A DNA stretch of 61,916 nt from a virus. Each line of letters starts with the position of its first letter. Within the stretch, counting starts at the first letter, position 1. The notes under the pieces are model-generated. The model did not search any database and had not been told where the DNA came from. It saw nothing but the letters and a program-made list of their open reading frames with translations. A program made the translations under genes and the position numbers. The stretch covers positions 1 through 61,916 of the IMG/VR virus record IMGVR_UViG_3300043639_000021, one strand, 5' to 3'. Below are positions 1 through 61,916 of the stretch, one piece after another.

Positions 1-795
1 GATCAGGTTCATCGGATCGGTGAACAGCCCGCTGGTCCCCAGCATCAGGGCAACCGGGGTCACCTTGCTGCCGTAGACGTAGACCGGGAGCAGCCCCTGC
101 ACCTGTGCGTCACCGAGTGCGGTCTGCCGTGCGCCGTACTGGTCACGGATCTCCGTCTCGTTGTCCACGGACACGAAGTGCGACATGGCACTGCGGTTCC
201 GCAGGTAGCGGGTGGGCATGGTCTTGAGCGCCTGCTTCACCGCCGCCTTGTCGAAGGCTCCGCCGACGTTCACCACGTTCGCGGTGGACATCTTCAGGTA
301 GCCGTCCTGCAACGCGAGATAGGGATCACCGATGTTCGTGGTGTCACCCTGAATCGCCAGTTCCTCCAAGTCGAGGGCGGCGCGTTCCGCGATCAGGTCC
401 ACGATGGTCTGGTGCAACCCACCCGCGCCGGTCTGGAGCGGCACGTTGACGTTGCCCTTCTCGATGTTGTCTTCCAGCACGTCGTAGGGGATGTTGACTT
501 CCGCGATGACTTCCTTCGTCTCCAACTGCACCTGACCGAGATCAGGCTTGGCCCGCAGTTCCGGCGGCAGGGCGATGGCGCTGACGGCAGGATGGAGGAT
601 GCGCGATCCGAAGCCGATCTTGTTGATCTTCATCTGCGGTGCGCCCATCGCCACGGTACGCACCGACGCCAAGAGCGTGGGCTGGTCAATGAGGGTCCGG
701 ATGAAGCGGTCGGTCTGCTCGGGATTCAGCTTGCCTGCGATCTCCAGATCACTCAGCGCCAGATCCGCTTTCTGGATGATGGCCTCGTTCGTCAT
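1..795 (-). CDS. Major capsid protein, HK97-like (partial, C-terminus off the left edge)
   Basis: The ATG at 795 follows a GGAGA ribosome site and the frame stays open to base 1, giving 265 visible codons. The protein starts MTNEAIIQKADLALSDL and contains IAEVNIPYDVLEDNIEKG and ALDLEELAIQGD, which resemble the long helix and E-loop/P-domain region of HK97-fold capsid subunits. It follows a scaffold-like gene and an XkdF-type protease gene, the usual order in tailed-phage head operons. It would form the icosahedral shell. The family call rests on motifs and gene order; a related shell protein of the same fold cannot be excluded. Confidence 0.82.
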   Translation of the reverse strand, partial: MTNEAIIQKADLALSDLEIAGKLNPEQTDRFIRTLIDQPTLLASVRTVAMGAPQMKINKIGFGSRILHPAVSAIALPPELRAKPDLGQVQLETKEVIAEVNIPYDVLEDNIEKGNVNVPLQTGAGGLHQTIVDLIAERAALDLEELAIQGDTTNIGDPYLALQDGYLKMSTANVVNVGGAFDKAAVKQALKTMPTRYLRNRSAMSHFVSVDNETEIRDQYGARQTALGDAQVQGLLPVYVYGSKVTPVALMLGTSGLFTDPMNLI

Positions 796-847
796 TGGGT
801 GTCTCCTGCCTTGAATTCAAAAACAACGGTTCAGAGCGATCTGGGTG

Positions 848-1975
848 TTACCGATTGCGCCGACGCAAGTACGCCGTGTCGAACGTGCCCGTGCGGGGAT
901 CGTCGTCCTTCTGGACCCGCATCCGCGTGCTGCCCGCCGGTCGATCTTCGGCCAGTGGCGGAGCCGTCACGGTGGCGTTCAGCTTCTGGGCCACAGTGTC
1001 AGCCTTCTGGACCACGTCGTCAAGGACTTTCTTCTGCATAACTTGTTCAGCAGCAACGGTTTCGAGCTTGGTGCTCAACCCCGTCAACTGCGTCGTGACG
1101 CCCTTGAGTGCGTCGAGGATCTCCGACTTGTACGCCTCATCCGGCGGCGGCTTCTGGTCGTCTTCCTCGTCCACGGGAGCCATCTCGGCGGGCGGATGGT
1201 TCTTGAGCCGCTTCGTCTTCTCGGCCTCCGTCTCGCCACTCTTGGTGGCACCGTTCTTCACCTTGTCGGAGTGGAGCTTCGTCTCCTTGTACGGGCTGTC
1301 GGCCTTCGCCACCGGCTCCTCGTCATCCTCGTCGTCCTTCTTCTCGTCGTCGCAGTCGCACTTCGCCACGATCTCCTTGATCGCCTCGTCCAGCTTGAAG
1401 CAATTGGTCGGCAGCACCGCCAACTGGTTCAGGTACTCGGCGTAGCTGACCAACGCGGCCTCGGCTTCGGCCTGCGGCGTCTCAGACTTGGTGACCGTGT
1501 GCTGCAACCGGTTGTGAAGAAGGGTGGTGGCCGTCTGAAGATCAGGCAGGAACCCATGCTCCTCGACCATTTCCCCGATCCACCCGGAGGGAATCTGGAG
1601 CCCACCCACGGTGACCAGCATCTGATCGCTCAGACGGACCACGTGCGTGTCACCCTTCGCCGGGTTCTGGACGAACACCAGCGTCTCGTCGTCCGACTTC
1701 TGCACCGTATTGGTGATGAAGCCGTGGTCGGTGATCGCCTGCTGCACTTGAGTGCCAGCCGCCTCGTTCTTCTGGGCAAAGACCACGAGTGCCGACACGT
1801 AGGGCTTCGCTGAGGCGTCCGACTTGAACACCGTGGTCAAATCAATGCCCATCATGCTCTCCTTATCACGTTTCAAGACCCGAAAAGGAATACGAGTCGC
1901 TGCGCGGTCCACCAGCGAGATGAAGCGGACATCCGCATCCCGCAACTGCTTCAAGTTGGTTCGGATCGTTGCCAT
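848..1975 (-). CDS. Scaffold-like capsid assembly protein
   Basis: This 375-residue protein lies between the prohead protease and the major capsid gene, where tailed phages keep the scaffold. Its N-terminus has RFISLVDRAATRIPFRVLKR, a stretch common at the start of phage XkdF-type or head assembly proteins. The middle and C-terminal parts are charged and low in complexity (CDCDDEKKDDEDDEE, then lysine-rich), followed by a helical segment near residues 290-350, as expected of a scaffold that lines the procapsid and is degraded on maturation. A second ATG at 1855, behind a strong AAGGAG, could give a shorter nested product starting MMGIDLTTVF. The function is inferred from position and composition. 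Confidence 0.6.
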   Translation of the reverse strand: MATIRTNLKQLRDADVRFISLVDRAATRIPFRVLKRDKESMMGIDLTTVFKSDASAKPYVSALVVFAQKNEAAGTQVQQAITDHGFITNTVQKSDDETLVFVQNPAKGDTHVVRLSDQMLVTVGGLQIPSGWIGEMVEEHGFLPDLQTATTLLHNRLQHTVTKSETPQAEAEAALVSYAEYLNQLAVLPTNCFKLDEAIKEIVAKCDCDDEKKDDEDDEEPVAKADSPYKETKLHSDKVKNGATKSGETEAEKTKRLKNHPPAEMAPVDEEDDQKPPPDEAYKSEILDALKGVTTQLTGLSTKLETVAAEQVMQKKVLDDVVQKADTVAQKLNATVTAPPLAEDRPAGSTRMRVQKDDDPRTGTFDTAYLRRRNR

Positions 1976-1980
1976 GAACG

Positions 1981-2568
1981 TTACCCCAAAATACGGACAG
2001 TATCAACCGAAGAAAAGCGGTGCCGGTGGCCTGCTGCATCTTGGGTGTGGGTGCCCGCAACAATCGAATGAGAATGACCGTTCACAACATCCGTCATGCC
2101 GCCTTTGAACTGGCCTCGCTCGTCATACGACACAAAGAACGTGTGCCAATGACCATCGTCCGACTTGCTGGTCAAGCCGGTGACCACCGGAGGGATCTCG
2201 ACATCAACCTCCATGTCGTGTCGCGTGACCAGTGCCTCCATGCTGAAGCCATTGATCTCCCCCTTCTTGATCGCGCCCCACAACACGGGATCAGGCACAT
2301 GGACTCCAACCACCCATGAACCGGGAAGAAAACGGGTGTCAGCAGCATCAGCAACAAAGGACTCCACGACGCTGGCACCGGTAATCAGCTTATTCCCGTG
2401 CATCACGTCGATCTGACCCATCTTGCCAGAACGCAGGAACGCATGGGCCATCTTCTGAATCTCGACGGCGGTCATGTACTCGCCCTGCGCGTCAGGACGG
2501 TTGGGGGCATAGACTTCCCCCAGAATCACCTGAAGCTCCTCGCTTTTGACGACCAGTGATTTTGTCAT
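1981..2568 (-). CDS. Prohead maturation protease, XkdF-like (peptidase S78_2 type)
   Basis: This 195-residue protein matches the XkdF-type serine protease layout: VYAPNRPDAQGEYMTAVEI near residues 19-37, a DVMHG histidine at about residue 57 and a NGFSMEA serine at about 109, which together suggest a His/Ser active site. Such proteases cut scaffold and capsid N-terminal arms during head maturation. The C-terminal 60 residues are unusually rich in histidine (GHSHS, AGHRHRF). The ATG at 2568 overlaps the TGA of the preceding gene (ATGA), so translation is probably coupled. The scaffold-like gene follows after 5 bases. Confidence 0.8.
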   Translation of the reverse strand: MTKSLVVKSEELQVILGEVYAPNRPDAQGEYMTAVEIQKMAHAFLRSGKMGQIDVMHGNKLITGASVVESFVADAADTRFLPGSWVVGVHVPDPVLWGAIKKGEINGFSMEALVTRHDMEVDVEIPPVVTGLTSKSDDGHWHTFFVSYDERGQFKGGMTDVVNGHSHSIVAGTHTQDAAGHRHRFSSVDTVRILG

Positions 2569-5066
2569 GCCAGCACCATCTCACGCTTCTTCACCCCAGC
2601 GGCGGGGAGGCCGAAGGCTTGCGTCCACTTCTTGGCGACGTGGTACACCTCGGACATCGTCAAATCCACCGTCACGACATCCATCTCCAAATCGTTGTCG
2701 AGATCGCCGTCCTCGGCATCCCGGCCCACGGCTGCGGCCCACGTGTGATGCCCGTCAATGACGTAGCCATCACTCGACACCGTGATTCGGGCCTTCTTTG
2801 GATCGCGTCCGGGGTGAATCATCATCCCGGCGACTTTCGCGCCTTCCATCTCCGCCTGACTGGCCTTGAGCTTCCGGGCAAGGATCTTGTCGTAGGAGTT
2901 GGTCTTGACGCCTGCCTGATCGAGATGCTTCAGGAACGCATCCGTCGCGTCCACTTCCCCATCGACCACCGGGAGCTTGGAGGCTTCGCTTCCGGGCACA
3001 GGATTCTTGGACTTGAACTGCGGCATCTCGATGCGAGGAATACCGTGGGGGAACTCCGCCGTCCGAATCTTCTCGGTGCAAAACAGACTGACGCCCTTGA
3101 CCGTCATGTTGCACACGTCAAAATTCGGAGCGTCCTTCCCCTGTTTCTTAGCCGCCAACGCAAACTCGCCCAATAACTTCAACACCGTATGCACGTCTTT
3201 GGTGTCTTGAATCTCGACGTTCTGCCCACGGAGTAACCGGACAGCGGCTTCCTCCGCCGTCTTACAGGAATGCACGGGCTGGCTGTTCCGCTTCTTCAAC
3301 TCCTTCTGCATTTCCTGTTGGGCAGGCGTTCCCGTTCCATGCGGCGTTCCCGTCGTCTCGGCGTCCGTGAACTGCCCGCCCTTCGGGCCGTCCTTCACCC
3401 GTGGATGCTGGCTCTCGTTCCACTTCAGCACTGACAGGTAATCCGGACTCTCTTCAGATTCATCAGACTCGGGTTCCACGGTCTGGCCGTACCACGGGTT
3501 GTCGAGATCCAACTGCAAGAGTCCATCGTATAGCTGAAAGACCTCGGCCTGCATCTCAGCCTTCCGCTGACGAGCGTCCTTCCAGTGTGGATCATCCGCT
3601 TTGGTAGCCGCCGTCATCTCCTGCTCTAACTCCGCCAGATGTTCGAAGTAGGCGTAGGTGTTTCGCACCGCAATGGCAGCATCTCCTACCGCTGCGGTGA
3701 TACGTCCGTTGCTCCCCGACTGAGTTTTCTTCCGCTTCTTGGCTCCGGGTTGCTTTTTCTCCGATTCCCCGGAGGACCGGATATCCCCGACCGCGAACAC
3801 TCCCGGCATCGAGGTTTCCAAATCACGATCTACCTCAAGAAACCCACCCTTCGGGCCAGTCTCGGATCGGCCCGTGCGGGCAATGCTGTCAGGGAGCCAT
3901 TCCGTGTTGGGGAGCCCACCCAGAAACAGGCCGACTTCATCAGCGGGAATCCGATCACCGCTTTTGAGCAGGAGAGAGGTGGCTTCGCCCTTGTCATTCG
4001 TCTCAAGGGTACCAATCTCATCGTGAATGACACGAATCTTGGGATTGCTCCGAATCTGACTACGCTGATAGTCGCTCATCCCCTTTTCCAAGGGAGAACG
4101 TGACAATACCGTGACTCGCTTGGCACCGGCATCAGCAGCCGCGAGTGCAGCCTGCGCGGCTCCGTTCGAACCGCCGACCACCACCACTTCCCCATCGACG
4201 CCTTCCGCCGCCAAGGTCTTCCCGTTGAGCACGTGAACGTCTTGAGAGTCCTCTCCGGGGAACCCTGCCCGACGTGGTCGGAGCCCTCCCGCCAAGATGA
4301 CCGTCCTCGACTGGATCACCTGTCCGTTGGACAGCGTCAAGGTCTTGATTTCCGTCTCGGGATCGTAGGTGATGTTGGATACCCGTACACCCAACAGCGT
4401 GTCAGCACGGCTCCGTTTCACCCCCGCGAACATCCCGTTGGCCATCTGTTCGCCGGACACACCTGCGGGGTACCCCGCTTGGGGATCGTTCTCAATCCGG
4501 GCAGAGAACTTGGCCTGTCCCCCCACCTCCGTACTGGCATCGATCAACAGCGTGTCATACCCTTCAACTCCGCCATGGATGGCCGCATTCATGCCACCCG
4601 GCCCTGCCCCGATCACCACGATGTCTCGGAGTCCACCGGGCTTGCCAATCCCCTCCAAGGCTACATTGCCGGGATCGACGTCCATCGAGTAGATCTCTTT
4701 GGTGATGGCAATCTGCTCGGTGACCAGTTCCTTCGCTCGGGGATGATCCGGCCTGTCCTTGTAGGACAGTAGCTCGTTGTTGAGAGTGGCCCAACGTTCT
4801 TTGATCTGCTCAAATCGCTTGGTCTGGGTGGCCTCAACGTCTTGGCTTCCGCCGACACCCACCAATTTCGGCTGCACAGGCGTGTCGCCACCCGCACCAC
4901 CAGCCTTCGCGAATTCCCCGCCATGCCCACCGGGGGAGCCGGTGGGTTGGCGCACGTAATCCCGCTTCAGCATGTGGGTCAGGGGAGGCAGGACTCGCCG
5001 CTCGGTGGGAAGCGGACGCTCCTGCTTCACCGCTGTGCGACTGGTAAAACCACTCGTGAAGGGCAT
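2565..5066 (-). CDS. Tagged head-locus protein: thioredoxin-reductase-like flavoprotein fused to a ParB-like domain
   Basis: This is an 833-residue protein. Residues about 145-470 form a two-dinucleotide-domain reductase: VVIGAGPGGMNAA for FAD near 152, GGQAKFSARIEND, VVVGGSNGAAQAA for NAD(P) near 297, and GVFAVGDIRS near 424, followed by GRITAAVGDAAIAV. The CxxC disulfide expected between the FAD and NAD(P) segments is absent, so it is a disulfide-less relative, not a true thioredoxin reductase. A lysine-rich insert follows GDIRS. Residue 547 starts a tag motif (KWNESQHPR...GGQF), and the C-terminus has DGYVIDGHHTWAAAV near 771, a ParB/sulfiredoxin-like signature. The N-terminus resembles the next gene (MP-TSGFTSR). 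The combination with a head operon is unusual. Confidence 0.72.
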   Translation of the reverse strand: MPFTSGFTSRTAVKQERPLPTERRVLPPLTHMLKRDYVRQPTGSPGGHGGEFAKAGGAGGDTPVQPKLVGVGGSQDVEATQTKRFEQIKERWATLNNELLSYKDRPDHPRAKELVTEQIAITKEIYSMDVDPGNVALEGIGKPGGLRDIVVIGAGPGGMNAAIHGGVEGYDTLLIDASTEVGGQAKFSARIENDPQAGYPAGVSGEQMANGMFAGVKRSRADTLLGVRVSNITYDPETEIKTLTLSNGQVIQSRTVILAGGLRPRRAGFPGEDSQDVHVLNGKTLAAEGVDGEVVVVGGSNGAAQAALAAADAGAKRVTVLSRSPLEKGMSDYQRSQIRSNPKIRVIHDEIGTLETNDKGEATSLLLKSGDRIPADEVGLFLGGLPNTEWLPDSIARTGRSETGPKGGFLEVDRDLETSMPGVFAVGDIRSSGESEKKQPGAKKRKKTQSGSNGRITAAVGDAAIAVRNTYAYFEHLAELEQEMTAATKADDPHWKDARQRKAEMQAEVFQLYDGLLQLDLDNPWYGQTVEPESDESEESPDYLSVLKWNESQHPRVKDGPKGGQFTDAETTGTPHGTGTPAQQEMQKELKKRNSQPVHSCKTAEEAAVRLLRGQNVEIQDTKDVHTVLKLLGEFALAAKKQGKDAPNFDVCNMTVKGVSLFCTEKIRTAEFPHGIPRIEMPQFKSKNPVPGSEASKLPVVDGEVDATDAFLKHLDQAGVKTNSYDKILARKLKASQAEMEGAKVAGMMIHPGRDPKKARITVSSDGYVIDGHHTWAAAVGRDAEDGDLDNDLEMDVVTVDLTMSEVYHVAKKWTQAFGLPAAGVKKREMVLA

Positions 5067-5717
5067 CTACGTGGATTTGGCCCGCTGCTGTTTTGCAAAC
5101 GACTCTTTGCTGATCCCGAAGGCACCCGTCGCCAGAAGATCATCCATGGACCCACGGTCCAGCATGTCACTCAGCAGACTGCGCCCTCCGCCTTTGGACT
5201 CTGTGGGCTTCGCCTCTGCGGCCTTGCGCTTCTGGTACGCCTCGTGTGCCTGTCGCGTTTCTTCGCGTTGCTTTCGATACGTCTCTTCATACGCCTGCTG
5301 AAGGGCCGCTTCCTTTTGCTTCTTCACGTCCGCTGGAGATTTCGGCGTATCAACGCCAGCCACGAACAGTCCACCGGGAGTCGCCACCGATTGCAGACTC
5401 TCCACCCACTTCCCGAATTTATCGCGCATCTGCTTCGGATCAAACTTCAACACCTCAGCGTACGACCGCTTCTCCGCCTGCTGCCGTTCCTTCCGTCGTT
5501 TGAAGCGACGGGTATCACGGGAGGAGTGTGGTCCCGGTGTCTGGTGTTCAGGGTTGACGGACTCGTTGTAGCCGATGCTGAAGGTGCAAACGGCATGCGG
5601 CTCGTAGCCGCCGCCCTTGGCCTTCACCTTCTCCACACACCTATGCCATTTAGCACTGTGGATGTGGCCCTCACCCTTGAGAGCCGCACGCGTCGTGAAT
5701 CCCGTAGACAGGGGCAT
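5067..5717 (-). CDS. Tagged head-locus protein with a paired-cysteine motif
   Basis: This 216-residue protein begins MPLSTGFTTRAALK, clearly related to the start of the neighbouring reductase fusion, so the two share a duplicated N-terminal module. It contains KWHRCVEKVKAK followed by GGGYEPHAVCTFSIG, a Cys/Cys pattern seen in other small phage head proteins, then a tag motif (VLKFDPKQMRDKFGKWV) near residue 89. The C-terminal half is a charged helix that may be a coiled coil. The gene abuts its neighbours with no gap. Function is unknown; it is probably a minor capsid component. Confidence 0.6.
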   Translation of the reverse strand: MPLSTGFTTRAALKGEGHIHSAKWHRCVEKVKAKGGGYEPHAVCTFSIGYNESVNPEHQTPGPHSSRDTRRFKRRKERQQAEKRSYAEVLKFDPKQMRDKFGKWVESLQSVATPGGLFVAGVDTPKSPADVKKQKEAALQQAYEETYRKQREETRQAHEAYQKRKAAEAKPTESKGGGRSLLSDMLDRGSMDDLLATGAFGISKESFAKQQRAKST

Positions 5718-5726
5718 CGTCAGCCC

Positions 5727-6305
5727 TTAGCTGAAGGACGACCGGCGGGTGGGATCCTTTGAGCCAAACATCTCACGGGCGTGCCGCCGCCGCTGCTCGT
5801 TGCTGAACTGAAACCCCGGCCCTGCGGGGTTCTCGAAAGGCAAATTCGTGGCCTTTGCTGGTGGACTCCCGGCCTTATAAGGCAACTTCTCCACTCGGGA
5901 CTCGTCCATACCTCTCCTGAAGGGCAGATTCTCGTAAGAATCCACCGTTCGTGCCTTGGCCTTGCGCTCCAATTCAATGAGCGTAGTATTGGTTTCGACT
6001 TCCTTCGTGCGGGCCTTGGCCTTGCGTTCCAACTCAATGAGCGTGGGATTCGTCTCCGTCACCCCGTAGTCGAACCGGCTCAGAAACCCCTTGACCATAC
6101 CTTTGAGCTTCTGGCCAAACGCGCCCGTCGTGGGGGCTCCCATGGTGCCACCCGGACGCCCTCCACCGCTGGGAGCAAATCGGCCATCGGACCCGTGGTT
6201 GGGGTTGTACTTCAGCACCCGTTCATAAGGAAGGGTAGCAACAGGCTTCTCGTCCGGGTGTTCCAGCGCGTGGCGTGACATCACGGCTGAGGTATGAATG
6301 GGCAT
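5727..6305 (-). CDS. Tagged head-locus protein with an internal 17-residue duplication
   Basis: I place the start at ATG 6305, preceded by GGAGCC, because the upstream extension of the frame crosses a palindrome and a promoter. The 192-residue product carries a tag motif (VLKYNPNHGSDGRF) near residue 30, then a glycine-rich linker. Two near-identical copies of TLIELERKAKART stand side by side near residues 85-120. No enzymatic domain is visible. The gene has its own likely promoter at 6340-6368, with a palindromic site in the leader, so it can be transcribed apart from the long operon. Confidence 0.6.
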   Translation of the reverse strand: MPIHTSAVMSRHALEHPDEKPVATLPYERVLKYNPNHGSDGRFAPSGGGRPGGTMGAPTTGAFGQKLKGMVKGFLSRFDYGVTETNPTLIELERKAKARTKEVETNTTLIELERKAKARTVDSYENLPFRRGMDESRVEKLPYKAGSPPAKATNLPFENPAGPGFQFSNEQRRRHAREMFGSKDPTRRSSFS

Positions 6306-6313
6306 GAGGCTCC

Positions 6314-6327
6314 TGCACTTGATTGCA
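6314..6327. repeat. Palindrome TGCACTTGATTGCA in a leader
   Basis: 14/14 match to TGCAMTYRAKTGCA. It lies between the -10 box at 6340-6345 and the ribosome site of 5727-6305. Confidence 0.8.
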
Positions 6328-6339
6328 ACCGGTGTGCGT

Positions 6340-6368
6340 AGTGTACAGGAGGGGGGAGGATGCAACAA
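6340..6368 (-). promoter_or_regulatory. Weak promoter for 5727-6305
   Basis: Minus-strand TTGTTG (6363-6368), 17 bases, TACACT (6340-6345). Confidence 0.45.
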
Positions 6369-6530
6369 CTATTTTCTGGGCACCCACAGGGTGGGGACCA
6401 GTAGCTCCTTGGCCCGCTCCGGATGCACGTTCATCGTGGTCACCAGATGCCGGTAGGCTCGTGGTTTCGCCACTGGTTTCGCCATCAACGGTGCAAGGGA
6501 CCGAGTGATCGGCTTGGTCGTAATCGTCAT
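6369..6530 (-). CDS. Small basic hypothetical protein (53 aa)
   Basis: The ATG at 6530 overlaps the TGA of the large Mu F fusion gene as ATGA, a coupling pattern repeated through this operon, and the frame closes with TAG at 6369. The product starts MTITTKPITRSLAPLMAKP and ends TLWVPRK. It is basic, has no cysteine and no recognisable domain. The stop/start overlap is the main reason to accept it. Confidence 0.55.
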   Translation of the reverse strand: MTITTKPITRSLAPLMAKPVAKPRAYRHLVTTMNVHPERAKELLVPTLWVPRK

Positions 6531-9310
6531 ACCAGATACCCCTTGGCCTGTGCCACCAGTAGATCATCCGTCAAGTCCAGCCCCCACGTGCCCACCGCAT
6601 CCCCGAAGAGCCATTCCCCGATGGTCACCCCCTCGTAGGTGAAAGGAAGCTCCACAAGGGCCGACAGGGCGTCCACCGACCGGTCTTGGAGCAGATGTTC
6701 CACCAACAGACGGTCCCCCGGCTGAAGGGACGCCAGCATCGGCTCGGCAATGGTCAGCGCATGGGTGCGGAGGCTGTCCCACTCCAATTCATCGGGGAGA
6801 AATCCCAGACGGGCGTAGTAGGCCGCATTGCCTGCGACTCCTACGGCGACTTCCGTCGCGGTGGACTTGAGCCCCATGTCAATCAGGGCGCTGAACATCT
6901 GCTTCATGAACGCCAGTTCCCCTTTGGGGTTCCCGGCCTCCAGATCCGCACGGGTCAGGTAGTAGGTGCCGGTGAAGGGGTCCAACAGGGCTCCCAGCTT
7001 GAACTCGATGCCCTGCGGGCTCGATCCTCGGACGTTGAACCCGATGTTGCCAGATTCCTCAAAGCGGATCGGATTAGCCCCAACGCCTTGGCCCTTGGTC
7101 ATCACCTCCTGTGGGGGAAGCCCGGAGAACTTCGACAGCAACTCCACGGGCGTCATGCCGACGTGCTCGTTCCACTGGTCCACCTGTTCGGGGGTGGCGT
7201 CGATGCCCAGTTCCTTCAGATCATCAGCCGTCACCGCATGGAAGGCTTCGGCCTCAGCGGGAACGGTAGGCGTCACCTCCGTGCTCTCCCCAGCGGAGAA
7301 TTGAATCGCTCGGAGGATGGTGCGGCAGTGTGGATGGTACGGGGGGATGTGGAGCCCACGCTCCGTCAATTCCTCGGCACTCATCTGGGCAAACTCTGCC
7401 AGCGCGGCCTTCGTCTGCTTGGGCCATGGCTGCACCACCCGTAGGTCGTTCGGATCCTGTACTTCCAAGACCTCGATGACCTTCCGGCGGGCATCTGGGA
7501 CGTTGAACACCTTGCCGTTGATCAGGCGACAGAATCGACTCGTGCGCCCGTCAAGGATGGCGGTGAGGCGATACCGGGCCATGCCCAGCACTTCGGCCTC
7601 GGCAGTGAACCCCCACGTCGCCAGTCGGCTGCTGTTCAGGCTGGCGATCATCCGGAGGGATTCATCCCCCTGCTTGTCGAAAGACACGAACGGAGTGACA
7701 TATCGCCCGGATACCGGATCTTTCTTCTGCACCGCCGTCCCGAGATGCACAATCTCCTGCCGGTGGTCCTTGTGGCTAATGATGATAGCCGACACCACGA
7801 AAGAACCATCCACGTACAGGTCCGCATACGGTTCGGCCTTCTCCGGTTTACAGTACGCCAAGGTACAGTGGGGTTTGTAAACCGGGAACGACTTCTCCTT
7901 GAAGTCTGCGTGCTTGCCGATCTCTTTCTCGATCTGGCGTAGCTCGGGACTGGCAATCAGGGCCACGACGGGCACGGCTCCGTCACTGTGCTCACTGGCT
8001 GGGAATAGCTCCACCCGGAGGACACGGGCTTCGAAGGGTGCAAGGGTGGAGAGGTAGGCCCGCAGGCCATCGAGATCGTCGTTCTCCAAGCCGTAGCGGA
8101 CGGTCACATGATTAGGGTCTACGTCCTTGCCATCAGCCATGCAGTCCGCATCGGCTATGGTGGCACGGGCAGCATTCAGGGAGGCGGCGGCGGAACTGGC
8201 TGGGTCAATCTGAATCTGGGTGTTGCCGTACGAGTGCTCGGACTTCTGCGCGTGCTTCTCCTTGAACTTCCGGATGGCTGGTCCGTAGTCCGGAGTATCC
8301 AGCAACGCATCGTGCTCACCGGCTAGAATCTCCGCCTGTAATTGGGCATTCGACGCTTTGGCGATATACCGATACTTCTCATGCCACGGACGGGAGGTAG
8401 TGACGAACCGGCTCGGAGGGATCTCCTGCACATTGGACATGTAATCATGATCGCCACGGTTGAACTCCGCAATCCGTGCAAGAGCGTCTGGGCTGGTCTT
8501 GTCCTCCCGGCTGAACAACGGCCCTCGCCCGGAGATTTCATCTGGATCGAGAAAGACCTCGACATAATCCTTGAAATCGTGCGGCTTCGCCGTGGAGAAC
8601 CAGATAGCGTTCGGCTCTCCGTACCCGGCCCCCTTGGCTTTGGTGATAGACAACCCCTCCTTCTCGACGGCATCCATGTCCCCGGTGTAGTGGTAGCCGC
8701 GAATCTTGCCCGGTGGAATGGGGGTGGTACCGGGTTCAGCGGGTACATCAGAGAACTGACCGTGCGTGTCACGGGGATGCTGGCTCTCATCCCACGCCAG
8801 TTTCACCGCTGCGAGATAGCCGTGCTTCTTGGCATTCTTGACGGATTCTGGATCCATCGACACGGGGATCGACGTGAGCCCCTGATCCCGCAACCACGCA
8901 TACCGGTGTCGCCCGTTGGTGAACCCAACCTTGCCGTCCTCATTCACCGTGACTTCAGACGCCTCCATGGAGTCGTTCTCAGCAATGAATTCTCCGAAGG
9001 CAGGGTAGCGGTCATGGATGGCATTGGGACCACCCCCTACACCAAGATAGAACCCGGTTTCCCGCTGGAAGGCGGTATCAAACGCGACGACATTGAGGGG
9101 GACGAGCTTATCCCCGGCGCGAACGGCTCTCAGTGGCTTGACCACCTCAATTCGCCGCTCACCGACCGTGATGAAAGCTTTCTCAAGGAATCGGCCTTTG
9201 GCATCCCGTCGATGCTCCGACTCCTCCCACGCCAGCTTATGCTCGACACGTATCCGCGTGACTCGCTTGATCCAATCCGAATTCTCGGGGCGCTCGTCAA
9301 GATTGATCAC
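6527..9310 (-). CDS. Mu F-type minor head protein fused to ParB-, ART-, 2H- and GNAT-like domains
   Basis: This 927-residue protein is a chain of modules. A tag motif (WEESEHRRDAKGRF) is near residue 29. A ParB-like segment (VGFTNGRHRYAWL) is near 133. A second tag (WDESQHPRDTHGQF) is near 172. An ART-like start (YHYTG...IWFSTAKP) is near 205. Two HxT motifs of a 2H phosphodiesterase, HVTVRYG near 400 and HCTLAYC near 480, follow. The Mu F signature is RYRLTAILDGRTSRFC with GLHIPPYHPHCRTIL near 655. The C-terminus has GNAAYYARLGFLP near 832, resembling GNAT motif B. Mu F-type proteins sit at the portal inside heads, so this is probably a virion protein carrying enzymatic cargo. The Mu F and 2H calls are firm; ART and GNAT are weaker. 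Confidence 0.75.
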   Translation of the reverse strand: MINLDERPENSDWIKRVTRIRVEHKLAWEESEHRRDAKGRFLEKAFITVGERRIEVVKPLRAVRAGDKLVPLNVVAFDTAFQRETGFYLGVGGGPNAIHDRYPAFGEFIAENDSMEASEVTVNEDGKVGFTNGRHRYAWLRDQGLTSIPVSMDPESVKNAKKHGYLAAVKLAWDESQHPRDTHGQFSDVPAEPGTTPIPPGKIRGYHYTGDMDAVEKEGLSITKAKGAGYGEPNAIWFSTAKPHDFKDYVEVFLDPDEISGRGPLFSREDKTSPDALARIAEFNRGDHDYMSNVQEIPPSRFVTTSRPWHEKYRYIAKASNAQLQAEILAGEHDALLDTPDYGPAIRKFKEKHAQKSEHSYGNTQIQIDPASSAAASLNAARATIADADCMADGKDVDPNHVTVRYGLENDDLDGLRAYLSTLAPFEARVLRVELFPASEHSDGAVPVVALIASPELRQIEKEIGKHADFKEKSFPVYKPHCTLAYCKPEKAEPYADLYVDGSFVVSAIIISHKDHRQEIVHLGTAVQKKDPVSGRYVTPFVSFDKQGDESLRMIASLNSSRLATWGFTAEAEVLGMARYRLTAILDGRTSRFCRLINGKVFNVPDARRKVIEVLEVQDPNDLRVVQPWPKQTKAALAEFAQMSAEELTERGLHIPPYHPHCRTILRAIQFSAGESTEVTPTVPAEAEAFHAVTADDLKELGIDATPEQVDQWNEHVGMTPVELLSKFSGLPPQEVMTKGQGVGANPIRFEESGNIGFNVRGSSPQGIEFKLGALLDPFTGTYYLTRADLEAGNPKGELAFMKQMFSALIDMGLKSTATEVAVGVAGNAAYYARLGFLPDELEWDSLRTHALTIAEPMLASLQPGDRLLVEHLLQDRSVDALSALVELPFTYEGVTIGEWLFGDAVGTWGLDLTDDLLVAQAKGYLV

Positions 9311-10251
9311 GCCAGTAGCTCCTGAATCTTCCGCTTCGCGGTATGCTCACGGCTGGCGTCAAACACCCACGCCTGCCGGGGCTTCCCCAGCATGATTAGT
9401 TCCCGCTCGTGCAGCGCCCCTCGCCCGGTCAGTGCCGTACTCAGGATCTCCGACACCGGCACACGGGTAGTAATCACAGACGGCTCGGGGGTGTCATATG
9501 TATCTTCGCCGGGGATCTGGTCAAACGACTGATTGGACGTGAATTGAAACGCCACGTCCTCATCCGATGTCCACGACGACGCAGGCTGCATCGTCACCGT
9601 GCCCACCCCTAAGCCTAGCTCCCCACGGCCCTGTAGCCCGCCGTGTCCACGCAGCACGGACACGTGCGTAATCCCTTGCTTCGCGAACCACGCTTGCGTA
9701 TTTTCATACTCGGCTCGGACAAACGCCATTGCTCGTGATCGCTCGGGCTCTTTAAGCGTGGGATGGAATCTCAGGTGATCCGTAGCGGCATCCAACCCAA
9801 ATTCCAATCGAACCGCCTCCTGCATCTTGACGGCATCCACACTGTTCGCCGCCGTATCCGCCCACAGATCAATCTTCTCTTGAATCCACCCGGCTATCTT
9901 CGGCCCCGTCATACCAGCAAAGGCCGGGTGTTTCAACAGGCGCTCCGTCAACTCCATTTGAACCCGACGTTTCACGACGCCCCGTACCTCAGATGCCCGC
10001 AACGGATCGAACCCCGGAAAGCTGTCTCGTATGGCTCCCTCCACCTGTTTAGGAGCCACCAGCCGCGTGTGATCCTGAAACGCCCGCTGCATTTGATCGA
10101 CTTCAGCCTGCCGGGGATGGTAGGACGACACCCAGCGCCCCCCACCAGAAGTGCCCTCAGGATTCCGTGGCTGATTGGGATCGAACTTCTGTACTGGCCC
10201 GTAGAGGGGGACCAGAAATTCCCGGTCGTCAATGAGCAGTTCAGGAGTCAT
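9307..10251 (-). CDS. Tagged ADP-ribosyltransferase, R-S-E type
   Basis: An N-terminal tag motif (VQKFDPNQPRN...GGGRW) is followed by a helical region. The catalytic half shows the R-S-E layout: VSVLRGHGG (Arg), SSWTSDEDVAFQF (Ser-Thr-Ser-like strand and helix) and ALHERELIML, where E-R-E supplies the ExE pair typical of arginine-modifying ARTs. It would transfer ADP-ribose from NAD to a target, perhaps a host protein after injection. ATGA overlap with the Mu F fusion gene implies coupling. I chose ATG 10251; a GTG at 10278 behind AGAGG is an alternative start adding nine residues. Confidence 0.72.
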   Translation of the reverse strand: MTPELLIDDREFLVPLYGPVQKFDPNQPRNPEGTSGGGRWVSSYHPRQAEVDQMQRAFQDHTRLVAPKQVEGAIRDSFPGFDPLRASEVRGVVKRRVQMELTERLLKHPAFAGMTGPKIAGWIQEKIDLWADTAANSVDAVKMQEAVRLEFGLDAATDHLRFHPTLKEPERSRAMAFVRAEYENTQAWFAKQGITHVSVLRGHGGLQGRGELGLGVGTVTMQPASSWTSDEDVAFQFTSNQSFDQIPGEDTYDTPEPSVITTRVPVSEILSTALTGRGALHERELIMLGKPRQAWVFDASREHTAKRKIQELLA

Positions 10252-10864
10252 GGGGTTCAAAGGTATAGGTGAAGCCACCGAGTTGCCTCTGCAACCGGGA
10301 GTACAGCAACTTGTGGTGCATCGCGTTCGCTTCGGCTATCGAAATGTCAGAGTGAACAATTCGCTGCTCCAAGTCGGCTTTCACCGCTTCGTGCATCGCC
10401 CGCACGGCTTGATAGAAATTCGGGGGCCACGTCGCACCCGTGCGTCGAATGCTGTGCGTACCGGTAGCAATCACCGCCCGCACTTCCAACACATTCCGTT
10501 TCGCGGCGGTAAACGCATCCTGCTGACTCGGACCCATCCCTGAGGGATGATTGTGCGTCAACACCGCCCCCGTAAGATCGGCATCCGTGGCGTTCCCCAA
10601 CTGCACCGCATGAGGATCGTCATTCCCCAGCACCTTGAAGGGCTTGCCATCCCGAATCAGGAAGACATGCTCATTCATCTCGTGACGAATGCGATGCTCC
10701 GCTGCCGCCAGCGTAGGTGGCAGGGGCTCCGCCCGCATCTCCGCTGCCGTCGTCTGTCCTCCCACCCCAGCCCAGCGCCCATCGTCATCACGGGGCTGGT
10801 TCGGGTTGAACTTCAGCACCGGAATTGCACTTGATTGCACGGGGCGTAGCTGGAGGTAGAGCAT
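10241..10864 (-). CDS. Tagged RadC/JAMM-like metalloprotein
   Basis: This 207-residue protein has the tag motif (VLKFNPNQPRDDDGRW) near residue 16 and then a JAMM zinc signature, THNHPSGMGPSQQD, near residues 102-115 (HxH, S, D), as in RadC-type proteins and MPN+ isopeptidases. An upstream glutamate in HEMNEHVFLIRDG may complete the site. Such domains bind one zinc and can cleave peptide or isopeptide bonds; the RadC branch has no settled activity. A perfect copy of the palindrome falls at codons 9-13, directly before the tag. The gene starts 2 bases after its upstream neighbour. Confidence 0.7.
   Translation of the reverse strand: MLYLQLRPVQSSAIPVLKFNPNQPRDDDGRWAGVGGQTTAAEMRAEPLPPTLAAAEHRIRHEMNEHVFLIRDGKPFKVLGNDDPHAVQLGNATDADLTGAVLTHNHPSGMGPSQQDAFTAAKRNVLEVRAVIATGTHSIRRTGATWPPNFYQAVRAMHEAVKADLEQRIVHSDISIAEANAMHHKLLYSRLQRQLGGFTYTFEPHDS
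10826..10839. repeat. Palindrome TGCACTTGATTGCA
   Basis: 14/14 match, at codons 9-13 of the RadC-like gene, about 7 bases before its tag. Confidence 0.8.
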
Positions 10865-10866
10865 GG

Positions 10867-11097
10867 TCAGTCGGAGATGAACTTCGCCCGGTAGTAGGAA
10901 CCGGAGAACTCGATTTCCAACGACTTCAAGAACTCCGCGTCATCGGTCTTGCGCCCGCGTTGCATCTCGATATCTCGTAGAATCGGCGGCGGTACCGGTT
11001 CGTTGGTCTGAATCTGCACCCCCCCGTTCTCGGCCCGGATGGTACACATCACCCGTGCCCCCTGATTCCCCGTCATGGCCCACAATTCCACGTGCAT
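10867..11097 (-). CDS. Small conserved-looking hypothetical protein
   Basis: I take the start at ATG 11097 because GGAGGTGTGTG stands directly before it and a promoter (11115-11143) lies just upstream; longer forms would run into the leader. The 76-residue product starts MHVELWAMTGNQGARVMCTI and has no tag motif and no known domain. It is the first gene behind an internal promoter of the head operon, so it could mark the start of a sub-transcript covering 10867 and leftwards. Confidence 0.6.
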   Translation of the reverse strand: MHVELWAMTGNQGARVMCTIRAENGGVQIQTNEPVPPPILRDIEMQRGRKTDDAEFLKSLEIEFSGSYYRAKFISD

Positions 11098-11114
11098 CAC
11101 ACACCTCCAGTCAC

Positions 11115-11143
11115 AGTGTATCACTAGGATGACAGTTTGTCAA
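11115..11143 (-). promoter_or_regulatory. Sigma70-like promoter inside the head operon
   Basis: On the minus strand TTGACA (11138-11143), a 17-base spacer and TACACT (11115-11120) lie between the kinase-like gene and the small gene starting at 11097. The match to consensus is strong. Confidence 0.75.
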
Positions 11144-12871
11144 TCACCATGACATGAGTTGCTGATCGTTCCACAGATCGACCAGTCCTTCGGGGGTTTG
11201 CAGGGCGGTTTTGATGTTGTCCACCCGCCCCAAGAAAGCGGCACGTTCCTTGGCGTTCATGTTCGGGTGGCGATCCACCAGTGCCTGCCAATCGGTCTTC
11301 GATACCGCCCCCTGAAGCGTCTGACGTAAATCTTCGGAGATTTCCGAGTTGTTGCTTTTCCACTCTCCGACCACGCCGGATCGAAACTGAAACGAATCCG
11401 GCTCCCGAGACGCGGGCATGCTGTAGCCGTTGTCGATGGCCACGAGCTTCCCATTCTCGTAGAGGATGTTCTGGCTGTGTCGATCCATCGTGCCGATCAC
11501 GTAGTCCAGCACCGCCAGCTTGGCCTTCTCGTCATCGCTCGTAGTTCCCCAGCTTTCCGCGTTTCCACGGAACTGCTGAATGGATCCCCCCTCGGGGTGT
11601 GGGGCGTCTGCATTCCCCTCTCCACCCCTTCCGCCGCTCCCAAATCCTTGGCTCCGCCGCCAATCCGTGAAGGACGGGAACTGCTCGTCCATCAACCGGT
11701 TCTCGGTGTCGGAGTGGTCCTGTATCCACTCATCGCGATCCAGATGCTCAAACGCCTCTGTGCGGGTGGGATCTTCCAGTTCTCGGTAGCCTTCCTCCAG
11801 CCGCTTCCGGAGCAGTTCTCGGACGCGATCTTCCTCATACGTCCGCAACGACCGGCCTGCGTCGATACCCGCCCCGTCGATGACCTCTAGCAAGGGGAGC
11901 GGCCCGACGTCTCGGCGCTCAAACCCCTCAGCCGATCCCAGCGGCAAGGCCGCATGTTCACGCAGCGCAGACGGAGAACCATGGGTGTGGTCACTGGGAT
12001 AGGCTTTCTTCTCGTCCTCCCAGATTTCACGAATTTCCTCGGCCCGGTTCTCAATGTCATCGGCGTGTTCCTTCTGCGCTTCTTCGAACTTCTCGTTCAT
12101 CGCCTCCGCGACGTTCTCGTAGGCTTGATCCTGCCCGCGTTCCTTGTAGCTCTCGTAGCGGCTCCGTAATTCATCGGAGTCGTAGCCCCCGCCGCCTTCA
12201 CCACCCACTTCACTGAGATCCACATCATCCACTCGTTCTCGGAGCACCGTGGCAGGCACCAACCCGAGATTCAGTGCAGAATCGACCTCGTAGGCGAAGG
12301 CTTCCCGTTCTGCGAGAGAAAAGTCTTTGTTCTTGAGGAACCGATTGATGTCCCCATTGGTAAAGCTCATATCCCATGCTTCACCCACCTCGGGTTTGTA
12401 AAAGCCCTTGGTGCCATCTTCGAACGTCACTTTAAAGGCGGCATTTGAACCGCCTCCATAGTTATCACTGTCCGTGATCTCCCCGTTCGCCAGCGTCTCC
12501 AGCACCTCCGCTTGCGCGGCAGACGCCTTGGCATGCGCCTCTGCGGCCTCTGTGGCCTTCGCCTGCGCCACGAGAGCTTGTACTCCGGTGGTTCCTCGGG
12601 GATTGTTTTCAAACCCTGTCCCACTGGGGCCATTCATGATGTCCGCATACCCGGCGTTCCCCTGTTGACGGGACATACCCTTGGGAGTCGAGAAGTCTCC
12701 CGGCATGCTCCCCGTCCCGGCGCTCACTCCCTTGACCCACCGTCCACCAGTCGGTGTGCCTTTCTGGCCACGAGGCTGATTGCGATCCCACTTCAGTACA
12801 TCCGGAAACGTGGGCTCCATCTTGAGGATGCGCCGAATCTCTGCAATCAAGTGCCGGGTGACGGTGATCAT
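11144..12871 (-). CDS. Tagged atypical protein/lipid kinase-like protein (PI3K/HipA-type fold)
   Basis: This 575-residue protein has the tag (VLKWDRNQPRG...GGRW) near residue 25. A kinase-like domain follows: GGSNAAFKVTFEDGTKGFYK resembles a glycine-rich loop plus ATP-binding lysine, EREAFAYEVDSALNLGLVP matches the helix after it, and DYVIGTMDRHSQNIL with VAIDNGYSMP near 455-478 matches the DRH/N catalytic and metal-binding DxG elements of PI3/4-kinase and HipA-related folds. A charged coiled coil is inserted between the lobes. The substrate is unknown. Its neighbours are tagged head-locus proteins, so delivery in the virion is plausible. Confidence 0.65.
   Translation of the reverse strand: MITVTRHLIAEIRRILKMEPTFPDVLKWDRNQPRGQKGTPTGGRWVKGVSAGTGSMPGDFSTPKGMSRQQGNAGYADIMNGPSGTGFENNPRGTTGVQALVAQAKATEAAEAHAKASAAQAEVLETLANGEITDSDNYGGGSNAAFKVTFEDGTKGFYKPEVGEAWDMSFTNGDINRFLKNKDFSLAEREAFAYEVDSALNLGLVPATVLRERVDDVDLSEVGGEGGGGYDSDELRSRYESYKERGQDQAYENVAEAMNEKFEEAQKEHADDIENRAEEIREIWEDEKKAYPSDHTHGSPSALREHAALPLGSAEGFERRDVGPLPLLEVIDGAGIDAGRSLRTYEEDRVRELLRKRLEEGYRELEDPTRTEAFEHLDRDEWIQDHSDTENRLMDEQFPSFTDWRRSQGFGSGGRGGEGNADAPHPEGGSIQQFRGNAESWGTTSDDEKAKLAVLDYVIGTMDRHSQNILYENGKLVAIDNGYSMPASREPDSFQFRSGVVGEWKSNNSEISEDLRQTLQGAVSKTDWQALVDRHPNMNAKERAAFLGRVDNIKTALQTPEGLVDLWNDQQLMSW
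12842..12855. repeat. Palindrome, 13/14 match
   Basis: Inside the kinase-like gene start, about 43 bases before its tag. Confidence 0.65.
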
Positions 12872-12873
12872 CC

Positions 12874-15039
12874 TTAGCTCACTTTCGACCAGTCTACGGT
12901 GCTCATCCAGTGGGGCTTGCCACGGTCCTCGGCTTGGAGATCGATCACCAGCGTCTGGGACTCGGCCTTCTTCACCGGTTGTACGATGGGCACCTCATCG
13001 AAGGATGGGGCTCGGTTGCGCCACGCATCCCACAACCACTTGTCTTTGGTACCCACAATGACCACCTCGTGCTCGGAAGTATTATTCGCCCCGTAGATCG
13101 GCAGTGAAAGCACCGACGTAGGAGGCGTCTCGATGCGAAGGACGACTCGGATGGGATCCGGAGGCAGATTGCCGACACCACCCCACTCGTTCGCCACATC
13201 ACGAGTGCCGGTCGTAGACGCGGCTCCAGACCGTTGCAGTTGAATATCAGGCAGTTTGATAGACAAACCCACAGAAGTATTCAAATACATCGCGATTCGC
13301 CGCTGAATCGCCACCTCATTACTCTCGTAGGGAGTCTGACCGACGTCCGTGATAGTGGTGGCCTCGACGCGCTTCTTCGGAACCACAAAATGCTGGCCGT
13401 TGAAATCAAAGGCCACATGAGGGAACGGAGAATACGTACTCGTCACCTCTTTAATATTCGTGGCTGCGGGTTCGGGTTGTCCCGTTTTATCCACGATCAA
13501 ATTCGTCGTGCCCCTCACCACGTCACCGGGCATCTGCAACCCCCGATACACGGGAACTGTCGTCTCCCCGGCCCGCTGTAACACCAGTTGGTTCACTTCC
13601 CACTGGGCACGGACGTAGGCTTGCAACGTGGCGATACCGCCATAATCCTCGGCATCCGCCGTCGCGTCCTCTACCTCTTCCTTCGTCAGCCGATGGTGAC
13701 CTCCCAGTTCCAGTGCCGCCGCCAACTGCAACGACAGAGACAACCCTTCACTAGACGAAGCAATCCACTGTCCCCAAACATCGCTAATCAATTTCTGCGA
13801 CGTGGTCGGAAGAGATGCTTGTTTTTGCCAGTACGTCGCCCACTTTTCTCCGAATTCCTTAGCCAGTTCTTCTGTCTCCGCCCCGCCTACCACACTCCCC
13901 GTATCATCCTTCACCACGAACTTGCCAGCTTTAACCAGCAACGGATGATTCGCTTCAACCGTATACGCAGGTCGTTCGACAGCATGTTCCCCCGCAAACC
14001 CCCGCTCTTTCCGCAACTCATCCGTCCGTAGTTCGGTCAGACGCTTGGCAATCGTCGCTGTGCGGGCGTAGTCATCATCCTCGTGGGTGCCTTCTTTGAT
14101 GCCTGATACCCAGTGTGTCGGCTCATGACGGCCTGCGGTCCCATAGGGATTGTCCACCCCGGAGAATTCTCCGCCTGCGATCATCTCGGGAATGACGGCG
14201 GCTCGTTGCTCGGGGGACATCCGATCCCACTGCTTCTGAACTTCCGCCGTGACCAACTCCCCCCGCTCCTCCAAATACTTGTCGGTGTTCTGAACCCGCT
14301 CGATTTCATCGTCCAGCACCCGCTTGTATTCGTGGGACCACCACCCACTCACATGGGTTTTTTCGAGGGGTGTCAACTCCGTGCCATCCGTGTGTCGCAG
14401 TGCATTGGTATCCAACACCGGCACCCCGGTATCGTCCACGCGCTTCGGGTCAGGCACGCTTAACGTCTTGAAGTCCAGTGGTTTGCCCTGCGACACGCTC
14501 TTATCGAGCGCATACCCGTCCATGGGCTTGTCACCGATTCGACCTTCTACCCAGACCTTGGTCTTCTCGGCCAGTTCGGGAGCGTGGTTCTCGATCAAAT
14601 CCCACCGGACATCCACCACCATGTCAGCGTCGATGGCCTGCACGTCCACGTTGTCGTACTGAGACTCTGCGTAGTAGGCGGCAACCTTTTGCTTGGTGCT
14701 CTCAGGAAGATCCCCCCACTCCCCTTTCACCTCCGACATATCCATCGTGTCGATGGCTTCCGGTAGGAGCCTCTCGACGGCAGCGATCCCGGCCTTGGCT
14801 TGCACCGCTAACAGAGGATCGGACGTAGGGACGCCTGAACGACCGGACTCCGTGAACCGCCCGCCCTCTCGCGTGCCTTCGGGGTTGCGGGGGTGCTCAG
14901 ACTCGTCAAAGGCGTCCTTGGCCTGCTTCGGTGGGGGATGACGTTTCTCCAGCAACACCCGGATCTTGTGGACAAGCTCCTGCCCACGGATTAAGGCGTC
15001 CTCTCGGAGTATTGTTTTCTCGATGGTGTCGTGGCTCAT
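12874..15039 (-). CDS. Tagged ADP-ribosyltransferase-like protein with E-H-E motif
   Basis: This 721-residue protein has a tag motif (FDESEHPRN...EGGRF) near residue 45, a long helical middle region, and a C-terminal R-S-E type ART layout: TTVPVYRGLQMPGD (Arg near 499), EVTSTYSPFPHVAFDF (Ser/Thr strand then helix) and NTSEHEVVIVG near 654 with an ExE pair. This predicts NAD-dependent mono-ADP-ribosylation. The ATG at 15039 overlaps the stop of the previous gene as ATGA. The helical middle may be a Mu F-like or structural segment, but no clear signature is visible there. Confidence 0.65.
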   Translation of the reverse strand: MSHDTIEKTILREDALIRGQELVHKIRVLLEKRHPPPKQAKDAFDESEHPRNPEGTREGGRFTESGRSGVPTSDPLLAVQAKAGIAAVERLLPEAIDTMDMSEVKGEWGDLPESTKQKVAAYYAESQYDNVDVQAIDADMVVDVRWDLIENHAPELAEKTKVWVEGRIGDKPMDGYALDKSVSQGKPLDFKTLSVPDPKRVDDTGVPVLDTNALRHTDGTELTPLEKTHVSGWWSHEYKRVLDDEIERVQNTDKYLEERGELVTAEVQKQWDRMSPEQRAAVIPEMIAGGEFSGVDNPYGTAGRHEPTHWVSGIKEGTHEDDDYARTATIAKRLTELRTDELRKERGFAGEHAVERPAYTVEANHPLLVKAGKFVVKDDTGSVVGGAETEELAKEFGEKWATYWQKQASLPTTSQKLISDVWGQWIASSSEGLSLSLQLAAALELGGHHRLTKEEVEDATADAEDYGGIATLQAYVRAQWEVNQLVLQRAGETTVPVYRGLQMPGDVVRGTTNLIVDKTGQPEPAATNIKEVTSTYSPFPHVAFDFNGQHFVVPKKRVEATTITDVGQTPYESNEVAIQRRIAMYLNTSVGLSIKLPDIQLQRSGAASTTGTRDVANEWGGVGNLPPDPIRVVLRIETPPTSVLSLPIYGANNTSEHEVVIVGTKDKWLWDAWRNRAPSFDEVPIVQPVKKAESQTLVIDLQAEDRGKPHWMSTVDWSKVS

Positions 15040-17156
15040 AGGATAGACACACCTTCATGGGACTCTTTGAACCGGTCGAGAGCGTCTTCATCCCACATGC
15101 CCGATGACTGGATGGCCTTCAACTGATCGTAGAGGAATTGCCGCTTCTCAGGACCGTAGTTTTCGTCAATATACAGCACCCTGTCCCGCATTCCCCTACG
15201 TGCCAGTTTATCAGATAATCGCTGTGCGGCCTCGTAATCTCCTTCGACCACGAACCCTTTGACCGCTGACTTGGGCACCTGTGGCACTTTTACTTCGAAT
15301 AGTTGCTCACGGGACCGGTGCAACAGAGCTTCAGGGGATCCCGCTCGTGCCGCCGCCACGGCATAGTAGTCATCCCCCTTCACGATCATCGACCGGTACT
15401 TCTCTACCCGCCGGGGGTTGTACGTCTCCCGCATACCGGTATCATCAAACTCGGCCCCTCCCGGCACCACAACAATATCCTTCTCCGTGGCCCATCCCCC
15501 GTCCTGAAGAACTTCGTTGTCGATGATGACCGCCACGTTGCCGTAGTCTTGATGCTTCTCCCCATGGGTCATGAACACAAACCGATCCAACCCCAGCTTC
15601 TTATCAGCAGGATTGGTGGTCCCTGTGATCACCTTTTCAATGTCTTGCAATTCCTGCACGTAGCCTAAGAGCGCCTCCGCGTCACTGCGATCCAATCCCA
15701 GTCCCTCAATATCATCAGCAGTCCAGAAGGGAATGTTGCCCCAGTCCGCATCTTCACCCACGATGTTATTGATGCTGTCCTTCAGATCCTCAATGTCCTC
15801 AGTCAAATCTTTGATTTCGCCTTCCATATCTGCGTGCGAAAGCAAACCCTTCTCCACGGCTCCAAGTGCTCCGGCCACGGTCGTTCCGTGAACCAAAGGC
15901 AGGGCACGTAACTCTTGTTCTGCTGCATGCTCCTTGGCTAGATCCGGCTCTGTTCCGGACAAGAACGTCCGCACCCGCCGAAACTCAGTAATCTGCGCTT
16001 CGGCATTGGCTTTCGAATCCACGCCCTGCAAAACCTTTGCTGACGATGCAAATTGCCCGCCTTCACTAGTGCCTTTCGGCTCTCGGACGTACTCTCGTGC
16101 CACCTTCTTGCGCTTCCGGGGCACATCGGCATAGACCCGCACTTCGTGCAGGAACTTGTCGGAGCCCGTCGTCACGAGCGCATCAGCGGGAATGTCCTCA
16201 GCGGCGGTTTCCAGAATCTGCACGTGTTCGGGATTCAACTTGGCAAGGAGCTTCTGGTCCCCAAACAGGATGGGGTTCTTCAGACTCTCCACGGGATGGC
16301 CTGCGGCCTGCTCCGCTTCTCGCTCTCGCAACTGGAGATAGGCTTTGTGGGCATCCGACACGTGACTGCGGTAAATCTGTTCCCGCTCCTCCGGAGGTGG
16401 GGGTGGACCCACCCACCCACGCTTGTCCTCGGGGAGATCCTTGTCCCACACGAACGTGCGCTCCAGCGATTGATCACTCCAGTTGTGCAGGGCGAAATCC
16501 ACCGCCCCTTGGAGCGATCCCTCTGGTAACCCAGCCGCCTGCTCGTCCTCCCGTGCCCACCGCTCAATCGTGTCCTTCCGGGCTTCGCCTCGGGCTATCT
16601 GTATGGCCCGGACCAACTCTCGCTGAATGACCGTGGCATCCACAGGGCTGGACGTGAACGACACCCCTAGTGCCTGCCCACCACCCAGCCCACCGCTCTC
16701 CTTCAAGCCCAGTAGGACGCCAGAGGACTCCACCGCCGGAGCATTGGTGGTGACGTGGTAGAGCGTCGATGGAATCTGCTCACGGGGGATGGGCTCACCG
16801 GTCAGCAGATGCCCTCCGGGCTTGCCCGTCTCCTTGTCGATCCACGCCCACCGCTGTTCGTTCCCCCAACTGGAATACTGACCTACATCAGAGGGACGGT
16901 TGAAGATGCGGGGCTGGCTGGCCTCGATGAACCGGCCATCATCGCCTCGTGGGTGTGCTGCCGCATCGAACTTCCGGGTGATGCCCCCGATACCGGGAGC
17001 TTTTGCACTTGAGTGCGCGGTAAAGAAGGCGGTGCTGCCGTCGTCAAAGAGCACACGGGCAGCGGTGGCCTTCTCAGCGGGCACAGGGTGCCAGTGGGCA
17101 TCCAGATACACCACGGTGCCGGTCTTGCTGCCGATGGTGATCAGAGTAGGGGTCAC
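15036..17156 (-). CDS. Tagged protein with two ART-like (PARP/DarT-like) modules
   Basis: The GTG at 17156 overlaps the TGA of the upstream gene (GTGA); a GTG at 17177 is an alternative. Two tag motifs are present: KFDAAAHPRGDDGRF near residue 62 and EYVREPKGTSEGGQF near 352. Each precedes a possible ADP-ribosyltransferase-like module. The first has TLYHVTTNAPAVE...SFTSSP. The second has LPLVHGTTVAGALGAVEKGL and FVFMTHGEKHQDYGNVAVI. Catalytic glutamates cannot be assigned by eye, so enzyme activity is uncertain. The repeat of tag plus domain inside one chain suggests growth by module duplication. Confidence 0.58.
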   Translation of the reverse strand: MTPTLITIGSKTGTVVYLDAHWHPVPAEKATAARVLFDDGSTAFFTAHSSAKAPGIGGITRKFDAAAHPRGDDGRFIEASQPRIFNRPSDVGQYSSWGNEQRWAWIDKETGKPGGHLLTGEPIPREQIPSTLYHVTTNAPAVESSGVLLGLKESGGLGGGQALGVSFTSSPVDATVIQRELVRAIQIARGEARKDTIERWAREDEQAAGLPEGSLQGAVDFALHNWSDQSLERTFVWDKDLPEDKRGWVGPPPPPEEREQIYRSHVSDAHKAYLQLREREAEQAAGHPVESLKNPILFGDQKLLAKLNPEHVQILETAAEDIPADALVTTGSDKFLHEVRVYADVPRKRKKVAREYVREPKGTSEGGQFASSAKVLQGVDSKANAEAQITEFRRVRTFLSGTEPDLAKEHAAEQELRALPLVHGTTVAGALGAVEKGLLSHADMEGEIKDLTEDIEDLKDSINNIVGEDADWGNIPFWTADDIEGLGLDRSDAEALLGYVQELQDIEKVITGTTNPADKKLGLDRFVFMTHGEKHQDYGNVAVIIDNEVLQDGGWATEKDIVVVPGGAEFDDTGMRETYNPRRVEKYRSMIVKGDDYYAVAAARAGSPEALLHRSREQLFEVKVPQVPKSAVKGFVVEGDYEAAQRLSDKLARRGMRDRVLYIDENYGPEKRQFLYDQLKAIQSSGMWDEDALDRFKESHEGVSIL
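17004..17017. repeat. Palindrome, 13/14 match
   Basis: Inside 15036-17156, 25 bases before the first tag motif. Confidence 0.65.
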
Positions 17157-18820
17157 GCTCGATACCACTTGTGCCACTCGTACATCATTTCAGTCAGCAT
17201 CACCCACTGAGAGTCCGGATCCGGCTTTTCTTTCTCATCCCACGACTGAGGAGTAGTCATAAACCGGGTGATCTCCGCTATCGTCTCAGTGATGGCATGA
17301 TCGTACGGGTGCCAGCGGCTATCCTTCTTCTGTTCGGCAATGGCCTCCGGAGTCCAATAGGACTCCGCGTACGTGCTGTGCCCATCCTCTTGGATCATTT
17401 GCTTGGTAATACCCAGCGATCCCCTGAAGTACTCGCCGCCCGCAAGCCTCGCCACCACCGTAGAGGCTGGATAGTCTCGGGCAAACTCCTCCGCATACTC
17501 GGGTTTCAACTGTCGCCCAGTACGCCCACTCGGTCCAGTCTGCATCGAAAATCGTTCCAGAAACCACTCCGAGTACTGATCCGTGGGAGTGAACGCCTTC
17601 TTCTTATAGGCTTCTTCCTCCCGCTCGGAGGCTTGTTTCAATGCGTGGAAGATGGCGTGGGAAATCTCATGGGACACTACCCCTTGGATGTCAATCCTGT
17701 CTCCATAGGAAAGAGTAGGATCCCCGTAGGTAGACCCAATGTTTGCGGCATTCAATTGAATACGCCCCGTGGTGGGATCAAAATGCCCAGCTTCCGTAAA
17801 CTGCTTCGCGCCAACCGAAAATCCCTTGGCCTCCTCATGCACTATGTCAATGCGCGACGGATCAAACCCCATTTTCTGGGCCATCTCGTTCGCCAAAACG
17901 CGAACGGCCTCCGCCCGGATCTTGGCCCGCTCCGGGCTTACGGCCTCCAGCGTGATGTCCAGCATCGCGTCCGATCCGGCTGAACTTTCCGTGAACTTCC
18001 CGGCCCTGTCACGGGGGTGCTCGGACTCGTCCCACTTCGTGACCGTCACAAACTTGGCGGGAATAGGCTCACGACTCCACACCGAATCCGGGCCGCTGTT
18101 CCGCTTGAGTCCTTCGTACAGCAATCGCGGGAGGCGCACCGTTACCACAGCGGGTTGGGCGTGCATCTCAGAATACGATTTCGCTGACGCCATCCGTTTG
18201 GCCAACCAGATATAGTCCCGGTGTCCCTCTGGATCTCCGCCCATCGTCTGCTTGGCGACGGCGCGGATTCTGAACCCTTCCTTTAGAATCTTGTTGGCCC
18301 GTCTCCGGCTGGTGCCGTGGTATAGCTCCACAAACTCCCCGACGTGGGTGACGCCTTCGGCATCCACCCATCGACCGTGCTCATCCCGTGGTTGGGCAGG
18401 ATCGAACTTCAGCGCCTTGGTATTGGCCTCATCCGTGGCAATCAAGTGCAGGGCATCTTCTTGGATCTTGGCGGTGGCGGTGAACTCCAAGTACTGGATG
18501 ATGTTGTTGGTGACTTGCTTCAGGAAGGTGTCGAAGGTGCCGACGCCGACGAAGCTGGGCTTCTTCTTGGCTACTGTTTGGGCACCGAAGGTGGCGAACG
18601 ACAGCAGCATGTAGGTGATCCACTCCCTGTTGCTCGTACCGACCTCGGTCATGTCAAGGAAGGTCACCAGACGGCGGGCTTCATCCCACTTGTGGTCAAG
18701 ACACGCTTGGGTGATGCGGGCGTACAGGGGGGCAGACTGGATGCGCCACGCCCGTTGCAGGCGACGGACAAACGCCCGCTCTAGCAGGAGATACGTGCGA
18801 AGGTCAACGGTCTTGGCCAC
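17153..18820 (-). CDS. Tagged minor head protein with ART-like and HEISH metalloprotease domains
   Basis: The start is a GTG at 18820. The first 130 residues are helical and lie next to the portal gene, like the N-terminal portal-binding part of Mu F proteins. A tag (KFDPAQPRDEHGRW) near 137 is followed by VELYHGTSRRRANKILKEGF, an opening typical of PARP/KptA-like ADP-ribosyltransferase folds. A second tag (KWDESEHPRDRAGKF) near 266 precedes a zincin with VVSHEISHAIFHAL near 384 (HExxH) and ETIAEITR near 512 as a possible third ligand. The protein thus joins an NAD-linked domain and a metalloprotease to a head-associated N-terminus. Confidence 0.65.
   Translation of the reverse strand: MAKTVDLRTYLLLERAFVRRLQRAWRIQSAPLYARITQACLDHKWDEARRLVTFLDMTEVGTSNREWITYMLLSFATFGAQTVAKKKPSFVGVGTFDTFLKQVTNNIIQYLEFTATAKIQEDALHLIATDEANTKALKFDPAQPRDEHGRWVDAEGVTHVGEFVELYHGTSRRRANKILKEGFRIRAVAKQTMGGDPEGHRDYIWLAKRMASAKSYSEMHAQPAVVTVRLPRLLYEGLKRNSGPDSVWSREPIPAKFVTVTKWDESEHPRDRAGKFTESSAGSDAMLDITLEAVSPERAKIRAEAVRVLANEMAQKMGFDPSRIDIVHEEAKGFSVGAKQFTEAGHFDPTTGRIQLNAANIGSTYGDPTLSYGDRIDIQGVVSHEISHAIFHALKQASEREEEAYKKKAFTPTDQYSEWFLERFSMQTGPSGRTGRQLKPEYAEEFARDYPASTVVARLAGGEYFRGSLGITKQMIQEDGHSTYAESYWTPEAIAEQKKDSRWHPYDHAITETIAEITRFMTTPQSWDEKEKPDPDSQWVMLTEMMYEWHKWYRA
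18437..18450. repeat. Palindrome, 13/14 match
   Basis: Inside 17153-18820, about 22 bases before the first tag motif. Confidence 0.65.
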
Positions 18821-19064
18821 TCTGTTTCCCGGCCTCCTCCACGATTTGCGTCACAGCTTCCTTCTTGACCGCTTTCGCGTCCCGCTCCCCACGTTCCTTG
18901 GCGTGAGCCGTCATCCAATTGTTAATGTCGGTGCTGAAATTCGACCACCACGACAAGAACACCAGATAGCGCACCGACTCCTGCCACGAGGTGAGCGTGG
19001 GATAGAGCAACAACACCCACACCACCACCGTCAGCGAATAGAAGTACGAGAGTTTGAACCTCAC
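18804..19064 (-). CDS. Small membrane protein in the portal operon
   Basis: The 86-residue product has one long hydrophobic stretch near residues 5-26 (YFYSLTVVVWVLLLYPTLT) and perhaps a second near 32-43, followed by a charged tail. The ATG overlaps the stop of the previous gene (ATGA) and its own end overlaps the next gene by 17 bases. A holin-like or injection-related role is possible, but nothing specific is visible. Confidence 0.55.
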   Translation of the reverse strand: MRFKLSYFYSLTVVVWVLLLYPTLTSWQESVRYLVFLSWWSNFSTDINNWMTAHAKERGERDAKAVKKEAVTQIVEEAGKQSGQDR

Positions 19065-19471
19065 TCCTGTTCCCGTGCGGCTCGGAAGGCTTTCTGCTTC
19101 GCTCGGCCTTGGGCCATGCGATAGTCCAGATCCCGCTGCTTCTCCGCCACGATGCCCCCACGGTCCAGCCGTGCCTCGCGCATCCTCCCGGCCTTGGCCT
19201 TGTGCTCCTTGTTCTTCTCGACCACCCGTGCCCGTGCCGCTACATAACGATCCAGTTGCGTGACCGCATAATCACGAAACTGCGCCGGATCCACCCCTGC
19301 ACGCTCCGCGTGAATCGCGGCTTCCGCCACCACATGCTGGCGGGCCTTCAACGGCGTGTGTCCCGCCTCCAACCCCTCAATCACCCCGGCGTCGAACACC
19401 TCGGTGAATCGGCCATTCGGTCCTCGGGGATGCGCGGCCTCATCGAACTTCAGGATGTCGGCATACGTCAT
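19061..19471 (-). CDS. Tagged small head-locus protein
   Basis: This 136-residue protein starts MTYADILKFDEAAHPRGPNG, so the tag is almost at the N-terminus, and the remainder is a charged helical tail with no cargo domain. It could be the simplest form of the tagged family, perhaps a structural subunit to which the tag normally belongs. ATGA overlaps join it to the portal gene and to the next gene. Confidence 0.6.
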   Translation of the reverse strand: MTYADILKFDEAAHPRGPNGRFTEVFDAGVIEGLEAGHTPLKARQHVVAEAAIHAERAGVDPAQFRDYAVTQLDRYVAARARVVEKNKEHKAKAGRMREARLDRGGIVAEKQRDLDYRMAQGRAKQKAFRAAREQE

Positions 19472-21339
19472 CGCAGCACCCCCACCACCGCTGACAGGTC
19501 CGCATCATCAGAGCCGTAGACCAGCATCGCCAGCAAGCTGTTGAACGCTCGGGCATCATCGGGATCCAACGTCTCAATCTCGGCGTTGATCTCGGTGGCC
19601 CGCTCGGGTGTCAACTCCTGCTTGATGGCCAGTTGTGGCAGGAGCCCTTGGTAGACGGCGTAATCCTGCACCAGTGACAGGAGATCGCCTGCGGCCTTCC
19701 GGTACTTGGCCTTGGCCTTCTCCCGTGCCATCGCCTTGGCTTCTTCCTTCGCGCCGATCTCATCTGGGGTTTCGACCTTCGGCTCGGGCTGTTTCTGCGG
19801 AGCCGTCATCGGGGGATGCACCGTGGACGCCGGAAGCTCACCAGACGGGATCTCGTCCATCGTAGGCGTGTTCGGCAGCGGCGTCTCGCCGGGGGCAACG
19901 TTGGGAGCCGGAGCTTCCGACATCTCCAGATTCATCTGGCCCAGCGTGTTCATCTCTTGGAGGAAGCTCTCACGGGTGGCGACAGGCATCGCCAGTTCCA
20001 ACCCCTTCAACTGCGTGGCCACATCCTTCAGGGTGATGGGCTTGGACTTGTAGATGAGGGTCTTGAGCTTCATCTCTTTGAGAATGGTCTTGTTGATCAT
20101 CTCATCGAATTCGGTGCGCTCGGGCAGGAACACCTGTGCCTCGGCCACCATATAGCTCGTTTGTGCGGTGGCGAAGTTGTAGTCAGCGGCGTAGCCAAGG
20201 AAGAGGGGCGGCAGACGGAAGCCGATCCGGACGTGCTCCTTCGTCTGCTCATCGTAGTTGGTGAACATGGCGTCTTGACTCTGAGCAGAGCCGAAGCGTT
20301 CCACCTTCACGTCCACCTTACCCGCCGCATCCAGTGACCCGCTGGAGGACTGCACTTCTACGACCACCGCCCGGTTCTTGTTCTTGTTCAGACCGCTTAG
20401 GTACATCCGCAACTGGTCGGACGTGTCCTTGATCAGCGTGCCTCCCTGAATGAACACGATGGCGGGCGGGAGGCCACCGGCATCGAGGAATTGCAGGTTC
20501 TGTTCTTCCGCCGCACGGGAACCGATCACCGATGGCAACTGGTTGATCCACCGGGGCAGGTAATAGGGCGTCGTAATATCAGGGTTGATGCCCAGCATCA
20601 GCAACTCGGAGCCGCGCTTCTCCGCCGGAACTTTCTCGGTGTCCGTCTCCCACTTCCCCGTCTCCCGATGAATCTCACGGGTGGTCCCAAACTCCCGGTA
20701 GTAGACTTGGGTTTTCAGGCCCACCGACTGCGCGAACCGTCGCTCCCGATCCCACAGGACCAGTTCGACTTCTTTGCCGTTCCGGGTGATCTTCTTCTTG
20801 ACCTGAATGGGGGCATCGAGCTTCACCAGCCGGATGTGGGAGGTTTCCACACTTCGAAGTCCGACGATATCGCCTCCGATATTCCGGAGCACCTCCATAA
20901 AGCCGTAGCCCACGGACTCCATCTGCCGCCGCAGCTTGCGACGAATGCCGGTCATCGACGTATTGGGGTAGGGCTCATCAAAGAACCCGGTGGCGATCTT
21001 CTCTTCCTCCTTGTCGATATCCTTGCCTTCCTCAACGGGCACCAACTCGTAGCCCGTGCCGTCGATGTTGACTTCCATCGCCTCGATGCACTGGTTCAGG
21101 ACGTTGTTGGTTTGGACAAGGTTCAGGAGGACGTTCGGTTCGAAGGGCGGCATCAGGTAGAGGTTATCCTGCTGCCCCGCCGTGTAATAGAGGTTGGCAA
21201 ACTCGTCCTCTAGTTCGACGGTCGTCTGCGCCATCACCAGCCACGTCTCGTTCTTGATCACCTTCTGGATGAAGTGGATCTTGGACTCGGGACTCTTGAC
21301 TGGCTTTGAGGGAACGACTCCCTCTGTGAGCTTCAGCAT
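19468..21339 (-). CDS. Portal protein, PBSX/SPP1-like family
   Basis: This is a 623-residue portal subunit. The segment YYLPRWINQLPSVIGSRAAE, followed by EQNLQFLDAGGLPPAIVFIQGG and the clip/wing-like FRLPPLFLGYAADYNFATAQ, matches PBSX-type portals. Twelve copies would form the ring at the head vertex through which DNA passes. I start at ATG 21339, seven bases after AAGGA; a TTG at 21345 is less likely. The C-terminus is proline-rich and then helical. It is the first gene after the promoter at 21387-21415 and heads the tagged-protein operon. Confidence 0.88.
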   Translation of the reverse strand: MLKLTEGVVPSKPVKSPESKIHFIQKVIKNETWLVMAQTTVELEDEFANLYYTAGQQDNLYLMPPFEPNVLLNLVQTNNVLNQCIEAMEVNIDGTGYELVPVEEGKDIDKEEEKIATGFFDEPYPNTSMTGIRRKLRRQMESVGYGFMEVLRNIGGDIVGLRSVETSHIRLVKLDAPIQVKKKITRNGKEVELVLWDRERRFAQSVGLKTQVYYREFGTTREIHRETGKWETDTEKVPAEKRGSELLMLGINPDITTPYYLPRWINQLPSVIGSRAAEEQNLQFLDAGGLPPAIVFIQGGTLIKDTSDQLRMYLSGLNKNKNRAVVVEVQSSSGSLDAAGKVDVKVERFGSAQSQDAMFTNYDEQTKEHVRIGFRLPPLFLGYAADYNFATAQTSYMVAEAQVFLPERTEFDEMINKTILKEMKLKTLIYKSKPITLKDVATQLKGLELAMPVATRESFLQEMNTLGQMNLEMSEAPAPNVAPGETPLPNTPTMDEIPSGELPASTVHPPMTAPQKQPEPKVETPDEIGAKEEAKAMAREKAKAKYRKAAGDLLSLVQDYAVYQGLLPQLAIKQELTPERATEINAEIETLDPDDARAFNSLLAMLVYGSDDADLSAVVGVLR

Positions 21340-21386
21340 TGCCAAATCCTTAACAAAGCGGAGTGTCGAGGGTTTAGATGCTGATC

Positions 21387-21415
21387 AGTCTACTGGCGTC
21401 TGCACTCAATTGCAA
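21387..21415 (-). promoter_or_regulatory. Promoter of the portal/head operon with palindrome over the -35 box
   Basis: On the minus strand TTGCAA (21410-21415), 17 bases, then TAGACT (21387-21392). The -35 box is part of the palindrome at 21401-21414, so a protein bound there would block polymerase. Confidence 0.6.
21401..21414. repeat. Palindrome TGCACTCAATTGCA over the portal promoter -35
   Basis: 14/14 match; covers TTGCAA of the promoter at 21387-21415. Confidence 0.8.
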
Positions 21416-21468
21416 GACGGATTATTCGGGAGACAGGACGTCACATCCTGCCTCCCTTTCTACCGCCC

Positions 21469-23040
21469 TTACGGCTTCGGTGGCTTATCGGGCTTCGGTG
21501 GCTTATCGGGCTTCGGTGGCTTTCCCCCGCCTCCCTCTGGTGGGGGCTCAGTCGGCGGTGGTTCAGTCGGCGGTGGCTCGATGGGCACCGTGCCCTCCCC
21601 CGCGATCTGGTACACCGACAAGTGCGGGAGCCGATTCCCTCCCGAGTCCGTCACGAAGTCGTACGCAGAGAGGAGATACAAACGGCGATCTCGTCCGTCC
21701 ACCCAACTGGTGCCTCCGATGAAGATCACCCCCTGCACGTCATTGGCACGCTTCGGGGGAGAGACTTTGAACAGGGGATCGACATCGCCCCAGTCCTTCA
21801 GTTCATCAGCGGTCGGCACACACTCATGTGGTTGCTTGCTGCCACTCAGAACCGCTGCCAGTTCATCCGGGGAGTAGATGGAGGCACACGGCATGTGGAA
21901 GGCAGAAAACGGGCCTACCGATCCCCAGTCCGGATCGAAGCCGCCCTCGCCCTCCACGGCGTGGCAGCACCCCTTACTCAGTGCTCCTGACCCCGACTGC
22001 TCTCCGTGCAAGCAATTGCCGTAACCTGCGTGGACGTAGCCATTCGGATCATTGGGAGCGTGAAACCCCTCCGGGGTGGCGGTGATCTTGTAAAAGAACA
22101 GGATCCCCTGCTTGTCAGGCAGATCCACCCAGTTACACCCCACTTGGGTGTCGTTCTCCTCGACACCGATGTTCCCCCCATTGGGCGTGCCACCAAACAG
22201 CGGCTGCACCGGCTGGATGCTGTGGCCCAATCGGCAATCGTAGGGTGGATCAGATGTGTCCCACCCGCAGAGTGCGAAGTTGGCGGGCCTCCGCATCTTG
22301 GTATCCGGCCCGTGGTGGATCAGATACTTTGACTTCACGTTGGGGGGATCGGTGGTGTTCGTGGACGGGGGCTTGGTGGTCGGATCGAAATCCTCAAACG
22401 CAATCAGCGACGAACCGAAAGGAGAGCCGAGACTACCGGACCCCTGCTGACCGATAGCGGCATAGGAGTAGCCGGGGCAGTAGGCGTCTCGGAATGCCGT
22501 TGGCAGCTTGACGATTTGACTGCTGATATGCCGATGGCCTCCCACCTCGATACGGAAGGGTCCGTAGCTCGTGAACGCTCCGGTGGCATAGTCCAGATCA
22601 GTGACCCCGTGTTGCGGGTAACCGGTGCCTCCGGTGTAGCCATCCGAGTAGGTCCACCGGAAGCGGAGCTTGCCGTTCGGCAGTTCCTCGACCGGTGCCC
22701 AGCCTCCGGTGATCCAGTTCTCCTGCCGACCACTCCCTGCGATGATGTGCCCATTGAAGAAGTCCCCCACCGTCCGCACGTACTTCATGCGGGGCGCGGT
22801 GGCCATGTCTTTGCCGGGTACGACAGACCGATCAATCTCCCACTCGATGATCGGCCACCCAGAGGGGAACCACTCCGGGGCGTATTGACCGATGTGAAAG
22901 AACGCCACCTTTCCATCCGGCCTCGGCCAGAAACAGCCATTGCCCGTAATGGTCAGATTACCCGTGCCGCCGCCGCTGAGTACCTGCTCCACACGCAGAA
23001 TGCCCAGCGGCTGGATATCGGAGAGTGCCAGTTGGGCCAT
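21469..23040 (-). CDS. Large beta-rich protein with proline-rich C-terminal repeats
   Basis: The 523-residue product has repeated Gly/Trp/Asp-rich strands suggestive of a beta-propeller or similar all-beta fold, many cysteines (GCNWV, GKGCC-type pairs), and a tail built from EPPPT and KPPKPD repeats. The start (MAQLALSDIQPLGILRVEQV) follows its neighbour by a TGATG overlap. Proline-rich linkers and a similar Gly/Trp style are also found in the spike gene at 57971-60772, so a virion surface or host-recognition role is plausible. No catalytic motif was recognised. Confidence 0.55.
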   Translation of the reverse strand: MAQLALSDIQPLGILRVEQVLSGGGTGNLTITGNGCFWPRPDGKVAFFHIGQYAPEWFPSGWPIIEWEIDRSVVPGKDMATAPRMKYVRTVGDFFNGHIIAGSGRQENWITGGWAPVEELPNGKLRFRWTYSDGYTGGTGYPQHGVTDLDYATGAFTSYGPFRIEVGGHRHISSQIVKLPTAFRDAYCPGYSYAAIGQQGSGSLGSPFGSSLIAFEDFDPTTKPPSTNTTDPPNVKSKYLIHHGPDTKMRRPANFALCGWDTSDPPYDCRLGHSIQPVQPLFGGTPNGGNIGVEENDTQVGCNWVDLPDKQGILFFYKITATPEGFHAPNDPNGYVHAGYGNCLHGEQSGSGALSKGCCHAVEGEGGFDPDWGSVGPFSAFHMPCASIYSPDELAAVLSGSKQPHECVPTADELKDWGDVDPLFKVSPPKRANDVQGVIFIGGTSWVDGRDRRLYLLSAYDFVTDSGGNRLPHLSVYQIAGEGTVPIEPPPTEPPPTEPPPEGGGGKPPKPDKPPKPDKPPKP

Positions 23041-23354
23041 CAGATCACACTCGTTTCACCGGCTCCGGTGCCTGTCCCGGTGCCTTCGGCTGCGGGTTCG
23101 GTGCATACGGATTGGAGGGCAGGTTGTTCGGTGTCGTGGGGGCGGGCTGGGGTGGTGGATTGCGCTGGTCTTCGGGCATAGTCAATTCCTCCAACTGCGG
23201 CCTGTGCCGTCATGGGGTTTGCCCACCGTCGCAAGGCCGCATTCTGCTTGCCAAACAACAACGTTTGCTTCTCCATCACCTGTTTGTGATGGGCCGCTTC
23301 ATCCTGCCGTTGTGCGAGACGTCGCTGTTGGGGTGGTGACAGTTCTCGTGGCAT
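23040..23354 (-). CDS. Small hypothetical protein, Gln/Arg-rich N-terminus
   Basis: This 104-residue protein starts MPRELSPPQQRRLAQRQDEA and has a helical N-terminal half and a low-complexity Thr/Gly C-terminus. Its stop overlaps the next start (TGATG), so it is co-translated with the beta-rich protein. No domain is recognised. Confidence 0.5.
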   Translation of the reverse strand: MPRELSPPQQRRLAQRQDEAAHHKQVMEKQTLLFGKQNAALRRWANPMTAQAAVGGIDYARRPAQSTTPARPHDTEQPALQSVCTEPAAEGTGTGTGAGETSVI

Positions 23355-23371
23355 CCCAGTAGTCTACCACC

Positions 23372-24199
23372 TTACTCTTTGTTGTGCTCACCCTCCAAAA
23401 ACTCTGCCAACACCTCACGGAACCAAATCTCGTTCGGCTGTAGATGCGGGATGCCACCATACCGATGCACCTCCGCGATCAACATCTCATCGAACGCCTT
23501 ACGGAGCTTCTTCGTGGCGGCGTCTGTCGTGCGCCGGAGCCGTTCCGCCGTCGCCGCCCGCTCGTCCAGATGACGGTCCTTCTCGATCAGGGCGTCCTCC
23601 GCTTCACAGAGCAACCCAAAAGGCGACTCCATGCCGCCTTCACCCCAGCATGGGCCTCTCCCCTCACGCCATGCCTTGATCCGTGCCATGAGAGAGGGTG
23701 AGGCTGGCACTGTCCCTAGACATTCAGAACGGCAGTCCGGGCGACGAATCACGCAATCGCCTTCACAGGGCGCTGGAGACGCGGCTTCCTTCGCTTTGGC
23801 CTCAACCTCGCGCCACTCCGCATCGAGTAGTGGGCGGGCGATGGTGCCCAGTAGCGTGTAGAGCGACAAGAAGCCGTCGCGGGCTGTCTCGTGGGCCGAA
23901 CGCCGCAATGACTCCGGGGCACTCGTGAAACAGAAGCACTGAGCCGACCAGTTCTCCATCGCCTCGTGATACGCCTTCACGATGATTTCGGCCTCTGCTG
24001 GCGCGGGAGACGCGGTGGAGAGGGCAGTAATGGCATCCGTCAGCGCACTGCGTACTTCAAGCGAGTCGTATTCGTGCCGCCCGATGGATTCAAAACAAGC
24101 TCGAATCCTCTCTAGCCGCTCCACGAGTGCCGCCTGTCCTGACGCCTCCGGGCTGGAGTATTTAGTTGTGTCGTAGATCGTCCTGCTCGTCTCACTCAT
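23372..24199 (-). CDS. Hypothetical protein, helical
   Basis: I start at ATG 24199 because GGAGGAAG stands just before it; the frame is open further upstream but without a ribosome site. The 275-residue product (MSETSRTIYDTTKYS) is mostly helical with a cysteine-rich segment (CEGDCVIRRPDCRSECLG) near the middle that could bind metal. The start overlaps the previous gene by 8 bases. Function is unknown. Confidence 0.6.
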   Translation of the reverse strand: MSETSRTIYDTTKYSSPEASGQAALVERLERIRACFESIGRHEYDSLEVRSALTDAITALSTASPAPAEAEIIVKAYHEAMENWSAQCFCFTSAPESLRRSAHETARDGFLSLYTLLGTIARPLLDAEWREVEAKAKEAASPAPCEGDCVIRRPDCRSECLGTVPASPSLMARIKAWREGRGPCWGEGGMESPFGLLCEAEDALIEKDRHLDERAATAERLRRTTDAATKKLRKAFDEMLIAEVHRYGGIPHLQPNEIWFREVLAEFLEGEHNKE

Positions 24200-24377
24200 G
24201 GACTTCCTCCCACAAACCACCGGGGGGCATAAAGGCCCGGTCCTTCTCCGCTTCAGTGTAGGTCGTGGCGTAGTCCTTCCACGTCCAGCCCACCTGTTGG
24301 GACCAGTAGAGGATGACAGTAGGCCGACGAGCATTGAGGCTCGTGGTCACCTCTGGCCGTGCGCGAATTCTCCACAT
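24192..24377 (-). CDS. Small hypothetical protein (61 aa)
   Basis: It starts at ATG 24377 (MWRIRARPEVTTSLNARRP) in a TGATG overlap with the preceding 53-residue gene, behind AAGGGAAAG. It contains WSQQVGWTWKDYATTYTEAEKDR. It is tryptophan-rich and shows no known domain. Overlaps on both ends support it. Confidence 0.55.
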   Translation of the reverse strand: MWRIRARPEVTTSLNARRPTVILYWSQQVGWTWKDYATTYTEAEKDRAFMPPGGLWEEVHE

Positions 24378-24538
24378 CAGTCTTTCCCTTCCACACAGAC
24401 CTTGCACAGCAACAGACTACGGGCATGCTCCGGCTGCTCGATGTAGTGACGGAGACTGATCGAGCCACCATTCTTTCCACCGCAAAAGTTCTGCGTGTTA
24501 TCTGGCGTGCGAATGTGGGTGAGGGTTTGTTCACTCAC
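24377..24538 (-). CDS. Small cysteine-containing protein (53 aa)
   Basis: A GTG start (24538) overlaps the TAG of the upstream gene and follows GGAGGTGG. The product starts VSEQTLTHIRTPDNTQNF and ends LLLCKVCVEGKD; the CKVC pair plus an earlier cysteine suggests a small metal-binding fold. Its stop overlaps the next ATG. Confidence 0.58.
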   Translation of the reverse strand: MSEQTLTHIRTPDNTQNFCGGKNGGSISLRHYIEQPEHARSLLLCKVCVEGKD

Positions 24539-24819
24539 TACCACCTCCGGGCCGACGCTAGAGCTTCGCGAATACGGGCCTGTTGATCGGGGAACAGATC
24601 CACGGACACGTCCTCCACCACATTGGCGAAATCCCGCAGCCGGTCCTCCAGATCCTCGATGTGACTGGCGGCATCCTCCAGCACCGGGACTTGAAGCGAT
24701 GACAGCCGCTTCCCCTTGGCAATCTCCCGTAGCGCACGGCTCAAGGGTGACGCACGAGGGTAAAGCCGTTTGTTCGGACGGTCATCCACGATATCGAGCG
24801 GATCAGGTTTCGGCATCAT
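24538..24819 (-). CDS. Small hypothetical protein (93 aa)
   Basis: The ATG at 24819 overlaps the stop of the previous gene (ATGATG). The product (MMPKPDPLDIVDDRPNKRLY) ends in a helical region with VEDVSVDLFPDQQARIREAL. No recognised domain. It sits in a run of four overlapping small genes downstream of DNA polymerase. Confidence 0.55.
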   Translation of the reverse strand: MMPKPDPLDIVDDRPNKRLYPRASPLSRALREIAKGKRLSSLQVPVLEDAASHIEDLEDRLRDFANVVEDVSVDLFPDQQARIREALASARRW

Positions 24820-25037
24820 GCCTTCGCCAGTTCCACATCGACAGTGGACGCATCGAGATCGGACATCGGATCTCCCAGCACATCCGGGTTGTAGCCGCCG
24901 CCGTCCACCCCATGCGGCTGGAGATTCCCAGCCCAATGCTGAACCGCCGCCGACACGTAGTCGATGGCCATGGCCTCCGTCGCTCCGGGCGGAAGCCTGA
25001 AGGTCACATGCAACGTAATGTATTTCGCTCGTGCCAC
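24816..25037 (-). CDS. Small hypothetical protein (73 aa)
   Basis: I choose GTG 25037 (VARAKYITLHVTFRLPPG) because AAGGAGGG lies just upstream. A near-perfect palindrome copy (25050-25063) abuts that ribosome site, so expression may be controlled by its binding protein. The product is beta-rich at the N-terminus and acidic at the C-terminus; no domain is recognised. Confidence 0.58.
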   Translation of the reverse strand: MARAKYITLHVTFRLPPGATEAMAIDYVSAAVQHWAGNLQPHGVDGGGYNPDVLGDPMSDLDASTVDVELAKA

Positions 25038-25049
25038 ATCACCCTCCTT

Positions 25050-25063
25050 GGCAATTGAGTGCA
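25050..25063. repeat. Palindrome, 13/14 match, in a leader
   Basis: Abuts the ribosome site of 24816-25037. Confidence 0.65.
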
Positions 25064-25073
25064 ATATACCATA

Positions 25074-27434
25074 TCAACGCTTGTACTTCTTAAGTTCGCC
25101 CCAATTAGGTCCAACTTTAGCATCAGCTAAAAAGCGAAGTTGAGGTTGCCAGCCCACCTTGTGAAATGGGAGGTTCTCCATCTGGTCCAGCATCCGGGGC
25201 ACCAGCACATCCACCTGATCCTCGGGCACGTAATTCAAGATGCTGTCATGGCAGGCTCCCCAGCAGGGCGCGGTCTGCGACAGGCCGCTCTTGTGCTCCT
25301 CGGCTATCGTCCACAAGCCCATGTCCGTCAGCGTGCCTTGCACGGGGCTATTGATGGCCTGACGTTCGGCTTTGGAGGACACATCACGGTTGGGCGACGT
25401 GATAAGGGGGAGGTGCCGCTTCCGGCCCAGTGGCGTGCGGACAAACTTGTCCTTGCGGGCCATCCGCTTATACTGCTCATGGTAGACCGGGAGATTAGGG
25501 TAGCGTTCGAAGAAGCTCTCGCGAAACTCGTGCGCCTGATCCCACGTCAACTCGATGCCGTAGTTGCTCCGGGCATAGGCAATGAACCCGTCCTCGTACA
25601 TCCCGAAGACCAATCCGAAGTTCCCGGCCTTCCCAAGCTGCCGTGTCTCCTCAAAGCGGTGGGTGTCCGTCAGTTCCAGCGCCACGAGCGACTCGTAGGT
25701 AAACCCAGCGAACGGAGCCGCCGTCTCAATGTGCAAGTCCCGGCCCGCCTTGTAGGCGGCGATCATGTTCGACTCGTAGGCAATGCACGCGATGACCCGC
25801 AATTCTCCTTGGCTGTAGTCCCGCTCCATGATCACGTAGCCGGGAGGCGCAGGGTAGCACCGTCGTATCCGTGCCGCCCAGAAGGTGTGCTTGGGAACCG
25901 TTTGGAAGGCTGGATCCTTGCACGACAGCCGCCCGGTGCGGGCTCCGCCTTCCCCCTCATCCTTGTTGCCGACGAACAGGTAGTACGTGGGGTGCAGCCG
26001 TCCATCCGACCGAAGGTGCTCCAGAAACCCGACGACATACGTACCGTGGGTCTTTTGCACGCTACTATCCTGCCGGATGAGATCGATGAACGCCTTGGCC
26101 TCCGGCACCGTGGCGAACATCTCCAGATGCTCCAGTGCCGTGCTGGGCCGCTTGATGCCATCCTTATCGGGCTTGGGCGTCCACATCTTGGGCTTCAGGT
26201 TCAGGCCCATCGGGCTGAACATGAAATCACAGAGCAGGCTGGCCTTAGTGAGATTCACTCTCCCCGGTCGAGAGGCATCCCAATGCTTGGCCACGATGCG
26301 GCCACCCATGATCTTGCTGGCCTCTTTCACCAGCCGTACATGTTCGGTTTCGAGATCGGCCTGTAACTCCTTGAAGGCCGGGAGATCGACCACCACGCCC
26401 CCCTGCTCCACCCATTCGAAGGCACGTGCCGCTGGATGCAGGATGTTGACGTAGAATGCGGTGAGCTTTGAGTCTTGCAACAACTCACGTTTCATCGCCG
26501 TGGCGACTTGCAGGCCACCATCCACGTCACCACCCGCGTAGGGCAGAAGCTGGGCTGGAGGCACCTTGTCCATCCGGCTCTTATCCACGGCGGCGTTGAA
26601 GGCATCATCGTAACCCCCCAACGCGGGGGCGTAGATTTTGGTGTGAACGTTCAGGGCGTTACTGCGGTTCTCATCCAGCAGACTGCCGACGATAGTGGTG
26701 TCAAAGGAGAACGTGCTACAGGTGAACCCTCCACGCCGCCAGAGCCAATGCAGATCGAACTTGAAGTTCGCCCCTTTCAGTCGCACGTATGGACACCGAA
26801 GGAGAAACTCAATCTGCTCTCGGAAGGCAGGGGTGCTCAGACGTTCATGCTCGTGCGAACGGTCGGAGAATCGCACCACATCTGCCTGACCGGCGCGACA
26901 GGTGGCCTGCATGGTCACGATGTACGCACCGGGGTGGGTAAGCGTGGGCTCGGCGTAGGGATCCAGCCCCAGCGTCTCCAAATCCTTGCACACGTCCACC
27001 GGCTCTTGGGTCACCGTGTGATCCGCCTCGATGGTAGTGCAGAGCGTGGTGAAGTCAGGAACGTAGTGGTAAACGCCGTAGGTGGGGAGCCATGAACCAC
27101 TCAAGTAATAACGGAGCGCCAGCGTCACGTCCGTCAGGAGATCCACATAGTAGCCGTGGTCTACCTCCCCAATGGACGGGTCATAGCTGATCAAGACCGG
27201 AATCCCGGCCCATTTCACCGGGAGCTTACGGCACGACGTGATGGTGGTGTTCTTAGCGACAATCTTCTCGGCTTGCAGCCTCTTGAGGGCGTCTCCTCCG
27301 AGTGCCAGAATCACCTTGGTGCCTTCGGGCACGGACTGATCGTTGACGACCGTGACGACAACGGAAGCATGCAGCACCGGAGCCAAGATCGCTTTGACCT
27401 TGCCCGGTGCCGCCTTTGTCCAGACGACGACCAT
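25074..27434 (-). CDS. Family A DNA polymerase with 3'-5' exonuclease
   Basis: This 786-residue replicative polymerase shows an exonuclease domain (DLETLGL at 151, GANFKFDLHWL, YAGGDVDGG) and polymerase motifs A (ERDYSQGELRVIA near 540), B (RQLGKAGNFGLVFGM near 600) and C (GACHDSI near 731). In motif A the usual Ile/Leu after DYSQ is Gly. The first 100 residues (VILALGGDALKRL...GIPVLISYDPS) look like the uracil-glycosylase-like N-terminal domain found on some phage polymerases. The start follows GGAGGGTAG directly at the end of the upstream gene. Confidence 0.92.
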   Translation of the reverse strand: MVVVWTKAAPGKVKAILAPVLHASVVVTVVNDQSVPEGTKVILALGGDALKRLQAEKIVAKNTTITSCRKLPVKWAGIPVLISYDPSIGEVDHGYYVDLLTDVTLALRYYLSGSWLPTYGVYHYVPDFTTLCTTIEADHTVTQEPVDVCKDLETLGLDPYAEPTLTHPGAYIVTMQATCRAGQADVVRFSDRSHEHERLSTPAFREQIEFLLRCPYVRLKGANFKFDLHWLWRRGGFTCSTFSFDTTIVGSLLDENRSNALNVHTKIYAPALGGYDDAFNAAVDKSRMDKVPPAQLLPYAGGDVDGGLQVATAMKRELLQDSKLTAFYVNILHPAARAFEWVEQGGVVVDLPAFKELQADLETEHVRLVKEASKIMGGRIVAKHWDASRPGRVNLTKASLLCDFMFSPMGLNLKPKMWTPKPDKDGIKRPSTALEHLEMFATVPEAKAFIDLIRQDSSVQKTHGTYVVGFLEHLRSDGRLHPTYYLFVGNKDEGEGGARTGRLSCKDPAFQTVPKHTFWAARIRRCYPAPPGYVIMERDYSQGELRVIACIAYESNMIAAYKAGRDLHIETAAPFAGFTYESLVALELTDTHRFEETRQLGKAGNFGLVFGMYEDGFIAYARSNYGIELTWDQAHEFRESFFERYPNLPVYHEQYKRMARKDKFVRTPLGRKRHLPLITSPNRDVSSKAERQAINSPVQGTLTDMGLWTIAEEHKSGLSQTAPCWGACHDSILNYVPEDQVDVLVPRMLDQMENLPFHKVGWQPQLRFLADAKVGPNWGELKKYKR

Positions 27435-27839
27435 CTACCCTCCTGTGGCGGCGGTAGCTCCATCATACGCGATCCGGTTCCATTCGGAGCCAGACCATTT
27501 GAAGACCCCCACGATGGCCGGTTTGCACTCGGCAATCCGGGCCTTGGTCGTGATGCCCAGAAACCCACTGGCCTCTCCACAGGCCCGGAGCTTGTCCGCA
27601 TCGAACGCGAGGAGCCAATTCTCCTTGTCCCGCACGATGACATACAGCCGGAGGGTCTTGTTGAGCGTCACCCAGAAACTGGCTTCGGTGCCCGTCACGA
27701 TATCGGAGATCACCTCCACCGGGAGATCCACCTCCCACGGTCCCATCCGAATCTGGTGGACCTCGGAGGCTTTGAGCGTGGACCCCACCCGGTAGAGGGT
27801 GAGGCCCAACGTATCAGCAGCAAAATATCCGAGATCCAT
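27435..27839 (-). CDS. Hypothetical protein upstream of DNA polymerase
   Basis: This 134-residue protein (MDLGYFAADTLGLTLYRVG) starts in a TGATG overlap and its TAG touches the polymerase ATG. It contains WEVDLPVEVISDIVTG and VGVFKWSGSEWNRIAYDG. It looks like a compact alpha/beta protein; the tight linkage suggests a replication-related or co-expressed role, but no family was recognised. Confidence 0.55.
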   Translation of the reverse strand: MDLGYFAADTLGLTLYRVGSTLKASEVHQIRMGPWEVDLPVEVISDIVTGTEASFWVTLNKTLRLYVIVRDKENWLLAFDADKLRACGEASGFLGITTKARIAECKPAIVGVFKWSGSEWNRIAYDGATAATGG

Positions 27840-28618
27840 CAAGCACCATCCAACACTTTCTTGAAGGCAGTGATCCGCTGCTTCAGCCGCGAGTTTTCAT
27901 CCACCGTCGCCACGAGAAATTCCCGCATGTCGCGCATGCCTTGGATCAGATTGTCGAACATCTCCACGGAGGCATCGATCTCCTGCGAGGGCACCTCGGG
28001 CCGCTCGACCTTCGGAACCTGCGGCTGTCGCACCACCGGCTCTGTCGGTCGTGGGCCTCCGGCCTTCCGCCGCTGCACGATCACCATCTGTGTGACCGAT
28101 GCCAGCGTGGTGTCGATGCCCAGTTCCTTGGCCTTCACCAGTAGCCGTCTGCCGTTCTCAGCAGAGCCGACCGTCAAGTCGATGAAGGGCAACAGGGCTA
28201 CCAGCTTCCCGCGACTCGGCTTCACCGGCTCAGGCTCCGGTGTGGGCGCTGACACGGGTACCTCCACGGGCTCTGCCACCACCGGCTCCGAGTACGCGTT
28301 AGCGGGCTTGGTCGGCGGCATCCCGAGTAACTCCCGCACCTGTTTGGCGATCATGCCGGTGCCGTTGCTGTTGAAGATGACGATGCGCCGTTTGCGGGCC
28401 TCCGCGATGATCTTGCTGGCCGATTTGTGCCCAAGGAACCGCCCGAGAAACACCGCCTTGGTGTTGGCCGGGAGATCCTTGTCCGTCCAGTGCTCTTTCC
28501 CCTCGCTCCACAAGACCACCCGTGGGTGGGTGCGAACCTGCTCATCGAAGCCGTTCGGGACGCCGATGATGACAATGTGCCCGCTCGACATGGGTTGCAG
28601 CGGTTTGGGTTCACTCAC
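27839..28618 (-). CDS. DUF2325-like N-terminal domain protein
   Basis: I favour the GTG at 28618 because GGAGGA stands seven bases before it; the ATG at 28624 would be too close. The N-terminal 100 residues (HIVIIGVPNGF ... LPANTKAVFLGRFLGHK ... RRIVIFNSNGTG) resemble a DUF2325-type Rossmann-like domain. A proline-rich linker and a second segment with MFDNLIQGMRDMREF and a helical tail follow. Function is unknown; an oligomeric nucleotide-binding or scaffold role is possible. Confidence 0.5.
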   Translation of the reverse strand: MSEPKPLQPMSSGHIVIIGVPNGFDEQVRTHPRVVLWSEGKEHWTDKDLPANTKAVFLGRFLGHKSASKIIAEARKRRIVIFNSNGTGMIAKQVRELLGMPPTKPANAYSEPVVAEPVEVPVSAPTPEPEPVKPSRGKLVALLPFIDLTVGSAENGRRLLVKAKELGIDTTLASVTQMVIVQRRKAGGPRPTEPVVRQPQVPKVERPEVPSQEIDASVEMFDNLIQGMRDMREFLVATVDENSRLKQRITAFKKVLDGA

Positions 28619-28640
28619 GATCATTCCTCCATGAATACTG

Positions 28641-28901
28641 TCACGACGACAGCACTTCTAATGTCAGCATACCAGCATTGACGCCGATCTTCACGGTGTA
28701 GAGGTACTGGCCGAGAAACCGGCCCGCAAACTCCCAGCACCCGTGCTCCGTCGAGGTGCAGGCCCACTCGATGGGCACATCGAGGGCAGGGAACAGCAGA
28801 CTCTGCCGCGTGTCCCCCACCTTCGTCTCCAGCAGGAGCTTCCACTCCGCCTGCGCGGCGGGGGACTCCAACTTGAGTGCATCCCGTGCGATAACACTCA
28901 C
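28641..28901 (-). CDS. Small hypothetical protein (86 aa)
   Basis: The GTG at 28901 overlaps the upstream TGA (GTGA). The product (VSVIARDALKLESPAAQAEW) has paired cysteine/tryptophan spots (ACTSTEHGCWEFAG) and ends LTLEVLSS. It appears to be a beta-rich domain. No family recognised. Confidence 0.52.
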   Translation of the reverse strand: MSVIARDALKLESPAAQAEWKLLLETKVGDTRQSLLFPALDVPIEWACTSTEHGCWEFAGRFLGQYLYTVKIGVNAGMLTLEVLSS

Positions 28902-29872
28902 GCGCCCACCACCAGTTCCGCGCCGTTCATCACAGCGGCATTCCACTTGATGTTGGTGCCGATCAGGAACGCCCCGATGACGCGTGATAGCGGCACGTCC
29001 TGTGGGTCCACGTGGATGGAGGCATACTCAACCTTCACCGAGACTCCGGACTCCGCCAGCCGCTTCAGATCCTCCGTAGGGTGGCCCTGCCACTCCGCCC
29101 GGATGGAGATGAGCCCGCCGGGGATGATGCGTGCCGCCACTCGGACGGCATCCCCGATGGCAATCGTGTGGTAGACGGACCCGGCACTCGTGCCGTGGAC
29201 CTTTTGCCCCAGTGCCTTGGCATCCTTCAGGGCAACCACTTCCGGCACCGGCTTGGGAGCCTCGACCGTCAGCGGACCCACGATACCCTTGTCGTAGACC
29301 TCACCCGCCTGTAAGTCCACGTCCACGCCCACCGCCGTCAGCAGCAACCCGTGGGCCTTGGCGATTTCCAGCGAGGGGAACACCCCCAGCGAGATCGACG
29401 TGCCCGCCAGAATGGCCTCGGCCTTGACCTTGGCTTCTGCCAACCCGTCACCCGTGACCGTGCGGATGGCCTTGACCACCGGGATGATGTTCGGCTTGAA
29501 CCCACCGTGCCAGCCCTTCACCACCACCGCTGTCGGCGTGGCCTTGAGTGTCGGCAACGGAATCGGAGCGGGCTTCGCGAGAGGCGCACCCTGCGCCTTC
29601 CACAGCTTGGCCACCCACTCCGAGATCAGGTGCTTGTTCTGCGCCACGACCGGATCCGGTGCCGTGCCCTTGATCAGCGCCGTTGTGCTGTAGGTCACCT
29701 TGACCGACTCCAGCGGCTTCTCGTTCAGGAACGCCCGGATGCTCAGGAACGCGACTTCGAACGTCACGCCGACGCCGATCAGACCCTTGACCCGGTTCGT
29801 GACTTGATGCCCCGGACCAAACACCTTATTGAAAAACACCGTCTGCCCGTCTGCGCTAACCTGCAATGCCAT
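28898..29872 (-). CDS. Protein with ribosomal L7/L12 C-terminal-like domain
   Basis: I start at ATG 29872 (MALQVSADGQTVFFNKVFG) behind GGAGTG. Within the 324-residue product the segment PVVKAIRTVTGDGLAEAKVK near residue 135 matches the helix-turn-helix of the L7/L12 C-terminal domain (normally KVIRxxTGLGLKEAKxLV). The rest is beta-rich. It has its own strong promoter at 29912-29940. Binding to a translation factor or ribosome stalk partner is conceivable, but that is inference from one helix pair. Confidence 0.58.
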   Translation of the reverse strand: MALQVSADGQTVFFNKVFGPGHQVTNRVKGLIGVGVTFEVAFLSIRAFLNEKPLESVKVTYSTTALIKGTAPDPVVAQNKHLISEWVAKLWKAQGAPLAKPAPIPLPTLKATPTAVVVKGWHGGFKPNIIPVVKAIRTVTGDGLAEAKVKAEAILAGTSISLGVFPSLEIAKAHGLLLTAVGVDVDLQAGEVYDKGIVGPLTVEAPKPVPEVVALKDAKALGQKVHGTSAGSVYHTIAIGDAVRVAARIIPGGLISIRAEWQGHPTEDLKRLAESGVSVKVEYASIHVDPQDVPLSRVIGAFLIGTNIKWNAAVMNGAELVVGA

Positions 29873-29911
29873 GTAGCCCACTCCTTGAGCGAAGCGATTG
29901 AAACTGGAACC

Positions 29912-29940
29912 AGTGTAGCATCACCCAGCCCCAGTGTCAA
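29912..29940 (-). promoter_or_regulatory. Strong promoter for 28898-29872
   Basis: Minus-strand TTGACA (29935-29940), 17 bases, TACACT (29912-29917). A second TTGACA lies 16 bases further upstream (29951-29956). Confidence 0.8.
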
Positions 29941-29952
29941 CCCCCCCGTTTG

Positions 29953-30669
29953 TCAACCCCGCTTCGCCTTGTCCTTCCACAGACTCCGGGCGGAGGCAAT
30001 CGGGCTGTAGGACTTCGACGCGTTGGACGCGCCTTCCGGCAGTGGGAGGCTCCGCTGCTTCACCACCTTCTGGCTCACGAAGCCTGCGCTGTTCCCCTGC
30101 CACTCCGCGTCACTGCGGCCCCGCACCGTGACCACCACCGGCTTCTTCGCCGGTTCGACCGCAGACACACCGTAGTGCTTCCGCAGGAACGCCACCTGTG
30201 CGTCACTCTCCACGGCCTTTTTGCAGTAGTGCTTCCGCACCCACTGGATGGCGTCCTTGTCACCCAGTTCCGCCACGATGGCCGAGAGCACCGTCCCTGT
30301 GCGCCCATGCCCGCCGATGCAACCGACGTGGACCGTCTTGCCTGCCTGCAATTGAGTGCAGAGCCACGTGATCAGCTTCTTGAATCGTGGGACGTTCTGG
30401 GGGATCCCCATGTCCTGAATCATGTAGCCGATTTCCACGACCTTCTGCTTCTCCCATGGGTCCGATTGCAGGCCATTCATGTCCCCGGACTGGAGCACCA
30501 CGTAGACGTCTGCGTTCTTGACCGGGAAGCGGCCACTCCCCCCGTAGAGTGTGCCGCCTCCCACCTTCAGCGCCGGATGCGACTCGTAGCACCGGAGTGC
30601 GAACTCCGTCCCCGCGAACGCGTCCTGACCCTTCTTCTTCCATCCGTCCACAAAACTTGACACGTTCAC
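29953..30669 (-). CDS. Dual-specificity/tyrosine phosphatase-like protein
   Basis: The GTG at 30669 overlaps the upstream TGA; a GTG at 30663 is also possible. Near the middle, VHVGCIGGHGRTGT carries the CX5R phosphate-binding loop (Cys, Arg) of cysteine phosphatases, followed by a helix. An upstream aspartate in GDMNGLQSDPW may act as general acid. The C-terminal 60 residues are basic and low in complexity. A perfect palindrome (30347-30360) lies inside the coding sequence. It is one of two such phosphatases here, flanking a shared helical gene. Confidence 0.72.
   Translation of the reverse strand: MNVSSFVDGWKKKGQDAFAGTEFALRCYESHPALKVGGGTLYGGSGRFPVKNADVYVVLQSGDMNGLQSDPWEKQKVVEIGYMIQDMGIPQNVPRFKKLITWLCTQLQAGKTVHVGCIGGHGRTGTVLSAIVAELGDKDAIQWVRKHYCKKAVESDAQVAFLRKHYGVSAVEPAKKPVVVTVRGRSDAEWQGNSAGFVSQKVVKQRSLPLPEGASNASKSYSPIASARSLWKDKAKRG
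30347..30360. repeat. Palindrome TGCAATTGAGTGCA
   Basis: 14/14 match inside the first phosphatase gene. Confidence 0.75.
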
Positions 30670-31760
30670 TGCTCCAATCGCTGATATACGGTAACCGTCT
30701 GACCCGGATAGACGGCCCACTGGCCTGTCTCTTCCGCCTTCGTCGCTCCAAACGTCGCAGCCACTGGCTTGGCCTTGACCACCTTGGCCTTGACCGTCTT
30801 GACCGGCTTCGCTTCCGCGATCACCTTGGTGTACTTCGCCGGAAACTTGTCCTTGAGCGTCTGGGGACGCAGTTCCTCGACCAGCTTCCAGTCGATAGAC
30901 CCCTTGAACAACGGCTGGCCGTCCACCACCGGACTGTGCGCCTTCAGGAGCTTCGCCGCCTCAATGGCCAGCGGCGTCTTCTTGATGCCCAGCGTCTGAG
31001 TTTCGAACATCAGATCGAGCATCTGACCAGATCGCTGCACGTCCAACACCGTCAGGAGATTCGCGTCGTGATGCCCGTAGAGGAACCCCTTGTCGAAGAT
31101 CGGCCCGCCGTTGTGTGCCAGCGTGTAGCCGGTGTCCACCAGCAGTTCCAGACTCGTGACCCCATGAATCATGTTCACGAGCGCATCCGTCGTATCACCC
31201 CACGGCTTGCCGCCGTACCCACCGGACCACCCGGCGTGACCGGCCTTGTGGAACCCGTAGGACAGCGTTTTCACATACTGCCCGATGGTCATGTTGGGTG
31301 GCGTGTCCAGATACTTGTTCATCGCCGTATCCTCGCCGCCATTGCTGGAGATGTGCTTCAGGATGTCCACCGACGCCTGCCCGAGCTTCTTCTCCACGTC
31401 CTTCCAGAACACGTCCGTGCAGGACTTCAGGTGCCGCATCTCCCGTGTGGTGATGAGCAGCAGGTAATGGAGCAGCCGCTCCCCCTGTGCGATGGTCACC
31501 TCGGTGTACCGCTCCATGATCTGCTGTGCCCACAGCGGCAGCGGCTCATTCAACGTGAACGACTTCCGCACGATGGACGCCGCATGGTTCAGCGTGTAGA
31601 ACGTGGTGGCCTCATCATTGGGGTGCGTGATCCCACAGGACTTTTTGTAGTCCTTCGTCGCCGCCGCCAGCACCGACACCGGCAGATCCGACAGATCATG
31701 CAGATGCGTCTGGGGCGCAGCGTTAAAATGAGCGAGTGTGTTATCCGGTCTGTACTTCAC
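30666..31760 (-). CDS. Hypothetical protein, helical, between two phosphatases
   Basis: A GTG start at 31760 follows GGAGGG; a consensus promoter lies at 31793-31821. The 364-residue product is helical with GYTLAHNGGPIFDKGFLYGH in the middle and a lysine/alanine-rich tail (AKPVKTVKAKVVKAKPV). I do not recognise a family. Position suggests it works with the flanking CX5R phosphatases. Confidence 0.55.
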   Translation of the reverse strand: MKYRPDNTLAHFNAAPQTHLHDLSDLPVSVLAAATKDYKKSCGITHPNDEATTFYTLNHAASIVRKSFTLNEPLPLWAQQIMERYTEVTIAQGERLLHYLLLITTREMRHLKSCTDVFWKDVEKKLGQASVDILKHISSNGGEDTAMNKYLDTPPNMTIGQYVKTLSYGFHKAGHAGWSGGYGGKPWGDTTDALVNMIHGVTSLELLVDTGYTLAHNGGPIFDKGFLYGHHDANLLTVLDVQRSGQMLDLMFETQTLGIKKTPLAIEAAKLLKAHSPVVDGQPLFKGSIDWKLVEELRPQTLKDKFPAKYTKVIAEAKPVKTVKAKVVKAKPVAATFGATKAEETGQWAVYPGQTVTVYQRLEQ

Positions 31761-31792
31761 GAGTGCTTCCCTCCATGGCTCCCGACAAACCC

Positions 31793-31821
31793 AGTCTACG
31801 CGAACCCGAAGCGTTTGTCAA
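31793..31821 (-). promoter_or_regulatory. Promoter for 30666-31760
   Basis: Minus-strand TTGACA (31816-31821), 17 bases, TAGACT (31793-31798). Confidence 0.75.
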
Positions 31822-32297
31822 GGAAGCCGGGTGAGATTCCGCCGCCAGAACCAGACCCACGCCCACCGCCGGTAGCTCTTGATCATCTCCCGCTGGGTGA
31901 GCGTGATCGGGAAATCCATCACGTACTCGTACTGGTCCGGTGTCTCAACGGCATGCCGGTAGTAGTGGCTCCGCACGTACTCGACCGGGCGCTCGACGCC
32001 AAAGGCTTTCGCCAGCACCGCCAAGAACAGCCCTGTACGCCCCTTGCCGCCCATGCAGCCGACGTAGAGGGGTTCCCCTGCCAGCAGCAGGTCGAGTGCC
32101 TCTGTGAGGCCACGAGAGAGCACCTCACGGTGTGGCGTCTGGAAATCAACCGTGGGGATATCGACGGCGCATGGCTTGCGGATCTCCTTGGCCATCTTCA
32201 CCCCCTTGAACGTGGGAGGGCACTCGGGAAACGGCCCGCCGGTCACCGTGAAAAACTGCCGTCCGTTGACGGGAATCCGAAGCTGACCCAATGCCAT
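31818..32297 (-). CDS. Second CX5R phosphatase-like protein
   Basis: The ATG at 32297 follows GGAGTG. The 159-residue product has LYVGCMGGKGRTGLFLAVLA, a CX5R phosphatase loop closely matching that of the protein at 29953-30669, with a similar RSHYYRHAVET segment after it. It lacks the extended basic tail. The two are probably duplicates that diverged. Substrate may be a phosphoprotein, nucleotide or RNA end. Confidence 0.68.
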   Translation of the reverse strand: MALGQLRIPVNGRQFFTVTGGPFPECPPTFKGVKMAKEIRKPCAVDIPTVDFQTPHREVLSRGLTEALDLLLAGEPLYVGCMGGKGRTGLFLAVLAKAFGVERPVEYVRSHYYRHAVETPDQYEYVMDFPITLTQREMIKSYRRWAWVWFWRRNLTRLP

Positions 32298-32332
32298 CAC
32301 TCACTCCTTGAGAAAATTCTAGTGTAACACAC

Positions 32333-32656
32333 TCACCGGGCGGCGTTCATCGCATGCGCTGTCGTATCCTCAATGGCCCGCGAGACATGGCCTGCCCAGC
32401 CACAGGACCGACAGCCTTCACCGTTGCAGGACTCGTGCTCCTCCAGCATGCGATTCTCGCCGCGCCCGACCTCGACCAGATCAAGTCGCTGCATATCGTG
32501 GATCACGTTGTCCTTGACGAGGAACAGCCACTGGAAGAAGCGACGGTTGCACCCCCGGATGGAGGTGAATGCCGCCTTGTCCAGCATGTGCTTCAGTTCA
32601 TCGGCGGAGATGGCCTCCGTTTTGAGCACCCGCAGTACCTTGTTGTTGATCTGCAC
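32333..32656 (-). CDS. Small zinc-knuckle protein
   Basis: A GTG start at 32656 overlaps the TAG of the upstream gene (TAGTG), with GGAG eight bases before it. Near the C-terminus, HESCNGEGCRSCGWAGHV resembles one DnaJ-type CxGxGC zinc repeat. The N-terminus is helical (LRVLKTEAISADELKHML). It may be a nucleic acid-binding or chaperone-like small protein. Confidence 0.6.
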   Translation of the reverse strand: MQINNKVLRVLKTEAISADELKHMLDKAAFTSIRGCNRRFFQWLFLVKDNVIHDMQRLDLVEVGRGENRMLEEHESCNGEGCRSCGWAGHVSRAIEDTTAHAMNAAR

Positions 32657-32925
32657 TATCGTCGCTCCCCTTTGGACGCCGCTTCCCCGATCCGCGAGAT
32701 GCGGATCGACTTCGGCGCGTGGAAGGCCAGTCGGTTCCCGCCGAGCCCAGACTGGACCTTCACCCCCGGCAGAATCTCGACCACTTGTCCCTCACTGATC
32801 ACCACCTCCGCACCACGGTCCACCGTGATGACCACGACGTTGGGGTGGACCAGTGATTTGACTTGCACCACATGGCCCCCCACGTCGATTCTGCTTCCGA
32901 CTCCCACACCGATGGATAAGGCCAC
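32656..32925 (-). CDS. Small beta-barrel protein with possible CsrA-like C-terminus
   Basis: A GTG at 32925 follows GGGGGTG right after the PPDK-like stop codon. The 89-residue product is beta-rich; its C-terminal part (GGNRLAFHAPKSIRISRIGE) resembles the CsrA strand set that ends GIDAPKEVxVxR-E. The N-terminal half (IGVGVGSRIDVGGHVVQV) looks like a KOW/SH3-like barrel instead. CsrA-like RNA binding is a guess; an ordinary small barrel is the alternative. Confidence 0.45.
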   Translation of the reverse strand: MALSIGVGVGSRIDVGGHVVQVKSLVHPNVVVITVDRGAEVVISEGQVVEILPGVKVQSGLGGNRLAFHAPKSIRISRIGEAASKGERR

Positions 32926-32926
32926 T

Positions 32927-34879
32927 TCACACCCCCAAAAGCTGAAACGCCTGCGCGTGTGACACTGCCGACTTCGCCGCTGGCACATACGCGCCGAGCG
33001 ACACCACCGTGAGCCCTTCAGCTTGCTTCCATGCGAGTACCCGCTGGATGGCCGGATCCGTCACGTCAGAGGCATCAAGGGCCACTTCATCCGCAAGGAT
33101 CAACGACCGGAGATCCGTTCCGGTCGTCAACCGCTGCAAGCTCGTCACGTAGAGATCCGGTACCACCACCACCAGCTTGCCGTAATGCTCGTGGCTGGAC
33201 AACGCAGCTTCCAGCAGCGCCAGCACCCGTGCCGTGTGGTCGTGTGTGGCGAAGATCTTCAGGAACTTCGCGTCCCCCTCACCGGGCACCAGATCCAGAT
33301 ACAGCCGGTCCACCTTGTGGAGCGCCAGCAGTACCGTCTGTGCCGCCTTCAGCGGGTTGAGGATTTGATCCCCCAAGTAGAGCACCGCTTCCGGCAGCTT
33401 GTGGCTGGGTGCATCGAACAGCACCGGCACCACACCCAGAGCCTTGCAGACCATCGCTTGAAACGCGTGAATGGTCCCGTTCGACTCCGCCTTCGTGACC
33501 GGAATCTCCTCCGCCCAGATGCGCCCCGTGGCCCCGTCCATGCTCAGGATGGCCGCACCCTTGAAGGACTCCAGCGAAGCGCCCACACCCACGATGCAGG
33601 GCCGATTCATCGGTCGTGCCACCACCGCTGCATGGCACGTCATGCCCCCGTGCATCGTGATGATGCCCACCGCCGCCTTCATCCCCGTGATGTCCTCGGG
33701 CGTGGTTTCCTCGGTCACGAGGATGCAGGGTTCCTTGCACTCGATTGCAGCCTCTTTCGAGAACACCGGCTTGCCACTCACCACTCCGGAGCAGGCCGCG
33801 ATCCCCGTGAACAAGGCGGGCTTGACCCACGAGGGATCCAGCGACACCGTCTGCGCCAGATCCAACAGCTTGGCCGGAACCCGCTTGACCGCTTCCTTCG
33901 CGTCAATCACTCCCTGCGCCACGAAATCTGTCGCGATCTTGACCGCCGCAATCGGCGTCCGCTTGCCCGTGCGAACCTGAAGCAGATACAGACTACCGTC
34001 CTGAATCGTGAACTCGATATCGAGCATCTCCCGCTTCAGGTTCTCCAGCGAGATGACTTGCGCCACCAACTGTTGGTGGACCGCCGGGTTCCATGCCTGC
34101 ATCGTATCGAGCGACTGTGGCGTCCGAATCCCGGCGACGATATCCTCCCCCTGTGCCTTCGGCAACCACTCGCCGGTCACAAAAGAAGCGCCCGTGTTGG
34201 GATTCCGCGTGAACAACACGCCGGACCCACTCTGCTCGTTCAGGTTCCCGAAGACCATCGCCTGCACCGTGACTGCGGTACCCCATGCCCGGTCGTACCC
34301 GTGCTCCAGCCGATAGAAGTCAGCCCGGTCATTATCCCATGACTGGAACACCGCTTCGATGGCTCCCAGCAACTGGGCCGCTGCCTCGGGGAACGGCTCA
34401 CCCGTTTTCTCCTGATACACGTCCAATGCCTCGGCCAGCGTGCCTTCCAGCGATTCCTTGCGGATGCCATGCACGACGCTCCCGTACATCACCACCAGCC
34501 GCTTGAAGGAGTCCGCGAAGCAGGCCGGTCCCAGCCGATTGGTCCACTCACCCACGTTCGACGGCTCGATGCCGACGTTGAGGATCGTGTCCATCATGCC
34601 GGGGCACGAGACACGAGCACCCGAGCGCACCGACAGCAGCGGCAGATACCCGAAGTGGGCCTCCAGCTTCTCCAGATACGCAGGCAGCGCCTTCGCGATG
34701 GCCTTCAGCGTGGTCTTGGGCTTCTTGTCGTACTCCGCCCAGACCGACGTGGGGATCACGAAGCCGGGTGGCACCGGGACACCTTCATTGGCCAGCCACA
34801 GCAGGCCCGCGCCCTTGCCACCCAGTTCCTCGACCGTGCCGGTGGAGGCTTCCTTGAGTCCGAATGTGATGAATTCCAT
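32927..34879 (-). CDS. PPDK/PEP-synthase-like phosphotransferase lacking the PEP barrel
   Basis: I start at ATG 34879 (MEFITFGLKEASTG). The ATP-grasp part has GGKGAGLLWL, LLSVRSGARVSCPGMMDTIL, GVLFTRNPNTG and LYLLQVRTGKR, all classic for pyruvate phosphate dikinase. The swivelling domain has the catalytic histidine in GGMTCHAAVVARPMNRPC near residue 414. The usual C-terminal PEP/pyruvate TIM barrel (with its GLxRTEHM motif) is missing; about 200 unrelated residues follow. Full PPDK is about 870 residues. It may phosphorylate a different acceptor. Tandem promoters precede it. Confidence 0.75.
   Translation of the reverse strand: MEFITFGLKEASTGTVEELGGKGAGLLWLANEGVPVPPGFVIPTSVWAEYDKKPKTTLKAIAKALPAYLEKLEAHFGYLPLLSVRSGARVSCPGMMDTILNVGIEPSNVGEWTNRLGPACFADSFKRLVVMYGSVVHGIRKESLEGTLAEALDVYQEKTGEPFPEAAAQLLGAIEAVFQSWDNDRADFYRLEHGYDRAWGTAVTVQAMVFGNLNEQSGSGVLFTRNPNTGASFVTGEWLPKAQGEDIVAGIRTPQSLDTMQAWNPAVHQQLVAQVISLENLKREMLDIEFTIQDGSLYLLQVRTGKRTPIAAVKIATDFVAQGVIDAKEAVKRVPAKLLDLAQTVSLDPSWVKPALFTGIAACSGVVSGKPVFSKEAAIECKEPCILVTEETTPEDITGMKAAVGIITMHGGMTCHAAVVARPMNRPCIVGVGASLESFKGAAILSMDGATGRIWAEEIPVTKAESNGTIHAFQAMVCKALGVVPVLFDAPSHKLPEAVLYLGDQILNPLKAAQTVLLALHKVDRLYLDLVPGEGDAKFLKIFATHDHTARVLALLEAALSSHEHYGKLVVVVPDLYVTSLQRLTTGTDLRSLILADEVALDASDVTDPAIQRVLAWKQAEGLTVVSLGAYVPAAKSAVSHAQAFQLLGV
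33736..33749. repeat. Palindrome TGCACTCGATTGCA
   Basis: 14/14 match inside the PPDK-like gene. Confidence 0.75.
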
Positions 34880-34917
34880 ATGTGCTTCCCACTCCATTGG
34901 TCAGACTTGACTTCATC

Positions 34918-34946
34918 AGTGTAACGAATACGCTGGCGTTTGTCAA
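34918..34946 (-). promoter_or_regulatory. Proximal promoter of the PPDK-like gene
   Basis: Minus-strand TTGACA (34941-34946), 17 bases, TACACT (34918-34923). Confidence 0.78.
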
Positions 34947-34992
34947 GTGGTGCTGACTGGTTCGTTTGCACCGGAGTCAGCACTCACCAAAT

Positions 34993-35021
34993 ACGGTAAC
35001 ACGTCCGTAGCTATTTGTCAA
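34993..35021 (-). promoter_or_regulatory. Distal promoter of the PPDK-like gene (TACCGT type)
   Basis: Minus-strand TTGACA (35016-35021), 17 bases, TACCGT (34993-34998). The same weaker -10 and the flanking CGTGT occur at 54694-54722, so the two may share regulation. Confidence 0.5.
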
Positions 35022-35151
35022 CCGGCTTCTTGTACTCCCCCTTCAGGATGGCCGCGTAATCCAGTGCGCTGGCTTCAGCCGCTTCCTGTAGCTTCGGGGA
35101 CACCTCGGGCAGCGGCTTGGGATCCGCCTTGATCAGCATCTTCAACGCCAT
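35011..35151 (-). CDS. Small protein (46 aa), separate or C-terminus of the fused frame
   Basis: The ATG at 35151 overlaps the TAA of the 50-residue gene (TAATG). The product is MALKMLIKADPKPLPEVSPK and ends AAILKGEYKKPVDK. It lies in the same frame as the tagged protein upstream, which has lost its stop, so it could also be that protein's C-terminus. I think it is an independent small gene because of the overlap and its coding-like composition. Confidence 0.5.
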   Translation of the reverse strand: MALKMLIKADPKPLPEVSPKLQEAAEASALDYAAILKGEYKKPVDK

Positions 35152-35877
35152 TACTGTACCCCCTTGAGAACCTGCTTCGCCTGCTCGATCTCCTCGGGCG
35201 TGGGATCGCGGCCCGTCAACGACTTGGACAGGGCGATCAGATCCGCCAGCGTGGGCGGGCCTTCGCGTGGCCCCGTGAGATGGAGAATCGGCTTTTGCGG
35301 CATGTCGTGTTCCTATCTTAATCGACTGGCCTTTTACCAGATCGAAATATGCGATTTGGTCGGCGGCTCTGGCCAGACGGTCAGCTTCCTCGGCTGTCTC
35401 CACCACCGTGGACACGTCAAGATACACCTTACCATCGTCTGGATTGTGCCAACCCCCGATGAAGTTGCCTGACTCCTTCAGCAGACCCCAGTTCTTCGCC
35501 GCGTACCGGGCCAACGCTACCACCGTGGCCTGCGAATCGTCCATGACCGCTTCACGATCCCGATGGATCGAGAGGGCGAAGCCCGTGGTGGGCTGTTCCC
35601 CCGTCACCGCATGATACGTGAACCCACCATCGGGCCTACCAATGGCGTCGAGAATTCCCTCGACCTTCGGCAGCGTGGGGAGCCCAGTGCCCGTCCACTG
35701 CCCCTGATCGTCACGAGGCTGGGCAGGGTTGTACTTTACCACGGAAGCGCGTGAGCGTGCAATCAAGTGCAACGGGGGCGTCAGGAGCTTCAGATCGTCA
35801 TCCGTTCGATGTGAGTGCCCCGTCTGGTGCGGTGCTTCCCGATGGGACTGTGCGACTTCTCGGGTAAGATCAGCCAC
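35011..35877 (-). CDS. Tagged structural protein with an open, probably spurious C-terminal extension
   Basis: A GTG at 35877 overlaps the upstream stop. A palindrome (35758-35771) encodes LHLIA, then the tag VVKYNPAQPRDDQGQW follows. The domain has GFALSIHRDREAVMDD, GNFIGGWHNPDDGKVYLDVS and ends naturally near DLVKGQSIKIGT, a layout resembling a conserved phage head protein. After that the frame continues without stop through 150 bases that code better in another frame (gene 35151-35303), into the small protein 35011-35151. The natural end is probably near 35300, so a lost stop or an indel is likely. Confidence 0.55.
   Translation of the reverse strand: MADLTREVAQSHREAPHQTGHSHRTDDDLKLLTPPLHLIARSRASVVKYNPAQPRDDQGQWTGTGLPTLPKVEGILDAIGRPDGGFTYHAVTGEQPTTGFALSIHRDREAVMDDSQATVVALARYAAKNWGLLKESGNFIGGWHNPDDGKVYLDVSTVVETAEEADRLARAADQIAYFDLVKGQSIKIGTRHAAKADSPSHGATRRPAHAGGSDRPVQVVDGPRSHARGDRAGEAGSQGGTVMALKMLIKADPKPLPEVSPKLQEAAEASALDYAAILKGEYKKPVDK
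35151..35303 (-). CDS. Small protein (50 aa) nested in the open tail of the tagged gene
   Basis: The ATG at 35303 has AGGA seven bases upstream, and stop codons TAA and TAG stand in the two other frames just before it. The product is MPQKPILHLTGPREGPPTL followed by a helix with TGRDPTPEEIEQAKQVL. Composition is far more protein-like than the Arg/Gly/His-rich reading of the long frame. No family recognised. Confidence 0.6.
   Translation of the reverse strand: MPQKPILHLTGPREGPPTLADLIALSKSLTGRDPTPEEIEQAKQVLKGVQ
35758..35771. repeat. Palindrome TGCAATCAAGTGCA
   Basis: 14/14 match, about 17 bases before the tag motif of 35011-35877; encodes LHLIA. Confidence 0.78.
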
Positions 35878-36751
35878 GAGACACCCACTTCCCCGTCGCG
35901 GGGTTGAACATCTCCAGCGGCTCCAGATGCACCACCTGTCCGTAGAGTTGCGGCACATCTTCCATGGCAATGGGCTTATCGCTGTGCTGAGAACTCATGT
36001 ACACCGTTTCCACCTTCACCACTCGGAATTTCCCAGCGATGATAGCCTCGTTCCAGATGTGACCGAATTCCTTGTACATCTCCTCCACGGTCTTATGACC
36101 CAGATCCTTGGCATCCGCCAGCCCATACTTGCTGTAACCCACCATCGGAGTGCCCGTGGGGAACGCGAACACCGTGGGTGCGCCTTGTTGGTCTTCCCAC
36201 CGTGATCGGACACCATAGCCGACTTCCGCTTGTCCTGCTGACGCCAGCAGAGGCAACTGCATCGTATCACCGGGCGTGAACACCGTGCCGCGTGTGTTTT
36301 CGAAGCTATGGTACAACGGTTCCTCAGAACCCGTCACGTCATCGGCAATCGCTTGCAGCATCCGAGTGGCAAGGATCGTGGCATTCTTGGTGGCATCGTG
36401 CTTCTTCCACCCCTCAAGACCCATCAGAGCAGCGGCTTCCCCGGTGACCACCGTACTTCCATAGTGCGATCCACCCCACATCCCAGCGTCATTCCCACGT
36501 ATCACCGTGTGGGTAACTTTGGGGGGCACGTAAGTCGGATCGTCGTGCGACTTTTCATACCGAAGGGCTGACACCCCCTCCGGGTCCACGTGCCATTCTC
36601 CACCCTTCCGATACCACGTCTCTTTCTTGGCCGGATCAAAAGCGTTGAGGAAGGCGTCTCGGGGTGTGGCAGATGCGGCTCCGCCCTTGACCCACTGCCC
36701 CTTGGCGTCCCGTGGTTCGGACGGATCGAACTTCAGCAGAGCCGCGTACAT
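35870..36751 (-). CDS. Tagged protein with possible ART-like domain
   Basis: The ATG at 36751 sits in a TGATG overlap behind AAGG. The tag (LLKFDPSEPRDAKGQWV) is at the very N-terminus. The core has EPLYHSFENTRGTVFTPGD, LPLLASAGQAEVGYGVRSRW and TVFAFPTGTPMVGYSKYG, an arrangement reminiscent of an ADP-ribosyltransferase (Tyr-His opening, then a Gly/Asp strand), but no clear catalytic glutamate can be assigned. It sits next to fibre and other structural genes, away from the main tagged cluster. Confidence 0.52.
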   Translation of the reverse strand: MYAALLKFDPSEPRDAKGQWVKGGAASATPRDAFLNAFDPAKKETWYRKGGEWHVDPEGVSALRYEKSHDDPTYVPPKVTHTVIRGNDAGMWGGSHYGSTVVTGEAAALMGLEGWKKHDATKNATILATRMLQAIADDVTGSEEPLYHSFENTRGTVFTPGDTMQLPLLASAGQAEVGYGVRSRWEDQQGAPTVFAFPTGTPMVGYSKYGLADAKDLGHKTVEEMYKEFGHIWNEAIIAGKFRVVKVETVYMSSQHSDKPIAMEDVPQLYGQVVHLEPLEMFNPATGKWVSRG

Positions 36752-37110
36752 CAAAAGACCTTGGCGGTCACCTTCACGGCATTGGTCAACGACACCATCT
36801 TGAGGCGCATGTACTTGGAAATGCTGGTCATCTCCGTGCGGCTCACGAAGGCTCCACTCACGGTGCTGATCGCAGGCGTCTTGGAGATATAGAACTTGTC
36901 CTGATCCGTATCAGCCGTCTGCACCTCGACGGAGAACGTACCGGGGTTCGCGGCGAACGACAACTCAATCGAGTAGTAATTCGGCAAGTTGGGGTTCCGA
37001 CGCATCGAAATACACACGCTGCACCCATTGGCGGCGACGGTTTCATCGTTCCACAGCGTGGAGGCGTACCCGGCTGAAAGTCCGAGCGGTGGCTGTCCAT
37101 ACGCAGGCAT
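36751..37110 (-). CDS. Small structural protein, beta-rich
   Basis: The ATG at 37110 follows AGGAG. The 119-residue product (MPAYGQPPLGLSAGYASTLW) is beta-rich with few charges, like decoration or stopper proteins of phage particles. It overlaps the next start. No specific family can be named. Confidence 0.55.
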   Translation of the reverse strand: MPAYGQPPLGLSAGYASTLWNDETVAANGCSVCISMRRNPNLPNYYSIELSFAANPGTFSVEVQTADTDQDKFYISKTPAISTVSGAFVSRTEMTSISKYMRLKMVSLTNAVKVTAKVF

Positions 37111-37112
37111 GA

Positions 37113-37241
37113 CTACTCCTTCGGTTTCTGCGTGGCCTCAAACGAGGCATTGATTTTGTCAAGATCCATCGGGACTTCCTGATAGCCCTTCAGCATACTT
37201 GCATACGTGCGCTTCTTCTTTTTCTTGGGAGGAGGCGTCAT
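37113..37241 (-). CDS. Small basic protein (42 aa)
   Basis: The ATG at 37241 overlaps the upstream TGA as ATGA; the TAG is at 37113. The product starts MTPPPKKKKKRTYASMLKGY. The five-lysine run suggests nucleic acid contact or a structural peptide. Confidence 0.5.
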   Translation of the reverse strand: MTPPPKKKKKRTYASMLKGYQEVPMDLDKINASFEATQKPKE

Positions 37242-37555
37242 CCCACGTCTCCATCAATGATGCTCACGGGATGCACCACTCGGTAGTTGGTGCCCGCCTG
37301 ATCGGCGGCGATCTCCAGCGAATAGGACACGCCCTTCGGGAGCATCATGGTCAGCCCTTCGACCGGCCACTCGTAGTTGCCTTGGCTATCGGGGACGTAC
37401 CGCATGGGAACGTTGGTGAACGCCGGGAGCGGCTGTTCTTTGTGATCCCGTAGGGTGGCTTTGACCACGGCTGCATTCAGGTAGGTGCCGGTCATTAGAC
37501 GTAAGCCTTCCAACGTCACCACCTGATCGTTCCCTCGCCGCAGGATGACTCTCAT
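37238..37555 (-). CDS. Small structural protein (105 aa)
   Basis: I start at ATG 37555 (MRVILRRGNDQVVTLEGLRL), which overlaps the stop of the giant fibre gene as ATGA behind GGTGGAGG. The product is beta-rich with TYLNAAVVKATLRDH and VPMRYVPDSQGNYEWPVEG, like a tail or neck accessory domain. Family not recognised. Confidence 0.55.
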   Translation of the reverse strand: MRVILRRGNDQVVTLEGLRLMTGTYLNAAVVKATLRDHKEQPLPAFTNVPMRYVPDSQGNYEWPVEGLTMMLPKGVSYSLEIAADQAGTNYRVVHPVSIIDGDVG

Positions 37556-40500
37556 GGCCTCCACCCTTCGATATCTGTGCTCGTGACCAGTTGACGCACC
37601 CGCACCGTGGTGCCGTCGCTCAGGACCGACTGCGTGCAAGTGATGGCCAACGCCTGCACCGATTGCCGCACCACACACGTGCCCGTGACGGAGAGGGCGC
37701 TCGTGACCGCCGACGCAATGACCAGTTGTCTGACGGTAACGCCACTGGCAATCGCCGGGGGCAATGCCCCGGTCCAAATCTCGACCTCCAGTGTAGGCGG
37801 AAAGAGGACCGCCGTCGAGGCGATTGTTGCGCCCTCGACCACGAGCCCGTGGGCTACCAGCGGAGCGTGTATCTGAGTGGTGGAGGCTATCGTCACCCCG
37901 CCAACCGTGACCGCTCCGGAGGCGACGGCGGGGGCGTTCAAAAACACCCCTGAGGCAATCGTGCCCGTGCCCACCCCAGTCACCAGCGCGGCTACCGTAG
38001 GGGCGTTCAGGACCGCTGTGGTGGCCCGGAAGGGCGTGGTGAGGGTGACAGGGCCGGGACTGACACTTGGGGCCGTCAGGGCCAGCGTGGTGGCCCTGTG
38101 AGCCGTCGTGACTGCCTGCCCCACGAGCAGCGTGGGGGCGAACAACCCGCTACCGCTGGGAATCGTCACCCCGGTCAACAGGGCGGTGACGGTGGGGGCG
38201 AAGATCAGAGCCGTAGACGGACGAGTCGCACCCGTGACACTCGCTGGGCCTACGATGACCGTAGGCGCACGCAGGACCGAGGTAGGGGCAAGGGTGCCCC
38301 CCAGCACCGATGTCGCGCCCACGGTCACGCTAGGCGGTCTGGTGAGGCTTGTAGACGCGATGGCCGGAGGGAGGATGGTAGCCAGCCCCCCCACGACACT
38401 TGGAGCATTCACCACCACGGTCGAAGCCACTGTGCCTGCCCCCACCCCTCCGGGGGCGACAGACGTCAGTGTGGGGGCAAACAGCACCAGTGTGGCGGCG
38501 ATGGTGGCTCCCACCACCGTGACCGCACCCGTGGTGATGGCAGCAGCGAAACACTGCACCGTCGAGGCAAGGGTGGGTCCACCGACACCCACCGGGCCGG
38601 GAGCCACGGTCGGTGCATTCAATTGCAGCGTGGTGGGCCGCGTGGCTGTCGTGATGCCGACCGGGCCTGCGGCGACTGATGCTGTGAACATCTGCGCCGT
38701 CGAGGCCCGGAAAACCGTGGTGACGTTCTGCGTCAGCGTGGGCGCAAACGTCTGGGCTGTCGTCGCTCGATGCGCGGCCACCACCGTCTGGGCCACAGAC
38801 GGAGCAAACGCTCCACTGCCACTCGTGATCGTGGCTCCCGTCAGAAGCGCCGTCACCGTAGGGGCGTTCACCTGAATCGTAGTGGCTCGATGAACACCTG
38901 TAATCGTGACTGCGCCGGGAGCTACTGTGGGCGCAAAGACTTGAATCGTCGTCGCTCGATGGACTCCGGTAACGGCTACCGGGCCTGCGGCTATCGAAGG
39001 AACATTGACGACTGCCGTCGAGGCGAGGGTGACTCCCGTGACTGACTGCGGAGCACCCGTTTGTGCGACTCCGGGGGCGAAGACCTGTGCGAGTCCGACA
39101 CCCCCTTCCAACAGAAGCGCACTGCCGTCCTCTTGCAACAGACCGAAGCCATCCTCCAGCAGCACATCCCCCGCAGACCCCACGATGATCGGAACGCTGA
39201 TGGCCAGTGTGCCACCCGCGACGGTGGCTGGGTTCAGGACCGCTGTCGAAAGGCGATGCGATGTGGTGACGCCCTGATCGGCTGGCCCACCTCCCCCAAT
39301 AAGGTCTGCGTAGGACCGCCCACTGCCAGCGTTATACAACCATGCGACTTCCGTCGAGGTGAGGGCGCGTTGCCAGAAGCCGATCTCGTCAATCAACCCA
39401 TCAAAATAACGACCGCTTGCGAATAGATAGATCTCCTTTCCCACATTGAAAGGAACAGAATTATTATCTGAAAATCCGGGGGATGCCACGGTATCCTCCA
39501 CGGACCCATTGATATAACCCACCAGCCCCACGCCACTGGTGTCGAACGTCACCACGAGGTGGTACCAGTTCCCCACGCTCAACACGGTCACGCCCGGATC
39601 GAAATGCACATTGCCCGGATCGACGTACACCGCCATCTTGCCAGCGGGTGTGAGGTAGATCGTGGACTGGTGCCGGAGAGGTGCCCCCGCACTATCGTCT
39701 CTGGAGAAGACGGCTTGATAATCCGCAGGTAGTGTCTCCGGCTTCAACCACAGACTGATCGTCCACGTCCCTGTCACCACAATTCCTGAGGTGTTGCTCA
39801 GAAATTCTGAATTGTCAGCCTCAAAATCTGCCGCTGTGCCAATTTTGCCGGTGGCGCTGCCCACCGTGTTGTTGTCCGTAAGATTGTAGGTGCCGCTCAC
39901 GGCATCCACACGCGTACCAGACGCTTCCTCGCACGCCCAATACGCCAGCAAATTAACCGCGATCCCACCCGTAGATGGAAAGGCGACGGTCGGCGTACGA
40001 AGGATGGCTCCTGACGTGATCGTGGTGCCGGTGACACTCTGCGCGACACCGGGGAGTACCACGAGGTGACCAGTGCCGGTGTACAGTTGAAACGCGAGAT
40101 CAGCCCCCGAAATGTGTGTACCACCGGACCCGTTCTTCAGTTCACCAGAGCCATAGAGATTGCCCGTCGAGTACTGGACGTAGGCGTAGTTGGGCACCTC
40201 CGTCGCCGTGCGAGTCGCACCGATCCCGATCCAGTAGGTCGTGCCACCGACCATCGCGATGCCACCGGGGAGCGGAAAATTCAACCACGAATTGAACGCC
40301 GTAGGAACACTCGTCCCCGGCATCGCCAGAGACGTTCCGAGCAACGTCCCGGTCATCGTGCTGTCGCGGATCTCTAGATACAGCGCGTCCCGTGGAGTCA
40401 GCGCCCCATTCTGTTCCGTCACCGCCAGCAACGAGATGGACGTGATCGTCAGCCCACCGGACGATCCAAGGATCGTCTGCCAGAAGTTGATACCCGGCAC

Positions 40501-41448
40501 GGTGATGCCGAGCAACCCCCCGAGGCCCGTGGGGTTCTCTATCAGCAAGGTTTCGGTATAACGTGCGGCCCGTGCTGTCGAATAGATCAACGGGAGAGCC
40601 ACAACCTGTGTGGCGAGAACAACGGTGTGCCCTGTTTGGGCAATCGCTGTAGATGAAACGGTCTGCCCACTCAGCGTGCGGTCGCCAACCATCGCCACCG
40701 CTGGCGCACTGACACTCGTCCCTGAGGCGATAGGGGACGTGGTGATCGGATCAAGCCACGACAGCACCACGATGCCTGAGGCACCATTTCCGCCCGCTTG
40801 ATCGGCACCGCTATTCGCTTTACCGCCAGAACCACCGCCACCGTAATTACCTCCACCTCCGGTGGCTCCCGGTGTGCTATTGCCAACGCCAGCCGCACCA
40901 CCGCCGCTATGGAAAAGACCGGTCGCCCACACGCCGCCGCCAGTGACACCTGCCGTATTGCCACTAGCCGCGCCACCTACTCCAGCAGGGCCAGCGGCAC
41001 CGCCGCCTGCACCTGAACCACCAACGCCGCTGGTAAAATTCCCTGTGCCGCCGTTGCCTCCGGCAAACAGCGTCGTACCGACTGCCGTGCCGTTCTGCGT
41101 CGTACCGCCCGCGCCATTGGCGCTGTTGGTTGCCTGAGAGGCTCCCGCCGCTCCGCCGGGAGCGAGTACCAGCGTCACGACCGTGCCTGTGGTTTCAACG
41201 TAGGAGGGATTACTGGCGGTGGGTGACGAAAATACGCCACCGGGCCGGACATTCAGACCCGTCTCTGCACCCTTGTTCACCAGAGCGGAGGCGTAGCTAC
41301 CCCCTTTGCCGCCGCCGCCCGTCGCAGGATTACCCGAGGCCGTCCCGCCGGACCCTCCCGCCCCGAGAGCTTGTACAAACACCGACGTGACCCCGGCTGG
41401 CCACGTCCAGAGTTGTACGGAGACAGCGGTAAAGGTCTGAGTAGGCAT
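37552..41448 (-). CDS. Giant fibre/adhesin: Gly-rich domain, LamG-like lectin domain and about 20 beta repeats
   Basis: This 1298-residue protein begins with a glycine-rich section (residues about 25-235, GGGGKGG, GGAAGVGN) like phage adhesins. A concanavalin/LamG-like domain follows near 500-715 (LLAYWACEEASGTRVDAVSG, TWTISLWLKPETL, FDGLIDEIGFWQRAL). From about 760 to 1260 come roughly 20 tandem repeats of about 24 residues with the pattern TGxTIASTxxxxAPTV. The array looks like a beta-solenoid or fibre shaft. It is most likely a virion fibre that binds host glycans. An internal variant palindrome lies at 38614-38627. Confidence 0.72.
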   Translation of the reverse strand: MPTQTFTAVSVQLWTWPAGVTSVFVQALGAGGSGGTASGNPATGGGGKGGSYASALVNKGAETGLNVRPGGVFSSPTASNPSYVETTGTVVTLVLAPGGAAGASQATNSANGAGGTTQNGTAVGTTLFAGGNGGTGNFTSGVGGSGAGGGAAGPAGVGGAASGNTAGVTGGGVWATGLFHSGGGAAGVGNSTPGATGGGGNYGGGGSGGKANSGADQAGGNGASGIVVLSWLDPITTSPIASGTSVSAPAVAMVGDRTLSGQTVSSTAIAQTGHTVVLATQVVALPLIYSTARAARYTETLLIENPTGLGGLLGITVPGINFWQTILGSSGGLTITSISLLAVTEQNGALTPRDALYLEIRDSTMTGTLLGTSLAMPGTSVPTAFNSWLNFPLPGGIAMVGGTTYWIGIGATRTATEVPNYAYVQYSTGNLYGSGELKNGSGGTHISGADLAFQLYTGTGHLVVLPGVAQSVTGTTITSGAILRTPTVAFPSTGGIAVNLLAYWACEEASGTRVDAVSGTYNLTDNNTVGSATGKIGTAADFEADNSEFLSNTSGIVVTGTWTISLWLKPETLPADYQAVFSRDDSAGAPLRHQSTIYLTPAGKMAVYVDPGNVHFDPGVTVLSVGNWYHLVVTFDTSGVGLVGYINGSVEDTVASPGFSDNNSVPFNVGKEIYLFASGRYFDGLIDEIGFWQRALTSTEVAWLYNAGSGRSYADLIGGGGPADQGVTTSHRLSTAVLNPATVAGGTLAISVPIIVGSAGDVLLEDGFGLLQEDGSALLLEGGVGLAQVFAPGVAQTGAPQSVTGVTLASTAVVNVPSIAAGPVAVTGVHRATTIQVFAPTVAPGAVTITGVHRATTIQVNAPTVTALLTGATITSGSGAFAPSVAQTVVAAHRATTAQTFAPTLTQNVTTVFRASTAQMFTASVAAGPVGITTATRPTTLQLNAPTVAPGPVGVGGPTLASTVQCFAAAITTGAVTVVGATIAATLVLFAPTLTSVAPGGVGAGTVASTVVVNAPSVVGGLATILPPAIASTSLTRPPSVTVGATSVLGGTLAPTSVLRAPTVIVGPASVTGATRPSTALIFAPTVTALLTGVTIPSGSGLFAPTLLVGQAVTTAHRATTLALTAPSVSPGPVTLTTPFRATTAVLNAPTVAALVTGVGTGTIASGVFLNAPAVASGAVTVGGVTIASTTQIHAPLVAHGLVVEGATIASTAVLFPPTLEVEIWTGALPPAIASGVTVRQLVIASAVTSALSVTGTCVVRQSVQALAITCTQSVLSDGTTVRVRQLVTSTDIEGWRP
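38614..38627. repeat. Variant palindrome TGCATTCAATTGCA
   Basis: Inside the giant fibre gene; core differs from consensus at one position. Confidence 0.5.
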
Positions 41449-41481
41449 CGGGACATCTACAAAAGCCCTAGCTTCAACACC

Positions 41482-41832
41482 TCACTCTACCACCGCATCA
41501 GGCGTGCCCTGCACCGTACCGGGCAGGAAGCCATCGGCGGAAAGCTTCTCCAGAATCCGCTTCTGCATCGACTTCGTGGTGAGGTTGGCGGTGTTCAACT
41601 GTTTGATCATCGCCGTCGCAGAGGTTCCGGTGTACTGGTAGGTGCTGAACTCCTTCGCATCGGATACCAGTTTGATCGTCACCAATCCCGGTGCCGGAGT
41701 GGGCGCAGGGGGTGGCAACAACGGCGCTGCTACCGTGTCGATATCCATCGTGAACGAGGACACCCGGTACTTCGTGGTGGGTGTCGGCGCTGGCGGCGTC
41801 ACCGGAGTCGTCAGAATCAGTTCTTCAGCCAT
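41482..41832 (-). CDS. Small fibre-associated protein
   Basis: The 116-residue product (MAEELILTTPVTPPAPTPTT) has a proline/threonine-rich N-terminus and a helical C-terminus (IKQLNTANLTTKSMQKRIL). It starts 1 base after the upstream fibre stop. It may be a fibre connector or chaperone; no family recognised. Confidence 0.55.
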   Translation of the reverse strand: MAEELILTTPVTPPAPTPTTKYRVSSFTMDIDTVAAPLLPPPAPTPAPGLVTIKLVSDAKEFSTYQYTGTSATAMIKQLNTANLTTKSMQKRILEKLSADGFLPGTVQGTPDAVVE

Positions 41833-41833
41833 G

Positions 41834-43357
41834 TCACTGCACCTGTATCATCAGATTCATCCAGACGTTATTCGCCCCCGCTCCCGCACCCCACGCGAAA
41901 CTGGGCAGCGGATAGACGCCAATGTAATTACCGCCCACGTTTGAATTGACAAGGAACGGCTTCCAGCCACCACCGTTCACGTCGCAGTTATGCACGCCGG
42001 GATTGGCAATCCATTGCGTCGTCCCACAAATCAGGCCAGCAGGCAACGTGATCTGCATAGGACCACCGACTCCGGCAATGCTAAATCCATCCAGATTCAT
42101 CTGCCAAAACAGCGTCTTCCCGAGAAGCATGTAGCGATTGCTCCCCACCTGTCCTGCACTAACCGTGACCAGCATCCCCCCCACGCCGCCCACGAAATTA
42201 CTGGCACTGAAAGACACATCCTGCCAGTAGCCCATCGGCACGGTCTTCCCGCTCTCGACAAACGAGGGGGCCGTCACATTCCCATTGACCGTCAGGGTTT
42301 GATAAATGCTCATTCCGGCGGAACCGATCAGGAACGAAGTGTAACTGACCGCCGCGAAACCATCTGTCAACCCCTCCAGCCGCAAATTGCCGTCACCGTA
42401 CATGAGCCAGCGCCAGCACTTGCCATTGACCGGCCCCGCTCCGTTGAACGACAAGACGCTGTTTGAGCCGTTGATTGTCAGTCCTTGCACCGTCTGTGGC
42501 TGCGGAAACGTATTCGTCACGTCCGTGCGGGCCACCGTCGCTGGCAGCGCGGCAACGGGCACCGTGCCTGCCGTCAACTGGTCAGCGTTGAGCGGGGTTG
42601 TGCCAAGCCCCTGCGTAGCACTCACCACCCGCACAGTCAGTGTCCCAGTGACGCGATTGAATTGCAGAGATGCCTGCGAATTCAACGCATCCGTGAGGCC
42701 CGTGATGAAGATATTGTTGCCCTCACCGGAGAATTGCCACAGCCGCGCATCAGCCGATTGACTAGGATCATTCAAAATGATGCTGGGGTAGGAGGAGTTC
42801 TTGACAATCAGTGCGCCTGCCACGACTTTCCCCACACCGGGATCGACCGAGTGGTCAGTACCAATTGTCACGCCACCAGACGGATGCACCCGCAAATGCT
42901 CCGTGATGGCAGGGGTAACACCTGTTTGCACCCGCAGGGACTCCGCCTGCACAATGAGCCGCTGATAGACCTGCGTGTTGTAATTGCCTGCGGTGATGCG
43001 TCCTTCCCCCGCGACTTCATCATGGCGCACCGACAGCCCGGAGATGAGGGACTTCGATAAGAGGGTCCGACTGCCCGAAGCATCACCCGCCGCCCGTCCT
43101 TCGAACGCATCGACCTTGGCCATCTGCTCCGCACGCACCACGGGATTGATCTCGCCAGTGACCACGAGATCCCCGTCGATGGTCTGATCCCCAGTGAACG
43201 TGTTACTGGTGTTCGTCTTGGCGGTGTTCACCAGCACTTGGGTGACAGTGGCCTTCTTACTGACGGCTGACCCCGCAGGGTCATCGACCACCATCACCAG
43301 ATCGGTGCTAGTGACCACATCAATGGCCGTCAGTTCCGTCGTGCGCTTGTCAGGCAT
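41834..43357 (-). CDS. Tail fibre/tip protein with SGNT-type beta repeats
   Basis: This 507-residue protein has an N-terminal anchor-like start (MPDKRTTELTAIDVVTSTD) common in phage fibres, followed by NTFTGDQTIDGDLVVTGEIN, a typical trimerising fibre strand, more beta-rich segments and an aromatic C-terminus (WKPFLVNSNVGGNYIGVYPL). It probably forms a trimeric fibre. It precedes the giant adhesin gene. Confidence 0.7.
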   Translation of the reverse strand: MPDKRTTELTAIDVVTSTDLVMVVDDPAGSAVSKKATVTQVLVNTAKTNTSNTFTGDQTIDGDLVVTGEINPVVRAEQMAKVDAFEGRAAGDASGSRTLLSKSLISGLSVRHDEVAGEGRITAGNYNTQVYQRLIVQAESLRVQTGVTPAITEHLRVHPSGGVTIGTDHSVDPGVGKVVAGALIVKNSSYPSIILNDPSQSADARLWQFSGEGNNIFITGLTDALNSQASLQFNRVTGTLTVRVVSATQGLGTTPLNADQLTAGTVPVAALPATVARTDVTNTFPQPQTVQGLTINGSNSVLSFNGAGPVNGKCWRWLMYGDGNLRLEGLTDGFAAVSYTSFLIGSAGMSIYQTLTVNGNVTAPSFVESGKTVPMGYWQDVSFSASNFVGGVGGMLVTVSAGQVGSNRYMLLGKTLFWQMNLDGFSIAGVGGPMQITLPAGLICGTTQWIANPGVHNCDVNGGGWKPFLVNSNVGGNYIGVYPLPSFAWGAGAGANNVWMNLMIQVQ

Positions 43358-43360
43358 CGG

Positions 43361-43447
43361 CTACTTCTTCTTCCTGAGATCCTTGGCCGCAAGCAGGATG
43401 AGTGCGACGACGCCGATGAGAGCTACCAGAGTCGCCACCACGCTCAT
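43361..43447 (-). CDS. Tiny single-span membrane protein (28 aa)
   Basis: The ATG at 43447 follows GAGGT. The product is a single hydrophobic helix (VVATLVALIGVVALILLAA) with a KDLRKKK tail, so one membrane span with a positive inside end. It ends 3 bases before the fibre gene. A role in lysis or injection is possible but unproven. Confidence 0.55.
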   Translation of the reverse strand: MSVVATLVALIGVVALILLAAKDLRKKK

Positions 43448-43459
43448 GTCAACCTCGTT

Positions 43460-43789
43460 TCACCGTCGTTTGACAGTACCCCAGCGAATCGTGGCTACCA
43501 CCGCCTTACTCCGTGGACTGATCTGCGGAGCCACGTTGACATGCCGGAGTCCGATCCACGTCATCGTCACCCCACCAGCGACAACGGCCACCCCGCCCAC
43601 CACCCACGCCGGATCAGAGCCGCCCCGATCCGTATCGTGATGCAGGATGATGCCGTAGCCTGCGGCGGTCAGTACCACCCCCGACATCGCGACGACCAGT
43701 GCCAGCGCGTCGTGGTCTTTCTTTTTTTGTGTCTGCGCCGACGCCGGAACCGCGATTAACAGACACAACACCAGCAGAAAGGGGCGCAT
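43460..43789 (-). CDS. Exported/membrane protein with signal peptide
   Basis: The 109-residue product starts MRPFLLVLCLLIAVPASAQTQ, a standard signal peptide with AxA cleavage, followed by two hydrophobic spans and GVTMTWIGLRHVNVAPQISP. The C-terminal block resembles that of the protein at 48174-48692 (WVGLRTKHVSVSPSIN), so the two are paralogues. It may act in the host envelope. Confidence 0.6.
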   Translation of the reverse strand: MRPFLLVLCLLIAVPASAQTQKKKDHDALALVVAMSGVVLTAAGYGIILHHDTDRGGSDPAWVVGGVAVVAGGVTMTWIGLRHVNVAPQISPRSKAVVATIRWGTVKRR

Positions 43790-44197
43790 TTACAGCGCCC
43801 ACCACCCTGATGCGTGAACAGTAACATTGATGTTGCCACCATTCGGGGTGACGGGCATCCCGGTCATGCCGGTATCGTAGAAGGCGCACAGAGGGTCTGC
43901 CGTGGGCGTGGTGGGGGAGTCGTTCCAGATGATGATCGCTTCGCTCTGGACACCGGAGACGGCGGTCCACGAGAAGTCGGCGGTGTCGAACACGCCGTCC
44001 GTGATCGTGGGCGAGGTCAACTGCGGAGACACCGCGATTTTCGATCCCGCCGCCACATCAGTGGCGTAGGCGTAGTGCGTGCCCGCGTAGGTGTAGGCAC
44101 CGGTATCAATCAAGGTGGCCTTGATGATGTCGGTGTCCAGATCGTGCTCTTTGTTCTGCAATCCCTGCTTGAACTTCGGATAAAGGACGTTTGCCAT
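43790..44197 (-). CDS. Structural protein, tail or head accessory
   Basis: The 135-residue product (MANVLYPKFKQGLQNKEHDL) is a compact beta-rich protein with AYTYAGTHYAYATDVAAGSK and a Trp-rich end. Similar short proteins are found in phage structural cassettes. Its stop abuts the next start with no gap. No known enzyme motif. Confidence 0.55.
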   Translation of the reverse strand: MANVLYPKFKQGLQNKEHDLDTDIIKATLIDTGAYTYAGTHYAYATDVAAGSKIAVSPQLTSPTITDGVFDTADFSWTAVSGVQSEAIIIWNDSPTTPTADPLCAFYDTGMTGMPVTPNGGNINVTVHASGWWAL

Positions 44198-44211
44198 TGC
44201 TAATGTGCCTC

Positions 44212-44240
44212 TTGACGGAATGCAAGTTACGAGTTAGACT
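44212..44240 (+). promoter_or_regulatory. Promoter giving a leaderless HNH transcript
   Basis: TTGACG (44212-44217), 17 bases, TAGACT (44235-44240). The ATG of the HNH gene begins 5 bases after the -10 box, so transcription probably starts at or next to the start codon. Confidence 0.65.
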
Positions 44241-44245
44241 GCCGC

Positions 44246-44836
44246 ATGCGAACCAGTGACCGAAGCGGAGTCTGTGAACACTGCCAACAACCGTTTATCC
44301 GCAAGTGCTACGCCGCCAATCGTCCGACGCCACGCTTCTGCTCTTACAAGTGCCGTGGTGAAGGCACACGCAAACCTCTGGACCAGCGCAAACAGTCCTA
44401 CGAGTTTCGATGGATCATGGTAGGTCACCCACTGAATTACCGTGACGTGCTCACCAAGATTCCCCTGCATCGGCTCGTCCTCTATAACAAAATCGGTCCC
44501 GGCCCGCATCCTTGCCATTGGTGCCACAAACCCGTGAACTGGCTTCCCGGTAAAAGTACTGGTTCCGGTGCCCTTGTAGCCGATCACCTTGACCAGAACA
44601 AGACCAACAACGCACCTGACAACCTAGTGCCTTCGTGCCACGGGTGCAACGCCTATCGTGATCACCCCAACAAAATACTCGACCACGAGCCGTTCATCAC
44701 CGACAAGAAAGGATACCGACATCGAGCGGTCGTCCGTATCTGCCAACACTGCCACAAGCTATTCCAGCACCTCGCCGCTGAGGCACGTCCCAATCGTGGG
44801 CTGTTCTGCTCTCAGAAGTGCGCCCGCTCTAAGTAG
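44246..44836 (+). CDS. HNH homing endonuclease with flanking zinc fingers
   Basis: This is the only plus-strand gene inside the long minus block. The 196-residue product has an N-terminal finger (CEHCQQPF...CSYKC), an HNH core (PCHWCHKP then VADHLDQNKTNN, NLVPSCHGCNAYR) and a C-terminal finger (CQHCHKLF...CSQKC). HNH enzymes nick or cut DNA and free-standing ones spread as homing elements between phage genomes. It lies between structural gene 43790-44197 and small genes, likely an insertion. There is no Shine-Dalgarno room before ATG; see the leaderless promoter. Confidence 0.82.
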   Translation: MRTSDRSGVCEHCQQPFIRKCYAANRPTPRFCSYKCRGEGTRKPLDQRKQSYEFRWIMVGHPLNYRDVLTKIPLHRLVLYNKIGPGPHPCHWCHKPVNWLPGKSTGSGALVADHLDQNKTNNAPDNLVPSCHGCNAYRDHPNKILDHEPFITDKKGYRHRAVVRICQHCHKLFQHLAAEARPNRGLFCSQKCARSK

Positions 44837-44852
44837 GACGTTTGCCGTAGAG

Positions 44853-45260
44853 CTACCCTCTTTCTAAATCTGCGGTGGAAGACAACGGGGGAAGCAGAAT
44901 GAGTTGATCAGCCGGAGTGCCGTCTTGACGATCACCGGCCTCTAATCGCGCATGGGCGTGGATCTCACAACCGATCCCGAAGCCATTCCGGAGGAAGGTG
45001 GACCACTGGGTGTGCATCCACTCGACATAGCGGGGATCGTGGACAGGGTGCCCCTCGGTCAAGACGGCGATCTCCCAGTAGAGGCGTCCCACGCCATCCG
45101 TGGCACAGCGCAGGCGCATCTGCGAGGCACTACCGAAGGCGAGTCGCCCGAAGCGGGAGGCGTTCTCCTTCACCAGTTCGTAGGTGGGCCGTGCCGTGCG
45201 ATCCGGGTACACCCGGTATTGCCACAGGCTCCACCGCTGGTTACCGCTATTAGGATCCAC
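44853..45260 (-). CDS. Hypothetical protein (135 aa)
   Basis: A GTG start at 45260 overlaps the preceding gene by 11 bases. The product (VDPNSGNQRWSLWQYRVYPD) is mixed alpha/beta with LYWEIAVLTEGHPVHDPRYV and HTQWSTFLRNGFGIGCEIHA. No family recognised. It is the last gene before the HNH insertion. Confidence 0.55.
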   Translation of the reverse strand: MDPNSGNQRWSLWQYRVYPDRTARPTYELVKENASRFGRLAFGSASQMRLRCATDGVGRLYWEIAVLTEGHPVHDPRYVEWMHTQWSTFLRNGFGIGCEIHAHARLEAGDRQDGTPADQLILLPPLSSTADLERG

Positions 45261-45486
45261 GAGGCGGGTCCACCATGATGTTGAGTTCCGCTGCCTGCAC
45301 TGCCGTGGGGGCGTTGTGGGCCTCGTGGAAGTGCATCTTCAGCTTCGTCTGCCGGTGGGAGGGGTCAGCCCAGCACTCGTAGCAAATCGGGTAGGCGGTC
45401 ATCAGGTTCGTCTCCTGATCGCGGGTGACGCCCACGTACGGGTGCGAGGGAGCCACCGCACCACACCCGGAACACATGGATTCCAT
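45250..45486 (-). CDS. Small zinc-ribbon protein (78 aa)
   Basis: ATG 45486 follows GGAGGCGTGA. Cysteine pairs CSGCGAV and CYECWAD and two histidines suggest one zinc ribbon. A palindrome and TATACT box lie just upstream, so this is a small transcription unit with the next gene. Confidence 0.6.
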   Translation of the reverse strand: MESMCSGCGAVAPSHPYVGVTRDQETNLMTAYPICYECWADPSHRQTKLKMHFHEAHNAPTAVQAAELNIMVDPPRGS

Positions 45487-45510
45487 TCACGCCTCCACTG
45501 GGAAGGGTCT

Positions 45511-45540
45511 AGTATACTCTGACCGCTGCAATCAAGTGCA
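45511..45540 (-). promoter_or_regulatory. Putative promoter with palindrome in the -35 region
   Basis: A minus-strand TATACT (45511-45516) lies 10 bases from the palindrome at 45527-45540. No clean -35 is visible at 17 bases; TTGCAC at 19 bases or GCACTT at 17 bases are candidates, both inside the palindrome. Confidence 0.5.
45527..45540. repeat. Palindrome TGCAATCAAGTGCA in a promoter region
   Basis: 14/14 match; next to the TATACT box at 45511-45516. Confidence 0.8.
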
Positions 45541-45753
45541 ATTTTTTGTGACGTGTCCGACGTGCCATGTCTGGCAGTCGCGACAGAGATATGTCCGCAA
45601 TTCCTCTGCCCCCTTGACGTAAGATGCTCTCACGAGCGCCCGTAGCTGGGCCTCTGCGGCCCCTTGGGACTTGTTCTTCTGCTTCCGCCAGCAGGGGGCC
45701 AGCGTGACCCCCTGCAACCGTGCGACGTCTCCGAGTCTCATCATGCCCTCCAT
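45532..45753 (-). CDS. Small zinc-binding protein (73 aa)
   Basis: ATG 45753 follows AGAGGCC. The product (MEGMMRLGDVARLQGVTLAP) ends with TYLCRDCQTWHVGHVTKN, a CxxC-WHxGH element found in small phage proteins and probably zinc-binding. It follows the DUF6011-like gene by 9 bases. Its 3' end overlaps the palindrome at 45527-45540. Confidence 0.58.
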   Translation of the reverse strand: MEGMMRLGDVARLQGVTLAPCWRKQKNKSQGAAEAQLRALVRASYVKGAEELRTYLCRDCQTWHVGHVTKNCT

Positions 45754-45762
45754 GGCCTCTCT

Positions 45763-47316
45763 TCAGGCGTTCAGTTCCTTGATGCAGGACTCGCACACCG
45801 TGTAGCCGTGCAGTTCCTTGGAGGCTACCGCAGACTGTTCACAGAGATAGCACGTCTTGACTTCCGGACACGCCAGCAGGTAGTCCGGTCCCAGTTCAGC
45901 CTGTTGCTCGTCCGGATTGATCTCCGGCAGCGGCTGCACCGACTCCCCACCTGTGTCAGCCCATTCGATGCTGCCCGTCTGGTAGGCATCCACGGGCACC
46001 TTTTGCCATTGCTCCACCAGCGAATCTGTCGCTGCTTCCGCGTGTGCGGCTTTTTCTCCCAGTGCGGCTATCGCCGGAATCACCGCCGTCGTGTTGAACA
46101 GCAGTGACTTGGAGAGTACCTCCAGCTTCGCTGCCTGTGCCGCTTCGGCTGCAAGAAGCACTTCCGCCATCGGCTTCACCACGTAGTCATTCAGAGCTTC
46201 CAGCTTCGCCGCCTGCTGTGCATCACTCGCCTGTGCCGCTGACTCTCCGAGCGCCTCGATAGACGTGCCCACCGCCGACCAGAAGGACTCGTCCTTGAGC
46301 TTCGCCTCGTACGCCGCTTCGTGCTGGGCCTCTGCCGCCAGCACCGTATCCGCCTGCGACGGGTAGCTGGCGAACACCGTAAACTTCGGCTGTTCCGCCA
46401 ACCCTGCCTCGTTCGCCGCTTGCACCAGCGACTCGATCACCTCGTCCTGCACCGAGGGCTTCGGGAGCCCGCCAGACCCGATCCACGGACCCTCCAGCTT
46501 CAGGGGAGCCGACACCGGAACCTGCTGACTCGCCGCTCCGAATGCCTCGACCACCACCGCGACTTCCGTCTCGGTGAGCGGTGCGGGCTTCGCCGCGCTG
46601 ATCCACTCCCCCAGCGGGGAGACGGAAGCCTTGGCCTCCGCCTTCTCCGCCGCTGCCAGCCACTGGCCCTTCAGGCCGTAGTGCTCCGCACAATCCGGGC
46701 CGAAGCCCACGAGCACCGACCGCTGTTCCTTGCCCTTGCCGATGTCCTTGCCGCAGAAGCAGCAGTTACCGGTGAGCTTCCCGTAGTCCTTCGCCACCCG
46801 CGCCGGGTTCTCCGCCAGTTCACTCAGGAGCGCCGTCAACGCCTGCGTGAAGGGGTTGACCGTCTTATACGTGGGGGTGAACACCCCTTCCGGCGAGACG
46901 CTGCCGTAGAAGGTGCGGTTCGGATACGTGCCCTCACCGAGCACACTCACATGACCCGCCTTGAGCGACTTCGGGCCGTTCAGGGCGAGGATGACCTTGC
47001 GGCCCTCGACCTGCAACCGGATCTTCGGGAACTTCAGGTGCGCCTTGGCCTCCGCGAACAGCTTGATGACCCCACCAAACCCGCCGACGTGGACCGGCTC
47101 CTGAATCACCGCCGCCGGATACGACGCGAGAACTTGGAACGCCGGAACCTCGACGCGGGCGATGAGCTTTTCCACCCACGGCTCCTGCTTGGGGGTGAGC
47201 CCGCCGTATTTCTTGAAGCTGGCGATCAGGTTGGACGCGAACTGCGCGTCTGACGCCTTGAACTTCGGGAGCAGCGACTGCAATTTTTCGACGTTGAGTT
47301 TCAGATTTTGGTTCAT
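45763..47316 (-). CDS. DUF6011-like zinc-binding protein with Ala-rich repeats
   Basis: The 517-residue protein has an N-terminal alpha/beta region (WVEKLIARVEVPAFQVLASY), a zinc element NCCFCGKDI...SVLVGFGPDCAEHYG near residue 180-215 resembling DUF6011 domains, a long alanine/glutamate-rich helical region, and a second zinc pair near the C-terminus (CYLCEQ ... CESC). It has its own strong promoter (47365-47393). DUF6011 proteins occur in phage early regions with unknown role; nucleic acid interaction is likely. Confidence 0.6.
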   Translation of the reverse strand: MNQNLKLNVEKLQSLLPKFKASDAQFASNLIASFKKYGGLTPKQEPWVEKLIARVEVPAFQVLASYPAAVIQEPVHVGGFGGVIKLFAEAKAHLKFPKIRLQVEGRKVILALNGPKSLKAGHVSVLGEGTYPNRTFYGSVSPEGVFTPTYKTVNPFTQALTALLSELAENPARVAKDYGKLTGNCCFCGKDIGKGKEQRSVLVGFGPDCAEHYGLKGQWLAAAEKAEAKASVSPLGEWISAAKPAPLTETEVAVVVEAFGAASQQVPVSAPLKLEGPWIGSGGLPKPSVQDEVIESLVQAANEAGLAEQPKFTVFASYPSQADTVLAAEAQHEAAYEAKLKDESFWSAVGTSIEALGESAAQASDAQQAAKLEALNDYVVKPMAEVLLAAEAAQAAKLEVLSKSLLFNTTAVIPAIAALGEKAAHAEAATDSLVEQWQKVPVDAYQTGSIEWADTGGESVQPLPEINPDEQQAELGPDYLLACPEVKTCYLCEQSAVASKELHGYTVCESCIKELNA

Positions 47317-47364
47317 TGGGGTGCCCCTCCTGTGGGCGGTTGCTCAGTTCCGACTGACAAGAAC

Positions 47365-47393
47365 AGTATAGCACCCATGAAACCGTTTGTCAA
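47365..47393 (-). promoter_or_regulatory. Strong promoter for 45763-47316
   Basis: Minus-strand TTGACA (47388-47393), 17 bases, TATACT (47365-47370), the closest consensus match in the window. Confidence 0.85.
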
Positions 47394-47737
47394 CTCACCT
47401 GAATGTCTCGATGGATCACCGGCACGCCCAACTCGTGCCCGAGCCGCTCCGCCAGCACCACGCTCCGATGACGCCCCCCGGTACACCCGATATACACCGT
47501 GTCCGTACCCGGTACGGTGGCCTGCGCCTTCAGGTAGGCGTACTTGGAGGCGAAGTTGGGATCCTTCAGCACGAACGCCACCACCGCCGGGTCCAGCCCG
47601 TTCTTGGGGCGGAGAGTCTGGTCCCGGTAGGGGTTGCGGAAGAGGCTCCGCACGTCTACCACCACCGTGCCGGGGATGGATTCCTCCGGGGGATTGGGGT
47701 GCTTGAACCCGAAGCTGATCACTCGCTGTATCGCCAT
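47390..47737 (-). CDS. RapZ C-terminal domain-like protein
   Basis: The 115-residue product matches the C-domain of RapZ/YvcJ: ISFGFKHPNPPEES, VVDVRSLFRNPYRDQTLRPK, GLDPAVVAFVL and the loop VYIGCTGGRHRSVVLAERLG, ending VPVIHRD. In bacteria RapZ binds small RNA and a glucosamine phosphate and controls GlmS synthesis; only the C-domain is present here. A virus-made C-domain might interfere with or replace that control, or serve RNA binding. It follows an envelope-type gene with no gap. Confidence 0.75.
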   Translation of the reverse strand: MAIQRVISFGFKHPNPPEESIPGTVVVDVRSLFRNPYRDQTLRPKNGLDPAVVAFVLKDPNFASKYAYLKAQATVPGTDTVYIGCTGGRHRSVVLAERLGHELGVPVIHRDIQVS

Positions 47738-48136
47738 TCACCGCACTCCTTGCGCCTCTAAGACGGGCCGTCCCGTCCAGAATCTCACGCCGTATCGTAG
47801 GCCCAACACATGCCCCTGCCAGAAAGACACATACACCTTCGAACCAATGGGATAACCTACGTAGGTTTTCTCGTCCACCGTCTCACTGTGCGGTCCCTCG
47901 GCGTCGAAGTACTCCAGACTCCACGACGGCGATACCCACACCGGGTGGCACGTGGTGTGGCCCTTGTCATCGCTATCACAAGACGTGGTGTAGTGCCCCG
48001 GCGTATAGGAGCCGCCGACGATCACGCTCTCAATGGTTTCTTGGGTGGCACCCCGATAGTCCCGCACACACTGCGTAAAGAGGCACACGAGAAACGCCAT
48101 CGCACAGACCACAAGTGCCCGCTGGGTATGCGTCAA
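47738..48136 (-). CDS. Envelope protein with N-terminal span (TTG start)
   Basis: A TTG start (48136) is chosen because AGGAGG sits six bases before it. The product begins with a hydrophobic stretch (RALVVCAMAFLVCLFTQC) that may be a lipoprotein signal ending LFTQC, then a Cys pair (CDSDDKGHTTC) and a Trp/Phe-rich end. A palindrome (48149-48162) lies between the promoter (48168-48197) and the ribosome site. Confidence 0.5.
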   Translation of the reverse strand: MTHTQRALVVCAMAFLVCLFTQCVRDYRGATQETIESVIVGGSYTPGHYTTSCDSDDKGHTTCHPVWVSPSWSLEYFDAEGPHSETVDEKTYVGYPIGSKVYVSFWQGHVLGLRYGVRFWTGRPVLEAQGVR

Positions 48137-48148
48137 AAGGTGCCTCCT

Positions 48149-48162
48149 TGCACTTGATTGCA
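48149..48162. repeat. Palindrome TGCACTTGATTGCA in a leader
   Basis: 14/14 match; between the promoter at 48168-48197 and the ribosome site of 47738-48136. Confidence 0.8.
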
Positions 48163-48167
48163 GAGCT

Positions 48168-48197
48168 ATTCTATCACCACCGGATGCGGGCTGTCAC
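48168..48197 (-). promoter_or_regulatory. Promoter for 47738-48136 with palindrome in the leader
   Basis: Minus-strand GTGACA (48192-48197), 18 bases, TAGAAT (48168-48173); the palindrome at 48149-48162 starts 5 bases downstream of the -10 box, near the expected start of transcription. Confidence 0.55.
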
Positions 48198-48692
48198 CCC
48201 CTTCTGGGTCTTGTTGATGGAGGGTGACACCGACACATGCTTCGTTCGCAGACCCACCCACGCCATCAGAATCCCGCCGCCGATCATGCCCAGCCCGATC
48301 TGGGTTTCCAGCGGAGAGCCACACCCACCGTCGTTCACGTAGTAGTCACCCACGCAGTACGAATCGCCCAGTATGTGGTACGTGTTCTCACTCGGATGGA
48401 ACGCCACCCCGAAACCTGCGGCGGCGATCAGGATGCCTGCAACTGCCAGCTTCGCACTGACCATGTCCCCCTTGGAAGGTGCCCACGGGTCATACCCCAT
48501 CTTGCAGGCGATCTCCCGCTTCTCCGGCGTATAGCTGTTCCACCGCTGCGCCGACATACCCATGGGCGGGATGCTACACGGAGGTACCCACGTCGAAAGG
48601 TCACGCGGCACTACCACCGCATCCTGCGCCCACACCGGCACACTCACCGCCACCTGACACACCACCACCAACACCGCCATCAGTCGTCTCAC
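48174..48692 (-). CDS. Exported/membrane protein, paralogue of 43460-43789
   Basis: I start at GTG 48692 behind GGAGAAGAA, giving a signal peptide (LMAVLVVVCQVAVSVPVWAQ). A cysteine-containing exported middle region and two hydrophobic spans follow. The end GILMAWVGLRTKHVSVSPSI matches the C-terminus of the protein at 43460-43789. Both may be envelope proteins. Confidence 0.58.
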   Translation of the reverse strand: MRRLMAVLVVVCQVAVSVPVWAQDAVVVPRDLSTWVPPCSIPPMGMSAQRWNSYTPEKREIACKMGYDPWAPSKGDMVSAKLAVAGILIAAAGFGVAFHPSENTYHILGDSYCVGDYYVNDGGCGSPLETQIGLGMIGGGILMAWVGLRTKHVSVSPSINKTQKGVTARIRW

Positions 48693-48705
48693 TTCTTCTT
48701 CTCCT

Positions 48706-48867
48706 TCACTGCACAACGATCTGTTTCACGCCACCGTAGGCGCTCTGCTTGCGCTTTCGATATGCCTCGGCTTTGGCCTCGGTCGAGAACAACTGAATGC
48801 TGTAATACCCAGAATCGCCGTCTGTCTCGTAGTACATCCACACAGTCATTTCTTCCCACACAGTCAT
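48706..48867 (-). CDS. Small protein (53 aa) with a duplicated start region
   Basis: The ATG at 48867 overlaps the upstream stop (ATGA) behind GGAG. An 18-base tandem duplication (48838-48873) gives the start MTVWEEMTVWMYYETDG with two possible initiation sites. The remainder (AEAYRKRKQSAYGGVKQIVV) is helical then beta, resembling one SPOR-like or similar small fold. Function unknown. Confidence 0.52.
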   Translation of the reverse strand: MTVWEEMTVWMYYETDGDSGYYSIQLFSTEAKAEAYRKRKQSAYGGVKQIVVQ

Positions 48868-49031
48868 TTCTTCTTCTCCTCGACGGGTTTGACCCAGCGG
48901 AAGGCGATCACGGGGTAGTACTGCTTGAACTTCTGCCGCGCCTCCTCGGCATCCACACATCCGGCGATGTTGGTCGTGACTTCCCGGTCCTTGGGGGTGC
49001 CCTTGATCAGGGCTTTGATGGTAAAGATCAT
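48864..49031 (-). CDS. Small protein (55 aa)
   Basis: The ATG at 49031 overlaps the upstream stop (ATGATC). The product is MIFTIKALIKGTPKDREVTT followed by AEEARQKFKQYYPVIAFRWV and a lysine tail, a small beta-alpha-beta shape. Stop/start overlaps at both ends support it. Confidence 0.55.
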   Translation of the reverse strand: MIFTIKALIKGTPKDREVTTNIAGCVDAEEARQKFKQYYPVIAFRWVKPVEEKKK

Positions 49032-49204
49032 CGTTCCACCACTTCAAGGCGATGTTGAAGCACAACACGAATAAGGTTCTCACGTTCCATCTCGTGGTAC
49101 ATCACACCGAGCGCCTCACTCACAAGACGCACCACCGTTTCTGCCGACTCGCAACTGTGGACTGTCAACTCGACCGCGACTGTGTAGGTCTTTCGCGTGA
49201 TCAC
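49028..49204 (-). CDS. Small protein (58 aa)
   Basis: A GTG at 49204 overlaps the previous stop (GTGA). The product (VITRKTYTVAVELTVHSCES) is a beta strand pair followed by a helix (VVRLVSEALGVMYHEMER). No family recognised. Confidence 0.52.
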   Translation of the reverse strand: MITRKTYTVAVELTVHSCESAETVVRLVSEALGVMYHEMERENLIRVVLQHRLEVVER

Positions 49205-49443
49205 TCCCGTGTCACCAACACCCCGGCATGCACCAGCGTGACATCCCGCACCACCGTCTCCTTGTGAACGGCTGATCGTGGCCGCACCTCCAGCCGCATG
49301 GCCCGCGCCATCTCGACGGCTTCCAGAAAATCGTTGGCGATCAGGAGCCGTTCCTCGCTAGGCTGATCATCCACCCGCGTCTCGTTGTCCACCACCAGAT
49401 CGAACGTCGCTCGATAGACATTGCACTCCCCAAATCCTTCCAT
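49201..49443 (-). CDS. Small protein (80 aa)
   Basis: ATG 49443 follows AGGAGG and overlaps the upstream TAA by one base. The product (MEGFGECNVYRATFDLVVDN) has a beta-alpha-beta shape with LLIANDFLEAVEMARAM. No family recognised. Confidence 0.52.
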   Translation of the reverse strand: MEGFGECNVYRATFDLVVDNETRVDDQPSEERLLIANDFLEAVEMARAMRLEVRPRSAVHKETVVRDVTLVHAGVLVTRE

Positions 49444-49682
49444 TACGCTGCCTCCTGTGCCGTCACAATGGCCGACTTCTCTCCGCACCACTCACACCGC
49501 ATGCAGGCCCAGAACGTAGCGGGGCGCACCTTGCGCGGGGACTTGGTCACGTCCGGGGACCAGATGATCTCCGACACCGCTCCGCCGTCCTCGACACCGA
49601 CGCGATCCGCGATGCTGCTGCACTGCGGACAGATGACGAACGGGTGATCGAGTGTTCCACCGACGAATTGGACGAGCGGCAT
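49443..49682 (-). CDS. Small zinc-ribbon protein (79 aa)
   Basis: ATG 49682 follows GGAGTG. The product (MPLVQFVGGTLDHPFVICPQ) has CPQC and CMRCEWC pairs, so a zinc ribbon. Promoter 49720-49748 lies upstream, and a degenerate palindrome copy sits between promoter and ribosome site. Confidence 0.6.
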   Translation of the reverse strand: MPLVQFVGGTLDHPFVICPQCSSIADRVGVEDGGAVSEIIWSPDVTKSPRKVRPATFWACMRCEWCGEKSAIVTAQEAA

Positions 49683-49719
49683 GTGTTCACTCCTTGAACG
49701 CAAAATTGAATGCAAAGCC

Positions 49720-49748
49720 AGTGTAACACCGACTCTGCCGTGTGTCAA
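49720..49748 (-). promoter_or_regulatory. Promoter for 49443-49682
   Basis: Minus-strand TTGACA (49743-49748), 17 bases, TACACT (49720-49725). Confidence 0.78.
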
Positions 49749-50132
49749 TTACCGATTGCGGTAAAACTCTTGTTCACTCTTCAACTGACCGCCCATCGTG
49801 CATTTGTCTTCATCCCAGTCCATGGCCACCCAGTCCACCCCTTTCTGGGCTGACCACGACGAATGTTTCCGAGCAAGCGTCTCCATGTTCTCGATGCAGG
49901 ACGGTGTTCTCAACGCCTTGTCTTTCAACAAGGCCAGATACTCGGGTGACTTCATCCACGTATGAAGTTGATCCTGCTCAACCTGTGTTACCGCCTGCTT
50001 CACTACCTGCTTCGCGGTCTGACTGGCTTTTTCTCGTTCAATAAGACCGGGTACCACCATTTGCAGAAACACCGTGAACGCTGCCGCCACGCTCCCGACC
50101 ACCACGAACACAACCTTCCACTTGATCATCAT
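49749..50132 (-). CDS. Membrane-anchored protein (127 aa)
   Basis: ATG 50132 lies in a TGATG overlap. An N-terminal span (VVFVVVGSVAAAFTVFLQMV) is followed by a helical region and a soluble tail with two cysteines (TPSCIENMETLARK, EDKCTMGG). The layout resembles a small envelope or lysis-associated protein, though nothing specific is visible. Confidence 0.55.
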   Translation of the reverse strand: MMIKWKVVFVVVGSVAAAFTVFLQMVVPGLIEREKASQTAKQVVKQAVTQVEQDQLHTWMKSPEYLALLKDKALRTPSCIENMETLARKHSSWSAQKGVDWVAMDWDEDKCTMGGQLKSEQEFYRNR

Positions 50133-50488
50133 CAATCTTCGTGCTTGTTATCGAATTTCCGAGCCTCTGCCGCCGGGATGCCGAGCGACGTGTGCAGACC
50201 AGTCACCCGCGTGAACACGGCCTGTAGCGCGTCATTGTAGACGTCGCTCACCGTCGCTACGGTCTTCAGCTTGCCTGCCCGGAGGTAACTGGCCGTCACC
50301 GTGTAGGTGTCTAACGGGTCCAGCGTGACCTTGACCACATTGACCCGCTTGCCGTCGTAGTTCACGGAATTGATCCGGAGCGTCAGGCTGTCGGCGGAGC
50401 CGATCAGGTTCTTGGCCCCGGTCATCACGAGGAACCGCTGCCCGCCGAGTTGCTGCAAAATCGTCTGTGCGACGTGTAAATCTGCCAT
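50132..50488 (-). CDS. Conserved-looking phage hypothetical protein (118 aa)
   Basis: ATG 50488 follows GGAGTG. The product (MADLHVAQTILQQLGGQRFL) with VMTGAKNLIGSADSLTLRI, DPLDTYTVTASYLRAGK and AVFTRVTGLHTSL follows a pattern I recognise from small phage proteins without assigned role. A promoter at 50517-50546 precedes it. Confidence 0.6.
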   Translation of the reverse strand: MADLHVAQTILQQLGGQRFLVMTGAKNLIGSADSLTLRINSVNYDGKRVNVVKVTLDPLDTYTVTASYLRAGKLKTVATVSDVYNDALQAVFTRVTGLHTSLGIPAAEARKFDNKHED

Positions 50489-50516
50489 GTGGTGCCCACT
50501 CCTTTGAGGCACCCCC

Positions 50517-50546
50517 ATCATCGCACACTCAACAGACGTTTGTCAA
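50517..50546 (-). promoter_or_regulatory. Promoter for 50132-50488
   Basis: Minus-strand TTGACA (50541-50546), 18 bases, GATGAT (50517-50522), a weaker -10. Confidence 0.5.
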
Positions 50547-51046
50547 GCTGCTGCAACTGATTGCCGGGAGTACACCGGTCCAGTCGTCAACAGCGCCGTT
50601 GCCTGCCGGATGTTCTCGGGCGTCACGCCCTTCATGGGATCCGTCTCCACGAACCACGGACGTACCACATCCATGTTGAAACGACCGTGGTGATTGTCAT
50701 CGAGGATGGCCACCCGCACAGGCTGTGGCTGACGCGCCAGCCAATCTGCGATCTCCTGCCCTCGGATGCCGTCACCCTGCTCCTTCGGGATGTGCGTCGT
50801 GCCGAGCACCCGGCGTGGGGGGATCGAGCCGTAGAAGAACAGGATCTTCCGCAGATCCCCGAGCGAGTGATGGTGCCGCCAGTCGGAACTGATCACGATG
50901 TGGGCGTTGAGCCGCTGCACCATGTCTCCCACCCGATGCACCAGTGTGCGGTCGAGGGGATCTTTGTGGTAGTAGGTATTGAATTTATTCATGACGCCAT
51001 CAAAGTCGAGCATCACGATGCGACGGGTCACATCAGCGTGGTTCAC
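50543..51046 (-). CDS. HAD-superfamily hydrolase
   Basis: The GTG at 51046 overlaps the upstream stop (GTGA). The 167-residue product has IVMLDFDGVMN (DxD motif I), IVISSDWR (motif II Ser), an RGQEIADWL segment and VAILDDNHHGRFNMD (acidic motif IV). This resembles the HAD domain found in RNA-repair or polynucleotide-kinase-linked phage proteins, so it may be a 3'-phosphatase or nucleotidase. A P-loop kinase gene stands nearby (51389-51775), consistent with a polynucleotide kinase/phosphatase pair. Confidence 0.75.
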   Translation of the reverse strand: MNHADVTRRIVMLDFDGVMNKFNTYYHKDPLDRTLVHRVGDMVQRLNAHIVISSDWRHHHSLGDLRKILFFYGSIPPRRVLGTTHIPKEQGDGIRGQEIADWLARQPQPVRVAILDDNHHGRFNMDVVRPWFVETDPMKGVTPENIRQATALLTTGPVYSRQSVAAA

Positions 51047-51213
51047 ACATCTCTCTTTTCTGCACTCAAGTGCAAGTCTGGCCGGTCCACCGTCGCCACC
51101 ACATCTTCCAGCGTATCGTACGCGAGATGCACGGCTTGCGCCTCGGTTAACTCTGGCACCAGTTCCATCAAAATCTTGGCGAGTCGAGCGACGATCTCCG
51201 AGTCGGTCCTCAC
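51043..51213 (-). CDS. Small helical protein (56 aa)
   Basis: I take GTG 51213, which overlaps the stop of the Cys-rich gene (GTGA) and follows GGAGCAAAAA. The product (VRTDSEIVARLAKILMELVP) is helical. Its 3' end carries a perfect palindrome (51061-51074), 15 bases before the HAD gene start. Confidence 0.55.
   Translation of the reverse strand: MRTDSEIVARLAKILMELVPELTEAQAVHLAYDTLEDVVATVDRPDLHLSAEKRDV
51061..51074. repeat. Palindrome TGCACTCAAGTGCA
   Basis: 14/14 match; 15 bases before the HAD hydrolase start. Confidence 0.78.
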
Positions 51214-51374
51214 TTTTTGCTCCACAACGCCAACGGCCACCGTTCAGTGCAGGAGTTGTCCTTCTTTCGAGGACTACTCACAAACCATGATTGCCGCTTC
51301 CCATTGGGAGTCGTTCCCGAATGAGGGGAACGATAGCACTTCGTCTTGTGCGGACACTGGTAGTCACTACACAT
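51210..51374 (-). CDS. Small Cys-rich protein (54 aa)
   Basis: ATG 51374 opens a frame ending at TGA 51210. The product starts MCSDYQCPHKTKCYRSPHSG and continues TTPNGKRQSWFVSSPRK with a final cysteine, a pattern typical of small phage zinc-binding proteins (CxxxxCPxxxxC...RQSW). The GTGA overlap with the next gene supports it. Confidence 0.6.
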   Translation of the reverse strand: MCSDYQCPHKTKCYRSPHSGTTPNGKRQSWFVSSPRKKDNSCTERWPLALWSKK

Positions 51375-51388
51375 AGTGATGTCAGGCA

Positions 51389-51775
51389 TTATCGTTCCCA
51401 GCGATCTCGCATGGCTGTGATCACTGTCGCGGGCACATCATGAACGTTTGGATGCAGCGGCCCGCTCAAGGTGATCTCCACTACCCGATAGCCGTATTGA
51501 AGGGCCATATCAAGGTAGGGCTGCATCTCCCACCGCTGCGTGAACGTGTTCGACACCGACAGGTCCAACCCTGCCGACATCGCCTCATTCACGCGCACCC
51601 GGCAGTACGCATGGGCCTCTCCCCTCTTTTCCGGATCAAACCGGTACTGATAGACGCCATCCACGTACGCCTCGAAAAACTGATCCGCTTCAAACACCCT
51701 CTCTGGCGTCAGCGTTTTGGCCAGTGTCGTCTTGCCGCTCCCCGGCAGACCCCGAATGAGATACAACGTCTTCAT
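51389..51775 (-). CDS. P-loop kinase (polynucleotide kinase-like)
   Basis: ATG 51775 overlaps the upstream stop (ATGA). The 128-residue product starts MKTLYLIRGLPGSGKTTLAK (Walker A) and has RVFEADQFF, RFDPEKRGEAHAYCRVRV and LDLSVSNTFTQRWEMQPYL, like the small AAA/PNK kinase domain found in phage and NEDD4BP2-type proteins. It could 5'-phosphorylate RNA or DNA ends. The HAD hydrolase nearby would provide the phosphatase half of end repair. Confidence 0.72.
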   Translation of the reverse strand: MKTLYLIRGLPGSGKTTLAKTLTPERVFEADQFFEAYVDGVYQYRFDPEKRGEAHAYCRVRVNEAMSAGLDLSVSNTFTQRWEMQPYLDMALQYGYRVVEITLSGPLHPNVHDVPATVITAMRDRWER

Positions 51776-51867
51776 CGCTTCTTTCTGTCCTTCCACCACG
51801 CCCAGAAAAACACTGTGGGGATGCAGATCACCCAGAACGCCACCACTGCCCACGCATCAGGATTCAT
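51772..51867 (-). CDS. Tiny single-span membrane protein (31 aa)
   Basis: ATG 51867 overlaps the upstream stop (ATGA) and the stop overlaps the kinase start. The product is MNPDAWAVVAFWVICIPTVF then FWAWWKDRKKR: one membrane span with a basic tail. Confidence 0.55.
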   Translation of the reverse strand: MNPDAWAVVAFWVICIPTVFFWAWWKDRKKR

Positions 51868-52208
51868 TGTGGCAACGTCTCCTCAAACGTCTCGTGCTGC
51901 TCTCCGATGGTGCGAACCGTCTCCGCATTCTCGCAGGACAGCATCTGGATCCGCACCGCAATGTTGTTGCCCGGTCCCCACTGGTTCACGAGCCACCCGA
52001 TGCAGTGGGCGTCCTGCGTCTCGTGGCAGGCCATGACGTGCTGCTCCGATGCGGACAGGGGAGCCAGATCCCCCGGCGCTGCAATCGTGCGCTTCAACGC
52101 ACAGTGCTTGTCCCGGCTGTAGCCGTTCGGAATGTCGTAGGGATCCACGTCCTTCCGCCACGGGCACTTCGCACATTGCACCGTGCGCTTCAGCTTCCAT
52201 GCACTCAC
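51864..52208 (-). CDS. Zinc-binding protein, DUF6283-like
   Basis: A GTG at 52208 overlaps the upstream TGA (GTGA). The product (VSAWKLKRTVQCAKCPWRKD) has CAKCPWRKD, GYSRDKHCALKRTI, VMACHETQDAHCIGWLVNQW and GPGNNIAVRI, a pattern I associate with DUF6283 phage proteins. The cysteines and histidines imply metal binding. Function unknown. Confidence 0.62.
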   Translation of the reverse strand: MSAWKLKRTVQCAKCPWRKDVDPYDIPNGYSRDKHCALKRTIAAPGDLAPLSASEQHVMACHETQDAHCIGWLVNQWGPGNNIAVRIQMLSCENAETVRTIGEQHETFEETLPQ

Positions 52209-52510
52209 TTCGGAAGCTCGCTATCTGCGGCCTTCCAAATATCTCCATCGGGGAACGTGTAAGCGTGATCCTCCAGCCGTCCGTTGAGATCCATTTCGTC
52301 CACCAGATGTTGGATCTTGGCAGTCAGTTCCTCCACCACGTGCTGGAGTGCCGCCACGGTCATCTCCGGACTGGCTGGTTCCCGAGCCGCTGAGAGCACC
52401 CAGCCGCACCCCGGACAGGGCCGAGAGCCTTCGCCCGATTGCAGCAGATACTGCCGCTGACTGTCGTGGTTCAGGGCGCACTTGGGTTCACGTCTGATTG
52501 GTTCGGTCAT
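52205..52510 (-). CDS. Small Cys-containing protein (101 aa)
   Basis: ATG 52510 overlaps the upstream stop (ATGA). The product (MTEPIRREPKCALNHDSQRQ) has CALNHD and CPGCGW cysteines followed by a helix (AALQHVVEELTAKIQHLVD), suggesting zinc binding plus a coiled helix. Confidence 0.55.
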   Translation of the reverse strand: MTEPIRREPKCALNHDSQRQYLLQSGEGSRPCPGCGWVLSAAREPASPEMTVAALQHVVEELTAKIQHLVDEMDLNGRLEDHAYTFPDGDIWKAADSELPK

Positions 52511-52740
52511 AGCTTCTCCGTTCGTAGTTCATGACTGCCGCACAGCAGGCACAGGTGATGGTCGTACTTCCGGGCGTTGACCTCCGCCAGCGGGTAGATG
52601 TGCCCACACTTCCCGCAGACGAGCACGTCAATCGTGCCCGGTTTCGTGTTCACCCACTCCCGAAGCGTGTTGTGCATGTCCATCGCATCGACGGCTTCAT
52701 CGAGGATGCGGGTGACTTCTTCTTTACAGGTGCAGGACAC
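52507..52740 (-). CDS. Zinc-ribbon protein (77 aa)
   Basis: I start at GTG 52740 (VSCTCKEEVTRILDEAVDAM). The product contains CTC, VLVCGKCGHIYPLAEVNARK and CLLCGS, clearly a zinc ribbon. The frame is open to 52872 but that part overlaps another, better coding frame (52650-52808), so an internal start is favoured. A longer form cannot be ruled out. Confidence 0.5.
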   Translation of the reverse strand: MSCTCKEEVTRILDEAVDAMDMHNTLREWVNTKPGTIDVLVCGKCGHIYPLAEVNARKYDHHLCLLCGSHELRTEKL

Positions 52741-52808
52741 TGGTGCGCCAGCCACGAGAACGTCCCGGTGATCCTCTGCCCGCACGACGGGCACTTGTAC
52801 TCGGGCAT
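52650..52808 (-). CDS. Small zinc-finger peptide (52 aa), overlapping
   Basis: ATG 52808 has AAGGA eight bases upstream. The product starts MPEYKCPSCGQRITGTFSWL and continues AHQCPAP, a C2-H-C finger, then loses obvious structure. It overlaps the next gene by 91 bases in another frame; the first 27 residues look real. Confidence 0.42.
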   Translation of the reverse strand: MPEYKCPSCGQRITGTFSWLAHQCPAPVKKKSPASSMKPSMRWTCTTRFGSG

Positions 52809-52868
52809 TATTGGGTTCCTTCTCGGGCAGTCGTGCCCGGTACCGTCGTTTGATGTGGCTCTGCCGTC

Positions 52869-53141
52869 TCACTGGAAAATCTCCAACAGCCCTTGGGCCA
52901 CGGTGAACACCTCGGCATAGCCATAGGCGTGCCCTTCCTCCCATGCCCGGTGCGCCACCTTGGCCGCGTACTGCTGGGGAACACCTTGCTCCGTCAGCCA
53001 CGCCGTGAGATCCGTCATGAACTGGCCGGTCTGGTTCTTGTAGCCGTCGTCTCGCACGCGCTGTTCGAAATCGAAATCTTGACCTTCACCGGGGTAGTAG
53101 CCGATGCACCGAGGACACCCACTACCACATTGACAACTCAT
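52869..53141 (-). CDS. Small Cys-rich protein (90 aa)
   Basis: ATG 53141 overlaps the previous stop (ATGA) with GGAG before it. The product starts MSCQCGSGCPRCIGYYPGEG, a four-cysteine cluster, followed by a helical domain (WLTEQGVPQQYAAKVAHRAW). Possibly an iron or zinc site. Family unknown. Confidence 0.55.
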   Translation of the reverse strand: MSCQCGSGCPRCIGYYPGEGQDFDFEQRVRDDGYKNQTGQFMTDLTAWLTEQGVPQQYAAKVAHRAWEEGHAYGYAEVFTVAQGLLEIFQ

Positions 53142-53242
53142 CTCAGGTGCTCCGTGTTGAACCCGTGCTTCTTGGCGTCCGCGATCATCTTCTCTCGGGG
53201 CGTTACAATCTTGGTCATCAGTTCCCCCTGCTGCCGTCTCAT
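53138..53242 (-). CDS. Small basic peptide (34 aa)
   Basis: ATG 53242 directly follows the upstream stop; an internal ATG 53218 behind GGGGGAACTG would give 26 residues (MTKIVTPREKMIADAKKHGF). The end overlaps the next start (ATGA). Both starts are credible. Confidence 0.42.
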   Translation of the reverse strand: MRRQQGELMTKIVTPREKMIADAKKHGFNTEHLR

Positions 53243-53425
53243 TCACTTCGTGTGCCCGCGTAGCCGTCCACGCCGGAGCACCCCCTTCAATGTCGCCCAC
53301 GGGATCTGACACCCGTGCTGGGCGAATCGCCGCTGCACGTAGATGCCCTTCGGGTTCTCATAGACCTCGACTGCATACCACGTGCGGCCCTCCGGGTAGA
53401 CCGTACGGGGTTTCCGTCGCCGCAT
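53243..53425 (-). CDS. Small basic protein (60 aa)
   Basis: ATG 53425 is in a TGATG overlap behind GGGGAACTG. The product (MRRRKPRTVYPEGRTWYAVE) is strongly basic with ENPKGIYVQRRFAQHGCQIP and may bind nucleic acid. Confidence 0.52.
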   Translation of the reverse strand: MRRRKPRTVYPEGRTWYAVEVYENPKGIYVQRRFAQHGCQIPWATLKGVLRRGRLRGHTK

Positions 53426-53622
53426 CAGTTCCCCTTCGCCGCATCATAGGCGAGATCACCCTCAAGGTCACACTTGCCGCACGACTCTTTCAGGGGCGTC
53501 CCGTGCTTGCACGATTTCATCGCATTGCAGTCCTTGCAGACCGCGTACGGCCAGCGATTATCCCAGAGCGCCTTGTGGCAGATCTGGCAGTGATGCGTGG
53601 GCGGTGTCGGTTTGAATGGCAT
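53425..53622 (-). CDS. Double zinc-finger protein (65 aa)
   Basis: ATG 53622 follows GGAGGAG. The product has CQICHKAL, CKDCNAMKSCKHG and CGKC cysteine groups, arranged like a small RING/HNH-type zinc protein. Function unknown. Confidence 0.6.
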   Translation of the reverse strand: MPFKPTPPTHHCQICHKALWDNRWPYAVCKDCNAMKSCKHGTPLKESCGKCDLEGDLAYDAAKGN

Positions 53623-53688
53623 CGTGGCTCCTCCGTGAGCGGTCACCCCCATGTGACTCAGCTAGTGTAGCACAACTTCGACGTATAT

Positions 53689-53877
53689 CTACTGCAAAAT
53701 GCGTGAATGCCCCGACTCCGGAATCTTCCGGGCCTCGGTCACCACCTGTTCCAGCAGCGCCAGCTTCTCAGCGGGCGGTGCCTTCCGCATACCGTGGAAC
53801 ACAATGGTCACCTTGTGGGACCGATGAACCATATCATCCACGTGCAAATTTCCCACCTCAGTCCAGAAAATCAGCAT
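53689..53877 (-). CDS. Small protein (62 aa)
   Basis: ATG 53877 follows the upstream TAG within 2 bases. The product (MLIFWTEVGNLHVDDMVHRS) is a short alpha/beta protein ending in a helix. No family recognised. Confidence 0.5.
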   Translation of the reverse strand: MLIFWTEVGNLHVDDMVHRSHKVTIVFHGMRKAPPAEKLALLEQVVTEARKIPESGHSRILQ

Positions 53878-53879
53878 TC

Positions 53880-54029
53880 CTACCCTCGCTCCACAATCTG
53901 CGCCAGTGCCTCACCCATCGTGTGCCACGAGGATCGTCTGTAGGGCGTCCAGCGCCCCGCCACGCGACGATACTCGCTCAGGACATAGTGGCGGGTGGGG
54001 GCGTCGTAACGGAGCGCCCAGCGGGTCAC
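53880..54029 (-). CDS. Small basic protein (49 aa)
   Basis: A GTG at 54029 overlaps the SLOG gene stop (GTGA). The product (VTRWALRYDAPTRHYVLSEY) is Arg/Tyr-rich with RVAGRWTPYRRSSWH. No domain recognised. Confidence 0.48.
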   Translation of the reverse strand: MTRWALRYDAPTRHYVLSEYRRVAGRWTPYRRSSWHTMGEALAQIVERG

Positions 54030-54517
54030 AGGGCCACCGCCTTCTGCACCATCAACGCCCGCCACGCCTCGGCTGTGGTCACTCCGGGGACGCCCTCGAC
54101 GGTGGATGTGCCATCCGGATAGAGGATGCACAGCGGCTTCCCCTCATACCGCGCATAGCGCACCGTGGTCCACGTGCCGGAGCGTATGGATTCCTTCATC
54201 TGCTTGGGCGTGGCGATCATCACATCCGACTCCCGCACGATATCGCCGTTCCGCATGAGCATCGGCTTCTCGGGCATGACCAGATCACAGGTCACCTCCG
54301 CCCGCAGGTAGGGCTGATCGTGATGCGTGCCGGGGCACCCCACGATGAAGTAGCCGAGCGCCTTGGCCATCTCGTGGAACTGCACATCCGATCCCACGCA
54401 CATGCCGTGGCTCACCTGTGTGGCCTCCAGCCACCGCAAATCTCCGAGCAGCATGTGGACGTGGAGCACCTGTGCGTTGGTCATCCCCTCACGGGAGCCA
54501 GTAAACCCGATTCTCAT
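54026..54517 (-). CDS. SLOG-family nucleotide-binding protein
   Basis: The ATG at 54517 overlaps the upstream stop (ATGA). The 163-residue product shows the SLOG (Rossmann) pattern: MRIGFTGSREGMTNAQVLHV, VSHGMCVGSDVQFHEMAKAL, VIATPKQMKE and a Ser/Gly-Thr-Trp-Thr-Thr patch RSGTWTTVRYARYEGKP. Related YspA/DprA-type domains bind nucleotides or nucleotide derivatives such as ADP-ribose. In phages, SLOG proteins sometimes take part in signalling or DNA handling. The link to the ADP-ribosyltransferases in this genome is an inference. Confidence 0.72.
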   Translation of the reverse strand: MRIGFTGSREGMTNAQVLHVHMLLGDLRWLEATQVSHGMCVGSDVQFHEMAKALGYFIVGCPGTHHDQPYLRAEVTCDLVMPEKPMLMRNGDIVRESDVMIATPKQMKESIRSGTWTTVRYARYEGKPLCILYPDGTSTVEGVPGVTTAEAWRALMVQKAVAL

Positions 54518-54666
54518 GCCCGTTCCTCCTCAACGGTATCGACCACCTCATCACGCGTAGCGTCTGGATGCTCCTGAAACACGATTTCCACGGCTGTCTC
54601 AAAATCGCCCTCGTCCAAGGCAGTTTGCACGGCCTCTCGTACGCCATCCGGTAGTGGGAGACTCAT
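54514..54666 (-). CDS. Small acidic protein (50 aa)
   Basis: ATG 54666 lies a short way downstream of the promoter at 54694-54722; its stop overlaps the SLOG start (ATGA). The product (MSLPLPDGVREAVQTALDEG) is acidic and helical. No family recognised. Confidence 0.55.
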   Translation of the reverse strand: MSLPLPDGVREAVQTALDEGDFETAVEIVFQEHPDATRDEVVDTVEEERA

Positions 54667-54693
54667 TGGGACCACTCCATTGTCACGTCAAAC

Positions 54694-54722
54694 ACGGTAA
54701 CACGGACCTGCTTATTTGTCAA
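54694..54722 (-). promoter_or_regulatory. Promoter for 54514-54666 and the SLOG gene (TACCGT type)
   Basis: Minus-strand TTGACA (54717-54722), 17 bases, TACCGT (54694-54699), a twin of 34993-35021. Confidence 0.55.
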
Positions 54723-54972
54723 CCGCCCAATTGGGAGGACGGCCCGGTCCACCCGGACGCCACGGCAAGCTGCCGATCCGCTTCCGATTGCGTTCCCGGT
54801 TGCCGTCCTGACACCCCTCGCAGAATGCCGTCGAGTGCTCCGACCTCGGATTCACCCCACACTGCTGGCATAGCCCCTGTGCCGTGCGCTGCAACTGCCA
54901 CACCCGTTGACGAGATATTCCTAGTTTCCGGCCTTGCTCCGCCAGCGTCACCGGATACTTCTGGCCACCCAT
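54712..54972 (-). CDS. HTH plus zinc-knuckle DNA-binding protein
   Basis: ATG 54972 follows GGAGATGTGA, and a perfect palindrome copy (54985-54998) abuts that ribosome site. The 86-residue product (MGGQKYPVTLAEQGRKLGIS) has a helix-turn-helix, LAEQGRKLGISRQRVWQL, then CQQCGVNPRSE...CEGCQDG, a zinc site, and a basic tail. It is a good candidate for the protein that binds the dispersed palindromes, with autoregulation. Confidence 0.62.
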   Translation of the reverse strand: MGGQKYPVTLAEQGRKLGISRQRVWQLQRTAQGLCQQCGVNPRSEHSTAFCEGCQDGNRERNRKRIGSLPWRPGGPGRPPNWAVDK

Positions 54973-55398
54973 TCACATCTCCTCTGCACTTGAGTGCAAT
55001 TCACTCGCACGATCTTCAGCGGCACGCGCACGACCTTCAGCTATTCGCGCCACGTGCTCCGCCTTTGCAGCGGCTTGCCGATAATCGACAGCCATACGCT
55101 CATAGCTCTCAGCCTGCCTCCTCACATCATCCGCACGCCGCCGAGCCGCTTGCGCGGCCAACGTAAGATGCAACACCCCACTATTCGGACCCTTGTGGCG
55201 GGCTCTCTTCGGCAACTCCTCCAGTGACAGACCACGAAGGGGTGAGGCGAAGTCTCGCGTTCTCGCGGCTACCAACGCCGCATCTGCATCTTCGCGGAGC
55301 AGTCGTACGGCGGCGGTAGGGATACGCGTGAGCCCGCCTCGTATCCCCACAAACTCACCATGTGTCGTCCTGAGTCTAAACAGTCGTGGGAACTTCAT
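54973..55398 (-). CDS. Hypothetical protein with C-terminal coiled coil
   Basis: ATG 55398 overlaps the upstream stop (ATGA). The 141-residue product (MKFPRLFRLRTTHGEFVGIR) ends in a long Ala/Arg-rich coiled coil (VARIAEGRARAAEDRASEL). Its stop touches the HTH gene start. No family recognised. Confidence 0.52.
   Translation of the reverse strand: MKFPRLFRLRTTHGEFVGIRGGLTRIPTAAVRLLREDADAALVAARTRDFASPLRGLSLEELPKRARHKGPNSGVLHLTLAAQAARRRADDVRRQAESYERMAVDYRQAAAKAEHVARIAEGRARAAEDRASELHSSAEEM
54985..54998. repeat. Palindrome TGCACTTGAGTGCA before the HTH gene
   Basis: 14/14 match; abuts the ribosome site of 54712-54972. Confidence 0.8.
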
Positions 55399-56252
55399 GC
55401 CCCAACCTGTGCGGCCTCAGCCTTCACCACGCTCACCAGCGAGGGCCGTGACCCGAAGGCGAAGCTCTTGTCGTCCTGACTCACCGTGAAGGTGGCCGCG
55501 ACGGTCAGCGTGTCGCCCCGCTCCGCTCCTGACTTGCTGGGGACCGTCAGCCACACCTTGCTGTTGTTCGCCAGCTTGAGCAACCCCTTGCGGGCCGTCC
55601 CGTAGGCACCCTCGACCAGCTTGACGCTCACGAGCACTCCGGTGACCGTCTGCCGCCCCTCGGGGGCCGGTCCCTTGACCTCCTCGACCACCGGCTGTGC
55701 CGCCTTCTGGGTGTCCCGTGCGATGGCCGCGACAACCGCTGCCACCTGACGCTCACTCAGGCTCCCGTAGAGCCCCAGCTTGCCGACCACGTCCTTCACG
55801 AAGGTGTTGGAGCCCGCGTAGTCGGCAATCGCCGCCGCGAACACCGGATTGGCCTTCAGGAACGCCTCGCGCTGGTTCCAGACCTTGATGCGAACCTTGT
55901 TCGCCGCATCCCGCGCCTGCAACTGGGCCAGCTTGAAGGTCTTCTGGTCCGCGAAGTCCAGCCGCTTGGTGCAGTCCGCGCCGAAGACCACCACGTCGCC
56001 CGTCAGGAGGTGCTTCACGACCGTGAGCCACCGGAGCGGGTTGTGCCCGCAGTGGACGCACTTGTGAACCGACTTGGAGCGCCAGTCCGCGCCGAAGTAC
56101 TGCACGAAATCGGCCTCCCAGAGCTTCACTTCGGCGTCGTGCGCCTCGCTGCCCTGCCCGAAGTAGGCGGGGCGCTTGCCATCGAGGTAGTCGAGAACGT
56201 CGTACTGCTGCGGATCGAAATTTGTCGGATTGTGAACGGTGGGTTGTGCCAT
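55395..56252 (-). CDS. Single-strand-binding-like or DUF6011-like zinc protein
   Basis: The 285-residue protein (MAQPTVHNPTNFDPQQYDVL) has a zinc element KCVHCGHNPLRW and VVVFGADCTKRL near residues 60-100 like the protein at 45763-47316, and a C-terminal beta region (QTVTGVLVSVKLVEGAYGTA) that could be an OB-fold. Promoter 56297-56325 drives it. Proteins of this kind occur in phage early regions; a role near replication is plausible. Confidence 0.58.
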   Translation of the reverse strand: MAQPTVHNPTNFDPQQYDVLDYLDGKRPAYFGQGSEAHDAEVKLWEADFVQYFGADWRSKSVHKCVHCGHNPLRWLTVVKHLLTGDVVVFGADCTKRLDFADQKTFKLAQLQARDAANKVRIKVWNQREAFLKANPVFAAAIADYAGSNTFVKDVVGKLGLYGSLSERQVAAVVAAIARDTQKAAQPVVEEVKGPAPEGRQTVTGVLVSVKLVEGAYGTARKGLLKLANNSKVWLTVPSKSGAERGDTLTVAATFTVSQDDKSFAFGSRPSLVSVVKAEAAQVGA

Positions 56253-56296
56253 TTTTTCTGCCCCCTCCTTGGGGTGTATCGCTGACTGACAAGACC

Positions 56297-56325
56297 AGTA
56301 TGACAGGTGCCGAGCGTTCTGTCAA
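56297..56325 (-). promoter_or_regulatory. Promoter for 55395-56252
   Basis: Minus-strand TTGACA (56320-56325), 17 bases, CATACT (56297-56302). Confidence 0.7.
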
Positions 56326-56486
56326 GCGGTAATTGCGGTAGATGTTTGGTGTGCCGTTCGCACCTCCGACCGGCGGCATCGCTCACACCGCCACAGGAGC
56401 CCGCCCAAGGACTGCACCTCGGGCAGGCACACATGCGTTGTGGCATAGCCACAGAACCGACACCAGAGCTTCACTCGCGTGATCAC
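56322..56486 (-). CDS. Small zinc-ribbon protein (54 aa)
   Basis: A GTG at 56486 overlaps the upstream TGA (GTGA). The product (VITRVKLWCRFCGYATTHVC) has CRFC and CERC pairs, a zinc ribbon. The frame start is set by the overlap. Confidence 0.55.
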   Translation of the reverse strand: MITRVKLWCRFCGYATTHVCLPEVQSLGGLLWRCERCRRSEVRTAHQTSTAITA

Positions 56487-56701
56487 TGCACCTCCTTCGG
56501 CAACGTCACCGATGCCCCTACACGCCACTCCGGATGGCCCTCCCGGTCCCGGTACCCCGGCCATGACGTGACCACACGCAAGCCCTTGTCGAGCGCATGC
56601 TTACGCGAGACGGCCCGCAGGCCGTGCTGGGCCTCGTGGACGTGCCACGCCTCTGTGGGCACGTGATACGCCTCCAGCTTGAGTGTAACGGTATAGAGCA
56701 T
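56483..56701 (-). CDS. Small protein (72 aa)
   Basis: ATG 56701 overlaps the 33-residue gene stop (TAATG). The product (MLYTVTLKLEAYHVPTEAWH) is alpha/beta with HGLRAVSRKHALDKGLRVVT. No family recognised. Confidence 0.52.
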   Translation of the reverse strand: MLYTVTLKLEAYHVPTEAWHVHEAQHGLRAVSRKHALDKGLRVVTSWPGYRDREGHPEWRVGASVTLPKEVQ

Positions 56702-56802
56702 TACTGGACCCTCACAGAGACGCCTGCGGCCAACAGGGCGCTGACGTATTTCCGACCGGACTTCTTCTTGAGCCACTTGCGGGGGACTTCGACGGTTTTC
56801 AT
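56701..56802 (-). CDS. Tiny basic protein (33 aa)
   Basis: ATG 56802 follows GGAGGAG and ends at TAA 56701. The product, MKTVEVPRKWLKKKSGRKYV then SALLAAGVSVRVQ, is basic and may bind nucleic acid. Confidence 0.55.
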   Translation of the reverse strand: MKTVEVPRKWLKKKSGRKYVSALLAAGVSVRVQ

Positions 56803-57009
56803 GCGGATGCTCCTCCATGAGCGTGCGGTTACGGGTAATCATCCGGGGTGGCCCTTCCCGCCAAGGATTCTGCCACCCGTCGAGTCCGCGCTCGTTTGCC
56901 GCTTCAGAGGGGACCACGGTACTTGTCGCCCACCCCCTACTCACCGGCTCGTGTCTATCGCATCTGCTCACCCCCTCAACACAATCAGTATCCCACAATC
57001 CTCAGGGTT
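56803..57009 (-). other. Leader region between promoter 56987-57015 and gene 56701-56802
   Basis: The in-frame extension upstream of 56483-56701 (SRCDRHEPVSRGWATSTVV, NPWREGPPRMITRNRTLMEE) is open but has no clear ribosome site or known family. I treat it as possible leader or unannotated ORF, not a confident gene. Confidence 0.3.
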
Positions 57010-57015
57010 TGTCAA
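56987..57015 (-). promoter_or_regulatory. Promoter upstream of 56701-56802
   Basis: Minus-strand TTGACA (57010-57015), 17 bases, GATACT (56987-56992). Confidence 0.7.
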
Positions 57016-57025
57016 CACCCTATCC

Positions 57026-57421
57026 TCAGATTTCCTCGGGCAGTTCCTCCAGCGCCTCCGCCACCGGCTCGATGTCAATGGCGATCTCCTCGATCTCGGG
57101 CACGTCCAGATCATCGAAGCTGGTGTGCTCGTACTGCTCGATGAACTCGTTCACCTCCTGCCCCTTCTCGCCCTCCTGCCACTTCTCGGACTTGTCATCG
57201 AACTGCCCTCGGAAGTCGGTGGCGATATCCTCGACCAGTTCCCGCGCCTCCCCGAGCACCTCGTTGTACCGCTCGACCTCCACCACCACCGTGGCGAGTG
57301 CCGCCGCAATCGTCTCGTTCGCCGTGGCCTGCGTGGCCTCGACCGCCGTCGCCTGATCCACGAGCTTCTGCACCAGTGCCTTGATCTGGGCGCTCTGTTC
57401 CTTCGTCACCTTAAATGCCAT
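57026..57421 (-). CDS. Acidic helical protein (131 aa)
   Basis: ATG 57421 follows AGGAGGG. The product (MAFKVTKEQSAQIKALVQKL) is helical and very acidic at the C-terminus (DVPEIEEIAIDIEPVAEALE). It could be a DNA mimic or regulator, but that is a guess from charge alone. Family not recognised. Confidence 0.52.
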   Translation of the reverse strand: MAFKVTKEQSAQIKALVQKLVDQATAVEATQATANETIAAALATVVVEVERYNEVLGEARELVEDIATDFRGQFDDKSEKWQEGEKGQEVNEFIEQYEHTSFDDLDVPEIEEIAIDIEPVAEALEELPEEI

Positions 57422-57450
57422 ACGTGACTACCCTCCTTGGCAGTGCTACC

Positions 57451-57586
57451 AGTCTCTCACACAAATGTGCCATGTGTCAATCTTCCCAGCCTTGGGCGCG
57501 TGCCCGCTCGTAGTCGGCAGTCTCTCACACAAATGTGCCATGTGTCAATCTTCCCAGCCTTGGGCGCGTGCCCGCTCGTAGTCGGC
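57451..57586. repeat. 68-base tandem duplication (two copies)
   Basis: 57451-57518 and 57519-57586 are identical. The unit holds the last codons of the zinc protein 57545-57796 (RARAQGWED) and the following promoter-like TTGACA, so the duplication copies a weak promoter. Confidence 0.85.
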
Positions 57587-57796
57587 ATTCTCGTCCTCGT
57601 ACTTCGCCCGCTCCCGGCACGTGCGGCACCACACTTCCTCGTCGTACTCCGCCGGAGAGGAAAACGTGGCCTTGGCCGTCTCCACGGTGATCGTCTCCGT
57701 CACACCGGCTGGCACGATCTGCCAGCACCGGTCACACAGCACCGGGGTGATGTCGAGGATCTCGTCGTTCTCGTCGTGGGTCAGCGGTGTCGTCAT
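57545..57796 (-). CDS. Zinc-binding protein (83 aa)
   Basis: ATG 57796 follows AGGAGGG. The product has CDRCWQIVP and CRTCRERAKY, a zinc ribbon, between acidic ends (THDENDEILDITPVLCD). A promoter at 57820-57848 precedes it. Its last codons are duplicated downstream. Confidence 0.58.
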   Translation of the reverse strand: MTTPLTHDENDEILDITPVLCDRCWQIVPAGVTETITVETAKATFSSPAEYDEEVWCRTCRERAKYEDENADYERARAQGWED

Positions 57797-57819
57797 GTGC
57801 CCTCCTTGGCTACACACTG

Positions 57820-57848
57820 AGCTTACTACCCTACCTGTGGTTTGTCAA
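57820..57848 (-). promoter_or_regulatory. Promoter for 57545-57796
   Basis: Minus-strand TTGACA (57843-57848), 17 bases, TAAGCT (57820-57825). Confidence 0.6.
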
Positions 57849-57851
57849 GAG

Positions 57852-57974
57852 CTATTCGCGGGTGGCCCGCTGTTCACGCAACCACGCCTCGGACATGACG
57901 GTAGGGGGAGCGCCTCTCCGCGCCACCCCCCACACCACCACGCCTGCCAGCACCAGCAACAGCGTAGCGATCAT
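57852..57974 (-). CDS. Tiny single-span membrane protein (40 aa)
   Basis: ATG 57974 overlaps the spike gene stop (ATGA). The product is ATLLLVLAGVVVWGVARRG then a soluble tail with SEAWLREQRATRE. Confidence 0.55.
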   Translation of the reverse strand: MIATLLLVLAGVVVWGVARRGAPPTVMSEAWLREQRATRE

Positions 57975-60772
57975 CGCATCCCGTGGATGATGTAGGCCAC
58001 CATGGCGTCTTGACCACCACCGGGGAGATCGAGCACATCCCCGGCGTTGAACGAACGGTTGGTGACACCGGGGACCGGCTGTCTGGTCAGCGGGTTGTAG
58101 GCCGTGACGTTGTAGAGGTTGTAGCTGGCCCTGAGCGCCACGTGGCCTCGGACGCCGCACGGCATCTGGATCACCCGGCCATCGCCTGCAAGGGCGCTGT
58201 ACGCCTTGTTGACCCCATCCCCGTGGTCCCCCTCCCAGTAGCCGTGCGGCTGGAAGGGAGCCACCGGGTTGGGCGGCGTCCACTGGGTGTTGGCGACTTG
58301 CCAGTTCTCCACGCCCTCGGGCAGCAGTTCATCGATCCCTCTGACCGCATCCACGATGGCGTCGATGTTCGAAATCTCCCAGAAGTTGGCTGGCCGTGGC
58401 CCTGCGGTGGGGTGCGCCTTGCCATCGCCGTAGACCCCTGTGCCCGTGTGGAGCACCCAACCTGCACCGGAGCACATGACGCCCACCGCCCGCATCATCG
58501 CCAACTGGAGGGGATTGTCGTTCGTCCTGACGCTACTGGCGGGGCCAGCCGGTTCGTTGTCCCAGACCACGAAGGGCTTGTAGTCCTTGAAGTCGTAGCC
58601 TTGGCGCACCTGACGCCACTTGTAGTCGCCGTCTCCCCTATCGGGGTGGGCGGTGAAGCCTTGCAGGCCGCTCGACCGGGCGGCGGCGAGAAGATCCTCG
58701 GTGTTGCCGGGTGACGACAGGCACACGATGTTCGGGCAGCGGGCCTTGACCTCTGCGGCCATACGCCTCATCGTCTCGATGCTTGGCCCTCCGAGATCCG
58801 CCTCATTGGCCATCTCGAAATCCATGACCATGTGCTGCTGCCCATGCTGTGCAATTGATTGCGAGACTTCCCGAGCCAACCAGATGGGATCCGTGGACGT
58901 GCCCTTGCCGATGAGCGTCAACTCGACACGCATCCCGGCGGCGTAGATGGCATCGACCACTTCGCGGAGCACCGTGCTCCAGTCGTTCCACTGGGGCTTG
59001 GTGGGATCGATGTCTCGACCATCCCAACCCACCTCGGTCAGGATCCGGAGATAGTCGAAGCCCTTCTCTGCGGCCCAGCGCAGGTTGGCAAGGAAGTGCT
59101 CCCGTTCGGACTTCCAGCCCTGCATGGCCCAGAAGAACGTCAGGCCCAGTGGGTGGAAGAGCCCGCCCTCGTCCTGTACGGCTCGACCAGCGGGGATCAC
59201 GATGCCCGTGCGGGCCACGCCTCCACCGGTCGTGGGCGCAGTCTTGGTGAACGTCTCCCACTCCCCGGCGGCGTCTCGATTGGCGAACACGTCATGGCTC
59301 AGACGTTCAGCGGCCACGAACTTTCCGTTCCGCACCGACTTGAGGTGGATCTGGTTGGCCTCGCCTTCGGTGACGACGTACTCCTCCCACGCGGACCCGA
59401 TGCCCGGTCGGTCGGCCTTGAGCCGGGTGTCGTCCTCGACGGCGGTGTAGCCCTCGTTCATCACCATGCCCACCGCACCCTCTTCGCTGGGCACGAACTT
59501 CACGAGTGCCCTGCGGCCCTCGCCGTGGCGCACGAATGCCTCCCCGTCGAGGCTCAGATACGTGCCGTGGAAGGTCTTGAGCCAGAACTCATCGCCCACA
59601 GGACCGGGATCAGGTCCGGGGCCGGGATCAGGACCGGGTCCGGGTCCGGGGTCTGGGGGGCCAATCACCGGAGGACACGGCTTGATGGGGCGGGGCATGC
59701 CTGTGGAGGCGGTGCCCTTCGCGTTGGTGATCTCCGCGTACATGCTGCCGTCGCGGATATGCACCCGCGCCTTGTAGCCATGCTGCGGGTTGTTCGTATC
59801 CTCGAAAATGAACTCCCGGCCATCGAGTAGCTCGTTGAGGGTCCACTTCTGCACGTTGACAATGGGCTCTTTCACAGGCGGATCCTCCGGGTCAGGGCCG
59901 GGACCGGGTCCGGGGCCGGGATCAACGGGAAGGGGCGGAGTACGAATGTCTGCACGAGGCGCAGGACGCCAGAGGTTATCGCCCCATGGATCCCGTACGA
60001 AGTTGCGGGTCACGTCGTAGTCGCGGACCCACACATCACCGGGTTGCTCACCCTCCCCTCGGGCCATGGCCAGCCGGATGATGTCCGGGGAGAGCGCCCG
60101 CAGGGTGTGCCATGCGTTACCTGTGGTGACCACGTAGCCCACGAAGGACTCAAAGGGGTGGAACACCAGCCCGTAGGTGCCGTTGTAGTAGGCTCCCCAC
60201 CATGTGCCTCCGGCATGGGCGGCTTCGAAGCGCCACACACCACCCTCGGGCGCGTAGTGCGGCTGGGGGATATCGTTGACGGCCACCACCTGACCAGCGT
60301 AGGTCGTCATCATCGCCCGCCGACCACCCAGTAGCTGCACCCACTGTGGAGAGCCACCCGTCAACTGCCAGTCCTCGCCGTTCAACTCACGGACGTGGGT
60401 GGGACCGTTGCTCTGGTAGTCAGGCTTGTAACAGATGGCCGCGAGTGGACCCATGGCCAGTAGACCGGCATCCGGCAGGCGAAGCCCTGTGGTGGAGTGG
60501 AGCCCTCGGTCAGGGTAGCTCGTGGCTTGGAACCACGTCAGATGACCGCCGCCCGCGTAGCCCTGATTGCCGAAGGCATCCCCGACGCTCACGCTCACTC
60601 CAGTCGTGATGTCGTGCATGCGAGGGAGCCCATCCGGGCCTGCCAGATAGCCGACGCGATCCTCGTCTACCCAGCCACACACGGCTCCTGCTGAAAAGGG
60701 CACGTTGTTGACGGACGCTTGTCCACCACCGACTCCGTGACAGACATCACCTCGACCGTTCAGATAGGGCAT
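57971..60772 (-). CDS. Large spike/depolymerase: beta domain, fascin-like trefoil and GH-A-like glycosidase
   Basis: I start at ATG 60772 behind GGAGTGCC. The 933-residue protein opens with a beta-propeller-like region, then PG-rich linkers (PGPGPGPDPEDPP). A fascin-like trefoil follows near 390-505 (FHGTYLSLDGEAF, SVRNGKFVAAERL). From about 535 to 825 there is a TIM barrel like clan GH-A glycosidases: LGLTFFWAMQGWKSEREHFL, RVELTLIGKG and the acid/base-type MVMDFEMANEADL near 655. This resembles phage tailspikes that bind and cleave host surface glycans. It has its own operator-linked promoter. Confidence 0.68.
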   Translation of the reverse strand: MPYLNGRGDVCHGVGGGQASVNNVPFSAGAVCGWVDEDRVGYLAGPDGLPRMHDITTGVSVSVGDAFGNQGYAGGGHLTWFQATSYPDRGLHSTTGLRLPDAGLLAMGPLAAICYKPDYQSNGPTHVRELNGEDWQLTGGSPQWVQLLGGRRAMMTTYAGQVVAVNDIPQPHYAPEGGVWRFEAAHAGGTWWGAYYNGTYGLVFHPFESFVGYVVTTGNAWHTLRALSPDIIRLAMARGEGEQPGDVWVRDYDVTRNFVRDPWGDNLWRPAPRADIRTPPLPVDPGPGPGPGPDPEDPPVKEPIVNVQKWTLNELLDGREFIFEDTNNPQHGYKARVHIRDGSMYAEITNAKGTASTGMPRPIKPCPPVIGPPDPGPGPGPDPGPGPDPGPVGDEFWLKTFHGTYLSLDGEAFVRHGEGRRALVKFVPSEEGAVGMVMNEGYTAVEDDTRLKADRPGIGSAWEEYVVTEGEANQIHLKSVRNGKFVAAERLSHDVFANRDAAGEWETFTKTAPTTGGGVARTGIVIPAGRAVQDEGGLFHPLGLTFFWAMQGWKSEREHFLANLRWAAEKGFDYLRILTEVGWDGRDIDPTKPQWNDWSTVLREVVDAIYAAGMRVELTLIGKGTSTDPIWLAREVSQSIAQHGQQHMVMDFEMANEADLGGPSIETMRRMAAEVKARCPNIVCLSSPGNTEDLLAAARSSGLQGFTAHPDRGDGDYKWRQVRQGYDFKDYKPFVVWDNEPAGPASSVRTNDNPLQLAMMRAVGVMCSGAGWVLHTGTGVYGDGKAHPTAGPRPANFWEISNIDAIVDAVRGIDELLPEGVENWQVANTQWTPPNPVAPFQPHGYWEGDHGDGVNKAYSALAGDGRVIQMPCGVRGHVALRASYNLYNVTAYNPLTRQPVPGVTNRSFNAGDVLDLPGGGQDAMVAYIIHGMR
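58850..58863. repeat. Palindrome, 13/14 match
   Basis: Inside the spike gene, near its glycosidase domain. Confidence 0.55.
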
Positions 60773-60794
60773 GGCACTCCGTTGGGAAAATCTG

Positions 60795-60824
60795 ATCCTA
60801 CTGCACTGGTGCAACTGAGTGCAA
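60795..60824 (-). promoter_or_regulatory. Promoter of the spike gene with palindrome over the -35 box
   Basis: Minus-strand TTGCAC (60819-60824), 18 bases, TAGGAT (60795-60800). Palindrome 60810-60823 covers the -35; a second palindromic TGCACTGGTGCA (60802-60813) overlaps it. Confidence 0.55.
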
Positions 60825-60950
60825 GGGGCACAACCAGTATCGTTCACCGGCAAGTATGATCTCGGTCCACCCACGTGCCAGCACCACCTTGCGGGGTGCG
60901 AAGATCTCTCGGGTGCAATGCAGACACTGCACAGTAATGAGCCTCAGCAT
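60798..60950 (-). CDS. Small zinc-type protein (50 aa)
   Basis: ATG 60950 overlaps the previous stop. The product (MLRLITVQCLHCTREIFAPR) has CLHC and a later CPLH, a zinc-type arrangement. The palindrome region encodes its last residues (PLHSVAPVQ). Confidence 0.5.
   Translation of the reverse strand: MLRLITVQCLHCTREIFAPRKVVLARGWTEIILAGERYWLCPLHSVAPVQ
60810..60823. repeat. Palindrome TGCAACTGAGTGCA over the spike promoter -35
   Basis: One core base off consensus; overlaps another palindrome TGCACTGGTGCA at 60802-60813. Confidence 0.7.
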
Positions 60951-61081
60951 AGAAAACGATAGGCACAATAGATCACGCCCATGACGCCGATGACGCCAAT
61001 GACCACAGAAGAAATCAAGAGTGGCACCGCGCCGTCGCCAAGTGATAAGTCAGGTTCGTATTCATGATACGGGAGACTCAA
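60944..61081 (-). CDS. Small membrane protein (45 aa)
   Basis: A TTG start at 61081 behind AAGGAG is my best choice; an ATG in another frame gives only 8 codons. The product ends with one span (LISSVVIGVIGVMGVIYCAY). Confidence 0.42.
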   Translation of the reverse strand: MSLPYHEYEPDLSLGDGAVPLLISSVVIGVIGVMGVIYCAYRFLC

Positions 61082-61142
61082 TCGGCATCCACTCCTTGCC
61101 CCGGTGAAAGAAGGGAGCGTGGTTGCCCACGCCCCCTGCACC

Positions 61143-61391
61143 TCAGTGCGTCACCGCGAACAGCGGACCCAACTCGGCGTCCACGTAGTCCCTCGACGGC
61201 TCACGGCCACAGGCCATCCCGTCGAAATACCCGCCGTTGTAGGTGATGCCACGTTTGGTGACCCAGTCACCATACGCCTTGGCCTCAGCCTCCGTCGCGA
61301 AGAACACAATCCCAAAGCAGATCCGGCTGTCGTACTTCACCGCTGTCTTGGTGAAGTCGAACAACGCCGGAGCCACCACCTTCTTGGCCAT
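61143..61391 (-). CDS. Hypothetical protein (82 aa)
   Basis: ATG 61391 follows GGAGTC. The product (MAKKVVAPALFDFTKTAVKY) contains RICFGIVFFATEAEAKAYGD and YNGGYFDGMACGREPSRDYV, a small alpha/beta fold. It is the first minus-strand gene from the divergent promoter region. Confidence 0.55.
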   Translation of the reverse strand: MAKKVVAPALFDFTKTAVKYDSRICFGIVFFATEAEAKAYGDWVTKRGITYNGGYFDGMACGREPSRDYVDAELGPLFAVTH

Positions 61392-61446
61392 GCTGACTCC
61401 TGTCTGAGAGGTACACTCCATTGCGGCCTCTCTCAACGCTGGATCC

Positions 61447-61476
61447 ATTGTCTCATACCTCGATAGGGTTTGTCAA
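61447..61476 (-). promoter_or_regulatory. Minus-strand early promoter at the strand switch
   Basis: TTGACA (61471-61476), 18 bases, GACAAT (61447-61452). The sequence TGAGACAATGGATC around the -10 is mirrored in the plus promoter. Confidence 0.6.
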
Positions 61477-61492
61477 CAACTATTTTTCCCAA

Positions 61493-61506
61493 GGAAATTG
61501 ATTGCA
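61493..61506. repeat. Degenerate palindrome (12/14) between the divergent promoters
   Basis: Lies just before the plus-strand TTGACA; an intact right half (TTGATTGCA) is kept. Confidence 0.45.
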
Positions 61507-61507
61507 T

Positions 61508-61536
61508 TTGACAAACGAGGAATTGTGTGAGACAAT
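61508..61536 (+). promoter_or_regulatory. Plus-strand early promoter
   Basis: TTGACA (61508-61513), 17 bases, GACAAT (61531-61536), divergent from 61447-61476. Confidence 0.65.
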
Positions 61537-61565
61537 GGATCTAGGTTCAAGGAGGAACCCACAGC

Positions 61566-61751
61566 ATGACGTATCTCGTAGAAGTCTGGAGCGACGGCAC
61601 GAACGGCACCGACTACCGATGGGAGTTGGAGCAGGCCACGCAAGATCTAGAAGACGCCCGCAAGACATTCACCCGGTTCCGCGAGATGGGACGGCGCGTG
61701 CGTCTGACGCAAGTCCTCGACATGGCCTTTGAACCCGCGAAGGGAGTCTGA
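61566..61751 (+). CDS. Small protein (61 aa), plus strand
   Basis: ATG 61566 follows AAGGAGG. The product (MTYLVEVWSDGTNGTDYRWE) is beta then helical (LEDARKTFTRFREMGRRVRL). First gene of the plus-strand early operon. Function unknown. Confidence 0.6.
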   Translation: MTYLVEVWSDGTNGTDYRWELEQATQDLEDARKTFTRFREMGRRVRLTQVLDMAFEPAKGV

Positions 61752-61916
61752 ATGGCATTGAAGTTCGTGAAGGCGGCACCCAAGGCCACACCCAAGCGTG
61801 TGGTGAAGCGTGGTCTGTTGGCTGCGGCCCGCACACCAGCCAAGAAGGTGGTAGTACAGGAGTATGCGGCCATCGACCAGTTCGGGGAGTTACCGGCGCG
61901 GAAGAAGGCGGCGGCG
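61752..61916 (+). CDS. Basic protein start (partial, off right edge)
   Basis: ATG 61752 directly follows the upstream TGA. 55 codons are visible, starting MALKFVKAAPKATPKRVVKR. Lysine/alanine-rich, suggesting nucleic acid binding. It continues beyond the window. Confidence 0.5.
   Translation, partial: MALKFVKAAPKATPKRVVKRGLLAAARTPAKKVVVQEYAAIDQFGELPARKKAAA

What the first reader, a model, noticed from the sequence alone, without database searches (positions are those of the whole stretch)
9307..18820. Multiple ADP-ribosyltransferase-like domains in one head locus
Seen: R-S-E type patterns at 9307-10251 (ERE) and 12874-15039 (EHE), PARP/KptA-like openings at 17153 (YHGTSRRRANKILKEGF), two possible ones at 15036, a weaker one in 6527 and another at 35870. 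Known: ARTs such as T4 Alt are carried in phage heads and modify host proteins at infection. Inference: this phage may inject a panel of ARTs.
Basis: partly seen in the sequence, partly recalled or inferred. Interest (0 to 1): 0.72.

Follow-up and report, generated by a model that had tools for sequence, protein, structure and literature searches.

The report
Tagged effector array inside head-protein gene
Between the two halves of one of its head-protein genes this uncultured phage carries about 10.7 kb of mixed enzyme modules, including at least two well-supported protein-modifying enzymes (ADP-ribosyltransferases), most preceded by the same short peptide tag, which in many unrelated phages marks where a head protein ends and a probable injected enzyme begins.

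Summary
Two domains (9307-10278, 12874-15039) are well-supported R-S-ExE ADP-ribosyltransferases (ARTs). One (17153) is probably KptA/PARP-like. 6527 and the first half of 15036 are motif-level only. The second half of 15036 and 35870 are unproven.

(1) Twelve ORFs, ten of them between portal and prohead protease, carry 14 copies of a short tag, [FWY]DxxxHPRDxxG[RKQ][FW] plus a Gly-rich linker. Across IMG/VR the tag sits at the border between head-structural domains (portal, MuF, protease) on its N-side and effectors (ARTs, zeta toxin, RelA, Acb1, CDI nuclease) on its C-side: up to 27 portal matches in 109 N-side segments, none listed for 150 C-side segments. It is conserved as protein, not DNA. 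(2) The array is inserted at one point inside an ancestral MuF-type head gene. Its halves are 19-31 bp apart in phage DLP5 and L030, and 10.7 kb apart here, with intermediates.

I infer that tags separate head carrier from injected cargo, most likely as cleavage sites, alternatively as head-loading signals. Neither is shown. Head-packaged ARTs are known; I found no description of the tag or the split-MuF slot.

The parts
19468..21345 (-). portal protein; start of the head module
   Evidence: phrog_12 E 2e-24; 48% identical to phage DLP5 portal
19061..19471 (-). 136-aa protein with N-terminal tag (tag at 19397-19456)
   Evidence: tag HMM E 2.3e-11 (that HMM includes this copy)
18416..18820 (-). 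N-terminal half (residues 1-135) of the ancestral MuF-type minor head protein
   Evidence: aligns to residues 14-138 of contiguous DLP5 gp3 (30%) and to L030, L031
18359..18415 (-). tag ALKFDPAQPRDEHGRWVDA, exactly at the insertion point
18041..18367 (-). KptA/PARP-like ART domain of ORF 17153-18820 (YHGTSRRRANKILKEGF)
   Evidence: phrog_5470 RNA 2'-phosphotransferase E 2e-4; Pfam PARP E 0.014, below cut-off
17984..18043 (-). tag VTKWDESEHPRDRAGKFTES
17201..17950 (-). zinc-peptidase-like domain (HEISH at residue 384 of ORF 17153-18820)
   Evidence: motif; Pfam Astacin E 0.13 only; region conserved in relatives
16920..16979 (-). tag TRKFDAAAHPRGDDGRFIEA of ORF 15036-17177
16125..16787 (-). possible PARP/KptA-like ART domain D1 of ORF 15036-17177 (LYHVTT ... 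FLHEV)
   Evidence: 72% mean column identity in 9 relatives, H and E invariant; fold not confirmed
15318..15905 (-). second possible ART-like domain D2 of ORF 15036-17177 (VHGTTVAGALGAVEKGL)
   Evidence: motif only; no distant relatives
14845..14919 (-). tag KDAFDESEHPRNPEGTREGGRFTES of ORF 12874-15039
12970..13842 (-). ART domain of ORF 12874-15039 (R498, STT608-610, E656-H-E658)
   Evidence: nearly invariant in 12 homologues; hhalign to the P9307 family E 5.7e-14
11144..12871 (-). tag (12728-12799) + PI3K/PI4K-like kinase domain
   Evidence: Pfam PI3_PI4_kinase E 1.8e-10, above cut-off; tag
10241..10864 (-). tag (10763-10819) + RadC/JAB-like fragment (HNHPSG)
   Evidence: RadC E 0.072, weak; phrog_10276 E 0.019; tag
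9307..10278 (-). tag (10123-10194) + ART domain (about 9343-9996; R210, S235, E291xE293)
   Evidence: invariant R, S, ExE; DRAT in 4/13 relatives; model and ART fold matches
7733..9310 (-). cargo part of ORF 6527-9310: tag (9179-9238), ParB/PFIN-like domain, tag (8744-8803), possible ART-like domain (8336-8725), 2H phosphoesterase (7829-8125)
   Evidence: 2_5_RNA_ligase2 E 9.9e-10, PFIN E 2e-4; tags
6527..7732 (-). C-terminal half (MuF domain and beyond, residues 527-927) of the ancestral MuF-type minor head protein
   Evidence: 55% identical to DLP5 gp3 147-285; matches L030 184-579; Pfam MuF E 8.7e-4, below cut-off
7733..18415 (-). cargo array inserted between the two MuF halves; the homologous slot is 31 bp in DLP5 and 19 bp in L030/L034
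5067..5717 (-). protein with a weak tag (5397-5453)
   Evidence: tag E 0.0019; phrog_12708 head maturation protease E 0.0043
2565..5066 (-). FAD/NAD thioredoxin-reductase-like domain + long-form tag (3360-3431) + ParB-like domain
   Evidence: tag E 1e-6; phrog_6397 E 2.2e-28, named 'ribonucleotide reductase' there; domain reading from the sequence
1981..2568 (-). prohead protease, directly downstream of the tagged genes
   Evidence: phrog_15223 E 4e-66 and several head maturation protease families
35011..36754 (-). two tagged ORFs outside the head operon (tags 35686-35742, 36683-36739), next to a virion structural gene at 37552-41448

Best explanation
The locus is an array of effectors (cargo) carried by the phage head. 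It is inserted at one point inside a MuF-type minor head protein gene, between its N-terminal helical domain and its MuF domain, so that the two halves now lie on different ORFs with about 10.7 kb of cargo between them. Nearly every cargo module is preceded by a 14-20 residue tag, [FWY][DN]xxx(H)PRDxxG[RKQ][FW], with a flexible Gly-rich linker. The tag marks the border between a head-structural carrier on its N-side and an effector on its C-side, or between two effectors. I think it most likely that the prohead protease encoded next door cuts at or near the tags while the head matures, freeing single effectors that leave with the DNA and act on the host early in infection: ARTs on host proteins or RNA, 2H on nucleotides or RNA, and a kinase. 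Shown here by sequence: the ART domains 9307 and 12874, the tag and its border position, and the insertion inside MuF. Inferred: packaging, cleavage, injection and targets.
For: Tag: 14 copies in 12 window ORFs against 1 hit in 10 shuffles. All tagged ORFs in portal-related loci lie on the portal's strand; cultured relatives DLP5 and RcZahn have none in the stretches read. A blind search with 22-aa tags hit 26 phage records; the six regions opened are all head modules (protease N-termini, portals, genes next to portal). N-side segments (109) have portal matches 9+8+6+2+2, MuF 5, S78 3; C-side segments (150) have no portal listed, ART-family matches 16+8+3, zeta toxin, RelA, Acb1, CDI toxin, PBECR1 (Fisher p 9e-12 for portals if the portal counts are disjoint, 3e-4 as lower bound). 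Portal-tag-LPD3 in a Helicobacter prophage. Protein-level conservation: 120 distinct DNA forms of 121 and 123 of 124. Tags lie in pLDDT below 50 in both models. MuF slot: gap 19-31 bp in DLP5/L030/L034, 574 bp in L028 and 2.3 kb in L031 within one ORF, 3-13 kb with the halves on different ORFs in L016, L021, L008/L011, L018, L058, L105 and the window. The same modules are fused in one chain in relatives and separate ORFs here, as processing at tags would allow.
Against: No virion or mass-spectrometry data exist for this phage; packaging and injection are not shown. Cleavage is untested: known prohead protease families were found in only about half of 50 tag-bearing records (S78 10, S78_2 8, DUF2213 7, partly overlapping), many of them possibly fragments, with no baseline. 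No tag was found in the presumed major capsid gene. The tag also occurs near the N-terminus of bacterial chromosomal toxin genes, not all visibly in prophages. A portal can hardly lie C-terminal to a fused effector, so part of the N/C asymmetry is geometric. L028 has an inserted 2H module without a recognisable tag.
Confidence: 0.6

Rival explanations
1. The tag is a head-loading (incorporation) signal, not a cut site: it docks minor proteins to the scaffold or capsid interior, like the T4 capsid targeting sequence without cleavage or an encapsulin cargo-loading peptide.
For: It occurs on many kinds of minor head proteins and on free-standing effectors with only 10-50 residues before it; N-terminal on mycobacteriophage and Nocardia phage proteases.
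Against: It is also found between a portal or MuF domain and an effector, where loading is already assured, and is repeated up to six times in one chain.
Confidence: 0.25
2. The tag is a passive flexible linker or a recombination seam that lets modules be swapped, with no binding partner or protease.
For: Modules are shuffled between loci and fused or split at tags; a Gly-rich stretch follows.
Against: The residues are conserved at protein level with free codon choice, so DNA homology is not what is kept; a passive linker would not need fixed W/F, HPRD and G[RK][FW] positions (partly fixed by the search pattern).
Confidence: 0.15
3. Ordinary polyvalent or MuF-type head effectors with ART domains, as already catalogued; tag and split are lineage details.
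For: The main cargo kinds are listed in PMC5512222 and PMC9503650; MuF toxins in PMC5576092.
Against: The passages read describe effectors joined to MuF or portal or in one long chain; the polyvalent main text does not contain 'linker', and the MuF paper not 'motif' or 'cleav'. The tag spans unrelated portal families.
Confidence: 0.4
4. The motifs are not ARTs (chance R-S-E patterns).
For: PDB sequence searches found nothing; Foldseek best E only 0.06; 15036 model uninformative.
Against: Invariant R, S, ExE, DRAT matches, top-20 structural matches all ARTs, and P9307-P12874 profile homology with the motifs aligned.
Confidence: 0.06

Closest known systems
Polyvalent proteins of phages and conjugative elements (Iyer et al. 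2017, PMC5512222)
   Same: ART, zinc peptidase, 2H, MuF and ParB-like domains combined in head-neighbourhood proteins thought to be injected
   Different: Here the domains are spread over about 10 ORFs, separated by a recurrent tag, and lie inside a split MuF gene; the main text does not use the word linker and no such tag was seen in the passages read
MuF polymorphic toxins (Jamet et al. 2017, PMC5576092)
   Same: Effector domains joined to the MuF minor head protein next to the portal
   Different: There toxin domains follow an N-terminal MuF domain; here cargo sits between the N-terminal domain and the MuF domain, and the halves are separated
T4 Alt / head-packaged ARTs (reviewed in PMC9503650)
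   Same: R-S-E type ARTs near head genes, probably modifying host molecules early
   Different: Several unlike ARTs per phage; relatives match DRAT in Pfam; no sequence relation to Alt was tested for this window's ARTs
Junction motifs of polymorphic toxins (CDI VENN, Rhs DPxGL) (from memory)
   Same: Short conserved peptide at the border of carrier and variable toxin
   Different: Different sequence, phage-head carrier; comparison is functional only
T4-type capsid targeting sequence and prohead protease sites; encapsulin cargo-loading peptides (from memory)
   Same: Short peptides that route proteins into an HK97-fold shell, in T4 then cut
   Different: Different sequence; position between domains rather than only at a terminus; no cleavage data

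Membership tests
R-S-E ADP-ribosyltransferases (P9307, P12874) | Arg in first strand, Ser(-Thr-Ser) motif, ExE | tested here: met
R-S-E ADP-ribosyltransferases (P9307) | ART fold | tested here: met
   pTM 0.75 model; top 20 VIA rows all ARTs, but modest Z 4.8-5.7; Foldseek E 0.06
R-S-E ADP-ribosyltransferases | NAD-dependent ADP-ribosyl transfer | not testable with these tools
   needs a biochemical assay
KptA/PARP-like ART (17153) | family-level sequence match | tested here: inconclusive
   phrog_5470 E 2e-4; PARP E 0.014 below cut-off
PARP/KptA-like ART (15036, 6527, 35870) | sequence or fold match | tested here: inconclusive
   motifs only; poor model; none for 35870
MuF minor head protein | MuF domain downstream of portal | tested here: met
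   55% identity of P6527 527-665 to DLP5 gp3; PHROG head families
MuF polymorphic toxin | effector C-terminal to MuF in one chain | tested here: not met
   cargo lies between the N-half and the MuF half, on several ORFs
Phage polyvalent protein | two or more disparate effector domains in one head-associated polypeptide | tested here: met
   ORF 6527-9310: PFIN-like (below cut-off), 2H, MuF
Prohead-protease substrate | cut at or near the tag during maturation | not testable with these tools
   protease present next door; no cleavage data

The most novel reading that the evidence does not exclude
The tag is a general signal of tailed phages, shared by unrelated head types and by chromosomal toxins, that marks and releases (or loads) injected effector cargo; reading it would list a phage's injected effectors from sequence alone, and the MuF gene can serve as an expandable cargo slot.
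Probability: 0.4. Interest if true: 0.88.

Novelty: new variant of a known kind. Interest (0 to 1): 0.7.

Why it matters
It is not known in general how phages choose which enzymes to carry in the head and inject. A short peptide at carrier-cargo borders would give a way to predict injected effectors across phages, including many unknown ones, and a testable account of how they are freed from portal or MuF. The split MuF gene shows how a phage can add effectors stepwise without losing a head protein.

Tried and rejected
PDB sequence searches with the three ART profiles: no ART hit. PDB search with tag peptides: nothing. Structure of ORF 15036-17177: low confidence, fold comparison uninformative. 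Relatives of 15036 D2 and the 17153 ART in IMG/VR: D2 none beyond a near-identical copy, the 17153 ART none by that search (one relative in L229 by local search). Prohead-protease co-occurrence as a test of cleavage: inconclusive without a baseline. tblastn of Gly-rich or long-form tags against phages: empty or weak Vibrio hits. Considered that the tag is a DNA repeat or recombination site: rejected by codon variation. Literature search for tag sequences in full text: none. 35870 as an ART: no support.

Full report
Setting. The window is an IMG/VR virus record, 60% G+C, with the genes discussed here on the - strand. The portal (21345-19468) is 48% identical to that of Stenotrophomonas phage DLP5. 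In DLP5 the portal is followed directly by one 'ParB-like' gene, a protease and, two genes further on, the capsid; in Rhodobacter phage RcZahn by the protease. Here about 17 kb of other genes lie between portal and protease (1981-2568).

ORF 9307-10278 is an ART: 13-sequence alignment with invariant R210-G, S235, E291xE293, DRAT matches in four relatives, and a model (pTM 0.75) whose top structural matches are all ARTs, although at modest Z 4.8-5.7. ORF 12874-15039 ends in a related ART: hhalign E 5.7e-14 to the first family with R, S and ExE aligned. ORF 17153-18820 has a probable KptA/PARP-like domain. The first motif in 15036 is strictly conserved, but its model was too poor to judge. The others are motif-level or unsupported. 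So at least two, probably three, and possibly five or more ARTs.

The tag. Twelve ORFs carry a short peptide such as KFDPAQPRDEHGRW or KWDESEHPRDRAGKF, 14 copies, in one long form with an insert (PRNPEGTSGGGRW). Shuffled ORFs gave 1 hit in 10 shuffles against 14 (window copies are part of the model). In related IMG/VR loci all tagged ORFs lie on the portal's strand, with up to five tags in a 1746-aa chain. A blind 22-aa search of cultured phages hit 26 records; the six regions opened are all head modules: protease N-termini in a mycobacteriophage and Nocardia phage P3.1, portals in Xanthomonas and Helicobacter phages, and the genes beside the portals of Streptomyces phage Gilgamesh and Gordonia phage Forza, the latter with an ART two genes on. 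Almost every DNA form is distinct, so selection is on the peptide.

What lies on each side. I cut 221 tag ORFs at their tags. Of 109 non-redundant N-side segments, Pfam finds five portal families (9, 8, 6, 2, 2 members), MuF 5 and S78 protease 3. Of 150 C-side segments none is listed as a portal, but there are 27 matches to ART families, with zeta toxin, RelA/SpoT, Acb1, CDI nuclease, PBECR1, GNAT, PI3K-like and topoisomerase IB. Fisher p is 9e-12 if the portal counts are disjoint and 3e-4 counting one family only. Part of this is geometric, as a portal can hardly be C-terminal, and only the 25 commonest families are printed. A Helicobacter prophage shows the border directly: portal, tag, LPD3. 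In bacterial genomes 26 matches were found in 257 Gb, mostly in Rhizobiales and Actinobacteria, as a short N-terminal stretch, tag, then toxin-like domains, some beside portal or terminase genes.

The slot in MuF. DLP5 gp3 and L030 have one contiguous protein whose first part matches residues 6-138 of ORF 17153-18820 and whose later part matches from residue 527 on of ORF 6527-9310 (to 665 in DLP5, to 926 in L030). In this phage the first half ends exactly where the first tag begins (window 18415) and the second half begins at 7732, 10.7 kb away. Across relatives the gap is 19, 31, 574 and 2266 bp within one ORF, then 3.0, 4.7, 5.6, 8.5, 10.7, 10.8 and 13.0 kb with the halves on different ORFs. 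L028 holds a single 2H-like module in the slot; L031 GNAT-, topoisomerase IB- and 2H-like domains; L016 and L021 use a second tag form, NPYHDxxGRF (domain names of these from reading the sequence). Modules fused in one chain in relatives (for example 15036 D1 with 12874) are separate ORFs here.

Mechanism. The simplest reading is carrier, tag, cargo. Everything N-terminal to a tag gets a protein into the head; everything C-terminal is to be delivered. A cut at the tag by the neighbouring protease would free the cargo, would make fused and split gene forms equivalent and would let a head protein tolerate cargo in its middle. A loading signal is the main rival. Disorder at the tags in both models fits either. 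Nothing here shows cutting, packaging or injection; the protease co-occurrence test was inconclusive.

Known and new. The cargo domains and the idea of head-packaged ARTs are known (PMC5512222, PMC9503650, PMC5576092). I did not find the tag or the split-MuF slot described: six tag strings are absent from the full text of the library, though peptides may be printed otherwise and many journals are missing.

Noticed in passing
L031:12198-16721: Intein-like insertion (Hint-type sequence) inside the conserved HPxCRT motif of the MuF domain.
   Followed up: no
window 2565-5066: Thioredoxin-reductase-like FAD/NAD domain fused through a long-form tag to a ParB-like domain; PHROG names the family ribonucleotide reductase, which looks wrong from the sequence.
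   Followed up: partly
window 35011-36754: Second, small cargo site outside the head operon; its module 35870 has a relative inside the head array of L024.
   Followed up: partly
L174:1-2349 (-): Tandem tag-ART-tag-ART-tag chain with two ARTs of the P9307 family.
   Followed up: partly
NC_073461.1 31978-45852 (Streptomyces phage Gilgamesh gp48): 4624-residue unannotated protein with an N-terminal tag, next to the portal-MuF fusion; only one tag found in it.
   Followed up: partly
L016, L021: Second tag form NPYHDxxG[RKY]F with the same ending, used in the same MuF slot.
   Followed up: partly
L284-L309 (bacterial genomes): Stand-alone tag plus toxin-like genes (RNase A-like, deaminase, HNH-like) in Rhizobiales and Actinobacteria chromosomes; delivery route unknown.
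   Followed up: partly
window 32927-34897: Large protein matching phrog_18609 'kinase' at E 8.6e-155; RcZahn gp6 is annotated pyruvate phosphate dikinase, relation not tested.
   Followed up: no
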